Virus record (IMG/VR): IMGVR_UViG_3300008259_000193
Coordinates: 1-33,905 of that record
Strand: one strand, 5' to 3'
DNA: 33,905 nucleotides
Source of the DNA: a virus
Shown here: one piece after another, positions 1-33,905 of the stretch
How positions within the stretch are numbered: the first letter of the stretch is position 1
How the letters are laid out: each line of letters begins with the position of its first letter
Notes under the pieces: generated by a model
What the model was told of the DNA's origin: nothing
Databases searched by the model: none
Seen by the model: only the letters and a program-made list of their open reading frames with translations
Made by a program: the position numbers and the translations under genes

Positions 1-1212
1 CCCTGTGCGGGGGTTTCCAACGAAAAAACGCAGTGGGCTGTTTGGGTCTTGGAACTGCTCGACGATGCGCTGCCGGTCCTCCGCCTCAGTGTCCCCGTAG
101 TAGGTGGCCACGGTGGTCATGCCGTACTCTTCTGCCAGGGCGTTCTTGATGTTCTCGATGTCTCGCCGGTAGTTGGCCCAGATGATGATCTTGCCGTTGC
201 ACTCCTCGACGGTGGACAGTAGCTCCTTGACGCGGTTGTTGGGCAGGTCTTCTTGCCTGCCATCGTCGAACTTCACATGGCCGCAGACGATCTGATGCAG
301 GCGCATGATCTGCGTGAGCGCATTGTTGGTGGACATCAGGTTGCCATCGATAAGCGTGAGCGCCATCAGCTTCATCTGGTCATACGCCTTGCGCTGCTCA
401 GTGGTCAACTCAATGTCGCGGCGCGTGAACACCTTCTCTGGCAGGTCTAGGCACTCTTCCTTGGTGACCCGGAAACTGAAGTCGTTGAGCTTGCCCTGTA
501 GCTCATCGAGGTGGCGATAGCCCACGATCTGCTTGAACGTGTGCGTGGCCATCTTGCGCTCGACCAGCACAGCGTAGCGGGCCTGGAAGGCGTAGAAGCT
601 GTCGTAGCCGAGGAAGTTGTTGGACAGGAAGGAGCACTGGCTGAACAGGTCCAGCGGGCTCTTGGTCACTGGCGAGCCCGTAGCGATGCGCCGGTAGCTG
701 GCATCCTTGCCTACCTTGACGATGTTGGCTGTGCGCTTGGCCTTGGGCGTCTTGATGGTGGTGCTCTCGTCGATGGCCATGTAAGACCGGGTCACCCGCA
801 AGAAGGTGCGAGCGTACATCACCCCCTTGTCCGTGCTGAACGCCTCGATGTTCATGACCAAGATGCGCAGCGTGTCCACTGCGTTGAGCATCCTGTCCAT
901 CTCCTCGCGCTCGGCCCTGCGCGGTGACGGGGACCAGCATGCGATGGTGTAGGGTATATGCTCAGGCATGTGTTCTGGTATTTGCCCGGTGTACCAGTTA
1001 CGATAGACGCCCTTCGGAGCAACGACCAGCATGGAGTTGATCTTGCCCCTGTCGTAGAGCATGGCAGCATTGTTGATGAGCATGAAGCTCTTGCCAGTGC
1101 CCATGTCTGCGAACAGAGCAACGGCGGGGTCCTCCCAGAACCGCTGCAGATACGCGGCTTGATGCAGGTACGGCTTGTTCTTGAAGGGGTACTTTTCGAG
1201 AAAATAGTTCAT
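1..1212 (-). CDS. SNF2-type DNA helicase (C-terminus beyond window edge)
   Basis: This reads as an ATP-dependent superfamily 2 (SNF2/DEAD-like) helicase or translocase, probably acting in phage DNA replication or recombination. Only the first 404 residues are present. I translated it from the reverse complement. Motif I is DMGTGKS at residues 36-42, the DExx box is DEST at 148-151, and a motif III-like TGSPVTKSPLDLF lies near 176-190. A second RecA-like domain begins around residue 340 (KIIIWANYRRDIENI). The ATG at 1212 is preceded by AGGA and AAAGGAAG, a fair ribosome binding site. It diverges from the replication operon that starts at 1300. The family assignment is strong; the exact role is inferred. 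Confidence 0.88.
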   Translation of the reverse strand, partial: MNYFLEKYPFKNKPYLHQAAYLQRFWEDPAVALFADMGTGKSFMLINNAAMLYDRGKINSMLVVAPKGVYRNWYTGQIPEHMPEHIPYTIACWSPSPRRAEREEMDRMLNAVDTLRILVMNIEAFSTDKGVMYARTFLRVTRSYMAIDESTTIKTPKAKRTANIVKVGKDASYRRIATGSPVTKSPLDLFSQCSFLSNNFLGYDSFYAFQARYAVLVERKMATHTFKQIVGYRHLDELQGKLNDFSFRVTKEECLDLPEKVFTRRDIELTTEQRKAYDQMKLMALTLIDGNLMSTNNALTQIMRLHQIVCGHVKFDDGRQEDLPNNRVKELLSTVEECNGKIIIWANYRRDIENIKNALAEEYGMTTVATYYGDTEAEDRQRIVEQFQDPNSPLRFFVGNPRTG

Positions 1213-1239
1213 GTCTTTCTTCCTTTCTGTGCGAGGGGG

Positions 1240-1267
1240 TTGACAGCCTCGGAAAGTAGTGTACACT
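1240..1267 (+). promoter_or_regulatory. sigma70-like promoter of the replication operon
   Basis: A perfect TTGACA (1240-1245) is followed by a 16-base spacer and TACACT (1262-1267). The predicted transcription start is near 1274, just upstream of the ribosome binding site GAGAAAGGAG and the ATG at 1300. The same TTGACA-N16-TACACT arrangement recurs on the minus strand at 9263-9236, which supports it as a genuine phage early promoter type read by the host RNA polymerase. Confidence 0.7.
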
Positions 1268-1285
1268 AAGCGCACGGTTTGAGAA
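1258..1285 (-). promoter_or_regulatory. candidate minus-strand promoter for the SNF2 helicase
   Basis: On the minus strand TTCTCA (1285-1280, 4 of 6 matches to the -35 consensus) is followed after 16 bases by TACACT (1263-1258). That -10 lies inside the perfect palindrome AGTGTACACT (1258-1267), which also holds the -10 of the plus promoter. Transcription would begin near 1251 and reach the helicase ATG at 1212. Confidence 0.4.
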
Positions 1286-1299
1286 AGGAGAATGTAAAC

Positions 1300-1629
1300 A
1301 TGTCTACCGTATTCGTTGTGCAGGAGATGCCCAACCACGATATTTCCCAGGCAATGCGCTTTGGGGACATCAAGGTTTTGCTGGCTCCCAATACACAGAT
1401 TGCTTTCAGCACATTGCCCACTGTGCGCGTTCTACGGCGCAAGCTGCGGGACTACAAGGACGGCGACAGCCTGCTCTTGACGGGTGACCCTGTGGCTATC
1501 GGCTTGGCCTGCTCGATAGCTGCCTTTTATAACTCTGGCCGCTACACCGCCTTGAAGTGGGATCGCCGCGAGCGGATGTACATCCCCGTCAAGATTGACA
1601 TCACTGAGAATGGAGAAAGAGATGACTGA
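1300..1629 (+). CDS. hypothetical protein, first gene of replication operon
   Basis: A 109-residue protein of unrecognised function. The ATG at 1300 was chosen because GAGAAAGGAG lies 9 bases upstream; an in-frame TTG at 1279 is less likely. The protein has mixed alpha/beta character, with no signal peptide or membrane segment. Its last codons overlap the next gene's start (ATG at 1622, stop ending at 1629), so the two are translationally coupled. As first gene after a strong promoter it is probably made early. I see no catalytic motif. Confidence 0.75.
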   Translation: MSTVFVVQEMPNHDISQAMRFGDIKVLLAPNTQIAFSTLPTVRVLRRKLRDYKDGDSLLLTGDPVAIGLACSIAAFYNSGRYTALKWDRRERMYIPVKIDITENGERDD

Positions 1630-2179
1630 CATCAACAACTTGTTTGAAGAAGACGCAGGTGCTCTGACCGTCAAGAACGAGGACCTGTCCTCTGTGGGTG
1701 CCTTGGCCAAGCGTGCCAAGGAACTGGAAGCAGAGATCAAGGAGCTTGAGGACACCGTCGATGAGCGCAAGCAACAGCAGCGCAAACTGCTGGAGGAGAC
1801 CATCCCTGCAATGCTGCAGGAGCTTGGCCTGTCCAAGTTTTCTATGCTCGATGGCAGCGAGATTACCGTCAAGCCCTTCTACAGCGCGTCCATCAAGGAA
1901 GAGAACCGCGCTGCAGCGTACGAGTGGCTGCGTGAGCACGGCTACGACGACATCATCAAGAACACCGTGTCCGTACGATTTGGTCGCAATGAGGACCAGT
2001 TGTGCGAGACCTTACTGAATCAACTGCGTGAGCAAAACTATCCTGTCGAGCAGGCGCAGAAGATCGAACCCCAGACCCTGAAGGCCTGGGTTCGCGAGCA
2101 GGTGGAACGCGGAAGCGAGTTCCCCACCGAGCTTTTTGGCGTCTATGTCGGCCAGAAAGCCACCATCAAATCGGCATGA
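1622..2179 (+). CDS. coiled-coil phage protein upstream of ssDNA-binding-like protein
   Basis: A 185-residue protein. Residues about 25-70 form a heptad-rich, highly charged coiled coil (AKRAKELEAEIKELEDTVDE). A mixed domain follows, with a segment containing SKFSMLDGSEITVKPF and SVRFGRNEDQ. It starts at the ATG at 1622 behind GAGAAAGAG. A similar layout (N-terminal helix pair, then a small domain) occurs in the minus-strand gene 13202-13579, and both genes sit directly before a candidate ssDNA-binding protein gene. The function is unknown. A partner or modulator of the neighbouring ssDNA-binding protein is the natural guess. Confidence 0.75.
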   Translation: MTDINNLFEEDAGALTVKNEDLSSVGALAKRAKELEAEIKELEDTVDERKQQQRKLLEETIPAMLQELGLSKFSMLDGSEITVKPFYSASIKEENRAAAYEWLREHGYDDIIKNTVSVRFGRNEDQLCETLLNQLREQNYPVEQAQKIEPQTLKAWVREQVERGSEFPTELFGVYVGQKATIKSA

Positions 2180-2196
2180 ACCAAGGACCATTAATC

Positions 2197-2964
2197 ATGA
2201 GCAAAAACGAAGTTGCAAAGAAGGAAGAGTACGCTGTTGCCCTCGGGGGTGACTTTGAGCAGGATGCCAACAATGGCTTTGATGGAATGGGGCAAGAAGA
2301 CTTTGCCCTGCCGTTCCTCAAGCTGTTGACCAGCACCAGCCCAGAGATCGGTGAAGTCGATGGCGCCATGCCCGGCTGCATCATGAACAGCGTGTCTGGC
2401 GAGATCCATGAAGGCAAGAAAGGCATCACGGTGATCCCGGTAGCCTATGTGCGTCAGTACATTGAGTGGGCACCACGCGGCTCTGGCAGCGGCGCTCCTC
2501 AAGCCATCTACCCTGCTACGTCCGACATCTTGACTCGCACGCACCGCGAGCCGGGCGACAACAAGGACTACCTCGACAACGGCAACTACATCGAGAACAC
2601 GGCCAATCACTACGTGATGGTCATCAACGACAGCGGCATTCCTGAGCCTGCACTGATCGTCATGAAGTCCACGCAACTCAAGAAGTCGCGCAAGTGGAAC
2701 AGCATGATGATGAGCACCAAGCTCATGGGCAAGAATGGTCCGTACACGCCCCCGATGTACTCACACCTGTACCGTCTGACCACGCAGGCTGAGTCCAACG
2801 ACAAGGGCAAGTGGTATGGCTGGGAGATCGAGAAGATCGGCCCCATCCAAGATATGAATCAGTATCAGGCGGCCAAGTCTTTCGCTACTCAAGTCAGCGC
2901 GGGCGAAGTCAAGGTCAAGCATGAAGGTGAAGGCTCCGTGGACAACGGACCAGCGCCATTCTGA
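2197..2964 (+). CDS. candidate single-stranded DNA-binding protein
   Basis: A 255-residue protein. The ATG at 2197 is preceded by AAGGA at a good distance; the in-frame ATG at 2176, which overlaps the preceding stop, is an alternative. The body has a pattern I associate with phage ssDNA-binding or annealing proteins: ALPFLKLLTSTSPE, a GxIMN..SGE turn and GITVIPVAYV near residues 35-90, then strands with VMVINDSG and ALIVMKSTQLKKSRKW. The C-terminus is PAPF, ending in an aromatic residue as in many ssDNA-binding proteins. Its place between a coiled-coil gene and the primase fits. No search was possible, so the role is inferred from pattern and context. Confidence 0.6.
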   Translation: MSKNEVAKKEEYAVALGGDFEQDANNGFDGMGQEDFALPFLKLLTSTSPEIGEVDGAMPGCIMNSVSGEIHEGKKGITVIPVAYVRQYIEWAPRGSGSGAPQAIYPATSDILTRTHREPGDNKDYLDNGNYIENTANHYVMVINDSGIPEPALIVMKSTQLKKSRKWNSMMMSTKLMGKNGPYTPPMYSHLYRLTTQAESNDKGKWYGWEIEKIGPIQDMNQYQAAKSFATQVSAGEVKVKHEGEGSVDNGPAPF

Positions 2965-2967
2965 TTT

Positions 2968-3044
2968 TGGGGCCGAAAGCGGATGCTGCTACCCCGGTAC
3001 ATGGGCAATGAGCCTCAGTGCAGCGAGTAGGCCCCACCTTTTAT
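2968..3044 (+). ncRNA. candidate structured RNA leader of the primase gene
   Basis: The 90 bases between genes hold a closing stem of 7 base pairs (TGGGGCC 2968-2974 with GGCCCCA 3030-3036). Inside it GCTGC (2985-2989) can pair with GCAGC (3020-3024), and inside that are two alternative short helices (CCC 2992-2994 with GGG 3003-3005, or GGC 3004-3006 with GCC 3012-3014). CCTTTTA follows directly, so a complex terminator is also possible. I do not recognise the fold as a known riboswitch or ribozyme. Confidence 0.4.
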
Positions 3045-3054
3045 AGAGATCGCG

Positions 3055-4587
3055 ATGACAGACATAACAAGATTCAAGGCAATCTTCAATGGATTGGACA
3101 TTGCCTATGGGACATACAAGATAAAGGCAGAACGAGGAGATGGAAAGCAAGCAGGACAAGCTACGGTTGTGCGAAAGCCGCCAGTTGACGAGCTATGGGT
3201 CAAGCACCTTGAAGGTGTTGAACCGAGTCTTGGAATTATCCCAATCAGGGCGGATAACACCTGCATCTGGGGCTGTATTGACGTTGACCAGTATCCTCTG
3301 GACCTCAAAGGCCTAGTCGAGCGTGTTGCGCAGCTTAAGCTGCCGCTGGTCGTTTGCAGAAGTAAGTCAGGGGGTGCCCATGTATTCTTATTTACAAAAA
3401 CGCCTGTTCCGGCCCTAGATTTCCAAACGTATCTCAAAAACGCGGCTGCTCTGCTTGGTGAAGCGGGTCGAGAAATCTTTCCAAAACAAGCAGAGATCCT
3501 TGTTGATCGAGGGGACACCGGCAACTTCCTCAACCTTCCGTACTTCGGCGGCGAGAACGGTCTTCGTTACGCAGTCAACCCAGACGGGACTGCGGCGACT
3601 ATGGAAGAGTTTTATGCGCTCTACGATGCGGCGGTCCAAGACGTACCACTCAATTTCCCAGAGCCGCCTAAGCAGGTTGAGAGTCCCATCAAAGATGGCC
3701 CGCCATGCCTGCAGGCATTATGCGCCCAAGGCTTCCCGGAGGGCACCCGCAATAATGGACTATTCAACATTGGCATCTATCTTAAGAAGGTCCACGCAGC
3801 GGGCTGGGAAGACAAGATGGTTGAATACAACTACAAGTATGTGGCTCCCCCTTTGCCCAACAACGAAGTCCAACTATTGGTCAAGCAGGTTGGCAAGAAG
3901 GAGTATCACTACAAATGCAAGGACGCACCGCTCAACTCGTTTTGCAACTCCGGCCTTTGCCGCACTCGCAAATTCGGTATCGGAGCCGCTGCCCCTGATG
4001 CACCTCAGATAGCCAGCCTATCGAAGTACGCCAGTGAGCCGCCGCTGTGGTTCCTCGATGTCAACGGTCGCCGCATCGAGTTGGATACCGACAGCCTGTA
4101 CATGCAGGCCGCCTTCCAGAAGGCCTGCCTTGAGCGCTTGAACATCGTGCCGCCCACCCTGCGCAAGCAGGATTGGGAGAACCTGCTCAACGCCCTGCTC
4201 AAAGAGATGGTGGAGACCGAGCAGATCACCGAGGCCAGCGAGGACACCAGTGTCACCGGGCGCTTCATGGACCTGTTGGAAGAGTTCACGGCCCACATGC
4301 AGCAGGCCCTTGTGCGTGAGGAAATCATCATGGGCAGGCCCTGGACGGATGAGGATGAGGCCCGCACCTACTTCCGCATGAAGGACCTTGAGGCGCACCT
4401 CAAGCGCAACAACTTCGTGGGCCTGTCGGCGCCCAAGATGGCACAGCGCCTGCGCGACATGGGCGGCGAGCCCATCAGTTTGTTCCTGAAGAACCGCACC
4501 GTGCGCTGCTGGCGCATCCCCCGCTTCGAGCGGCAAGACGCACCGTTTGAGACCCAGACAGTGCGAGAGCAAGGGAGTCCGTTTTGA
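3055..4587 (+). CDS. archaeo-eukaryotic-type primase (PrimPol/TOTE-like)
   Basis: A 510-residue primase that would make primers for phage DNA replication. The AEP catalytic motifs are visible: the metal-binding DxD pair in CIDVDQY (D76 and D78), the SGGAHVFLF segment with H109, and a FPKQ...GNFLNLPYF stretch at about residues 140-165 that resembles TOTE-type primase domains. A zinc-binding-like knot follows near residues 285-303 (YKCKD...SFCNSGLCRTRKFG). The remaining C-terminal third is helical and unassigned. The ATG at 3055 has only a weak ribosome binding site (AGAGAT), fitting a regulated leader. The last bases overlap the TTG start of the UvrD-type helicase. Confidence 0.85.
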   Translation: MTDITRFKAIFNGLDIAYGTYKIKAERGDGKQAGQATVVRKPPVDELWVKHLEGVEPSLGIIPIRADNTCIWGCIDVDQYPLDLKGLVERVAQLKLPLVVCRSKSGGAHVFLFTKTPVPALDFQTYLKNAAALLGEAGREIFPKQAEILVDRGDTGNFLNLPYFGGENGLRYAVNPDGTAATMEEFYALYDAAVQDVPLNFPEPPKQVESPIKDGPPCLQALCAQGFPEGTRNNGLFNIGIYLKKVHAAGWEDKMVEYNYKYVAPPLPNNEVQLLVKQVGKKEYHYKCKDAPLNSFCNSGLCRTRKFGIGAAAPDAPQIASLSKYASEPPLWFLDVNGRRIELDTDSLYMQAAFQKACLERLNIVPPTLRKQDWENLLNALLKEMVETEQITEASEDTSVTGRFMDLLEEFTAHMQQALVREEIIMGRPWTDEDEARTYFRMKDLEAHLKRNNFVGLSAPKMAQRLRDMGGEPISLFLKNRTVRCWRIPRFERQDAPFETQTVREQGSPF

Positions 4588-5339
4588 CAGAAGTCCACAA
4601 AATCTTTGGGCCCCCAGGCACGGGGAAAACAACCTACTTGCTCAACCGCGTCGAGCAGGAGCTTGGAGCAGGAATCTCTCCGATGAGCATCGGGTATTTC
4701 TCCTTCACCAAGAAGGCTGCCAACGAGGCCCGGGATCGCGCCGTGGCCAAGTTCCCGTTCCTCCACCCCAAGACCGACTTCCCCTATTTCCGAACGCTGC
4801 ACTCACTGGCCTTCCGCTGTCTGGCCATCAACGCCGACATGATCATGCGCCCGGAGCATTACCAAGAGTTCGCGGCCCAGGTGGGCATCGAGATCAGTGT
4901 CGGCAGCGAGGACGATGTCAATCTGGCCAAGGCCGACAACCCTATCCTCAACGAGATCAACCTCGCTAGGATTCGGGGCTCCGATCTGCGCCAGCACTAC
5001 AACCAGAGCGGCCTGGACATCGAGTGGTACCACTTTGAGTTCGTCGAACGGTCCTACCGCCACTACAAACGGTCCAAGGACCTGCTGGACTTCACTGACT
5101 TGCTGGAGATGGTGGTGTCCGATCCAGCGTGCCTGCCGTCACTGGAGGTGCTGATCATCGACGAGGCGCAGGACTTGAGCCGCCTGCAATGGCAAATTGT
5201 TGAGGCCCTGGTTTCGAAGTCGAAACGGGTCTTCCTCGCCGGAGACGACGATCAGGCAGTATTCACTTGGGCCGGTGCCGATGTCAAGAGCTTTCTGTCC
5301 TTTGAGGGCCAGATCACGGTGCTGGAGCACCATCCATGA
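4584..5339 (+). CDS. UvrD-type helicase, truncated N-terminal part
   Basis: The 251-residue product covers domain 1 of a superfamily 1 helicase. It has Walker A GPPGTGKTT near residues 9-17, SFTKKAANEARDR (motif Ia), DFTDLLEM, the DEAQ box LIIDEAQDLSRLQW and motif III GDDDQAVFTWAGAD. It starts with TTG at 4584, which overlaps the primase stop (TTGA) and has GGGAG six bases upstream. After ITVLE it reads only HHP and then a stop at 5337-5339. Family members continue here with a motif IV of the QSYR type, which is missing. The rest of the helicase lies in the next frame. Confidence 0.82.
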   Translation: MTEVHKIFGPPGTGKTTYLLNRVEQELGAGISPMSIGYFSFTKKAANEARDRAVAKFPFLHPKTDFPYFRTLHSLAFRCLAINADMIMRPEHYQEFAAQVGIEISVGSEDDVNLAKADNPILNEINLARIRGSDLRQHYNQSGLDIEWYHFEFVERSYRHYKRSKDLLDFTDLLEMVVSDPACLPSLEVLIIDEAQDLSRLQWQIVEALVSKSKRVFLAGDDDQAVFTWAGADVKSFLSFEGQITVLEHHP

Positions 5340-5895
5340 ATGGCTCAAGTCCAACGGGGTGCTGTTTGAGCGCGGGGGCGTGCCCAGCCTGCCCCAGAAG
5401 ATGCTGGAGGCGGTCGTCCACTGGGAGGCCCTGCGCAGGGGCGAGGAGGTCATTGGCGGCCACGTGATGGACATCTACAAGTACCTGGGTGGCGACTTCG
5501 TTGCCCGAGGCCACCGGACCTTCAAGGGCGGTGACTCAACGGCTTGGTACAGCCTTGAGAAACTGACCAAGGACCACGGCCTACGGACCGAGGCCATCTG
5601 GCATGAGGCCCTGTCCCGCATCTCCGAAGACAAGCGGGACTATTTGGTTGCCGTGCTGCGCAGGAAGCAGAAGCTCTCTAACGCAGGCCGCATCAAGTTA
5701 TCCACAATCCACGGCGCCAAGGGAGGGGAGGCGGACAACGTCATGTTGTTCATGGACCTCTCGCCCAAGTTTGCCAAGGAATACGCCACCAATGGGGACA
5801 GCATTCACCGCCTGTTCTACGTAGGCATCACCCGGGCCAAGAAGGCGCTGCACTTGATCCTGCCAAAGCAACGAGAAAAAGGATTCATCCTGTGA
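5326..5895 (+). pseudogene. UvrD-type helicase, out-of-frame C-terminal part
   Basis: This segment is in the +1 frame relative to the upstream helicase part and has no convincing start of its own. It resumes family homology at TIHEWLKSNGVLFERGG, which in intact UvrD-like proteins lies well after motif IV. Motif V (KLSTIHGAKGGEAD) and motif VI (RLFYVGITRAKKAL) are present. The protein between motif III and this point, including motif IV, is absent. An out-of-frame internal deletion of a few hundred bases fits better than a simple programmed frameshift, because a frameshift alone would not restore motif IV. An assembly error is possible. Confidence 0.75.
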
Positions 5896-7757
5896 GAACT
5901 ATCCCCATGTTCCCCACACCAACTGAGTGGGTTCCTCCACAGTCTTTCCCCAACTTATCCACAGCAAGGGAGATCGCAATTGACCTCGAAACATGTGATC
6001 CCAACATGGAGTCCTTTGGGCCTGGATGGCCCCGTAGTGATGGATTCATCGTTGGGTATGCTGTGGCTGTCGATGGGTGGTCAGGATATTTTCCTGTCGC
6101 ACACGCCGGAGGCGGAAACTTGGACAAGCGACTTGTCGAGCGGTGGATTACCGATATCCTGGCTACCAACGCTGACAAGGTTTGTCATAACGCCGCCTAT
6201 GACGTTGGTTGGCTTATGGCCTCCGGGTTCAAGATCAATGGGCGTATCTATGACACCATGCTTGCCGCCCCACTGCTTGACGAGAATCGCTTCAGCTATT
6301 CGCTCAATGCTTTAGGTTTCGACTACCTCCAAGAGGTTAAGAGTGAGCAGGGCCTCAAGCAGGCCGCAGCCGATTTCGGTGTCCATCCTAAGAAGGAACT
6401 CTGGAAGCTCCCGGCGATGTATGTCGGTGAGTACGCCGAGCAAGATGCGGCGCTGACCCTCAAGCTGTGGCAGCAGTTCAAGATCAAGATGCGGCAGGAG
6501 GAGGTCGAGTCGATCTTCGACTTGGAGACCAACGCCTTCCCGGTGCTGATGGAGATGACGCGGCGCGGCATCCGCTTTGACCGTAAAAAATGTGCGGAGT
6601 TAATTGACAACATGCGCAGGAGGGAGCAGGAACTCCTGGCCGAACTCAAGAGCATCTGCGGCAAGGGCGTGGACATCTGGGCCGCGCAATCGATTGCCGT
6701 GGCCTTCGACAAGATGGGGCTGCCCTACAGCAAGACCGACAACGGCCTGCCTAGCTTCACCAAAGGATTCCTTGACTCCTGCGAGCATCCGCTGGCAAAG
6801 ATGATTGTGGAAGTCCGGGAGGTCAACAAGACGCACAGCACGTTCCTGCAGCCGTACATGGACTTCAGCGCCAAGACGGGCCGCATCCATCCGCATGTCA
6901 ACCAGATGCGCTCTGACGATGGCGGCACGGTCACCGGACGGCTGTCCATGGCCAACCCCAACTTGCAGCAGGTGCCTGCCCGGCATGAGGTGATCGGTCC
7001 GATGGTCAGGAGCCTGTTCCTGCCTGAGGAAGGGGAGCAGTGGGCATCGAACGACTTCTCCTCCCAAGAGCCGCGCCTGCTGGTCCACTACGCCAACCTG
7101 CTGTCCCTGCCCGGGGCCGACAGTCTGGTATCAGCCTACCATGCAGACCCGACCACCGACTTCCACCAGATGGTCGCGGACATGGCTGGGATCAAGCGCA
7201 AGCCCGCCAAAACGATTGGCCTGGGGCTCATGTATGGCATGGGCAAGGGAAAGCTTGCAGCGAGCCTGGATTTGTCCGTAGAAGAGGCGAGTGAGTTGAT
7301 CGAGCGGTTCCACAAGAGCGTGCCGTTCCTCAAGGGCACCGTCAATGCCGTCATGAAGCGCATTGAGCACCCGGCATCGGGCGGGTCGATCCGCACGCTC
7401 TTGGGCCGCAAGTGCCGGTTCCCGCTGTGGGAGCCGATGGAGTGGGGAGTGAACAAGGCGCTGCCGCGTGAGCAAGCGGTCATTGCTTACGGTCAACGGA
7501 TCAAGCGTGCAGGCACCTACAAGGGCCTGAACCGCCTGATTCAGGGGTCAGCCGCCGATCAGACCAAAGCGGCCATGGTGGCCCTGGCCAAGGCCGGGAT
7601 GCAGCCGATACTGCAAGTGCATGATGAGTTGGCTCTGTCGGTCAAGAGCCGGGAGGAAGCCGTCGAGGGGGCCAGGATTATGGCTGAGGCGGTGCGCTTA
7701 GAAGTCCCCAGCCGGTGCGATGTGGAGATCGGACCAAGCTGGGGAGAAGCGAAATGA
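5892..7757 (+). CDS. polA: family A DNA polymerase with 3'-5' exonuclease
   Basis: The replicative DNA polymerase of the phage, 621 residues, with no 5'-3' exonuclease domain. Exonuclease motifs are IDLETCD (Exo I), CHNAAYDVGW (Exo II) and GEYAEQDA (Exo III). Polymerase motif A is NDFSSQEPRLL (metal-binding D388), motif B is RKPAKTIGLGLMYG (R436, K440, Y448) and motif C is VHDEL (D578, E579). The position equivalent to E. coli Pol I F762 is leucine (L444). The start is GTG at 5892, overlapping the upstream stop; ATG at 5907 is an alternative. The gene ends next to the convergent minus block with no spacer. Confidence 0.95.
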   Translation: MRTIPMFPTPTEWVPPQSFPNLSTAREIAIDLETCDPNMESFGPGWPRSDGFIVGYAVAVDGWSGYFPVAHAGGGNLDKRLVERWITDILATNADKVCHNAAYDVGWLMASGFKINGRIYDTMLAAPLLDENRFSYSLNALGFDYLQEVKSEQGLKQAAADFGVHPKKELWKLPAMYVGEYAEQDAALTLKLWQQFKIKMRQEEVESIFDLETNAFPVLMEMTRRGIRFDRKKCAELIDNMRRREQELLAELKSICGKGVDIWAAQSIAVAFDKMGLPYSKTDNGLPSFTKGFLDSCEHPLAKMIVEVREVNKTHSTFLQPYMDFSAKTGRIHPHVNQMRSDDGGTVTGRLSMANPNLQQVPARHEVIGPMVRSLFLPEEGEQWASNDFSSQEPRLLVHYANLLSLPGADSLVSAYHADPTTDFHQMVADMAGIKRKPAKTIGLGLMYGMGKGKLAASLDLSVEEASELIERFHKSVPFLKGTVNAVMKRIEHPASGGSIRTLLGRKCRFPLWEPMEWGVNKALPREQAVIAYGQRIKRAGTYKGLNRLIQGSAADQTKAAMVALAKAGMQPILQVHDELALSVKSREEAVEGARIMAEAVRLEVPSRCDVEIGPSWGEAK

Positions 7758-8111
7758 TCACGCCTTGCGCCGAAGGACAAGCATCAAGAGCTTGGTCTTG
7801 ACCTCGGCCATGGCGGTGAGGATGCCTTCAAGCGTCAAACTAGAAGGCGGTTCTTTGTAGTCGTCAAACAGATCGAGTTGCTCTAGGGTGAAGAGGTATT
7901 CCCCCTTCCCCCGTCCGGGCACAAGATCGGCCCGCAGTTTTCCCCGGCTGGCCAAGAACAAGCCCGCCCTGCGGATGCAGGACGAGTGGATGTTCAGGGC
8001 CTTGGAGATTTCACTGGTGCGCTGTGGGACGTAGTTGCCCGTGCGCAGGTATGCCATAAGCATCTTCTGTGCATCGCCTGCTGCAACCTTAATGGGCACC
8101 AGCTTGGTCAT
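7758..8111 (-). CDS. small helix-turn-helix-like protein
   Basis: A 117-residue protein. Residues about 25-62 (SEISKALNIHSSCIRRAGLFL) look like a winged-helix DNA-binding unit, followed by a GKGEYLFT wing-like strand. A regulatory role is possible but unproven. It is the last gene of the minus-strand block, and its stop abuts the polymerase stop directly. Its start overlaps the stop of the upstream gene by 4 bases (ATGA). Confidence 0.7.
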   Translation of the reverse strand: MTKLVPIKVAAGDAQKMLMAYLRTGNYVPQRTSEISKALNIHSSCIRRAGLFLASRGKLRADLVPGRGKGEYLFTLEQLDLFDDYKEPPSSLTLEGILTAMAEVKTKLLMLVLRRKA

Positions 8112-8599
8112 ACCGATCTGCCTTCAAGCCGCATTGCAACGAGCTTGGCGTAGCCTGCGATGTCGATCCAGTGATCAATCTTGTCGGGGTTGCCGTTGAC
8201 GATCCGGCCCACCTTGTGGATGATCATCTCCAGGGCTTCCCACTGGTCATCAGCGAAGGTCTTGCCATGGCGCTGCGCATGGTCTGCCACCAGCCGCTTC
8301 ATGCCCTGCATGAGTTCGGCGCCGTGCTTAAACTTGCCATAGTCCAAGGCCCGCTGATCGAGGACCTCGCCGACAGAGATGGTGTTCTCGGTCTTTGCTG
8401 GCAGGGTGATTGCTGGCAGGATGATTGTTGGGGGAAATTCTTCAGCTTCCGCGACTGACTCATCACGGGCCCTGGCCCGTAACTTGTAGACATGGGAGGC
8501 GGCGATGTTGTACTTCGCGGCCACTTGTTTGACATCAGAGGCGGGGAACTTCTTAAACTGAAGGACGATCTTTTTGGATATTGGTGACAGGGATCTCAT
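8108..8599 (-). CDS. DUF6378-type protein with N-terminal helix-turn-helix
   Basis: A 163-residue protein with two parts. Residues about 1-45 (SDVKQVAAKYNIAASHVYKL) look like a helix-turn-helix. Residues about 78-163 match the pattern I know as DUF6378 in phages: VLDQRALDYGKFKHGAELMQ, then DQWEALEMIIHKVGRIVNG, then DHWIDIAGYAKLVAMRLEG. The biochemical function of that family is not established; its helical E/D-rich layout recalls MazG-like folds. The start overlaps the preceding stop by 4 bases, so translation is coupled. Confidence 0.75.
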   Translation of the reverse strand: MRSLSPISKKIVLQFKKFPASDVKQVAAKYNIAASHVYKLRARARDESVAEAEEFPPTIILPAITLPAKTENTISVGEVLDQRALDYGKFKHGAELMQGMKRLVADHAQRHGKTFADDQWEALEMIIHKVGRIVNGNPDKIDHWIDIAGYAKLVAMRLEGRSV

Positions 8600-8739
8600 A
8601 GCAGTGCTTCCTCATAAGGTTCGATTGGTTGCGGGTCTTGCTTCTTCTGTTTCGGGAACAGCTTAGGGTCGAGGCGGTCAAACGGCCACCACTTCTCAAG
8701 CTCCTCCTGAGTCAGTCTTTTCTTCGGTTGCTCTTTCAT
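8596..8739 (-). CDS. small hypothetical protein, 47 residues
   Basis: A short charged protein rich in K, E and P (LTQEELEKWWPFDRLDPKLF). The ATG at 8739 was chosen because GGAGAG lies just upstream; the longer frame to 8850 would add an unlikely arginine- and cysteine-rich extension. It overlaps the end of the upstream gene by 44 bases and the start of the downstream gene by 4. I do not recognise a family. Confidence 0.55.
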   Translation of the reverse strand: MKEQPKKRLTQEELEKWWPFDRLDPKLFPKQKKQDPQPIEPYEEALL

Positions 8740-9208
8740 TTCTCTCCTTTCTACCGATGGGTCTTGCTTTCTTCTGACGCACAATAGCCTGCACCAAGTC
8801 AATAGCTTTCTCAAGCTCTGATACAGTACAGGCTTGCAACTGGGCATCATGGATTTCCATGCCCAGGTTCAGAGCGCTGAGTTCGGGTCCTCGCAAAATA
8901 AACCTGCCGGTCTCCACCCCTCTGCTTCCCACAGCAAAGAGGGCGTCTTGCGAGGCCCGAATCTCAACCTCCCAGTCCTGGCCAATCTTCATCATGGCCA
9001 GGGCTTCCGTGATGTTCAAGGCGGCAATCAGGATGTCAATGTCTTCCCTGGTCGCATTGCCACTTCGAACAATTTCCAATGCAAGATGGTTCTTGATCTT
9101 CAGGTCCGTGCCTGCGCTGATTGAACCCACGCGCTTTAAGCCGCTGATGACGTAAGACAAAGGGTCTGGAAGGACCCCCTTGGGGCGGTACTTGCTGCGT
9201 TTTCTCAT
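8696..9208 (-). CDS. conserved phage hypothetical protein
   Basis: A 170-residue, mostly helical cytosolic protein beginning MRKRSKYRPKG. The start at 9208 was preferred over the ATG at 9235, because the latter overlaps the -10 box and would lie upstream of the predicted transcription start. The core (KNHLALEIVRSG, DIDILIAALNITEAL, ELSALNLGMEIHDAQLQACT) is regular helix with no catalytic motif. It is the first gene of a four-gene minus-strand unit under its own TTGACA-N16-TACACT promoter. The function is unknown. Confidence 0.75.
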   Translation of the reverse strand: MRKRSKYRPKGVLPDPLSYVISGLKRVGSISAGTDLKIKNHLALEIVRSGNATREDIDILIAALNITEALAMMKIGQDWEVEIRASQDALFAVGSRGVETGRFILRGPELSALNLGMEIHDAQLQACTVSELEKAIDLVQAIVRQKKARPIGRKERNERATEEKTDSGGA

Positions 9209-9235
9209 TTCATTTCTTCTTTCTTGCGTACGCAT

Positions 9236-9263
9236 AGTGTACGCCTAACTAACCGCGTGTCAA
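9236..9263 (-). promoter_or_regulatory. sigma70-like promoter, minus strand
   Basis: On the minus strand TTGACA (9263-9258) is followed by 16 bases and TACACT (9241-9236), exactly the hexamers and spacing of the plus promoter at 1240-1267. The TGA stop of the upstream gene (9262-9260) is embedded in the -35 box. The predicted start near 9229 leaves a leader of about 20 bases before the ATG at 9208. Confidence 0.7.
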
Positions 9264-9454
9264 GGCCCGGGGCTTTGAGTTGCACCTCTATTTTCTTTGC
9301 CTGCGTTCTGGGCTGCTTTGAGTGAGGTGTACTTCGCCTTATTGCTCTTCAAAACAAAGAGGTCGTTATCGTCTCGTACGATCTCATCGACCACTTCGCC
9401 TTTGGGCGTTTCCAGCACCCAATGGTTCACGTTCCATGTCTTCCACTTATTCAT
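9260..9454 (-). CDS. small hypothetical protein, 64 residues
   Basis: A small protein beginning MNKWKTWNVNHWVLETPKGE, with VVDEIVRDDNDLFVLKSNKAK and KYTSLKAAQNAGKE segments that suggest a compact alpha/beta fold. The ATG at 9454 follows GGGAGGG and was preferred to the frame start at 9643, whose extra residues look like antisense noise. Its stop lies within the -35 element of the next promoter. It overlaps the upstream gene by 8 bases. No family is recognised. Confidence 0.6.
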   Translation of the reverse strand: MNKWKTWNVNHWVLETPKGEVVDEIVRDDNDLFVLKSNKAKYTSLKAAQNAGKENRGATQSPGP

Positions 9455-9698
9455 TGCGCCCTCCCGGGCATCTACGGCCCTGGTTGCAGTCTTGGTTACA
9501 GGGTGGGCACGGTGCCTTGACCTTGTCCACGGCGTATGCCATTGTTTGCTCAAAGGTCCAGCGGTTGCCGGGCTCTCGTTCGTTGACAGCGTTGTAAACC
9601 TTTTGCAGGTGTTCCCATAGCTCATCACGCTGGCGTAAAGCACAGGCTGGGCTTTGGCAGTGGTAGCTGCATGTGTGGATGTTTGTGTAGTCTGTCAT
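9447..9698 (-). CDS. small cysteine-rich, probably zinc-binding protein
   Basis: An 83-residue protein with two cysteine clusters. CSYHCQSPAC is near residues 11-20 and CPPCNQDCNQGRRC is near residues 65-78. A helix with RQRDELWEHLQKVYNAV separates them. The spacing suggests a zinc-binding site formed from both ends. The ATG at 9698 follows GGAGGATTTAA and overlaps the preceding stop (ATGA). The function is unknown. Confidence 0.7.
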   Translation of the reverse strand: MTDYTNIHTCSYHCQSPACALRQRDELWEHLQKVYNAVNEREPGNRWTFEQTMAYAVDKVKAPCPPCNQDCNQGRRCPGGRNE

Positions 9699-9865
9699 TT
9701 AAATCCTCCGGGCCAGTCGTTAAAAAGGGGCATTGCGTCAAGCGCGTCATCCACCGCTTCCAGCGCCCGTCTTGTCTTGATCTCATCAATCGGGAAGGGC
9801 AGCGTTGCCATGTGCAAAGCGTCTTGTGCTAACTTGAGTGTCTCGATCAGTTTGTCTTTGGTCAT
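9695..9865 (-). CDS. small hypothetical protein, 56 residues
   Basis: Read directly from the reverse complement. The protein begins MTKDKLIETLKLAQDALHMA and ends DWPGGFK. It is helical and acidic, with an ETLKLAQDAL helix and an ALEAVDDALDAM helix. Its ATG at 9865 overlaps the preceding stop (ACATGA), and its own stop overlaps the next ATG, so it sits in a translation-coupled chain. The DNA encoding its C-terminus (CCCGGAGGATTTAA) doubles as the next gene's ribosome binding site. Confidence 0.6.
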   Translation of the reverse strand: MTKDKLIETLKLAQDALHMATLPFPIDEIKTRRALEAVDDALDAMPLFNDWPGGFK

Positions 9866-10047
9866 GTGTTTCCCCTTGCTCGTATGGCCCTGTAGCAGTC
9901 TTCTGCATCGGGCTTGTCACTATCTTCAGTTGAGTCCAGCCATTCATGCCACATTCTTTCGCACAACTGGGCGCACGCCTCCCTCTCTGCCTTGACTTCT
10001 GCCTCAAGCTCTGATCGGTAGCACATGGTGTCGTCATCGTCTTTCAT
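9862..10047 (-). CDS. small phage protein with REACA...IRARG tail
   Basis: A 61-residue protein starting MKDDDDTMCYRSELEAE. After an acidic helix it has EREACAQLCERMWHEW and ends YRAIRARGNT. That pattern occurs in many Burkholderiales phage proteins; its function is not established. A near-copy of the tail lies in gene 10415-10639. The ATG at 10047 follows GGAGAAGAGCAC and overlaps the stop of the upstream gene by 4 bases. Confidence 0.65.
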   Translation of the reverse strand: MKDDDDTMCYRSELEAEVKAEREACAQLCERMWHEWLDSTEDSDKPDAEDCYRAIRARGNT

Positions 10048-10418
10048 GTGCTCTTCTCCTTCATCTTTTTCAGGGCGGCTTCTTCTGCTTTGCGCCTTGC
10101 GAGCCAACTGACGTAGGCCACCCGTAGCTTCCTGCGCCTGCTTGAGTCGAACCGGCTGTTCTTAGGCTCCATTTCGCTTGCGGGCTCCAGCAAAGCTTTG
10201 CGAATCTGTCCTGCGTCCGCGCCAATGAGGCGAGCGTAGTCTTCGAATGCAGAGGTCTTGCTGAACAGCCAATCAACTGCTGCCAGGGTTTCTGCCGAGG
10301 TCACTTGCCCGACACCTGCTGCGTCCTCAATGGCCTGGGCTATGACAGCAGCCAACAGGTGTGCGCTGGCCACGGTCTGTGGATGCGCTGATGGGTCGGA
10401 TGAGATGAAGTCGATCAT
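10044..10418 (-). CDS. hypothetical helical protein
   Basis: A 124-residue protein. The N-terminal two thirds are alanine-rich helices (ASAHLLAAVIAQAIEDAAG, ETLAAVDWLFSKTSAFEDYA). The C-terminus is strongly basic (SSRRRKLRVAYVSWLARRKA) and could bind nucleic acid. The start follows AAGGGGAAACAC and overlaps the preceding IRARGNT stop by 4 bases. No family is recognised. Confidence 0.7.
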   Translation of the reverse strand: MIDFISSDPSAHPQTVASAHLLAAVIAQAIEDAAGVGQVTSAETLAAVDWLFSKTSAFEDYARLIGADAGQIRKALLEPASEMEPKNSRFDSSRRRKLRVAYVSWLARRKAEEAALKKMKEKST

Positions 10419-10639
10419 GTGTTTCCCCTTGCTCTGATGGCGTCTGGGACATCAAAGTCGGTGCCTTCACACTGCACCAACATTTCAAAAGCCAACTCTG
10501 CACAAGCTTCACGCTCGGCAGCAAGGAGAAGGGCGGCAAAGCGTTTAAGATGATTTTCAATAATCACTGAACTGTCATCTCTGCCTTCTTCATCGCAAAG
10601 CCCAGCCTCCCGCGCCATGCGGATGATGTCTTCTTTCAT
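10415..10639 (-). CDS. small phage protein with REACA...IRARG tail, second copy
   Basis: A 74-residue protein from the ATG at 10639 (MKEDIIRMAREAGLCDEEG). The second half, AAEREACAELAFEML...VPDAIRARGNT, is clearly related to the tail of gene 9862-10047, while the N-terminus differs. A longer upstream frame exists but overlaps the coding frame of another gene. The start overlaps the upstream stop (GCATGA), with GGGTGG just before it. The shared tail suggests modular shuffling. The biochemical role is unknown. Confidence 0.65.
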   Translation of the reverse strand: MKEDIIRMAREAGLCDEEGRDDSSVIIENHLKRFAALLLAAEREACAELAFEMLVQCEGTDFDVPDAIRARGNT

Positions 10640-10977
10640 GCGTCCACCCATTCCCAGCCCAGCACTAGGCGCACACCCATGCGGTGCAGCCAGCAGGGCT
10701 TTTTGGTCAGATTGAATTGGACGCCGCCGCCAATGCGATATCCACCTACCGGTGGTGTCGGTGCTCTGAGGGTGTATTCGGTCATGTGTTCTCCTCCTTT
10801 GCCCGGCTCCCGCTCTGGCTGGGGTGCTGGCTGCTCCAGCCACGGGCAATAGCGATTAAAAAAACTCTTCCACGGTACAGGCTTCTGTTCCTGCTGCGCC
10901 AGTGCTTCTTCCTGAGCGGCATCCCATGTCTTCTCAATGTATTCCATCCACTCTTTTTTTGTGATTGGCTTGTTCAT
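10636..10977 (-). CDS. hypothetical protein, possibly two in-frame products
   Basis: A 113-residue frame starting MNKPITKKEWMEYIEKTW. The first half ends in a proline- and glutamate-rich linker (QPAPQPEREPGKGG). An internal ATG at 10785 is preceded by AAAGGAGGAGAACAC, the same ribosome binding leader that precedes other genes in this block. It would give a separate 49-residue protein (GYRIGGGVQFNLTKK, GVRLVLGWEWVDA). Either the gene makes two nested products or two ancestral genes have fused by loss of a stop codon. Confidence 0.6.
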   Translation of the reverse strand: MNKPITKKEWMEYIEKTWDAAQEEALAQQEQKPVPWKSFFNRYCPWLEQPAPQPEREPGKGGEHMTEYTLRAPTPPVGGYRIGGGVQFNLTKKPCWLHRMGVRLVLGWEWVDA

Positions 10978-11174
10978 GATGGTTTCCTTTCTCCACGCTC
11001 AAACTTCTCCCGCTGATCTGCACTTTGATGAACAACAGTGAAGTCAGAATCATCCACCGTAGGCTTGCACCAGCAATCAGGCGTCAGCACATGCTCGTAT
11101 AAATCATCCACAGGAGCAATGTGCTGCACAAAGTTGCCCGCCTCTGATTCGAATCCAATAAGCCGCCAAGTCAT
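10974..11174 (-). CDS. small hypothetical protein, 66 residues
   Basis: A compact acidic protein beginning MTWRLIGFESEAGNFVQHI, with a CWC pair in TPDCWCKPTVDD and a charged tail ending RKPS. The ATG at 11174 has GAGGGAG upstream. Both ends show 4-base ATGA overlaps with the neighbouring genes, so it is made as part of the coupled chain. No family is recognised. Confidence 0.6.
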   Translation of the reverse strand: MTWRLIGFESEAGNFVQHIAPVDDLYEHVLTPDCWCKPTVDDSDFTVVHQSADQREKFERGERKPS

Positions 11175-11347
11175 TGCTCCCTCGCTTTCAGTCTTTGCAC
11201 AGCAGCGTCTTTAAGCGCTTGTGCAGAACTCGGGTCCTCTTCGTGCAAGAGGTTCATAAAACGCACAACCCAGTCGGCGTCAGGCGCCCCGCTACCGCTG
11301 GATGCGGCTTGCTGCATAAGCTCAACGAGTTTTTCGCGGTCAGTCAT
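11171..11347 (-). CDS. small hypothetical protein, 58 residues
   Basis: Read from the reverse complement. It begins MTDREKLVELMQQAASSGSG and ends QRLKAREQ. It is all-helical in character, with a glycine/serine break and then APDADWVVRFMNLLHEED. The ATG at 11347 follows AAGGAGAACAC and overlaps the preceding stop. The MTDRE start is echoed in gene 11891-12136, another hint of module reuse in this block. The function is unknown. Confidence 0.6.
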   Translation of the reverse strand: MTDREKLVELMQQAASSGSGAPDADWVVRFMNLLHEEDPSSAQALKDAAVQRLKAREQ

Positions 11348-11925
11348 GTGTTCTCCTTAATGCCGTGGGCGGCTTCGATGGCTCGGGCAACTTCTGTAAA
11401 AGACAGCATTGCCGCGCCAAGCGGCACACAAGCCCTTTCAATCTCCTCATCCGTCAGCGGCTTGCGCTGTGGTGGGGTGGAGAAATGTTCTCGCAACCAC
11501 GATTCAATGCGTGCGATGGTGTCCGAAAAGCCGTCATCTGCTGGTGATGTTTGGGCAATAACAAAAAGCTGAGTAGCCAAGTCTTCGTACACCACCGGCT
11601 CTGGCTGTGGTGGGGTTAAGTAAGCGTTTGAGTCTTCGAGGTCGCCACCGCCTACCCATGTGCGCTGTGGGCAGCAATGACCGCACCTCGGGCAGTCAAA
11701 CACCGGCTCCTGCTCTGGCTGCGCCAGTTCGCGGTAGCCGTCCAACCGCTTCGCGGCTTCCGGCGATGCGAGCCATGTCGCGGCCTTCCTCTCCCACTCG
11801 GCGCACAGGTCATGCAACCGGCGCAACTCGGCGGCGGCTTGCTCAATGTCTTGCTGGTGGGCATCGCCTGTCGCGTATAGGTCAAGTCGATCAGCCAGCC
11901 GCAGGGCTTCTGGTTGTTGTGTCAT
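11344..11925 (-). CDS. modular accessory protein with CPRC zinc motif
   Basis: A 193-residue protein starting MTQQPEALRLADRLDLYATG. A helical N-terminal segment (AAAELRRLHDLCAEWERKA) is followed by an AQPEQEPV linker and a zinc-knuckle-like DCPRCGHCCPQRT. A second PPQPEPVVYEDL linker comes next. The C-terminal segment PLTDEEIERAC...SFTEVARAIEAAHGI resembles the tail modules of neighbouring genes. Such mosaic proteins are frequent in Burkholderiales phages. The start overlaps the upstream gene by 35 bases, and no strong ribosome binding site is visible. Confidence 0.7.
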   Translation of the reverse strand: MTQQPEALRLADRLDLYATGDAHQQDIEQAAAELRRLHDLCAEWERKAATWLASPEAAKRLDGYRELAQPEQEPVFDCPRCGHCCPQRTWVGGGDLEDSNAYLTPPQPEPVVYEDLATQLFVIAQTSPADDGFSDTIARIESWLREHFSTPPQRKPLTDEEIERACVPLGAAMLSFTEVARAIEAAHGIKENT

Positions 11926-12136
11926 GGTCAACTTCGTCTTGAAAGTAGTCAATGTCGTGTTTTTCCGATGCTCCGTAACACACCCATGCCACAGGCTCCT
12001 GCTCTGGCTGCGCCAGCCTCTCGCGCAGGGCGGTGATGGCTTCGCTGTGTCCATCCAAGTCTTTGTTTGAGTTTGAATATGGATGTGCTTTTATCAGCGC
12101 CTCCAGCGCCTGCTCCATGATCTCGCGGTCGGTCAT
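11891..12136 (-). CDS. small modular protein with EPVAW linker
   Basis: An 81-residue protein from the ATG at 12136, which follows GGAGGAGC and overlaps the preceding stop (ATGA); an ATG at 12151 is less well placed. It begins MTDREIMEQALEALIKAHPY, continues ITALRERLAQPEQEPVAWVC and ends in a charged, histidine- and aspartate-rich stretch. The EPVAW segment is common in accessory proteins of this phage type, but its function is unknown. Confidence 0.65.
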   Translation of the reverse strand: MTDREIMEQALEALIKAHPYSNSNKDLDGHSEAITALRERLAQPEQEPVAWVCYGASEKHDIDYFQDEVDHDTTTRSPAAG

Positions 12137-12315
12137 GTCAAGCTCCTCCATTTGCTTTTTGGCTCGTTGGCCCGCTCGACGTAAAAGTGGATTAGGAAGT
12201 TGAATATCTGCACGTACGTCATTCTGATGCCAGTGTCATTGGCAATGCGCTCACGAATTAAATCAATGTCTTTGCTGACAGGGATCGTGATGCGTTTGGT
12301 TTTAGGATCAATCAT
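12133..12315 (-). CDS. ribbon-helix-helix-like small protein
   Basis: A 60-residue protein beginning MIDPKTKRITIPVSKDIDLI. A short strand (KRITIPVS) and then two helices (DLIRERIANDTG, TYVQIFNFLIHFYVERA) match the layout of Arc/MetJ-type ribbon-helix-helix DNA-binding proteins. It may repress phage promoters, possibly at one of the palindromes noted in this window. The ATG at 12315 follows the repeated TTTGAAAGG leader. No toxin-like partner is next to it, so an antitoxin role is not supported. Confidence 0.6.
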   Translation of the reverse strand: MIDPKTKRITIPVSKDIDLIRERIANDTGIRMTYVQIFNFLIHFYVERANEPKSKWRSLT

Positions 12316-12319
12316 GCTA

Positions 12320-12334
12320 CCTTTCAAATGTCAA
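12320..12334 (-). promoter_or_regulatory. repeated leader box TTGAxxTTTGAAAGG
   Basis: The minus strand reads TTGACATTTGAAAGG directly before the ATG at 12315. Its AAAGG is the ribosome binding site, but conservation extends further upstream than a ribosome binding site needs. Related boxes precede the genes starting at 14715, 15246 and 16276. This marks the start of a transcript or a translational control element. The 123-base gap 12316-12438 holds nothing else that I recognise. Confidence 0.5.
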
Positions 12335-12438
12335 GTGTAGGTGGGGGCCTCGATTTGGGTTTTAGCTTGTTGCAGCAGAAAGCCAGAAAATGCTGCAAAT
12401 TACCATCCTCGAATGCAGGCTTAACAGCCCCCAGAAAC

Positions 12439-13179
12439 TTAATACTTGTTGCTTGTTGCAGGGGTCTCGGCCGCCTGCTCCTGATCAACCTCACCCGCGG
12501 TTTCAATGGCGCGCTGTGTTTCAATCTTGGCACGCTCCATCAACGCACTAATGACCGCCGAGTCCTCAATGGCTTTAATCAGGCTAAAGGTAACCTTGAA
12601 CTGCGTCTTGGCGTCAGGCACCACGGCAATCTCGCTGATCACAGCCAAAGGCGGGCGCTTCAGCGTCGTTGCCACCGTTTGCACGTAGGTGCTGTAGTTC
12701 TTCAGGCTGGTAACGGGGGGACGAAGGGCGGCAACCTCAGCGGCTTTAACAGCCTCGATTGACCCAATGCTATCGGCGGGGATTACCAACAGCCGCCGCG
12801 TCTCACGGCAAGCTTTGCCTTTGCCACCATTCGCTGCAGAGCCCCACTCGTTCTTAGGGCAACCTTCGCAGGTGTCGTGCTGCTTGCCTTCAACGCGATC
12901 AGACGGGCCCATACCGGTTGCAATAGCAGCAATGGCAAAGCACTTTGGACCAACCAACTTGGTAGGGTCGTACCTGGTGTCGTAATACAGCCGCTCGATT
13001 GGCGCCTGCAGAATGACGCACTGCAACTTATTGCCGGTGATAGGGTTACCCCGATAGGTCAGGGCGCCATTCTTGGTGGAAAGGAAGGTAGCACCAAGGC
13101 CGGACTGCTCCGCCTTCACTGAGTCCACGGCCATCTTGGCCAATTCATCTTCAAACAGGGCGACTTGATTCTTTGACAT
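12439..13179 (-). CDS. candidate ssDNA-binding or recombination protein with zinc knuckle
   Basis: A 246-residue protein starting MSKNQVALFEDELAKMA. It has a beta-rich N-terminal part (LTYRGNPI, NKLQCVILQAPIERLYYD). A cysteine cluster follows (CEGCPKNEWGSA...GKGKACRETRRLLVIP, about residues 115-145), then a long helical C-terminal part ending TPATSNKY. I have seen this pattern in phage ssDNA-binding or annealing-type proteins. Like the plus-strand gene at 2197 it begins MSKN and sits next to a coiled-coil gene. The ATG at 13179 follows AAGGAG. The role is inferred. Confidence 0.6.
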   Translation of the reverse strand: MSKNQVALFEDELAKMAVDSVKAEQSGLGATFLSTKNGALTYRGNPITGNKLQCVILQAPIERLYYDTRYDPTKLVGPKCFAIAAIATGMGPSDRVEGKQHDTCEGCPKNEWGSAANGGKGKACRETRRLLVIPADSIGSIEAVKAAEVAALRPPVTSLKNYSTYVQTVATTLKRPPLAVISEIAVVPDAKTQFKVTFSLIKAIEDSAVISALMERAKIETQRAIETAGEVDQEQAAETPATSNKY

Positions 13180-13201
13180 GGCTAAAGCTCCTTGTAACAT
13201 G

Positions 13202-13579
13202 TCACTTGCGACGAACACTGAGTTCCCAAACATCCGACGTGGACGTTCCGGGGATAGACTCGCCTGCTTCCCAGCGCTCACGGAATGCAGTCGAGGACAG
13301 CCGCTTATGCAGCAGTTCGAATTGTTTGGTTTCGGCAACGTAGCCATAGAATGCTTGCCAATCATCAATGGCGGGGTGTCGCACGAGCTTCATGGACAGG
13401 GATGCCTTGTCACTAGCGGCTTGCGTTATGCCGGCATGTGACATCAAATCCATGATGTCTTTTTCAAGGCCGGCAAGGTCGGCGGTACACTTGCGTACGT
13501 CTTCGGACAAGGCCTCGCGTCGAGCCTTGATCTCTACGTACTTGTCGATGAGGTCTTTGATGTTCATAGTGCGGCTCAT
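13202..13579 (-). CDS. coiled-coil protein paired with ssDNA-binding-like gene
   Basis: A 125-residue protein. Residues about 5-45 (DKYVEIKARREALSEDVRKC) form a coiled-coil hairpin. A small domain follows with AFYGYVAETKQFELLHKR and a DVWELSVRRK terminus. The arrangement resembles gene 1622-2179, and both lie immediately upstream of a candidate ssDNA-binding gene. The ATG at 13579 overlaps the preceding stop by 4 bases; an ATG at 13567 is an alternative. The function is unknown. Confidence 0.7.
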   Translation of the reverse strand: MSRTMNIKDLIDKYVEIKARREALSEDVRKCTADLAGLEKDIMDLMSHAGITQAASDKASLSMKLVRHPAIDDWQAFYGYVAETKQFELLHKRLSSTAFRERWEAGESIPGTSTSDVWELSVRRK

Positions 13580-13992
13580 TTTATGTCATCAACGCCATGC
13601 CATTTCAATTCTTCAATCAGCGATCGCATTTCGTCTTCAGGCCCAACCCAGCCAAGGGGCTTAACCACGTCATACTGTTGGCCTCGCAAAGATCGGATGT
13701 ACTCATTGGCGGGTTGCTTACGCATGTTGGCTTGGTGGACCATGTCAAACAGTCGATCAAAGGGCAGTCCCATGGCATGAGCACAGCCCATTGCAACGTA
13801 GACCAAGTCCACCAAAGCGTCGGCGGCATCGACTAAATGCCGCTCCTCCGTTGCCCGCAGGTACTCGCTAAGCTCCTCAAGGATGAACCTTGCAAAGTAA
13901 CTGGACTCGGCAGGTAGGAGGAATCGCGGCCTTTCACCCATAGGCAAGGACATGGCCTTGCGAAACTCACCAACTTTTTCAAAGTTCGTCAT
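13576..13992 (-). CDS. MazG-like NTP pyrophosphohydrolase
   Basis: A 138-residue, all-helical protein of the MazG/phosphoribosyl-ATP pyrophosphohydrolase-like type. The metal-binding pattern is visible as EELSEY (about residue 39) and, one helix later, DAADALVDLVYVAMG. It would hydrolyse a nucleoside triphosphate to the monophosphate and pyrophosphate, either cleaning the nucleotide pool or lowering an alarmone. The ATG at 13992 has GAAAGG nine bases upstream; an ATG at 13998 is also possible. It overlaps the upstream gene by 14 bases. Confidence 0.75.
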   Translation of the reverse strand: MTNFEKVGEFRKAMSLPMGERPRFLLPAESSYFARFILEELSEYLRATEERHLVDAADALVDLVYVAMGCAHAMGLPFDRLFDMVHQANMRKQPANEYIRSLRGQQYDVVKPLGWVGPEDEMRSLIEELKWHGVDDIK

Positions 13993-14209
13993 CTTCATCA
14001 ACCTTTCCATTGCGAATTGCATCGGCATTGGCCTGCAACAAACTACGCCAAATGGGATTTTCACACGCCATGGCATTGCTGTCAACCATGTCGGCGTCAA
14101 ACTTACGCTGTGCCGCAGCAAATTGCTCAAGCCTATCAATCTGCGTAGGCGTCCAATGCTGCACGCCCCAAATTACTTGTGCAGTCTTAATGATGTCATC
14201 CCGCGTCAT
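13979..14209 (-). CDS. small hypothetical protein, 76 residues
   Basis: The protein begins MTRDDIIKTAQVIWGVQHW and ends with an acidic KVDEDDEL tail. A central helix (QIDRLEQFAAAQRKFD) suggests a compact helical fold. The ATG at 14209 overlaps the preceding stop (TATGA). No family is recognised. The acidic tail region overlaps the next gene's start and carries that gene's ribosome binding site. Confidence 0.65.
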   Translation of the reverse strand: MTRDDIIKTAQVIWGVQHWTPTQIDRLEQFAAAQRKFDADMVDSNAMACENPIWRSLLQANADAIRNGKVDEDDEL

Positions 14210-14715
14210 ACCGTAGCCTCCACAAGGAGGTCTTGCAGCCAGTGCGGCTGCGGGCTACGGCCTTTGTTGTACACCAGCGGCATCGTTGCGGCCTTGCTGG
14301 CGTAGTACTTACGGTAAGACTCAATGTGGTCGTCGGACTTGTACTCGTCGGGCATTGCCAGCGTCGGCGGCGTCCACCGCAACGGCAAGTCATTCATCGC
14401 AGGAGGGGCATGCATAAGCTCGCGAAACCACACGCCGCGGGACTTATGGTCATGGCCGTAGCGCCAGAAAAACTGGCGACCGAGGCCATTAGCCAAATCG
14501 CTAAGCCATTGATAGTTGAGACGGGACTGGCGGACCCAGATGGCCGAGGGGTGATTGGCATGGGTAGGACGGTACGACACATTGTGGCCATTGCCAAAGT
14601 GATGATGCGCGGTGGCCAAGAGCTGGCAGGATTCGATAAGCATTTTGCCGACATGCTTGTCGCAGTGGTATTGCGCAGCAACCAATGGCAGCTGGTGGAG
14701 GTAGAAGATGTTCAT
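14206..14715 (-). CDS. conserved phage protein with CDKHVGKM motif
   Basis: A 169-residue protein beginning MNIFYLHQLPLVAAQYHCDKHVGKM. It is rich in H, C, W and Y, with conserved-looking segments ESCQLLATAHHHF, PTHANHPSAIWVRQSRLNY and RYGHDHKSRG. The clustered H, C and D residues could form a metal site and hint at an enzyme. I recall related phage proteins with a CDKHVVKM motif, but no established function. The ATG at 14715 follows the repeated TTTGAAAGG leader and was preferred to the ATG at 14739. Confidence 0.7.
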   Translation of the reverse strand: MNIFYLHQLPLVAAQYHCDKHVGKMLIESCQLLATAHHHFGNGHNVSYRPTHANHPSAIWVRQSRLNYQWLSDLANGLGRQFFWRYGHDHKSRGVWFRELMHAPPAMNDLPLRWTPPTLAMPDEYKSDDHIESYRKYYASKAATMPLVYNKGRSPQPHWLQDLLVEATV

Positions 14716-14724
14716 GGCGCTGTA

Positions 14725-14739
14725 CCTTTCAAAGATCAA
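14725..14739 (-). promoter_or_regulatory. repeated leader box TTGAxxTTTGAAAGG
   Basis: The minus strand reads TTGATCTTTGAAAGG, nine bases before the ATG at 14715. It matches the boxes at 12334-12320, 15270-15256 and 16299-16285. Confidence 0.5.
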
Positions 14740-14790
14740 AGACTAGTGGGACAAGTTGCAGCAGCCGGGTGAGTGACTGCCGCTGTGGCA

Positions 14791-14810
14791 ATTATACACT
14801 ACTCGTGAGT
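14791..14810 (-). promoter_or_regulatory. candidate promoter with GTATAAT -10 and ACTCACGAG box
   Basis: The minus strand carries TATAAT (14796-14791), preceded five bases upstream by ACTCACGAG (14810-14802). No good -35 is present at 16-18 bases, so an activator may bind the ACTCACGAG box. The same box lies upstream of a TATAAT at 16346-16341. The site overlaps the end of the gene at 14799-15017 and would serve the gene starting at 14715. Confidence 0.45.
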
Positions 14811-15017
14811 GGCAAGTGCCGCCGCATCTTCAATGGCTATGACAACGCGTGGGTCCAACAGCTCGCGAATGTCAACGCCTTTCACCTTGGCTGTGATGAG
14901 GTAAGCCTCGGCACGAAAGGCGGGGTCGGTCTCCGTTGCGGTTTGGCCAGGCACAAACTCCAGCTCGCAATCCAGCTCAACGCCGTCAACGGTCATACTG
15001 TGCGTGATGATGTCCAT
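14799..15017 (-). CDS. small hypothetical protein, 72 residues
   Basis: The protein begins MDIITHSMTVDGVELDCELE and is mostly beta strand, ending in a helix (VVIAIEDAAALATHE). The ATG at 15017 follows GGAGGCCTGAGATC. It lies 4 bases after the stop of the upstream gene, in the same transcript. Its final codons overlap the promoter of the next unit. The function is unknown. Confidence 0.65.
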   Translation of the reverse strand: MDIITHSMTVDGVELDCELEFVPGQTATETDPAFRAEAYLITAKVKGVDIRELLDPRVVIAIEDAAALATHE

Positions 15018-15021
15018 GATC

Positions 15022-15246
15022 TCAGGCCTCCACTTTGGCTACGTCGGGGGCCAGTCCAAACTCGATAGCATACTTAAGCGTGAACATTTGCTCAAGCAAA
15101 GGCTTGCGCATGGCAAGGTACGCATCAAACTCCTTCACGTCTTTGGACGTTTTGATGTTTTGCAACGCCATGGCATGTTCGAAGTCTTCGATTGCCTTGA
15201 GGAGGGCCTCAAGACGAGGCCTGGGGATGGTAACGGTCTGTGGCAT
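15022..15246 (-). CDS. small helical hypothetical protein, 74 residues
   Basis: The protein begins MPQTVTIPRPRLEALLKAIE and is otherwise two long helices (DFEHAMALQNIKTSKD, LEQMFTLKYAIEFG). The ATG at 15246 follows GAAAGGTAGATTACC, the repeated leader. A hairpin and a TATAAT box lie just upstream, so it may head its own transcript. No family is recognised. Confidence 0.65.
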   Translation of the reverse strand: MPQTVTIPRPRLEALLKAIEDFEHAMALQNIKTSKDVKEFDAYLAMRKPLLEQMFTLKYAIEFGLAPDVAKVEA

Positions 15247-15255
15247 GGTAATCTA

Positions 15256-15270
15256 CCTTTCAAAAGTCAA
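15256..15270 (-). promoter_or_regulatory. repeated leader box TTGAxxTTTGAAAGG
   Basis: The minus strand reads TTGACTTTTGAAAGG, nine bases before the ATG at 15246. It belongs to the family of four boxes in the minus-strand block. Confidence 0.5.
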
Positions 15271-15275
15271 AGAAT

Positions 15276-15298
15276 GGGAGGCCAGTCCTAGGCCTCCC
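15276..15298 (-). terminator. hairpin between DUF932 gene and next gene, possible terminator
   Basis: GGGAGGCC (15276-15283) and GGCCTCCC (15291-15298) form a perfect 8-base-pair GC-rich stem with a 7-base loop. On the minus strand it is followed by ATTCTTTGACTTTTG, an interrupted T-rich tract, so it may be a weak terminator or attenuator. The candidate -10 at 15308-15303 lies upstream of it, so a transcript from there would carry the hairpin in its leader. Confidence 0.5.
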
Positions 15299-15302
15299 GT
15301 GA

Positions 15303-15308
15303 ATTATA
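15303..15308 (-). promoter_or_regulatory. candidate -10 box
   Basis: The minus strand reads GTATAATTC directly after the stop of the DUF932 gene. No convincing -35 is present. It is the third GTATAAT on this strand located 45-90 bases before a gene with the TTTGAAAGG leader. Confidence 0.35.
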
Positions 15309-15310
15309 CA

Positions 15311-16276
15311 TCAAGCCAGCGTCAGGAGCTCCTCGGCAACTTTGGCCTTGACATTCACACCGCCGCCAAACCAGGCATTGGCCAGCCGAGCATCGCTGGT
15401 GCGAGCGGTTTCCCAATCCAGGAGCTGAGTGACGGCATTGAGTGCGCCCCATGCCGTACCTTTGGCCGATTCCAGCTCCGCGCCGATGCCGGCGCCTTCA
15501 AAGAGGGCCAGTGCCCGTGCTGCAGCGCGGCTCGGCTTTTTCTCGTCGCCGCCAAGAATCTTGGTGAAGACGTTCTGTGCCTGCGCCGAGCTGAGTTTGA
15601 TACCGGCCAGGACCTTGGCGGTTTGCTCGAAAGTTTTGAATGCGTCGTTGAACTCGCCGAGCCGCGCTTTGACCGACGCCGGATCAAAGATGCTGTTATG
15701 GCGAACTTGCACCACGCTTTGCATGCCTGCGCCAATCGCAATCTGCATGGTGTTGTTGCACACAACGCGGACGGGGGTGAGCCGTGCCTGAGTGGCCAGA
15801 GAGCCATCGCAGCTACTGGCCAATAGGAGATATGGGTTGACCTTGTCGCCGGCAACGGCGAACTCGCCATCCATGCGGGCCAGTGCCCAATAATGAGCGC
15901 CGTTGCGAAGGACGCCGGCTGTTTCCAAGTGGGCTATCGTGCCGACCATGTCGCGGAAGAATTCCAGCACCTCAATCGGCTGAACGATCTTGTAGCTGTT
16001 GGACACCAAGCCGAGGGGGACCTTGGTATCGGCGCGATACATCACCTTCTTGCCGTGATAGGCGAGCCGCTCGGCACGCATGCCATTCCATACAGACGGC
16101 GGGATGTCAAAGTTGACGGTGGCGGTGGCCAGCTGGAAGTCCAAGCCAGATTCCTCGGCCCAGGTTTCAATGGGGCTATCCTGCGTGAGGCGCTGCCCCA
16201 GGCCGTGCCAAGGTGTATCGCCAACGTAAGCCATAGCTGCTTTGCCGGTGGAGGTGGATGCGATCATGTGAGCCAT
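15311..16276 (-). CDS. DUF932 / TIGR03299-type phage/plasmid protein
   Basis: A 321-residue protein of the DUF932 family (TIGR03299, phage/plasmid-like). Recognisable features are TPWHGLGQRL near residues 21-30, VPLGLVSNSYKIVQP near 86-100, FRDMVG, and RVVCNNTMQIA near residue 170. A helical C-terminal part follows. The biochemical role of the family is not established; members are common in phages and plasmids. It is the first gene of the minus-strand block. It starts at 16276 behind TTTGAAAGGAACGCAAA and a TATAAT promoter in the divergent control region. Confidence 0.85.
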   Translation of the reverse strand: MAHMIASTSTGKAAMAYVGDTPWHGLGQRLTQDSPIETWAEESGLDFQLATATVNFDIPPSVWNGMRAERLAYHGKKVMYRADTKVPLGLVSNSYKIVQPIEVLEFFRDMVGTIAHLETAGVLRNGAHYWALARMDGEFAVAGDKVNPYLLLASSCDGSLATQARLTPVRVVCNNTMQIAIGAGMQSVVQVRHNSIFDPASVKARLGEFNDAFKTFEQTAKVLAGIKLSSAQAQNVFTKILGGDEKKPSRAAARALALFEGAGIGAELESAKGTAWGALNAVTQLLDWETARTSDARLANAWFGGGVNVKAKVAEELLTLA

Positions 16277-16284
16277 TTTGCGTT

Positions 16285-16299
16285 CCTTTCAAAGATCAG
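16285..16299 (-). promoter_or_regulatory. repeated leader box, CTGATCTTTGAAAGG variant
   Basis: The minus strand reads CTGATCTTTGAAAGG, eight bases before the ATG at 16276. It is the fourth member of the leader family. Confidence 0.5.
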
Positions 16300-16340
16300 G
16301 TTGGTTGTTACAGCAATCTGAAGTGTGTTGCTGTGAAAGC

Positions 16341-16364
16341 ATTATACGCCGCATTCTCGTGAGT
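16341..16364 (-). promoter_or_regulatory. candidate promoter of the minus-strand block
   Basis: The minus strand has TATAAT (16346-16341) with ACTCACGAG (16364-16356) upstream, matching the combination at 14810-14791. The -35 region is poor (GTACAA). Transcription would start near 16334 and reach the DUF932 gene at 16276. It lies in the 362-base gap 16277-16638, which also holds the palindrome and hairpins listed below and has no convincing gene. Confidence 0.5.
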
Positions 16365-16429
16365 TGTACACAGGTTTGCGAAAATTTTACAATTCTGTAC
16401 TTGCGTTTTAAGAATCAGGTTACAACTTC

Positions 16430-16449
16430 ACGAAACTGTACACTTTCGT
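16430..16449. promoter_or_regulatory. near-perfect 20-base palindrome, candidate operator
   Basis: The sequence ACGAAACTGTACACTTTCGT is palindromic at 18 of 20 positions; only the C at positions 7 and 14 breaks symmetry. Its TGTACA core recurs at 16365-16370 and 16502-16507, and TGTACT occurs at 16396-16401. This is what a dimeric repressor site looks like. It lies midway between the minus promoter and the plus gene at 16639. Confidence 0.55.
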
Positions 16450-16515
16450 TTCTCAAGACTTGAGCACCACAACTTTTTGTCCTGGCCCCATGAGCTGTGG
16501 ATGTACAATGCCTGA

Positions 16516-16532
16516 CGGCCCAGATCGGGCCG
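16516..16532 (+). other. short GC-rich hairpin in the divergent leader
   Basis: CGGCCC (16516-16521) pairs with GGGCCG (16527-16532) across a 5-base loop. No T-run follows on the plus strand. It lies in the presumed leader of the primase-helicase gene at 16639. Confidence 0.4.
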
Positions 16533-16560
16533 CAACACACCTTGACCGTTGAAAGAAAGA

Positions 16561-16592
16561 AGGCTTGGAGCTGTTTGAGCAACTCCAAGCCT
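16561..16592. terminator. 10-base-pair hairpin, possible terminator or attenuator
   Basis: AGGCTTGGAG (16561-16570) pairs perfectly with CTCCAAGCCT (16583-16592) across a 12-base loop. On the plus strand TTGAAAT follows, which is a poor T-run. On the minus strand TCTTTCTTTC follows, which would terminate leftward transcription. Either it blocks readthrough into the minus block or it attenuates the leader of gene 16639. Confidence 0.5.
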
Positions 16593-16638
16593 TTGAAATC
16601 ATGGCAACTGCGATTAACCATGTAAGGAGACCATTGGC

Positions 16639-18723
16639 ATGTCAACCGGCTTTGCAGCGCAGACGACACAACCGGCAACATTATACCAAGACTTTCTAGC
16701 TGCGCGGGGCTTCACTCCGGCGGATGAAACGCAGCTTGGCTTGGAGCTTCTCGACCCCGATGAGACCTACGCGTTGCTAGGTCATACTCGTGAGTGGAGC
16801 ATCAAACTTCCTTACTTCGACATCCAAGGGCAGGAAACCGGCTTTACTCGTGTAAGGCTTCTTATGCCTAAGAGCAAGATGAAGTACTCGCAGGCACGGG
16901 CATCGGGATCCCACATTTACTTCCCCCCGACGGTGGGGTGGAAGCAGGTTTGCCAGGACGTTGATGTGCCGCTCATCATTACGGAGGGGGAGTTCAAGAC
17001 CTGGGCATTGACCAGGAAGATTGCCGCTGACCAGCTGCCTTACGCGGCCTTAGGCTTGGCGGGGGTCACGAGTTGGACGGACCGTACGGGGTTGCATCTC
17101 CACAAGGACCTGATGCAGATTTATTGGAAACGTAAGACCAGTTTCCAGGAGAAGCACCGCAAGGTTTACATCGTCTTTGACTATGATGGGGCGGGGGATG
17201 ATGGGGAGCCTAATGAGCAGGTGGGGATGGCGGAAACCAGGCTCGCGGTCACCCTTAGAGGCCTTGGCGCTGAGGTCTACCTCTGCCGAGTCGGGAAGTT
17301 TGGGCCAGGCAAAGGCTCCAAGTATGCCATAGATGACCATTTGCAGGGTGGTGGGGACTTGGGGCAGGTACTCTCCACCACGTCCACGGTGATGAACGGC
17401 ATCGATACGTTGGAAACCAAGCTTTATGAGTTCAAAACGCTCTACGCCTTGTACAATGGGGACGTAATCCGCTTGCGGGATGGCCTCATTTTGCCCTGGT
17501 CAAAGGCAAAGATTGATTCGGCGCAGCATTACTTCATTCAAATCACGCAAAAACCGAACGGGCAAACCAGTAGTCGTGAGATTGCGCTGATTGATGAATA
17601 CAAAAAATGGCCTAAGTGCTGCAAATTAGAGCACATAGGAATGTATCCCGAGCACCAAGGGATGCCAATCACCCCTGATAAATGTTATAACCTTTTTAAG
17701 CCTTGGGCGTATGAGCCCGCATCCGGTGATCCAAGCCCATATTTGGAATTTTGTAAGTACTTTTTTCAGGCCGAGCCTCACTTTGAGGAATACTGGCACG
17801 ACTGGGTGGCCAATGTCATCCAACAGCCGTGGCGGCGAAATAACACCACGCCGCAGTTCATTCACGACATGGAAGGTATGGGCAAGTCCGCAGTACCGGA
17901 GTTCGTCGCTGAGATGCTAGGGTATGGGGACGGGGCGCCGGCGGCAACGCTAGGCCCCGATGATCTATTCGGCAACTTCAACGGCTTGATGAAAGGCAAG
18001 GTCTTCGTTGTGGTGAATGAGCCCTCATCGGACCGCGACGATCACAGCGCAAAGCTAAAGAATCTGATCACCGGCAAAGAAATCACAATCAACAATAAGT
18101 ACGGGGCGCAATACACGCTACGGAACTACGTCAACTACGTCTTTACCAGCAATAAGCCTTACATCACACATATGGGGGAAAGCTCTCGGCGCGAAGCTAT
18201 CTACAAATGCCCAACCTTCAATCAGCTGGACATCCTAACCAGAGTGGGGAAGATGATGCAATGGGCTAGGGCCAATAACGGCGCGGGCTTCTCTGCGGTG
18301 CTTAATTGGTACATGAACCGCGACATTCACGACTATGACCCCTACGCGCCAGCCCCTAAAACCAAGTACAAAGACATTGCCATCGCGTTAAGCAAAACGC
18401 CAATGGAAAGCTTTGCCGTTGAGCTCACGGGCTGGGTAACAGAACACCTTGAAGGGGTTGCTGCTTTCACGGCGGCGCAGCTTGCTATTCTCTGCGAGCG
18501 TTGGGGCCACGACATCCGCCCTAAGGCCCAATACATCAAAAAGGCACTGCAGGCGCACGGCGACTTGGAGCCTAACAAAGTCATTAAGCTGGGCGGAAAA
18601 ACACATAGATTCACGTTTTTTGTGGTTACAAATTCGGTGCACAAAAACCGTAACCATGGGGATCTCACGACTGTGGCAAAGAACACAGAGGATGCGATTA
18701 AGCGTGAAATTGAGCAAATTTAA
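16639..18723 (+). CDS. primase-helicase with TOPRIM-like and SF3 helicase domains
   Basis: A 694-residue replication protein. The N-terminal half has a TOPRIM-like (DUF3854-type) region: ITEGEFKTWAL near residue 113 and VYIVFDYDGAGDD near 178, with YAIDDHL further on. The C-terminal half looks like a DUF5906/NrS-1-type superfamily 3 helicase: a degenerate Walker A in MEGMGKSAVPEF near 411, the acidic VFVVVNEPSSDRDDH, a sensor-like VFTSNKPY and an arginine-finger-like SSRREAIYK. A wHTH-like C-terminus follows. It probably unwinds the fork and may prime. The ATG follows TAAGGAG. It is transcribed away from the DUF932 block. Confidence 0.82.
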   Translation: MSTGFAAQTTQPATLYQDFLAARGFTPADETQLGLELLDPDETYALLGHTREWSIKLPYFDIQGQETGFTRVRLLMPKSKMKYSQARASGSHIYFPPTVGWKQVCQDVDVPLIITEGEFKTWALTRKIAADQLPYAALGLAGVTSWTDRTGLHLHKDLMQIYWKRKTSFQEKHRKVYIVFDYDGAGDDGEPNEQVGMAETRLAVTLRGLGAEVYLCRVGKFGPGKGSKYAIDDHLQGGGDLGQVLSTTSTVMNGIDTLETKLYEFKTLYALYNGDVIRLRDGLILPWSKAKIDSAQHYFIQITQKPNGQTSSREIALIDEYKKWPKCCKLEHIGMYPEHQGMPITPDKCYNLFKPWAYEPASGDPSPYLEFCKYFFQAEPHFEEYWHDWVANVIQQPWRRNNTTPQFIHDMEGMGKSAVPEFVAEMLGYGDGAPAATLGPDDLFGNFNGLMKGKVFVVVNEPSSDRDDHSAKLKNLITGKEITINNKYGAQYTLRNYVNYVFTSNKPYITHMGESSRREAIYKCPTFNQLDILTRVGKMMQWARANNGAGFSAVLNWYMNRDIHDYDPYAPAPKTKYKDIAIALSKTPMESFAVELTGWVTEHLEGVAAFTAAQLAILCERWGHDIRPKAQYIKKALQAHGDLEPNKVIKLGGKTHRFTFFVVTNSVHKNRNHGDLTTVAKNTEDAIKREIEQI

Positions 18724-18955
18724 CAGTTTTCTGTAACTTTGTGAGAAAAGTGTAACTCGTTAAGTTGTTGATTTCATTGGAAAATTTACAAAGTTACATA
18801 ATTACATTAAATTTAAAAGATATATATATATACATATGTGTGTGTGCTTTTATAGAGTTTTTGGCAGATGTAACCTTTTTTGTAACCCGTGAGCTTACGT
18901 GCGCTTCGCAAAGCCTATGTCCTTCCGACCACACCTTGCCGTACAATCCACGACT
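18724..18955. repeat. AT-rich noncoding region with TGTAAC repeats
   Basis: No gene is supported here. TGTAAC occurs at 18732, 18751, 18869 and 18881, and in inverted form (GTTACA) at 18793. TGTAACTTTGT (18732-18742) has a perfect 11-base inverted copy ACAAAGTTACA at 18788-18798. A run of alternating TA then TG dinucleotides spans about 18820-18847. The combination of iteron-like repeats, easily melted DNA and a neighbouring replicative helicase is what an origin or a regulator-binding cluster would show. Confidence 0.5.
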
Positions 18956-19429
18956 ATGACTACCAAAACACCCTCGCCGAAAGGAAATGGAAAGTTCCTT
19001 GGGCGGCCGACGAAGTACGATCCCAAGTATTGCGACATTGTCATCGAGCTTGGCAAGAAGGGCTACAGCAGAGCGCAGATGTTCGCAGCAACGGGCGTGC
19101 CTTACGCTACGTTTAAAGCCTGGGAGCATGGTCAGCCGGATTTTCAAGCCGCCATGGATGAAGCGAAGGCTCATGCACTGGCATTTTGGGAAGATATGGC
19201 GTGCAATCACATGGTCGAAGCACCAGGTGGAGTGAAGCTCAACACCGGACTTTGGTCACGGTCCATGGCTGCGCGGTTTCCCCGTGATTACCGCGAGAAC
19301 GCCAAGGTTGAGGTTGTGGGCAAAGACGACGGGCCGATTGAAATTGATCACATTCATGACTTCTCGAAGACTTTGCTCGATGATTTGCTTGGCATAAGGC
19401 AAAAGGATGCTAAGTCAAAAGGCGGCTGA
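18956..19429 (+). CDS. terS: terminase small subunit
   Basis: The DNA-recognition subunit of the packaging motor, 157 residues from the ATG at 18956 (MTTKTPSPKGNGKFLGRPTK). After the GRPTKYDPKYCD start a helix-turn-helix is visible (SRAQMFAATGVPYATFKAW). A charged region follows (NAKVEVVGKDDGPIEIDHI), with an oligomerisation-like C-terminus. It overlaps the large subunit gene by 23 bases. Starts at GTG 18899 or ATG 18917 are possible. None has a good ribosome binding site, and TACAAT at 18942-18947 sits unusually close to the chosen ATG. Confidence 0.8.
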   Translation: MTTKTPSPKGNGKFLGRPTKYDPKYCDIVIELGKKGYSRAQMFAATGVPYATFKAWEHGQPDFQAAMDEAKAHALAFWEDMACNHMVEAPGGVKLNTGLWSRSMAARFPRDYRENAKVEVVGKDDGPIEIDHIHDFSKTLLDDLLGIRQKDAKSKGG

Positions 19430-20831
19430 GCAGCTTGCGGAGCGAATCCGCAACGGGCCGGACCTAAACAAAATGGCGCCTGAATGGCAGGCTGCACATC
19501 AAGCGCGGCAGAAATGGTTGCTTATTGCCAATGACCATCAAATCCCTCCTGGTGGCAACTGGTGGTCGATCTGGTTGTTGTTAGCAGGCCGCGGGGCTGG
19601 TAAGACGCGATGCGCCGCGGAATGGACCTGGTACGAAGCTTGGTCTAACCCAAACACTCGGTGGCTCGTATCAGCACCTACAAGCTCGGATGTTCGTGAC
19701 GTGTGCTTTGAGGGCGACTCAGGTCTCCTTCGCGTCATTCCTGAGATCCTGATTGCTGACTACATCAAGTCGTTGCATGAGCTTAAGCTTGTCAATGGTT
19801 CTATCATCAAAGGCATCCCAGCTAGTGAGCCTAATCGCTTTCGCGGACCTCAGTTCCATGGCGGTTGGCTTGATGAGCTGGCGGCCTGGGAGTACTTGGA
19901 TGACTCATGGGATATGCTCAACTTTGGCATGCGATTAGGCCAGCGCCCTCGACTCATTTGTACGACAACGCCTAAGCCAAAGCCTCTCATCATTGATCTG
20001 GTGAACCGCGAAGGTGAGGATGTGGTGTACACCTCGGCTTCGACGTATGACAACATTCAGAACCTGGCCCCAACTTTCCAAAAGCAGATCCTGCAATATG
20101 AAGGCACCAAGCTAGGGCGCCAAGAAATTCACGCTGAGATCATCGATCCGGAAGAAGCCGGCATTGTCAAGCGTGATTGGTTTAAGCTTTGGCCGCACGA
20201 GAAGCCATTGCCCAGATTTGAGTACGTGATTCAAAGCTACGATTGCGCCACGTCTGACAAAACCAAGAACGATCCAACAGCCTGCTCGGTGTGGGGCGTC
20301 TTTAAGCCAAGTCCCGACAAGCCAATGAGCGTCATGCTCATCGATTGCTGGGAGGAGTACATGCAATATCCCGAGCTGCGACCTAAAGTCATGGATGAGT
20401 ATGGCGCGATCTACGGGGATGAGAACGAGTTTGGGCATGGAAAAAAGGTTGACCTGATCCTGATCGAGGATAAAAGCGCCGGTATCTCACTCATCCAAGA
20501 CTTGCAGCGTGCCGGCTTGCCCGTTCGTGGCTACAACCCGGGCAATGCCGACAAGATGACGCGACTCAACATCGTGGCACCCATCATTGAGCGTGGCCGT
20601 GTCTACATTCCCGAGTCCATAAAGAATCCCGGCATGGCGCGTGATTGGGCCGAGGTCCTGATCTCGCAGATCTGTTCTTTTCCCGAAGTTCGGCACGACG
20701 ACTTGGTGGATACGACCACGCAGGCACTACGAGTGATTCGTGATATGGGCCTGATCAACATCGACCCGGTCATTGTCGTTGATGAGTATGACGAAGATCG
20801 GCAGAAAAGAGTTAACCCCTACGCGGTTTGA
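19407..20831 (+). CDS. terL: terminase large subunit
   Basis: The ATPase and nuclease of the DNA-packaging motor, 474 residues. Walker A is GRGAGKTR (residues 61-68), Walker B is GGWLDELAAWE with D156 and E157, and the CTTTPKPKPL coupling motif is at about 185-194. The RNase H-like nuclease shows SYDCATSDK (D279), LIEDKSAG (E354, D355) and RHDDLVDTTTQAL (D431, D435). The length and motif order fit a complete protein. The ATG at 19407 follows GCAAAAGG inside the small subunit gene. Confidence 0.96.
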   Translation: MLSQKAAEQLAERIRNGPDLNKMAPEWQAAHQARQKWLLIANDHQIPPGGNWWSIWLLLAGRGAGKTRCAAEWTWYEAWSNPNTRWLVSAPTSSDVRDVCFEGDSGLLRVIPEILIADYIKSLHELKLVNGSIIKGIPASEPNRFRGPQFHGGWLDELAAWEYLDDSWDMLNFGMRLGQRPRLICTTTPKPKPLIIDLVNREGEDVVYTSASTYDNIQNLAPTFQKQILQYEGTKLGRQEIHAEIIDPEEAGIVKRDWFKLWPHEKPLPRFEYVIQSYDCATSDKTKNDPTACSVWGVFKPSPDKPMSVMLIDCWEEYMQYPELRPKVMDEYGAIYGDENEFGHGKKVDLILIEDKSAGISLIQDLQRAGLPVRGYNPGNADKMTRLNIVAPIIERGRVYIPESIKNPGMARDWAEVLISQICSFPEVRHDDLVDTTTQALRVIRDMGLINIDPVIVVDEYDEDRQKRVNPYAV

Positions 20832-20841
20832 GCCGTATAAT
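20812..20841 (+). promoter_or_regulatory. candidate late promoter before the giant gene
   Basis: TTAACC (20812-20817, 4 of 6 consensus) is followed by 18 bases and a perfect TATAAT (20836-20841). It straddles the end of the large terminase gene. Transcription from about 20848 would begin just before the hairpin at 20852-20867. Confidence 0.5.
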
Positions 20842-20851
20842 GCGTAGGCGA

Positions 20852-20867
20852 TCTCGCGCTTGCGAGA
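20852..20867 (+). other. hairpin at the presumed 5' end of the late transcript
   Basis: TCTCGC (20852-20857) pairs with GCGAGA (20862-20867) around a GCTT loop. It lies between the TATAAT box and the ribosome binding site AAGAGGG of the next gene. Being within about five bases of the predicted transcript start, it could protect the messenger's 5' end. It lacks the T-run of a terminator. Confidence 0.45.
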
Positions 20868-20883
20868 CTTAAGAGGGTTTAGC

Positions 20884-23800
20884 ATGCCTCCTGAGAATTT
20901 AGTTGATTACACCGCAAGCCCTGAAGAGCCAAGTCTCGATGCGATGCGATACGCGCTAACCCAGCGCAATGCCACACCCAATCAGCAGCAACAACGCCCA
21001 CTGGATAGCGTTACCGACACGTTCAAACGCCTTGCGACGGAGTTTAACCCGTTGATGATAGGTCGCACGCTGCAGGACGCGCCTAAGATTTTGTACAACG
21101 CAGCCGTTGCGCCTGTTGCCAGTACTTGGGCCGGTGCGTTAAAGAACATACAAGCTGCAGGGGCTGCCAAGGCGTATGGCGCATTGGGCATGCCGCAAGA
21201 AGCCGCAGAAGCCAAGAGTCGCATACAGCCCGTAACGCCGCAAAGTTTGCAGGCGCCATTGCGTTCGGCGACGGGTCAACAAACACAGGAAGCGTTAGGC
21301 GAGGCGTTTAACGCATTGCATCTCCCCCCGATGGGGCCAGGCTCAGGTATGCCAGGCACTGCCCCACTGAGTCCGCGGCCTTTCCTTACACCTAACGATG
21401 TAAGGGTCATGGGTGCAAAGGCTACGCACGCTGTGCGCGAGGCCGGGCAAATCCCGACGGACATCGCCAATGTGAGAGGCGCAGGCATTCAACGCCTTAG
21501 CCCGTTGACGGGCCAGCCTTCTGTAGGTAGTCGAATTGGCTCGGCAATTGAAGGCACGGCGCAAACTGCAGGGCGCGTAGGCGATGTGGCTCGTGATGTA
21601 GGGCAATCAACGGCGGATTACATGCAAATGCGGCGTGACATGGGCTTGAGCCCAGTGCCAGGCGTGCCGCCTGAGTTCTTTCCCGACTTGAATCTGTATG
21701 CCATGCGGCCTAAAGACTCGACGCTTGTCACGCCATCGGTCCCGCCTACAAAAGATGTGACCGCGTTGGATATAGGCACCGCGCCACAGACCGCAATTCA
21801 TGACATAGGCGCGCATAGGCCTGAGTTGCGCCCGTCCGATGCATTGGCGTATTTGGCAGGCATGGACTTGGACGTTCCACGCACTGACGAGCAAGGCTTT
21901 GCGCCTATTACATCCACGCGCGCAGATGCATTTCGCGCTTTTGTAGAGGCCAAAGCACAAGAGCTATATCCGGACGCGCCTAATGCTCGCGAGGCCGTAC
22001 TTGCGATGGATGACCGCTTTTCGCGGCAAGCGGATAGGGACGAATCGCGTATAAAGTTGTACGACCAGTTTCGTGAATCGCCGGAAGGCAAAGCCGTTGG
22101 CATGGATGATTTGCCATCGTCAAAGGAGTTGCAAGAGCGCCACGCTGCGGCGTCGCAATGGCTTAACTCTACGCTTTTAAACTACGTTAAACGCAAGTTT
22201 GGCGCTGAAGGTGATCCTTTGGTGCAGCAGGCATCACAAGGTATCACCATGCTACCGGCCGAGGACGTGCGTCGCATGGCAGAAAACGTTAACGAAGATG
22301 TCTTAAAGCGGCGCAGAGCTCAGACAGGCATGCCCGTTGCAGGCACCCTTGCACCTGCCATTCGAGATAAGTCAGTTGAGCTGGCTGATGCCACTGCAGC
22401 GGTGGAGCAGCTGGAACAGCGCCGTGAAGAGTATCGTAACGTTGCAATGCAGCAAGGTCTGCCCGATCCGGCGCAATTGCCTGAGTACGCGGCAACAACA
22501 AACCCGTTGAACGCAGCAGTTAACAAGCGCGATAAGTTGCAAGAAGAGCTAAATAACCTGCAGCTTGGTCGTGACTATGAAAAGATATCTGACATCGCCG
22601 TAGCGGTTGACACGCAACCTAGTTTACTAGGCAAAATTGAGTACCCGCAGCAACAGTTTTACCCGTCGGTTACGCGTGCGCGACCCGATGAGACGCTATT
22701 TCACATTTCTAAAGCAGGGCCACTTCAAAATACAGGCTTTAATGAATTGGCGGCGCAGTTTTATGACGACGTAATTCGTGGCAATATTCCCGTTGACAAG
22801 CTAAAAGGCTTGACCGTTGAGAAATATGTGCGCAACAAAGTTGAGGGCCGCGTTGCTGAAGAAAAACGCCAAGCACAAGCAACGGCGGAGTTGAAAAACA
22901 GCATTGAGTCGCGCATGCAACAGGACATGCAGCGGTACGTCAAGCCTGAGAATTACTTTGGCAACGTTGGCGTGTTGGAGCTTAGCACAAGTACGGGCTT
23001 TACGCCTGAGCAAATTCGTCAATTAATTAGCGACGACACGTTGGTGTTGGATCACTGCGTTGCCGAGGGTCCTACGCCTGGCAGCAAGGCAAAAAATCTT
23101 TGGAATGGCAAAGAGCGCAGGTATATGCCATTGGTTGACCCAATAACGGGCCAATTGTCACCGGGCGCACCTCGTCAGTACACTCGGTATATGCGCGAAG
23201 CTGGCGACCCAGACCCAAGTCGCGCAAGCATGCTGGCCAGTGTCCGCGATAAAAACACCGGTTTGCCTGTCGCAACCATTGAGTTTCAGCACGCCTCAAA
23301 TGGCAAGTATCGTATCGGCTACGCGTCAGGCTATCAAAACGGCAATGTCAAAAATGAGTACCATGAGGCTATCAAAGAGTACTTGAATTCTCGTGCCGAT
23401 ATGATTGAGGGCAGCGGTGATAATCTTTCACATGTAGGTTTGCTTGACTTGCATAGCACAGAGGCGACTGGTGAACTACAACGCATATTAGGCGTGCCGC
23501 GGCGCGATGCTGGCGCATTGCTAGATGCTGAGCTCGCAAACGGCACGTTGCCGCGGTTTGGTACAAGAGATGACCTGCGGCAAATTTTTACAGTTCCACA
23601 AACTGCGCCTGTAGTTCAGCAGCCTGCAACGACGCAACCTGCGCAGCAGAGCATGACTGCCACCGACCTGTACGAGTACTTACAACGTATAGGACGAACA
23701 ATCGGGGTTGACGAAAGCGCTGCAATAGCGCATGCACTACGCACAGTGCAGCGATCCTTTGATGGCGTGCCATCGTATAATGATCTATTGCGTGAGCAGC

Positions 23801-25644
23801 CTACCGCGTTTGCAGAGCGCGTTGCAGACCTCGCTTCAGAACAAGGCAACGCAATTGTTGAGCAAGCATTGCTTGATCTTGCTGACCGCATTGCGCCACC
23901 TGTGCCGCCCGCGCAGCCCTTAAACCCGCCAGAGGCGTGGCCTCTTGCGCAGCCCGAAGCACAACAACCTGAAGCGCAAGGCCGCGGCGCAGGGGCGCCT
24001 TTGGTGCCTAGCACACGGCTGGCAATTGATGACGCCTTTGAGCTTGCTGCGCGTGGCTTACAAGGTAATGATAATGCCACACGTAGGTTTGCTGCTATTG
24101 AGAGTGACTTCCGTGACACATATTTGCAGCCTAACACAACAATGGGTGATTTGCGTGTGTTGCGTACTCGCATAGAAAATGCAATTGACCATTATGATAC
24201 GGTTGCGCCATGGCCGGAAATTGCTGACGCATTGCGCAATGATTTGCTGCCTGCAATAAACGCTATAATTGAGCCGCAGCAGCAGCAACCTGCAGCTCAG
24301 CAGCGTCCCGCACTTGGCGTGTTTGAAGAATTTGCCATAGCTCGGGATTTGCTTGAAGACGCGCGTCTTGATAATCAAACGTTTAACATTGGCGATTTAA
24401 GCACTACACTGTTTGCGCTTGAGAATGGCAATTTTGATGACCCGCGATTTAGGGCACTAGGTCCAAACAGCGCGGCTGCACAACGTGAAGTTGCAAATGC
24501 ACTTCGTCAAACAATGCAAGACGCAGGTATTCCACTGCCTTTTGCGCAGCAGCCCGCAGCAGCTCCGCAGCAACCTACGCCTCAAGCGCAAGCTCGCATC
24601 GACAACATTCGTGCGGCTGATTTAGCCGACATTGTCAACTTTATCGACCCTAATAGATGGCCTTTGCTTGACGCACGCGTTGATCAAGCAGCACAAGGCG
24701 TATATCCAGCAGATGCAGCCACGATAGCAGAGGCCATTCGCAATGGGCAAATGACTGACATTACAAACGGGCTTGATGTCGTTGAGCGTGAGCTTGTTGC
24801 GCGAAACACGCAGCAACTTATTGAAGTCAATGCGCGCAGACAAGGTGCTGCCGCTGAGCAGCCTGTAGATCAGTTTGATCGCGTGCCATTTGATGATGCA
24901 ATAGTCAATTTTCATAACGAGTTAATAGAGCTGGCAAGTGAAGAAAGCAATTGGGGTTTAGCCATTGCTGAGGTTGACCGCATACTGGATGACCTACAGC
25001 ATGGCGCGGATTCAATTTATGGCTTATGGGAAGGCGATGAACCGCTTACCAATCGCGAGCGTGCGTACTTGACAGAAAAGCTTCGTGCGCTTCGTCAAGA
25101 GTACGAAATATACGCGGCGGACGCGGCAAGGGAGGAAGGTTTAGGCGATTGGGAGCCTGATCCTAACCATCCTGCTAATCGTCCTGTTAATCAGGCAATG
25201 CCGCGGGAACGACCCGCTACTGTACCATTTGCGCCTATTTCTCGTAATGCTGCAAATATGTCGTATGAGCAATTGCAAGAGGCATTAACCCCTGCGCAGA
25301 TTAGCGCGGTGGACGCAATCTATGACGATTTAGTTCGTGCTAACACCACGGCGGATGACTTAGATGTCGTTGCGCAATTGGTGTTTAACTACCCAATGAG
25401 TCTTTGGGAAGGCTTGTCAATTATTCCGCGAGCATTGCTTTACAAAGAGCTTACGATCGCGGCAGACAGTCTTAGAGAGCGTGAGGGCAGGCAGCAGCCA
25501 CCACAAGGCTATAAGTCAGGCGGCATTGTACGCAAGTCAGCGCCATCTCATAGTTTTGCACTGAAGTACGCAAACGGTGGTACAGTACCACAAACTCAAA
25601 GCTTGGACGCTATGAAATACGAACTTATGATGCGGAGTAAATGA
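20884..25644 (+). CDS. giant virion-operon protein with PcfJ-like domain
   Basis: A 1586-residue protein between terminase and portal; the ATG at 20884 follows AAGAGGG. The N-terminal 300 residues are alanine- and proline-rich. A segment near residues 635-850 has KGLTVEKYVRNKV, then VLDHCVAEG (H724, C725), then SVRDKNTGLPVATIEF (about 785) and YQNGN (817). It resembles the PcfJ-like domain of large polyvalent proteins of phages and conjugative elements. After about residue 930 come helical segments joined by Q/P-rich linkers. The ends share SLDAMRY (residue 17) and SLDAMKY (residue 1573). The tail has YKSGGIV and KYANGGTV. It may be packaged and injected; this is inferred. Confidence 0.7.
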   Translation: MPPENLVDYTASPEEPSLDAMRYALTQRNATPNQQQQRPLDSVTDTFKRLATEFNPLMIGRTLQDAPKILYNAAVAPVASTWAGALKNIQAAGAAKAYGALGMPQEAAEAKSRIQPVTPQSLQAPLRSATGQQTQEALGEAFNALHLPPMGPGSGMPGTAPLSPRPFLTPNDVRVMGAKATHAVREAGQIPTDIANVRGAGIQRLSPLTGQPSVGSRIGSAIEGTAQTAGRVGDVARDVGQSTADYMQMRRDMGLSPVPGVPPEFFPDLNLYAMRPKDSTLVTPSVPPTKDVTALDIGTAPQTAIHDIGAHRPELRPSDALAYLAGMDLDVPRTDEQGFAPITSTRADAFRAFVEAKAQELYPDAPNAREAVLAMDDRFSRQADRDESRIKLYDQFRESPEGKAVGMDDLPSSKELQERHAAASQWLNSTLLNYVKRKFGAEGDPLVQQASQGITMLPAEDVRRMAENVNEDVLKRRRAQTGMPVAGTLAPAIRDKSVELADATAAVEQLEQRREEYRNVAMQQGLPDPAQLPEYAATTNPLNAAVNKRDKLQEELNNLQLGRDYEKISDIAVAVDTQPSLLGKIEYPQQQFYPSVTRARPDETLFHISKAGPLQNTGFNELAAQFYDDVIRGNIPVDKLKGLTVEKYVRNKVEGRVAEEKRQAQATAELKNSIESRMQQDMQRYVKPENYFGNVGVLELSTSTGFTPEQIRQLISDDTLVLDHCVAEGPTPGSKAKNLWNGKERRYMPLVDPITGQLSPGAPRQYTRYMREAGDPDPSRASMLASVRDKNTGLPVATIEFQHASNGKYRIGYASGYQNGNVKNEYHEAIKEYLNSRADMIEGSGDNLSHVGLLDLHSTEATGELQRILGVPRRDAGALLDAELANGTLPRFGTRDDLRQIFTVPQTAPVVQQPATTQPAQQSMTATDLYEYLQRIGRTIGVDESAAIAHALRTVQRSFDGVPSYNDLLREQPTAFAERVADLASEQGNAIVEQALLDLADRIAPPVPPAQPLNPPEAWPLAQPEAQQPEAQGRGAGAPLVPSTRLAIDDAFELAARGLQGNDNATRRFAAIESDFRDTYLQPNTTMGDLRVLRTRIENAIDHYDTVAPWPEIADALRNDLLPAINAIIEPQQQQPAAQQRPALGVFEEFAIARDLLEDARLDNQTFNIGDLSTTLFALENGNFDDPRFRALGPNSAAAQREVANALRQTMQDAGIPLPFAQQPAAAPQQPTPQAQARIDNIRAADLADIVNFIDPNRWPLLDARVDQAAQGVYPADAATIAEAIRNGQMTDITNGLDVVERELVARNTQQLIEVNARRQGAAAEQPVDQFDRVPFDDAIVNFHNELIELASEESNWGLAIAEVDRILDDLQHGADSIYGLWEGDEPLTNRERAYLTEKLRALRQEYEIYAADAAREEGLGDWEPDPNHPANRPVNQAMPRERPATVPFAPISRNAANMSYEQLQEALTPAQISAVDAIYDDLVRANTTADDLDVVAQLVFNYPMSLWEGLSIIPRALLYKELTIAADSLREREGRQQPPQGYKSGGIVRKSAPSHSFALKYANGGTVPQTQSLDAMKYELMMRSK

Positions 25645-28190
25645 TGGCAACACAGATGCCGATACCTCCTGACTTTGGGCGCTTTGTTGGCCCCGTAGCA
25701 GAGCAAGAAGATGATGACGGGCAAAAGCAATCGGTCTTTGAGATCTTTAACGCGGAAGAGCCCGAGCCGGATGTTGAAGAGCTGCCTGACGGCTCGGCCA
25801 TTGTCCGCTTGGATGATGATAAGCTGCAAGGCCCAGACGTAGATCCGGACTTTTATGAGAACTTGGCCGAGCGGTTGCCGGCATCGGATCTTAAGAAATT
25901 AGCCATTAAGTACCTGGACCTGATTGAAAAGGATAAGGAGGCGCGCGAGGAGCGTGATAAGCAGTATGAAGAAGGCCTACGTAGAACGGGATTGGGAAAT
26001 GACGCCCCTGGTGGAGCGCAGTTTACCGGAGCCAGTAAAGTCGTCCATCCCGTCATGGCAGAAGCCTGCGTTGATTTCTCCGCCCGCGCCATTAAGGAGC
26101 TCTTTCCTCCTGACGGACCAGTCAAAACCAAGATCATTGGCGAGACTACTGATGAGAAAATAAAGCGCGCCGAGCGTAAGCGCGACTTTATGAATTGGCA
26201 GCTCACTGAGCAGATTGAGGAGTACCGCGATGAGTTGGAGCAGTTGCTTACGCAAAAGCCGCTTGGCGGATCACAGTATTTGAAGCTGTGGTATGACGAG
26301 TACAAGCGCAGGCCGTGCGCCGAGTTTGTGCCAATTGACAACATTTACTTACCGTTTGCTGCTGCAAACTTTTACACTGCGCAGCGCGTAACCGAAGTCA
26401 ACGACATCACGCAGGAGACGTTTGAGCTTCGTATTGCGCAAAAAATGTACACCGACATCGATTTGGTGCGCGCAACGCAAGAGCCTGAGCAAACCAAAGC
26501 GGAAAAGGCTAATGACAAAATCGAAGGCCGCTCTAGTCAGGAGATTAACGTCGACGGCGTCCGCAGGGTGTACCACATTTACACGTGGCTGGAAACGGAA
26601 GATGATTCTTTTACCAAAGGCGAGCGGGCACCGTACATCTTGATGATTGATGACTTTACGGGCGAGGTGGTAGGCCTGTATCGTAATTGGGAAAAAGGCG
26701 ACGACACGCTAACCAAGCTCGATTGGCTTGTTGAGTTTAAGTTTATTCCTTGGCGAGGAGCCTACGCCATTGGTTTGCCACACTTGATTGGCGGTTTAGC
26801 CGCTGCACTTACAGGCTCACTTCGTGCTTTGCTGGACGCCGCGCATATCAACAACGCACCGACCATGCTGAAGCTAAAAGGTGCAAAAATCTCCGGTCAA
26901 TCCACGCAGATTGAGCCTACACAAGTTGCGGAGATTGAAGGCGCCCCGGGTGTTGATGATGTGCGTAAGATTGCAATGCCTGTGCCTTTCAATCCACCAA
27001 GCGTTGTACTCTTTCAATTGCTAGGCTGGCTTACCGGCGCGGCAAAAGGCGTCGTTACCACCGCCGAGGAAAAGATTGCCGACGTCAACAGCAATGCGCC
27101 GGTAGGCACTACGCAGGCGTTGATTGAGCAAGGCGCCGCGGTGTTTAGCGCCATCCACGCGCGGTTGCATAATAGCCAAGCTCGCGTTCTTAAGATCCTT
27201 AACCGCTTGAACCGTTGGTACTTTGATGAGCAGTACAAAGGACATATGGTCGAGGACCTTGGTATAACCAAGGAAGACTTTGAGCGCGACACGGACATCA
27301 TCCCGGTCTCGGACCCGCACATCTTTGCTGAGACGCAGCGATACGCGCAGGTGCAAACCCTTGCCGCACGGGCACAGGCCAATCCCGACTTGTACAACCG
27401 CTTGGCCGTTGAGAAACGAATCCTTAAGCAGATTAAGCTGCCGGACATCAACGAAGTGTTGCCTGACCCGCAGAATGTCAAGGAGATGAACCCCGCATTG
27501 GAAAACGTAGCCATGACGCTCGGCAAGCCGGTAGGCGCCTTTCCCGCGCAAGATCATTTGGCCCATATTCAAGTTCACTTGGATTACATGCGCGATCCGG
27601 TGTATGGCGCAAATCCTATCATCGCGCCGGCATTTACGCCACAATGCCTGGAGCATTTGAAGCAACACCTTGTGTTGTGGTACCTTAATCATGTTGAGCA
27701 ATACGCCGCGTCCGCGCTGTCTCGGCCTTTCAACATTTTGAAAGAGCAAGTGCTGCCTGCAGAAGCCGATCAGCTGCTTGCAGCAGTTGCGCAACATGTC
27801 CACCAAGATACGAGCCAGACTTTTGGCGGCGTAACGCCGGTCATTGCGCAGGCACTGCAAATGCTGAAGCAAATGCAAGGCCAACCGCCGTTGGATCCGG
27901 CAACGCAGGCGTTTGTGCAAACCAGCATGGCTGAAACACAGCGCAGAGCAGCAAAAGATCAAGGCGAGTTGCAGTTGAATGTTGCCAAGATGCAGCAGAA
28001 CGACCAGCACTTTATGATTGATAAGCAAACCGAGCTGATCAAAAATACGGAAGACAACTTGGTGCAGGAAAGAATCAAGTCGGCAGAGCTTACGCGTGAT
28101 GCTGCCAGCTTGCAAACTGAGCAGTTTAAGACTGCGATCGACGCGCAAAACGCAATCCAATCTACTCTAGGAGTTCAAAATGGCCAATGA
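25641..28190 (+). CDS. portal protein
   Basis: An 849-residue head-tail connector through which DNA is packaged. The acidic N-terminus is followed by a portal-like core: QFTGASKVVHPVMAEACVDF near residue 130, then KPLGGSQYLKLWYDEYKRRP, IDNIYLPFAA, and a long central-helix region (HLIGGLAAALTGSLRALLDAA). The glutamine-rich C-terminal helices end at residue 849. The layout matches the large SU10/phiEco32-type portals I know. The start overlaps the giant gene's stop (AAATGATG); the ATG at 25644 has the better distance to GGAG. It precedes scaffold and capsid genes as expected. Confidence 0.88.
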   Translation: MMATQMPIPPDFGRFVGPVAEQEDDDGQKQSVFEIFNAEEPEPDVEELPDGSAIVRLDDDKLQGPDVDPDFYENLAERLPASDLKKLAIKYLDLIEKDKEAREERDKQYEEGLRRTGLGNDAPGGAQFTGASKVVHPVMAEACVDFSARAIKELFPPDGPVKTKIIGETTDEKIKRAERKRDFMNWQLTEQIEEYRDELEQLLTQKPLGGSQYLKLWYDEYKRRPCAEFVPIDNIYLPFAAANFYTAQRVTEVNDITQETFELRIAQKMYTDIDLVRATQEPEQTKAEKANDKIEGRSSQEINVDGVRRVYHIYTWLETEDDSFTKGERAPYILMIDDFTGEVVGLYRNWEKGDDTLTKLDWLVEFKFIPWRGAYAIGLPHLIGGLAAALTGSLRALLDAAHINNAPTMLKLKGAKISGQSTQIEPTQVAEIEGAPGVDDVRKIAMPVPFNPPSVVLFQLLGWLTGAAKGVVTTAEEKIADVNSNAPVGTTQALIEQGAAVFSAIHARLHNSQARVLKILNRLNRWYFDEQYKGHMVEDLGITKEDFERDTDIIPVSDPHIFAETQRYAQVQTLAARAQANPDLYNRLAVEKRILKQIKLPDINEVLPDPQNVKEMNPALENVAMTLGKPVGAFPAQDHLAHIQVHLDYMRDPVYGANPIIAPAFTPQCLEHLKQHLVLWYLNHVEQYAASALSRPFNILKEQVLPAEADQLLAAVAQHVHQDTSQTFGGVTPVIAQALQMLKQMQGQPPLDPATQAFVQTSMAETQRRAAKDQGELQLNVAKMQQNDQHFMIDKQTELIKNTEDNLVQERIKSAELTRDAASLQTEQFKTAIDAQNAIQSTLGVQNGQ

Positions 28191-28467
28191 AGGTATCAAT
28201 ATGCATAAGCGTTTGGCAATGGGCGCGTCTGAAGGGACGGCCAAAGCCAGTGGCAAAAGTGTGATTCAAAAGTACGCAGCAGGCGGGTCGGTAATGCCTG
28301 AGTCGCGAGTGGCAAACCTGCCTGCTCGTGGCTCCGCGCCGCCGCCTCTTCCTAAACCTGGCGGCAAAATTGCCACTATGAAAAAAGGTGGCGCTGCTAA
28401 AAAAGGCCCCGGCATTATGATTGCCGTGGCCGTCCCCGTGAAGAAATCTGCAGGTCGTGGCCGTTGA
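28180..28467 (+). CDS. small basic protein with VIQKYAAGGSV motif
   Basis: A 95-residue, strongly basic protein rich in G, A, K and P. The motif VIQKYAAGGSV (residues 28-38) recurs in variant form in gene 32679-33116 and at the C-terminus of the giant protein. A KKGGAAKKGPG stretch and a GRGR terminus make it suited to binding DNA or an acidic surface. The ATG overlaps the portal end by 11 bases and follows AGGAG. It is probably a minor virion component; no family is recognised. Confidence 0.7.
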   Translation: MANEGINMHKRLAMGASEGTAKASGKSVIQKYAAGGSVMPESRVANLPARGSAPPPLPKPGGKIATMKKGGAAKKGPGIMIAVAVPVKKSAGRGR

Positions 28468-28474
28468 GCAATCA

Positions 28475-28660
28475 ATGTCTATGCTTGGAGATTTCATCGG
28501 CCGCGTAAAGGTTGAGCAGGCCAAACTTGCGGAGAGCCTTACACAAGGCTTGGCCACAAATTTTGAGACCTACCAGCGTTTAGTCGGCCGGCACCAAGGC
28601 TTGCAAGAAGCCTTGTCCATTCTTAATCAACTACTTGAAGAGGAACGAGATGGCAATTGA
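28475..28660 (+). CDS. small helical protein, 61 residues
   Basis: The protein begins MSMLGDFIGRVKVEQAKLAE and is one or two amphipathic helices (TNFETYQRLVGRHQGLQEAL), ending EEERDGN. The start is uncertain: GTG at 28457 overlaps the preceding gene, while ATG at 28475 has only GAG nearby. It ends 11 bases inside the GroES-like gene. Its place between portal and scaffold genes suggests a small morphogenesis protein. No family is recognised. Confidence 0.65.
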   Translation: MSMLGDFIGRVKVEQAKLAESLTQGLATNFETYQRLVGRHQGLQEALSILNQLLEEERDGN

Positions 28661-29087
28661 ACTTATGCCGGAGGCTTCGAATGAAGCCGAGTTGCGGGAA
28701 GCATTTCCTGCAGTTGACCCCGGTGCAATCCCCGTAGGTGGTAGGATCTTGGTGCAATGGCGCGCCGTGCGCGACAAGATCACTAGCTCAGGCATTGTGC
28801 TGCCTGAGGAAACCAAAGAGACTGAAAAGTGGAATACGCAGGTTGCAAAAGTTGTTGCAATTGGCCCACTTGCCTTTAAGAAACGCGATTCCATGGAGCC
28901 GTGGCCCGAAGGCAGTTGGATTGCCGTCGGGGATTACGTGCGTATGCCTAAATGGGGCGGCGACCGCTGGGAAGTACCCTTTGAGGTTGACAATGCCAAA
29001 GGCAAAGCGCTTTTTAGCATCTTTAACGACCACGAGGTGATTGCAAAAGTCACCGGTGACCCGTTAAAAGTAAAAGCTTTCGTGTAA
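28650..29087 (+). CDS. GroES-like co-chaperonin
   Basis: A 145-residue protein with the Cpn10 pattern: VGGRILVQWRAVRDK, a mobile-loop-like segment ITSSGIVLPEE, KVVAIGPLAF, VGDYVRMPKWGGDRW and a final FNDHEVIAKV. It would cap the host GroEL chamber to help fold the capsid protein, as T4 gp31 does; this is the family role, not shown here. It is longer than the host protein (about 95 residues), with an acidic N-terminus and an extension in the middle. The ATG at 28650 follows GAGGAACGAG. It lies before the scaffold and capsid genes. Confidence 0.82.
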   Translation: MAIELMPEASNEAELREAFPAVDPGAIPVGGRILVQWRAVRDKITSSGIVLPEETKETEKWNTQVAKVVAIGPLAFKKRDSMEPWPEGSWIAVGDYVRMPKWGGDRWEVPFEVDNAKGKALFSIFNDHEVIAKVTGDPLKVKAFV

Positions 29088-29104
29088 GCTTTGGAGAATG
29101 ACAC

Positions 29105-30097
29105 ATGACACCTACTGAAAAGTTGGACTTGCAAGTCGCTGAGGAGGCTGATGGCTCCGCAGTGGTGCAAATGCCCGAAAATGACAGCAACGAGCTCTCG
29201 AGTGCAGCTGATAACTCACAAAATGATGATCACGATGCATCAGATGAGGCTCAGGGACCCCAAAATGATGACGATAGGGGTATACAGGACGATGATCCTG
29301 AACGTGAGGCCCTTAGGGCTGCACGCCGAGATGAAAGAAGGCTAAAAAAGCAGCTTCATCGTGAAAAAGCACGTGAATCTAACCACTTGATCACTGCATT
29401 GCGTAAACAAAACCAAGAACTTGCACAACGAGTGGCTACTTTGGAGACAAAGACCTCTGGTGCGGAGCTTGCAAGACTTGATAAGGCCATTGAAGACTCG
29501 CAAACGCGTGTTGAGTACGCGAAAATGAAGCTTCAAGATGCTGTAAACTCACGAAATGGTGCTGAAGTCACCAAAGCCCAGCAGTTGTGGTATGACAACC
29601 AGCGGCAGTTGGAGACTTTGCAGTCAATGAAGACCAATGCCACCAAGCACATTTCGCAGCCTAAGCAGCAAATCAAAGGGCCTGACCCGACGGTTCAGCG
29701 TATGGCTGCGACATGGATGGAGCGGAATACCTGGTACGATCCTCAGCTTAAAGACGCGGATTCCAAGGTTGCGCAATCCATTGATCAGTCTTTGACCGAG
29801 GAAGGCTTTGACCCCGCTCTTGCGGATTATTGGGATGAGCTTGATGAGAGGCTTCAAAAATACCTTCCACATCGCTATAATTCCGGGTATAGTAGCAATA
29901 CGAAAACTTCCAGACCCAGATCTGTTGTGACAAGTTCAGGACGTGAAGCAGTATCCAGCATACGGGCCAACGAATTCAGAGTTGACCCGGAGCGTGTACG
30001 TGCGCTTAAAGAAGCAGGCATGTGGGATAACGTGGAGCTTCGCAACAAGATGATTCGCAAATTTGCTGACTTTGATCGACAACAGAAAAGAGGTTAA
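29105..30097 (+). CDS. capsid scaffolding protein
   Basis: A 330-residue protein expected to guide procapsid assembly and then leave. The N-terminal 70 residues are very acidic and low in complexity (QNDDHDASDEAQ). Residues about 70-185 form a long coiled coil (RRLKKQLHREKARE, LARLDKAIEDSQTRVEYAKM). A tryptophan-containing domain follows (RMAATWMERNTWYDP). The basic C-terminus (RNKMIRKFADFDRQQKRG) would bind the coat protein. Location before the capsid gene supports the call. The start follows GGAGAATGACAC. Confidence 0.8.
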   Translation: MTPTEKLDLQVAEEADGSAVVQMPENDSNELSSAADNSQNDDHDASDEAQGPQNDDDRGIQDDDPEREALRAARRDERRLKKQLHREKARESNHLITALRKQNQELAQRVATLETKTSGAELARLDKAIEDSQTRVEYAKMKLQDAVNSRNGAEVTKAQQLWYDNQRQLETLQSMKTNATKHISQPKQQIKGPDPTVQRMAATWMERNTWYDPQLKDADSKVAQSIDQSLTEEGFDPALADYWDELDERLQKYLPHRYNSGYSSNTKTSRPRSVVTSSGREAVSSIRANEFRVDPERVRALKEAGMWDNVELRNKMIRKFADFDRQQKRG

Positions 30098-30099
30098 TC

Positions 30100-30636
30100 A
30101 TGGATGACCGTATTCGTAAAAATACTCGTATGGACCGCAGTAGCCGTGGGCAAGAAGATGCCTCGCGTGCTGCGCCAGAAGAAAACTTTGTTTCATCTGA
30201 GGAACGTCGTAAGATGTTCCGCTCGGAATGGCTGCAAGAAGCTCTTCCGACTCCGCCAGAAATTCCTGGCTATCATCTGTGCTGGTTGTCTTCCAATAAC
30301 CAATATGACCCTATTCACAAGCGAATGAGAATGGGCTATGAGCCCGTGAAAGCCGATGAACTACCAGGCTTTGATCATTTGAAAGTGAAAGCTGGTGAGC
30401 ACGTCGGCTTTGTTGCTTGCAATGAAATGCTGCTGTATAAGTTGCCTATGGACATCTATCAGCAGTTGATGCTTGAGCTTCATTATCATGCCCCTCTCGA
30501 GGAGCAGGAAAAGATCAAGGTTCAACAAGAGCAATTGTTAGGCGCGCGCGACAGTCATGGCAAGACGTTGGTTTCTATTGAAGGCGATGGCATGAACTTT
30601 GACGCCAAAGTCAAGTCACTTCCAGTGTTTAACTGA
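30100..30636 (+). CDS. conserved phage head-operon protein
   Basis: A 178-residue protein beginning MDDRIRKNTRMDRSSRGQED. The core has EIPGYHLCWLSSNNQYDPIH, then RMGYEPVKADELPGF and HVGFVACNEMLLYKLP, a pattern I recall next to scaffold genes in large-portal phages. The N-terminus is polar and disordered, and the C-terminus is charged. No catalytic motif is evident. The ATG at 30100 lies behind GAGGTTAATC, 2 bases after the scaffold stop. It is probably a minor head or morphogenesis protein. Confidence 0.75.
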   Translation: MDDRIRKNTRMDRSSRGQEDASRAAPEENFVSSEERRKMFRSEWLQEALPTPPEIPGYHLCWLSSNNQYDPIHKRMRMGYEPVKADELPGFDHLKVKAGEHVGFVACNEMLLYKLPMDIYQQLMLELHYHAPLEEQEKIKVQQEQLLGARDSHGKTLVSIEGDGMNFDAKVKSLPVFN

Positions 30637-30674
30637 AATGACTAACATTCACATCTTTATGAAAGGACTCAGAC

Positions 30675-31247
30675 ATGAGTGCAACTAATGCACCGTTCGG
30701 TCTGCGCCCGGCCTTCCACCCTTCTGGGTTGGATCGAGCCCAAGCGCTGGCTGGCGGCATCGCGTCGGCTTATGCAACCGACATTCTCAAGGGCCAACCG
30801 GTCAAGCTCAACTCGAGCGGCAATATTGTTGTCGCTGCCGCTGGCGATGCCTTCCAAGGCGCTTTCGCTGGTGTGCAATGGACTGACACCACCGGTCGTG
30901 CTCGCGTTTCCAACTACTGGCCTGCCAATACGGCGTATCAAGCCGGTTCTTGCGTGGCGTATTTCTACAACGATCCTAACATCGTTTATGAAATTCAGGC
31001 TGCAGGATCGCTGGCACAAACCGCTGTAGGCGATATGGCTGATCTAAGCAACACCACCGCTGGTTCCACGACCACGGGTCTGTCGCAATGCACTCTGTCC
31101 ACCACCCTGGTAGGCGCAGGCAACAGCGCGCAGATGCTGATTCGTGATCTGGCCCCGTACCCCGACAATGCTTGGGGCGATGCGTACACGATTGTTCGCG
31201 TAACTATTAACGAGTCGCAGTTCAACGCGTCCGTTAACGCTATCTAA
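30675..31247 (+). CDS. virion protein, probably head decoration-type
   Basis: A 190-residue, beta-rich and low-charge protein beginning MSATNAPFGLRPAFHPSG. The ILKGQPVKLNSSGNIVVAAAGD and GAFAGVQW segments are typical of small beta-barrel decoration or stabilising proteins, and the NAPFGLRP start is widespread in phage head operons. It lies directly before the major capsid gene. The start follows GAAAGGACTCAGAC. The specific role is inferred from position and composition. Confidence 0.7.
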   Translation: MSATNAPFGLRPAFHPSGLDRAQALAGGIASAYATDILKGQPVKLNSSGNIVVAAAGDAFQGAFAGVQWTDTTGRARVSNYWPANTAYQAGSCVAYFYNDPNIVYEIQAAGSLAQTAVGDMADLSNTTAGSTTTGLSQCTLSTTLVGAGNSAQMLIRDLAPYPDNAWGDAYTIVRVTINESQFNASVNAI

Positions 31248-31261
31248 GGAGGGTCTGAACT

Positions 31262-32176
31262 ATGGCAGCCCCAATGAGAAGTACGGACTTTCGAAGCATT
31301 GTTGAGCCTATCCTCAATGAATGCTTTGATGGCGTCTATGATCAGCGCTCTGATGAATGGTCCACGGTTTTCCGTGAGCAGCAGGGCATCCCGCGTAACT
31401 ACCACGAAGAGCCGGTCCTGTACGGATTTGGCGCCGCGCCGCAATTGCCTGATGGGTCCCCTGTGGCCTATCAGCAGGGTGGCGTTCTCTTCCTGAAGCG
31501 CTATGTGTACAACGTGTATGGCCTGGCCTTTGCGTTGACCAAAGTGCTTGTTGAAGACGGCGACCATATTCGTATTGGTCAGGTTTACGCCAAGCACTTG
31601 GCGCAATCGCTGGTTGAGACAAAAGAGACTCTTTGCGCTAACGTGCTTAACTACGCTTTCACTGCCGGTTATAACGGCGGCGACGGCGTACCGCTGATCT
31701 CTACTAGCCACCCCTTGGTGGCGGGTACTGCCAGCAACCAATTGAGCACCGCAGCCAACTTGTCGCAAACCTCGCTTGAGCAGATGCTGATTCAGGTTCG
31801 TCAGGCCGTTGACAACAACGGCAAGAAGATCCGTCTGCAGCCCACCAAACTGGTTGTTGCCCCTGGTAACACTTTCCAAGCTGAAGTGCTGCTGAAGAGC
31901 GTTTTGCGTGCCGGTACTGCCAATAACGACATCAACCCGATCAAGTCGATTGGTCTGATGCCGGAAGGTGCTTCAGTCATCTCGCGTCTTACTTCTGCAA
32001 CTGCATGGTGGGTCCAAACCGACGCACCGGAAGGCATGAAGCTGATGATGCGTCGTGGCTTGGAAAAGACCATGGAAGGCGACTTTGAGACCGACTCTAT
32101 GCGTTATAAAGCCACCGAGCGTTATGACGTGGGCTGGACTGACTGGCGCGCCCTGTACGGCACCGCAGGTGTCTAA
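31262..32176 (+). CDS. major capsid protein
   Basis: A 304-residue coat protein that forms the icosahedral shell. The sequence has features I associate with phage capsid proteins: GGVLFLKRYVYNVYGLAFAL, DGVPLISTSHPL, LEQMLIQVRQAVDNNG, IRLQPTKLVV and a C-terminal RYDVGWTDWRALYG. No N-terminal delta domain or protease cleavage site is obvious, which fits a separate scaffold gene. The ribosome binding site TAAGGAGG is the strongest in the operon, fitting very high expression. A hairpin follows the gene. Confidence 0.88.
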   Translation: MAAPMRSTDFRSIVEPILNECFDGVYDQRSDEWSTVFREQQGIPRNYHEEPVLYGFGAAPQLPDGSPVAYQQGGVLFLKRYVYNVYGLAFALTKVLVEDGDHIRIGQVYAKHLAQSLVETKETLCANVLNYAFTAGYNGGDGVPLISTSHPLVAGTASNQLSTAANLSQTSLEQMLIQVRQAVDNNGKKIRLQPTKLVVAPGNTFQAEVLLKSVLRAGTANNDINPIKSIGLMPEGASVISRLTSATAWWVQTDAPEGMKLMMRRGLEKTMEGDFETDSMRYKATERYDVGWTDWRALYGTAGV

Positions 32177-32183
32177 ACCATTT

Positions 32184-32210
32184 GTGGAGGCTTCGGCCTC
32201 CACTCTTTAG
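32184..32210 (+). terminator. hairpin after the major capsid gene
   Basis: GTGGAGGC (32184-32191) and GCCTCCAC (32196-32203) form an 8-base-pair stem capped by a TTCG tetraloop, followed by TCTTTA. It is a partial rho-independent terminator, or a stabilising 3' hairpin that would keep capsid messenger abundant. Confidence 0.7.
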
Positions 32211-32220
32211 GAGAACACAA

Positions 32221-32670
32221 ATGGCACAAACCTACTTTGGTTCTACTGTCCGAGCCGGTTCCGGTACTTTGACCGATACCGTTGACGGCGGTTTTATGGT
32301 GTTGATGCAGACGGCTACGGTAACTACGGTTTCCGCAGGCACTGCAGTTACCAGCACTGCAACTATTCCGGCAGATTCGCAGATCATCAATTTGATCATT
32401 GATTGCACCACGACTCCGGTTGTGGGTGGCGGTACCGCCACTGTAGTTAATGCAACGATTGGTACTGCTGCTGCTGGCACGCAGTATCTTTCTGCGACTG
32501 ATGTGATTACTGGCGGTCGTGCTGCTCTCACTTTCACTGCCGCTCAATTGAGCGCAATGGGAGATGTGAACAACAACACGACCGTTGCATTCACTGTCGA
32601 TCCAGACGGAACTATTTCCACCACTCAGGGTGTTTACCGCCTCACGGTGGTATACGCTCAGAAAGTCTGA
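32221..32670 (+). CDS. virion protein, low-complexity beta-rich
   Basis: A 149-residue protein very rich in T, A, V and G, starting MAQTYFGSTVRAGSGTLTD. It has repeated hydrophobic strands (GGFMVLMQTATVTTVSA, ADSQIINLIIDC) and ends YRLTVVYAQKV, typical of surface or fibre-like virion proteins. The ATG follows TAGGAGAACACAA, just past the capsid hairpin. Its exact position on the particle cannot be told. Confidence 0.7.
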   Translation: MAQTYFGSTVRAGSGTLTDTVDGGFMVLMQTATVTTVSAGTAVTSTATIPADSQIINLIIDCTTTPVVGGGTATVVNATIGTAAAGTQYLSATDVITGGRAALTFTAAQLSAMGDVNNNTTVAFTVDPDGTISTTQGVYRLTVVYAQKV

Positions 32671-32678
32671 GGTACATC

Positions 32679-33116
32679 ATGGGCCAATTCAAACCAATGC
32701 CTAAGATGAAAACTACGGAGCCCACCGTTGAGCTTAAGCTCAAAAAAGGCGGCCCTGTAAAGAAGGCAATGGGAGGCGCAATGCCTGCTGCTGCAATGCC
32801 TTCTGAACGAGGCGTGCCTCGTGCTGCACGACGTGGTATGGCGCCTGCCATGCCGCGTCGTGATATTGGCATGGGTGGTATGCCTATTATGCGTAAAAAG
32901 GGCGGTGAAGTTGAGTCTGCCAAGACTCATGCATCTGAGATGAAAGCCATTAAAGGGCTTAAATCTGAGATGTCATCGCATGAAGCAAAGCCTGCATCCA
33001 AAGCGCATAAAGGTCTGAAGACTGGCGGTGTTGTTGAAAAATATGCTACCGGCGGGGTGATTCAGAAATATAAGCACGGCGGAAAAATGCATAAAGCCTA
33101 CGGCGGCAAGTGCTAA
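32679..33116 (+). CDS. small basic protein with KYATGG-type repeats
   Basis: A 145-residue, very basic protein rich in K, G, M and A. The N-terminal half has KKGGPVKKAMGGAMPAA and RRGMAPAMPRRDIGMGG. The C-terminus (residues about 115-145) has consecutive motifs VVEKYATGG, VIQKYKHGG and HKAYGGKC. They match VIQKYAAGG in gene 28180-28467. It resembles a DNA-condensing or capsid-internal protein. The ATG follows GAGGTACATC, and a strong terminator lies just after the stop. Confidence 0.7.
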   Translation: MGQFKPMPKMKTTEPTVELKLKKGGPVKKAMGGAMPAAAMPSERGVPRAARRGMAPAMPRRDIGMGGMPIMRKKGGEVESAKTHASEMKAIKGLKSEMSSHEAKPASKAHKGLKTGGVVEKYATGGVIQKYKHGGKMHKAYGGKC

Positions 33117-33121
33117 ATTAA

Positions 33122-33147
33122 GTAGGGGCCAAAAGCCCCTACTTTTT
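33122..33147 (+). terminator. rho-independent terminator
   Basis: GTAGGGGC (33122-33129) pairs with GCCCCTAC (33135-33142) around a CAAAA loop, followed by TTTTT (33143-33147). It is the clearest terminator in the window. Confidence 0.88.
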
Positions 33148-33158
33148 AGAGGTGTATC

Positions 33159-33461
33159 ATGAAAGTTCAAACTGTTTCCAAAACAGGCGTTGGCTCAAGC
33201 GATGCTTTGGTGATGAACACAAACATCAGCCCGTTCAATGTCGGGTTTGGTGTTGTGGTGACTGGCACGGTCGATTACACCGTGCAGCACACTTTTGATG
33301 ACCCTGCCGTTGGGTTCTCGACTTGGTTTTCCCATCCAACGATTGCTGGCGAGACCACAAATCAAGACGGCAATTATGCTTTTCCGGTGACTGGTATTAA
33401 GGTGCTTGTGAACTCTGGTACTGGTTCTGCGACCTTGAAGTTGGTGCAGGCGGGCATCTAA
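33159..33461 (+). CDS. small virion protein, 100 residues
   Basis: A beta-rich protein beginning MKVQTVSKTGVGSSDALVMN, with NVGFGVVVTGTVDYTVQHTF and ATLKLVQAGI. It resembles small proteins found after capsid genes in podovirus-like operons. No catalytic residues are apparent. The ATG follows AGAGGTGTATC, just past the terminator, so readthrough or a separate promoter is needed. Confidence 0.65.
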   Translation: MKVQTVSKTGVGSSDALVMNTNISPFNVGFGVVVTGTVDYTVQHTFDDPAVGFSTWFSHPTIAGETTNQDGNYAFPVTGIKVLVNSGTGSATLKLVQAGI

Positions 33462-33698
33462 ATGCCTCACGTTGGATACACCGGAGTTGCTAACCAAGCG
33501 AACACGACGGACGGGTTTGCTGGTCAGACAAGTGCCGTCAACGCCGTTGGCGCTGGCATCGGTGAGGATGTTGGTGACGATGGCGTTGTTGACCTTTATG
33601 GCGCGGCCCCGGTGACTACGTTTTACATTGCTGACGAAACATCGCCCGGGTATGTTCTGCAAGAGAACGACAGCAAAATCGTATTGGAGTCTTCATAA
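33462..33698 (+). CDS. small virion-operon protein, 78 residues
   Basis: An acidic, glycine-rich protein beginning MPHVGYTGVANQANTTDGF and ending KIVLESS. It begins at the base after the preceding stop and overlaps the next start (TAATG), so all three genes are translated together. No family is recognised; it is presumably structural by context. Confidence 0.6.
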   Translation: MPHVGYTGVANQANTTDGFAGQTSAVNAVGAGIGEDVGDDGVVDLYGAAPVTTFYIADETSPGYVLQENDSKIVLESS

Positions 33699-33905
33699 TG
33701 GCTGACCAGAAAATTTCCGCAATGCCCGCTGCGGCCACTTTGACTGGCGCGGAGCTTGTTCCCCTTGTTCAGTCCGGCGCAAACGTCAAGGCGACACTCA
33801 ATTCTCTTCGTGCATTTGACAATGCATACGGCGGCTTTAGCGACTCCACGGATCAGACAGGAAGCATTTCAGCCGGCACTGTGGTTACGTTCAACACAAT
33901 TGACG
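33698..33905 (+). CDS. N-terminus of a phage structural protein (cut by window edge)
   Basis: Only 69 codons are present. The protein begins MADQKISAMPAAATLTGAEL and continues VPLVQSGANVKATL, a start common to phage fibre, spike and other adsorption-related structural proteins. The open end prevents a firm assignment. The ATG overlaps the previous stop (TAATG). Confidence 0.7.
   Translation, partial: MADQKISAMPAAATLTGAELVPLVQSGANVKATLNSLRAFDNAYGGFSDSTDQTGSISAGTVVTFNTID

What the first reader, a model, noticed from the sequence alone, without database searches (positions are those of the whole stretch)
20884..25644. Giant 1586-residue polyvalent-like protein between terminase and portal
A gene of 4.7 kb normally does not separate the large terminase from the portal. 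A central segment reads KGLTVEKYVRNKV, VLDHCVAEG, SVRDKNTGLPVATIEF and YQNGN in that order, which fits the PcfJ-like domain of the polyvalent proteins described in phages and conjugative elements. The rest is helical modules with Q/P-rich linkers. Such proteins are thought to enter the cell with the DNA and counter host defences. If packaged, this would be an injected multi-domain effector.
Basis: partly seen in the sequence, partly recalled or inferred. Interest (0 to 1): 0.85.

Follow-up and report, generated by a model that had tools for sequence, protein, structure and literature searches.

The report
Modular phage cargo protein, PcfJ-like core
A freshwater phage carries, between its DNA-packaging motor gene and its portal gene, a giant multi-part protein that is probably loaded into the virus particle and injected into the bacterium; related phages swap different parts into the same place while keeping the same end tags, which makes the proposed loading tags testable.

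Summary
An intact 1586-residue ORF (20884-25644) lies between TerL and portal, its stop overlapping the portal start (ATGA), under purifying selection (dN/dS 0.24). The PcfJ reading also holds, but only by profile-profile and structure: Pfam, PHROGs and NCBIfam name nothing. Residues 395-925 match canonical PcfJ slot proteins of sister phages (hhalign E 3e-19; controls 0.2-0.95), the core alone matches phage plus bacterial PcfJ (7e-7), and the AlphaFold model's best named BFVD match is a PcfJ-like phage protein (5e-12). The TerL-portal gap is a swap slot in this freshwater lineage: 0.4-7.8 kb in 67 loci (near-duplicates included), holding proteins with PcfJ, ART-PolyVal, LPD23 or GP88, i.e. 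polyvalent proteins. A disordered ~265-residue leader (dN/dS 0.10) recurs on proteins with other bodies, and a terminal tag (GGxV...SLDxMKYEL) is found in 21 of 124 slot ORFs and in none of 2977 others. The PcfJ core models look like half a GNAT acyltransferase (canonical model: 50 of 50 top PDB alignments), without sequence support. Virion packaging, injection and the anti-defence role are inferred, not shown. New variant of a known kind.

The parts
20884..25644 (+). Giant slot protein, 1586 aa, between TerL and portal
   Evidence: Open frame; dN/dS 0.24 against L005; homologues in L002-L007
20884..21708 (+). Residues 1-275: disordered N-terminal leader, also found on proteins with other bodies
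   Evidence: pLDDT 30-50; dN/dS 0.10; leader HMM hits L035 (2e-49) and L034 (9e-30), which lack the PcfJ module, and sits internally (545-834) in L021
20929..20970 (+). N-terminal copy of the terminal tag, residues 16-29, PSLDAMRYALTQRN
   Evidence: P16, M21, Y23, L25 nearly invariant in 15 homologues; motif in the first 60 residues of 15 of 17 leader proteins checked
21709..22962 (+). Residues 276-693: helical region with coiled-coil hairpin 490-571; contains the WLxxxLxNYVK..G..DP segment shared with canonical PcfJ slot proteins
   Evidence: pLDDT mostly about 90 from residue 280; hhalign of 395-495 against canonical E 6e-13; hmmsearch hits L068, L057, L050
22963..23598 (+). Residues 694-905: divergent PcfJ-like core (DHCVAEG, SVRDKNTGLPVATIEF, GYQN)
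   Evidence: hhalign against phage and cellular PcfJ E 7e-7, reversed control 0.59; Foldseek BFVD PcfJ-like E 4.6e-12 for the whole model
23599..25509 (+). Residues 906-1542: variable region of 75-100 aa helical modules with Q/P linkers, gained, lost and duplicated among relatives; L005 carries an extra ~320 aa EEIQSD domain here
25510..25641 (+). Residues 1543-1586: C-terminal tag YKSGGIV...YANGGTVPQTQSLDAMKYELMMRSK
   Evidence: tag regex in the last 35 aa: 21 of 124 slot ORFs, 0 of 2977 others
19407..20831 (+). Large terminase subunit (left border of the slot)
   Evidence: PF03237 3e-25, PF17289
25641..28190 (+). Portal protein (right border; start overlaps the slot gene's stop)
   Evidence: phrog_1216 8.7e-15

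Best explanation
It is a phage polyvalent protein: a modular cargo protein encoded in a hypervariable slot between TerL and portal. Proposed working: it is translated late, coupled to the portal by the ATGA overlap (sequence shown, timing inferred). Its disordered leader and its tags at both ends dock it onto the portal or inner head during assembly (inferred). It leaves the head with the DNA through the portal (inferred). The divergent PcfJ-like core then acts early in the new host; its predicted fold resembles the first half of a GNAT acyltransferase, so my favoured activity is binding or acylating a host target, by analogy with the GNATs already known in polyvalent proteins (inferred, weak). 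The helical C-terminal region is a variable spacer or binding region in which other domains are gained and lost.
For: PcfJ-like module: hhalign E 2.6e-19 (controls 0.2-0.95), core alone 7e-7; BFVD matches to PcfJ-like phage proteins 4.6e-12 and 6e-6; secondary-structure elements of the window model and the canonical PcfJ model correspond in order. Canonical PcfJ in the same slot, between TerL and portal, in L050, L056, L057 and phage DSL-LC04. ART-PolyVal, LPD23 and GP88 domains in other slot proteins. Slot size 0.4-7.8 kb. Leader re-used on bodies without the PcfJ module and under the strongest constraint. Terminal tag confined to slot ORFs. GNAT-like: all 50 top VIA rows for canonical PcfJ residues about 192-385 (Z 5.8-8.1, mostly rmsd 3-4 A over 90-115 residues), and recurrent GNAT chains for the window model. 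PMC5512222 reports that phage polyvalent proteins lie near virion genes and include GNATs and ARTs. Yersinia phage YerA41 annotates a PcfJ-domain protein as 'structural protein'.
Against: No virion proteomics for this lineage. The window protein itself does not reach Pfam PF14284 at E up to 1. GNAT similarity has no sequence support (E 0.3-0.68; reversed controls 0.66-0.77), and the core appears to lack the second half of a GNAT. The C-terminal tag is absent from many slot proteins. The individual peptide evidence for the YerA41 protein was not seen.
Confidence: 0.66

Rival explanations
1. An ordinary structural ejection or internal core protein: it lines the head or extends the channel for DNA entry and has no effector activity; the PcfJ-like core is a structural remnant.
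For: Long helical hairpin and disordered leader; position next to portal; PcfJ protein of YerA41 annotated as structural.
Against: In Caulobacter phage RW and in L083 the gap is only 446 and 563 nt, and non-homologous bodies with ADP-ribosyltransferase (ART-PolyVal) or GP88 domains occupy the same slot; a conserved structural part would not be exchanged so freely.
Confidence: 0.17
2. A non-virion late protein made inside the infected cell (assembly factor, or an effector against superinfection or late defence) that is merely in the same operon as the portal.
For: No direct evidence of packaging; translational overlap with portal shows co-expression only.
Against: Shared leader and terminal tag restricted to the slot suggest a common destination; polyvalent families are predicted to be transferred with DNA (PMC5512222).
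Confidence: 0.13
3. Tail tape-measure or fibre protein misplaced in the head operon.
For: Length of about 1600 aa with long helices.
Against: Slot can hold almost nothing in relatives (RW, L083) while the portal is 48-62% identical, and other large ORFs (1680 aa, 792 aa) exist elsewhere in the 52 kb relative G001; the PcfJ-like match.
Confidence: 0.03

Closest known systems
PcfJ (Pfam PF14284) as in phage DSL-LC04 WJZ48068
   Same: Collinear homology over residues 395-925 and the core; same place between TerL and portal, followed by GroES and the capsid genes
   Different: Window version falls below Pfam detection, has a long insert between HCV and SVRD, has lost the Q of QxxGxxN, and carries a leader and helical region not found there
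Phage polyvalent proteins (Iyer et al. 2017, PMC5512222)
   Same: Very large, multi-domain, encoded among virion genes of a portal-terminase phage; slot siblings carry ART-PolyVal and LPD23
   Different: PcfJ is not named there; a common leader and terminal tag, and a fixed TerL-portal slot, were not found described in the passages read
GP88 slot protein of MW202545 (Manatee Spring)
   Same: Same slot, GGxV/SIxxMKHEM-type tags internally and at the C-terminus
   Different: Body unrelated by BLAST; carries GP88 instead of PcfJ
GNAT acyltransferases (PF00583 superfamily)
   Same: Predicted order b1-a1-a2-b2-b3-b4-a3, with the conserved G-x-x-N loop where GNATs have motif A
   Different: No sequence-profile similarity; second half of the fold appears to be missing

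Membership tests
PcfJ (PF14284) | Match to the Pfam model over its cut-off | tested here: not met
   No PcfJ hit for P0001 at E up to 1
PcfJ (PF14284) | Homology to proteins that do pass the cut-off | tested here: met
   hhalign 2.6e-19 for the module, 7.2e-7 for the core with cellular members, controls 0.2-0.95; L021 carries both versions
PcfJ (PF14284) | Same fold as a canonical PcfJ protein | tested here: met
   BFVD PcfJ-like E 4.6e-12 and 6.3e-6; secondary-structure elements correspond in order between the two models, by inspection
Phage polyvalent protein | Large multi-domain protein encoded among virion genes of a portal-terminase phage | tested here: met
Phage polyvalent protein | Shares locus and modules with proteins bearing named polyvalent domains | tested here: met
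   ART-PolyVal in 6 and LPD23 in 1 of 37 slot proteins scanned; leader and tag exchange
Phage polyvalent protein | Two or more recognisable effector domains in the same chain | tested here: inconclusive
   Only the PcfJ-like core is recognised in the window; the helical C-terminal modules are unassigned
Phage polyvalent protein | Packaged in the virion and injected | not testable with these tools
   Needs proteomics and an injection assay
GNAT acyltransferase | GNAT fold | tested here: inconclusive
   50 of 50 VIA rows GNAT for canonical PcfJ, Z 5.8-8.1; the window model's own VIA list was filled by its coiled coil
GNAT acyltransferase | Sequence-profile similarity to PF00583 members | tested here: not met
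   E 0.68 and 0.3, reversed controls 0.66 and 0.77

The most novel reading that the evidence does not exclude
A lineage of freshwater phages has a dedicated cargo slot between TerL and portal, whose otherwise different polyvalent effectors share a disordered leader and a short terminal tag that act as a general head-loading signal; the PcfJ family that recurs there is an unrecognised GNAT-derived half-domain.
Probability: 0.3. Interest if true: 0.82.

Novelty: new variant of a known kind. Interest (0 to 1): 0.62.

Why it matters
How phages load protein cargo into the head is known for only a few systems. A slot with exchangeable effector bodies and a shared leader and tag would give a loading signal testable by fusing it to a reporter, and a place to look for injected effectors in uncultivated phages. 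A GNAT-like reading of PcfJ would give a testable activity to a family for which no function was found in the papers held here.

Tried and rejected
Pfam, PHROGs, NCBIfam and PADLOC on the window protein: no named family. tblastn of the whole protein against 50,697 phage records: no match. The A2 alignment was too divergent for the search for related loci. VIA on the 925-residue model was filled by the coiled-coil hairpin 490-560 and is uninformative for the core. Profile search of PDB sequences gave only coiled coils, helix bundles and weak uracil-DNA glycosylase hits. GNAT by sequence profile: negative. The GGxV half-motif alone was rejected as a slot marker because it also occurs in other virion-region ORFs. 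Tape-measure and scaffold readings were rejected from slot variability. No held paper describes PcfJ function in phages.

Full report
Observation. The ORF 20884-25644 is real and intact, preceded by an AGAGGG site and ending in a TGA that overlaps the portal ATG. The neighbours are TerL and portal, then a GroES-like protein and the major capsid protein. Against the homologue in L005 the changes concentrate at third codon positions (274/212/547) and dN/dS is 0.24; by region it is 0.10 for residues 1-275, 0.12-0.21 for 276-910 and 0.34-0.35 for the rest.

The slot. Eighty portal-related IMG/VR loci were fetched. Among 67 loci where both genes were found (near-duplicates and the window's own copy included), the TerL-portal distance ranges from 446 to 7782 nt, 58 of them at 2 kb or more. 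Caulobacter phage RW has only a tRNA annotated there; MW202545 has a GP88 protein; phage DSL-LC04 from Dishui Lake water has a protein annotated PcfJ-like in exactly this place, followed by portal, GroES and capsid genes. Of 37 slot proteins scanned, six carry ART-PolyVal, three PcfJ, one LPD23, one GP88 and one DUF7178; the ART-PolyVal matches lie in six records over the cut-off. The slot is therefore a place for polyvalent proteins.

PcfJ-like core. The window protein matches no Pfam family at E up to 1. An alignment of 15 homologues of residues 395-925 against ten canonical PcfJ-type slot proteins gives hhalign probability 99.2 and E 2.6e-19; reversed and column-shuffled controls give 0.2-0.95. 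The flank 395-495 alone gives 6e-13 and the core against phage members only 6e-4. Against a core alignment that adds bacterial PcfJ proteins (found in 8 of 299 genomes of one phylum) the window core gives 7.2e-7 against 0.59 reversed. L021 carries a canonical module and a window-type module in one chain.

Structure. AlphaFold2 with the 15-sequence alignment leaves 1-275 disordered and models about 280-905 at pLDDT mostly near 90. Its best BFVD match is an unnamed phage protein (8e-50); the next is a PcfJ-like protein (4.6e-12), and a second PcfJ-like one follows at 6e-6. A separate model of the canonical module of L050 (mean pLDDT 75) has its elements in the same order. In PDB the window model recovers several GNAT chains at non-significant E, and all 50 VIA rows for the canonical model are GNAT-fold enzymes over residues about 192-385, Z 5.8-8.1. 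The notes of that tool warn that Z under 8 can be a common arrangement, and sequence profiles show nothing, so the GNAT reading is a hypothesis. In it, the conserved G-x-x-N loop (816-819) lies where GNATs have motif A, and the second half of the GNAT fold appears to be missing.

Leader and tag. An HMM of residues 1-275, trained without L034 and L035, finds both (9e-30, 2e-49), although neither has the PcfJ module; both have a STIHELxHAIQ zincin-like motif instead. In L021 the leader lies internally, at the joint of two modules. The tag regex occurs in the last 35 residues of 21 of 124 slot ORFs and 0 of 2977 other ORFs of at least 100 aa in the loci then held. The regex was written after seeing slot proteins, and most of the 21 are relatives of the window, so the number of independent bodies is small: MW202545 (GP88), L047 and the L037/L039/L045/L049 group are the clearest other cases, and some of these chain-link to the window clade by short partial matches. 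A tag copy also sits near the N-terminus in 15 of 17 leader proteins checked.

C-terminal region. Helical modules of residues 906-1545 are gained, lost and duplicated among relatives; L005 and L033 add an EEIQSD domain that also occurs in L028.

Mechanism. Shown: gene, slot, PcfJ-like homology, exchange of bodies, shared leader and tag, overlap with portal. Inferred: late co-translation, loading into the head by leader and tag, ejection with DNA, action of the core on a host target. The literature supports the class but not this member: phage polyvalent proteins lie near virion genes and are predicted to be packaged (PMC5512222). YerA41 annotates its PcfJ protein as structural, and 63 particle-associated proteins were found by mass spectrometry in that phage (PMC7354516), but whether this protein is one of the 63 was not seen.

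Host. Portal relatives at 61% identity lie in MAGs labelled Gammaproteobacteria and Burkholderiales; this is a hint only, since phage contigs can be binned wrongly.

Noticed in passing
window 28180-28467 and 32502-33113: Small ORF after portal (KYAAGGSVMPE) and ORF after the capsid gene (LKLKKGGPV, RKKGGEVES) carry the GGxV half of the tag; many relatives do too, so a shared virion-region motif may exist.
   Followed up: partly
L034 and L035, slot proteins: Same leader and tags as the window but a zincin-like STIHELxHAIQ motif and, in L035, a DELQSDW motif instead of the PcfJ module.
   Followed up: partly
L014:2818-3855, L016:1337-2551, L025:3971-5329, L074, L078, L079, L087, L088: A second, smaller slot protein family (about 350-540 aa), unrelated by BLAST to the giant proteins; in L074, L078, L079, L087 and L088 it is the only large slot ORF.
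   Followed up: no
window 3055-4587: Primase-like protein with a match to the AEP domain of TOTE conflict systems (PF22548, 7e-12).
   Followed up: no
window 28635-29087: Phage-encoded GroES-like co-chaperonin between portal and capsid genes, conserved in position in MW202545, RW and DSL-LC04.
   Followed up: no
canonical PcfJ-type slot proteins L052, L054, L062, L068 and the first module of L021: The HCVGGY motif is replaced by MGHSVxGYE...GGW while the rest of the PcfJ module is kept, so the cysteine is not universal.
   Followed up: no

Follow-up and report, generated by a model that had tools for sequence, protein, structure and literature searches.

How proteins are selected for the phage head has been worked out at the sequence level in very few systems, above all in T4. 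In encapsulins, short C-terminal cargo-loading peptides recruit cargo inside a HK97-fold shell. In T4, a 10-residue capsid-targeting sequence is common to the small basic internal proteins, the injected ADP-ribosyltransferase Alt has a propeptide at each end, and foreign proteins can be packaged as fusions (PMC9026906). The survey by Iyer et al. (2017, PMC5512222), in the passages searched, predicts packaging and injection of polyvalent proteins encoded near terminase and portal genes. Our literature searches found no described tag of the kind presented here.

The window analyzed is a 33.9-kb contig of an uncultured phage. Its head operon encodes, in order, the small terminase, the large terminase (19407-20831), a giant protein (20860..25644, + strand, 1594 residues as the longest open reading frame), the 849-residue portal protein (25641..28190, + strand; PHROG 1216, E 8.7e-15, and relatives), a small basic protein, a GroES-like protein, a scaffold-like protein (29105-30097), a 178-residue protein, a cement-like protein (30675-31247), the Mu gpT-like major capsid protein (Phage_capsid_4; 31262..32176, + strand), a 162-residue protein, and a basic GG-repeat protein. 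The start of the portal gene overlaps the stop codon of the giant at 25641-25644. The small basic protein (28180..28467, + strand) overlaps the portal stop and contains 17 lysines and arginines and three acidic residues in 95 residues. The GG-repeat protein, located 3' of the major capsid protein, is 145 residues long (32679..33116, + strand). By portal and capsid, the cultured relatives are the Caulobacter phages RW, KcrB, RLK, and GB2A, Roseobacter phages CRP-901/902, Pelagibacter phages HTVC023P/027P, and Planktothrix phages. Searches of the portal and capsid sequences against the PDB returned nothing.

The giant, the small basic protein, and the GG-repeat protein were originally predicted to share a KYAxGG motif, and all three KYAxGG sites are at the predicted positions. 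A six-frame scan of the window found [KR]YxxGG at four places only, each on the + strand and in the reading frame of one of these proteins. The giant contains KYANGGTV (25564..25587, + strand), with KYANGG at residue 1569 of 1594, and an additional related sequence, YKSGGIV (25510..25530, + strand). The small basic protein contains KYAAGGSV (28270..28293, + strand), and the GG-repeat protein ends in tandem nine-residue repeats, KTGGVVEKYATGGVIQKYKHGGKMHKAYGGKC (33018..33113, + strand), which include KYATGG at 33039, KYKHGG at 33066, and KAYGG near 33093. In residue shuffles, the probability of at least one [KR]YA.GG was 0.0026 for the giant, 0.0010 for the 95-residue protein, and 0.0016 for the 145-residue protein. 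The accompanying statement that the rest of these proteins is dissimilar was correct for the giant, which has nothing else in common with either basic protein; the two basic proteins exhibit weak low-complexity similarity to each other, with a best E of about 0.01. The motif is the first half of a longer tag in the giant. The second half, SLDAMKYELMMRSK, which extends to the stop codon (25600..25641, + strand), and its copy near the N-terminus of the giant, SLDAMRYALTQR (20932..20967, + strand), had been overlooked. Residues M29, Y31, and L33 of the N-terminal copy are at least 90% conserved in an alignment of 15 relatives, and in the AlphaFold2 model the copy forms an isolated helix, residues 26-36, inside a low-confidence region.

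The giant is a putative cargo protein of the polyvalent type. Translation probably starts at ATG 20884 (M9), which is invariant in relatives. AlphaFold2 modeling of residues 1-912 showed a conserved block with pLDDT mostly 80-95 from about residue 280, so delimited as residues about 280-912 (21697..23595, + strand). In the viral structure library BFVD, Foldseek matched the model to a PcfJ-like phage protein (E 3.8e-12) and to a DUF6973 phage protein (E 7e-7). The likeness of the window's giant to PcfJ is one of fold only, since no Pfam domain was found in it; among 32 giants, Pfam recognized ART-PolyVal in six, PcfJ in two, and DUF6973, LPD23, and a FlxA-like match in one each, and no NCBIfam family matched any of the 32. 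A tblastn search of the whole giant against 50,697 GenBank phage records gave no match, and therefore no annotated homologue supplies a function. Foldseek against the PDB gave no E below 0.001 for the giant; GNAT entries (such as 3igr, probability 0.97, E 0.14) constitute a weak lead only, and re-examination of the PDB matches with VIA-align left long-helix matches over residues 497-569, which are not meaningful. Residues about 930-1527 (23647..25440, + strand) form a hypervariable mosaic, as delimited by windowed identity and local matches to the loci L011 and L012. In comparison with near-identical phages, whose portals are 96-97% identical, the first 910 residues are orthologous, most of residues 930-1527 differ, and the tail returns.

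The relatives comprised 80 IMG/VR loci selected by portal. The gene directly 5' of the portal gene in these relatives encodes from about 200 residues, in part due to truncated contigs, to about 2150 residues. The protein encoded between terminase and portal is hypervariable, and most copies nonetheless finish in one bipartite tail composed of [YF]AxGGxV, one to five residues, (S)[LIV]DxM[KR]xEL, and, before the stop codon, a few further residues. Aligned tails read xxxxKGGxVxxxxSLDxMRxEL, in which both glycines and the methionine are invariant. When 32 whole giants were aligned over 4647 columns, the tag glycine G1573 was the sole invariant position, and G1574 was nearly invariant. For 448 of the 703 pairings of tailed proteins, BLASTP detected nothing beyond the ends at E 0.01; since some pairs may be fast-diverging homologues, this count is the most that could be truly unrelated. 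Within tails, synonymous differences occur in 160 of the 991 codon pairs that encode identical amino acids, and this indicates that selection acts on the peptide. The last approximately four codons of the giant overlap the ribosome-binding site of the portal gene, and conservation there is therefore partly translational. A GG occurs in the last 35 residues of 55 of the 69 non-redundant cargo proteins, where 12 are expected by shuffling, and in 113 of 615 other + strand open reading frames. The canonical tail is absent from some cargo proteins, and distant clades have other suffixes; cargo endings of distant phages that contain GG include GGEVTGDDLILEERPL, RDTMFMELSNKKLKRK, and KRGGLSSIK. The AlphaFold model of the C-terminal part of the giant has low confidence at residues 205-240 of 254, followed by a separate helix over LDAMKYELMMRS. 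This model, with a mean confidence of 65.5, is only consistent with a flexible tail.

The tag is a feature of head-operon genes of one phage lineage. In 22 whole phage records, an HMM profile of the tail matched the full tag in proteins of the terminase-portal stretch only; the small and post-capsid proteins matched the first half alone, with locations confirmed in detail for G001 and G009. Among 1365 open reading frames from the 80 portal-selected loci and the window, the profile matched genes before the portal and gave no match in reversed sequences; because the profile includes some of these tails, the informative part is that there were no matches elsewhere. The sole match outside the terminase-portal stretch at an i-E below 0.05 was an open reading frame of L087, a locus with no terminase match, where it immediately precedes the portal. 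Patterns were also scanned against the DNA of 2.9 million IMG/VR contigs, blind to the encoded protein. In the tagged lineage, 55 of 87 in-frame pattern matches are no more than 25 residues from the C-terminus, where a uniform distribution would give 2.6; in other contigs, the count is three of 51, with 4.2 expected. The regular expressions were chosen after the data were seen, and both pattern and profile were derived from known tails, so that recovery of those tails is by construction and detection outside the tagged lineage is biased to the same wording. The remaining lineage matches are at internal positions, in repeated cases between ADP-ribosyltransferase-like modules ('SAIGNRGTYD...GGQVDMDRMRLELMNKGG...'). 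In L049, two consecutive cargo genes are both tailed. Other genomes contain an additional cargo gene of 350-455 residues, the N-terminus of which carries the LDxM half (MPFDDLAKMRAEMLMR); a separate cargo gene of this kind, of 405 residues, has the N-terminal half-tag alone. The original claim of a short tag shared among virion-operon proteins is supported by conservation in orthologues, specificity in whole records, and persistence while the cargo body is replaced.

No tags were found in CRP-902 and Caulobacter phage RW, the cultured relatives checked that lack a gene between terminase and portal, and the whole-record profile search found no full tag in RW, CRP-902, HTVC027P, or the assembled genome DSL-LC04. 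We found no tagged phage in culture, and searches for virion proteomics of a tagged phage returned none. The 23-residue consensus tail, too short a query for tblastn, gave no match in GenBank phages. C-terminal matches in a background pattern scan of bacterial genomes belonged to short or scattered open reading frames without a continuation of the tail. More distant G-like tags (FAMGGPV, FAEGGEV, GMKSGGSV, GYAKGGLV, and a cargo ending HYARGGLATMFTRRR), all without the LDxM half, were observed on the corresponding cargo and small proteins of DSL-LC04 (L008, 9379-11856 and 14282-14887) and psg01 (L362, 3697-5544). In G009 (L359, 11453-16495), a tagged phage, a 1680-residue protein encoded outside the head operon contains one G-like site, YAAGGGV, close to its C-terminus (residue 1583).

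The first half of the tag is common to three protein classes, since the small and post-capsid proteins also carry the motif; the LDxM half, by sequence, belongs to the cargo. The small post-portal protein keeps HKR(L/M)AMG in all clades and has [YF]xxGG in 33 of 34 close relatives. Absence from orthologues, which the original prediction named as evidence against a tag, was found for this one protein in one clade, where 35 of 35 more distant relatives lack [YF]xxGG. The post-capsid basic protein has motifs of the [YF]xxGG type in 43 of 48 cases, often repeated.

Several other features of the window and its relatives were observed. A GroES-like co-chaperonin gene (28635-29087; PHROG 3188, E 1.4e-8) is part of the head operon, where it is located between portal and scaffold, and the relatives examined have retained it. 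In the relatives viewed (L005, L038, L049), the C-terminus of the large terminase is a strongly conserved (V)NPYA[VAM], possibly another docking peptide. The N-terminal portal sequence M[AP]xxMPIPxDYxR (window 25641-25700 and relatives) is nearly constant in tagged phages and decays in the untagged clade; portal N-termini were considered as a matching receptor segment, and MPIPxDYxR is common in tagged phages, yet not decisive. In L082, a GIY-YIG-like open reading frame (VYIVTNTVNGKQYVGMT; 5224-5760) occupies the place of the small basic protein 3' of the portal. Several overlapping open reading frames of the early region (window 10415-12151, - strand) have in common a QPEQEPV-like motif (AQPEQEPVAW, AQPEQEPVFD, QPEREP).

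Based on the conservation of the tag at the protein level, its position, its confinement to head-operon genes, and its presence on unrelated bodies, a loading mechanism can be proposed. In this mechanism, proteins would be directed into the phage head by a bipartite docking tag, and KYAxGGxV would be its first half. The large protein encoded between terminase and portal is presumably a polyvalent-type effector, the C-terminal part of which is swapped rapidly, while its end keeps the putatively flexible [YF]AxGGxV segment followed by a short, predicted amphipathic helix (S)LDxMRxEL. During assembly, this tail may bind a conserved head component, such as the portal, the scaffold, or the inner capsid surface, so that any payload fused to it would be loaded and later ejected into the host with the DNA. 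The basic proteins that carry the first half only may be internal, probably DNA-associated, head proteins that use the same binding surface. We consider the loading of polyvalent effectors and small basic proteins by such a tag the best explanation of the data and about as likely as not. Capsid targeting would thereby be the best-fitting of the roles originally suggested for the motif.

Other explanations place the tag outside head loading. The tag, a protein-level short linear motif located in low-confidence tails with a helix, could bind a partner used after or outside assembly, such as an ejection channel, a host-side target, or a host chaperone. We regard this as unlikely, because the first half is also present on small basic head-operon proteins without effector domains, and every tagged gene found is situated in the head operon, which together point to an assembly component. 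The original prediction had also suggested a protease site, and the copies at both ends of the giant and between ADP-ribosyltransferase-like modules could serve a prohead protease as recognition or cleavage sites in the processing of cargo polyproteins, as happens in T4-like and giant phages; in T4, both termini of Alt undergo processing (PMC9026906). However, no prohead protease was recognized among the head-operon proteins searched, where divergent proteases could be missed, and protease-named PHROG matches align over the capsid part only. Moreover, cleavage at the C-terminal copies would free only about 5-20 residues, and the second half is no cleavage consensus but a conserved amphipathic helix. 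Processing is therefore disfavored as the function of the tag, and we consider it quite improbable.

Both the small and the post-capsid protein are strongly basic and rich in GG, the repeats are in tandem, and G-like sequences occur in distant phages too. The first half could accordingly be a repeat of basic low-complexity proteins that binds or condenses nucleic acid, which the giant tail resembles by glycine- and lysine-rich convergence. The giant is net acidic (161 K+R, 215 D+E) and nevertheless keeps the tail, the second half of which does not resemble a basic repeat. The originally suggested DNA binding leaves the conserved amphipathic half unexplained, and this explanation appears very doubtful. 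The tail might also be conserved only because the end of the gene holds the ribosome-binding site and overlapping start of the portal gene; the stop and start codons overlap at 25641-25644, and the last codons (for example CGGAGT and AAGGCT) resemble a Shine-Dalgarno sequence. However, GGxV and LDxM lie upstream of that stretch and vary synonymously, and copies recur at N-termini, within proteins, and as the ending of one cargo gene that does not precede the portal. The non-portal copies already disfavor this reading, which we regard as extremely improbable.

Docking of the tag to a head component thus remains our preferred explanation. We speculate more tentatively that the bipartite, mainly C-terminal label may be a general loading code, by which any effector module recombined in front of it would be carried in the head and delivered; the first half on the small basic proteins would then show that cargo and internal head proteins compete for, or are organized by, one binding surface. 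If true, a fixed tag with exchanged multi-kilobase effector bodies would explain payload swapping, and the injected effectors of uncultured phages would be predictable from sequence alone. The loading question could then be tested directly, using a peptide of about 26 residues.

The tag resembles the capsid-targeting sequence of the T4 proteins IPI-III and Alt in being a short terminal peptide on otherwise divergent small basic proteins and an effector. A peptide is common to dissimilar head-operon proteins here as well, with the first half on three of them and ART-PolyVal domains in relatives. The T4 sequence works with swapped cargo, and the tail of this lineage is kept across differing cargo bodies. 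In contrast, the T4 sequence is N-terminal, 10-19 residues long, and removed by gp21, whereas the tag is bipartite, its main copy is C-terminal with the second half alone recurring at N-termini, and no protease was recognized among the head-operon proteins searched. No sequence likeness between the two was noted, and the proposed resemblance is functional only. Encapsulin peptides are likewise short and C-terminal and are likened to the tag by description, although encapsulins are not phage virions. The giant resembles phage polyvalent proteins in that it is a very large, multidomain, fast-changing protein encoded beside terminase and portal genes, with ART-PolyVal and LPD domains in relatives; the passages searched of the polyvalent survey contain no short C-terminal tag or loading code (PMC5512222). 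According to the same passages, the C-terminal part of another giant ejected protein, the N4 virion RNA polymerase, is needed for its encapsidation (cited in PMC5512222). That region is about 1,400 residues long, in comparison to the tail of about 26 residues that would load the giant described here.
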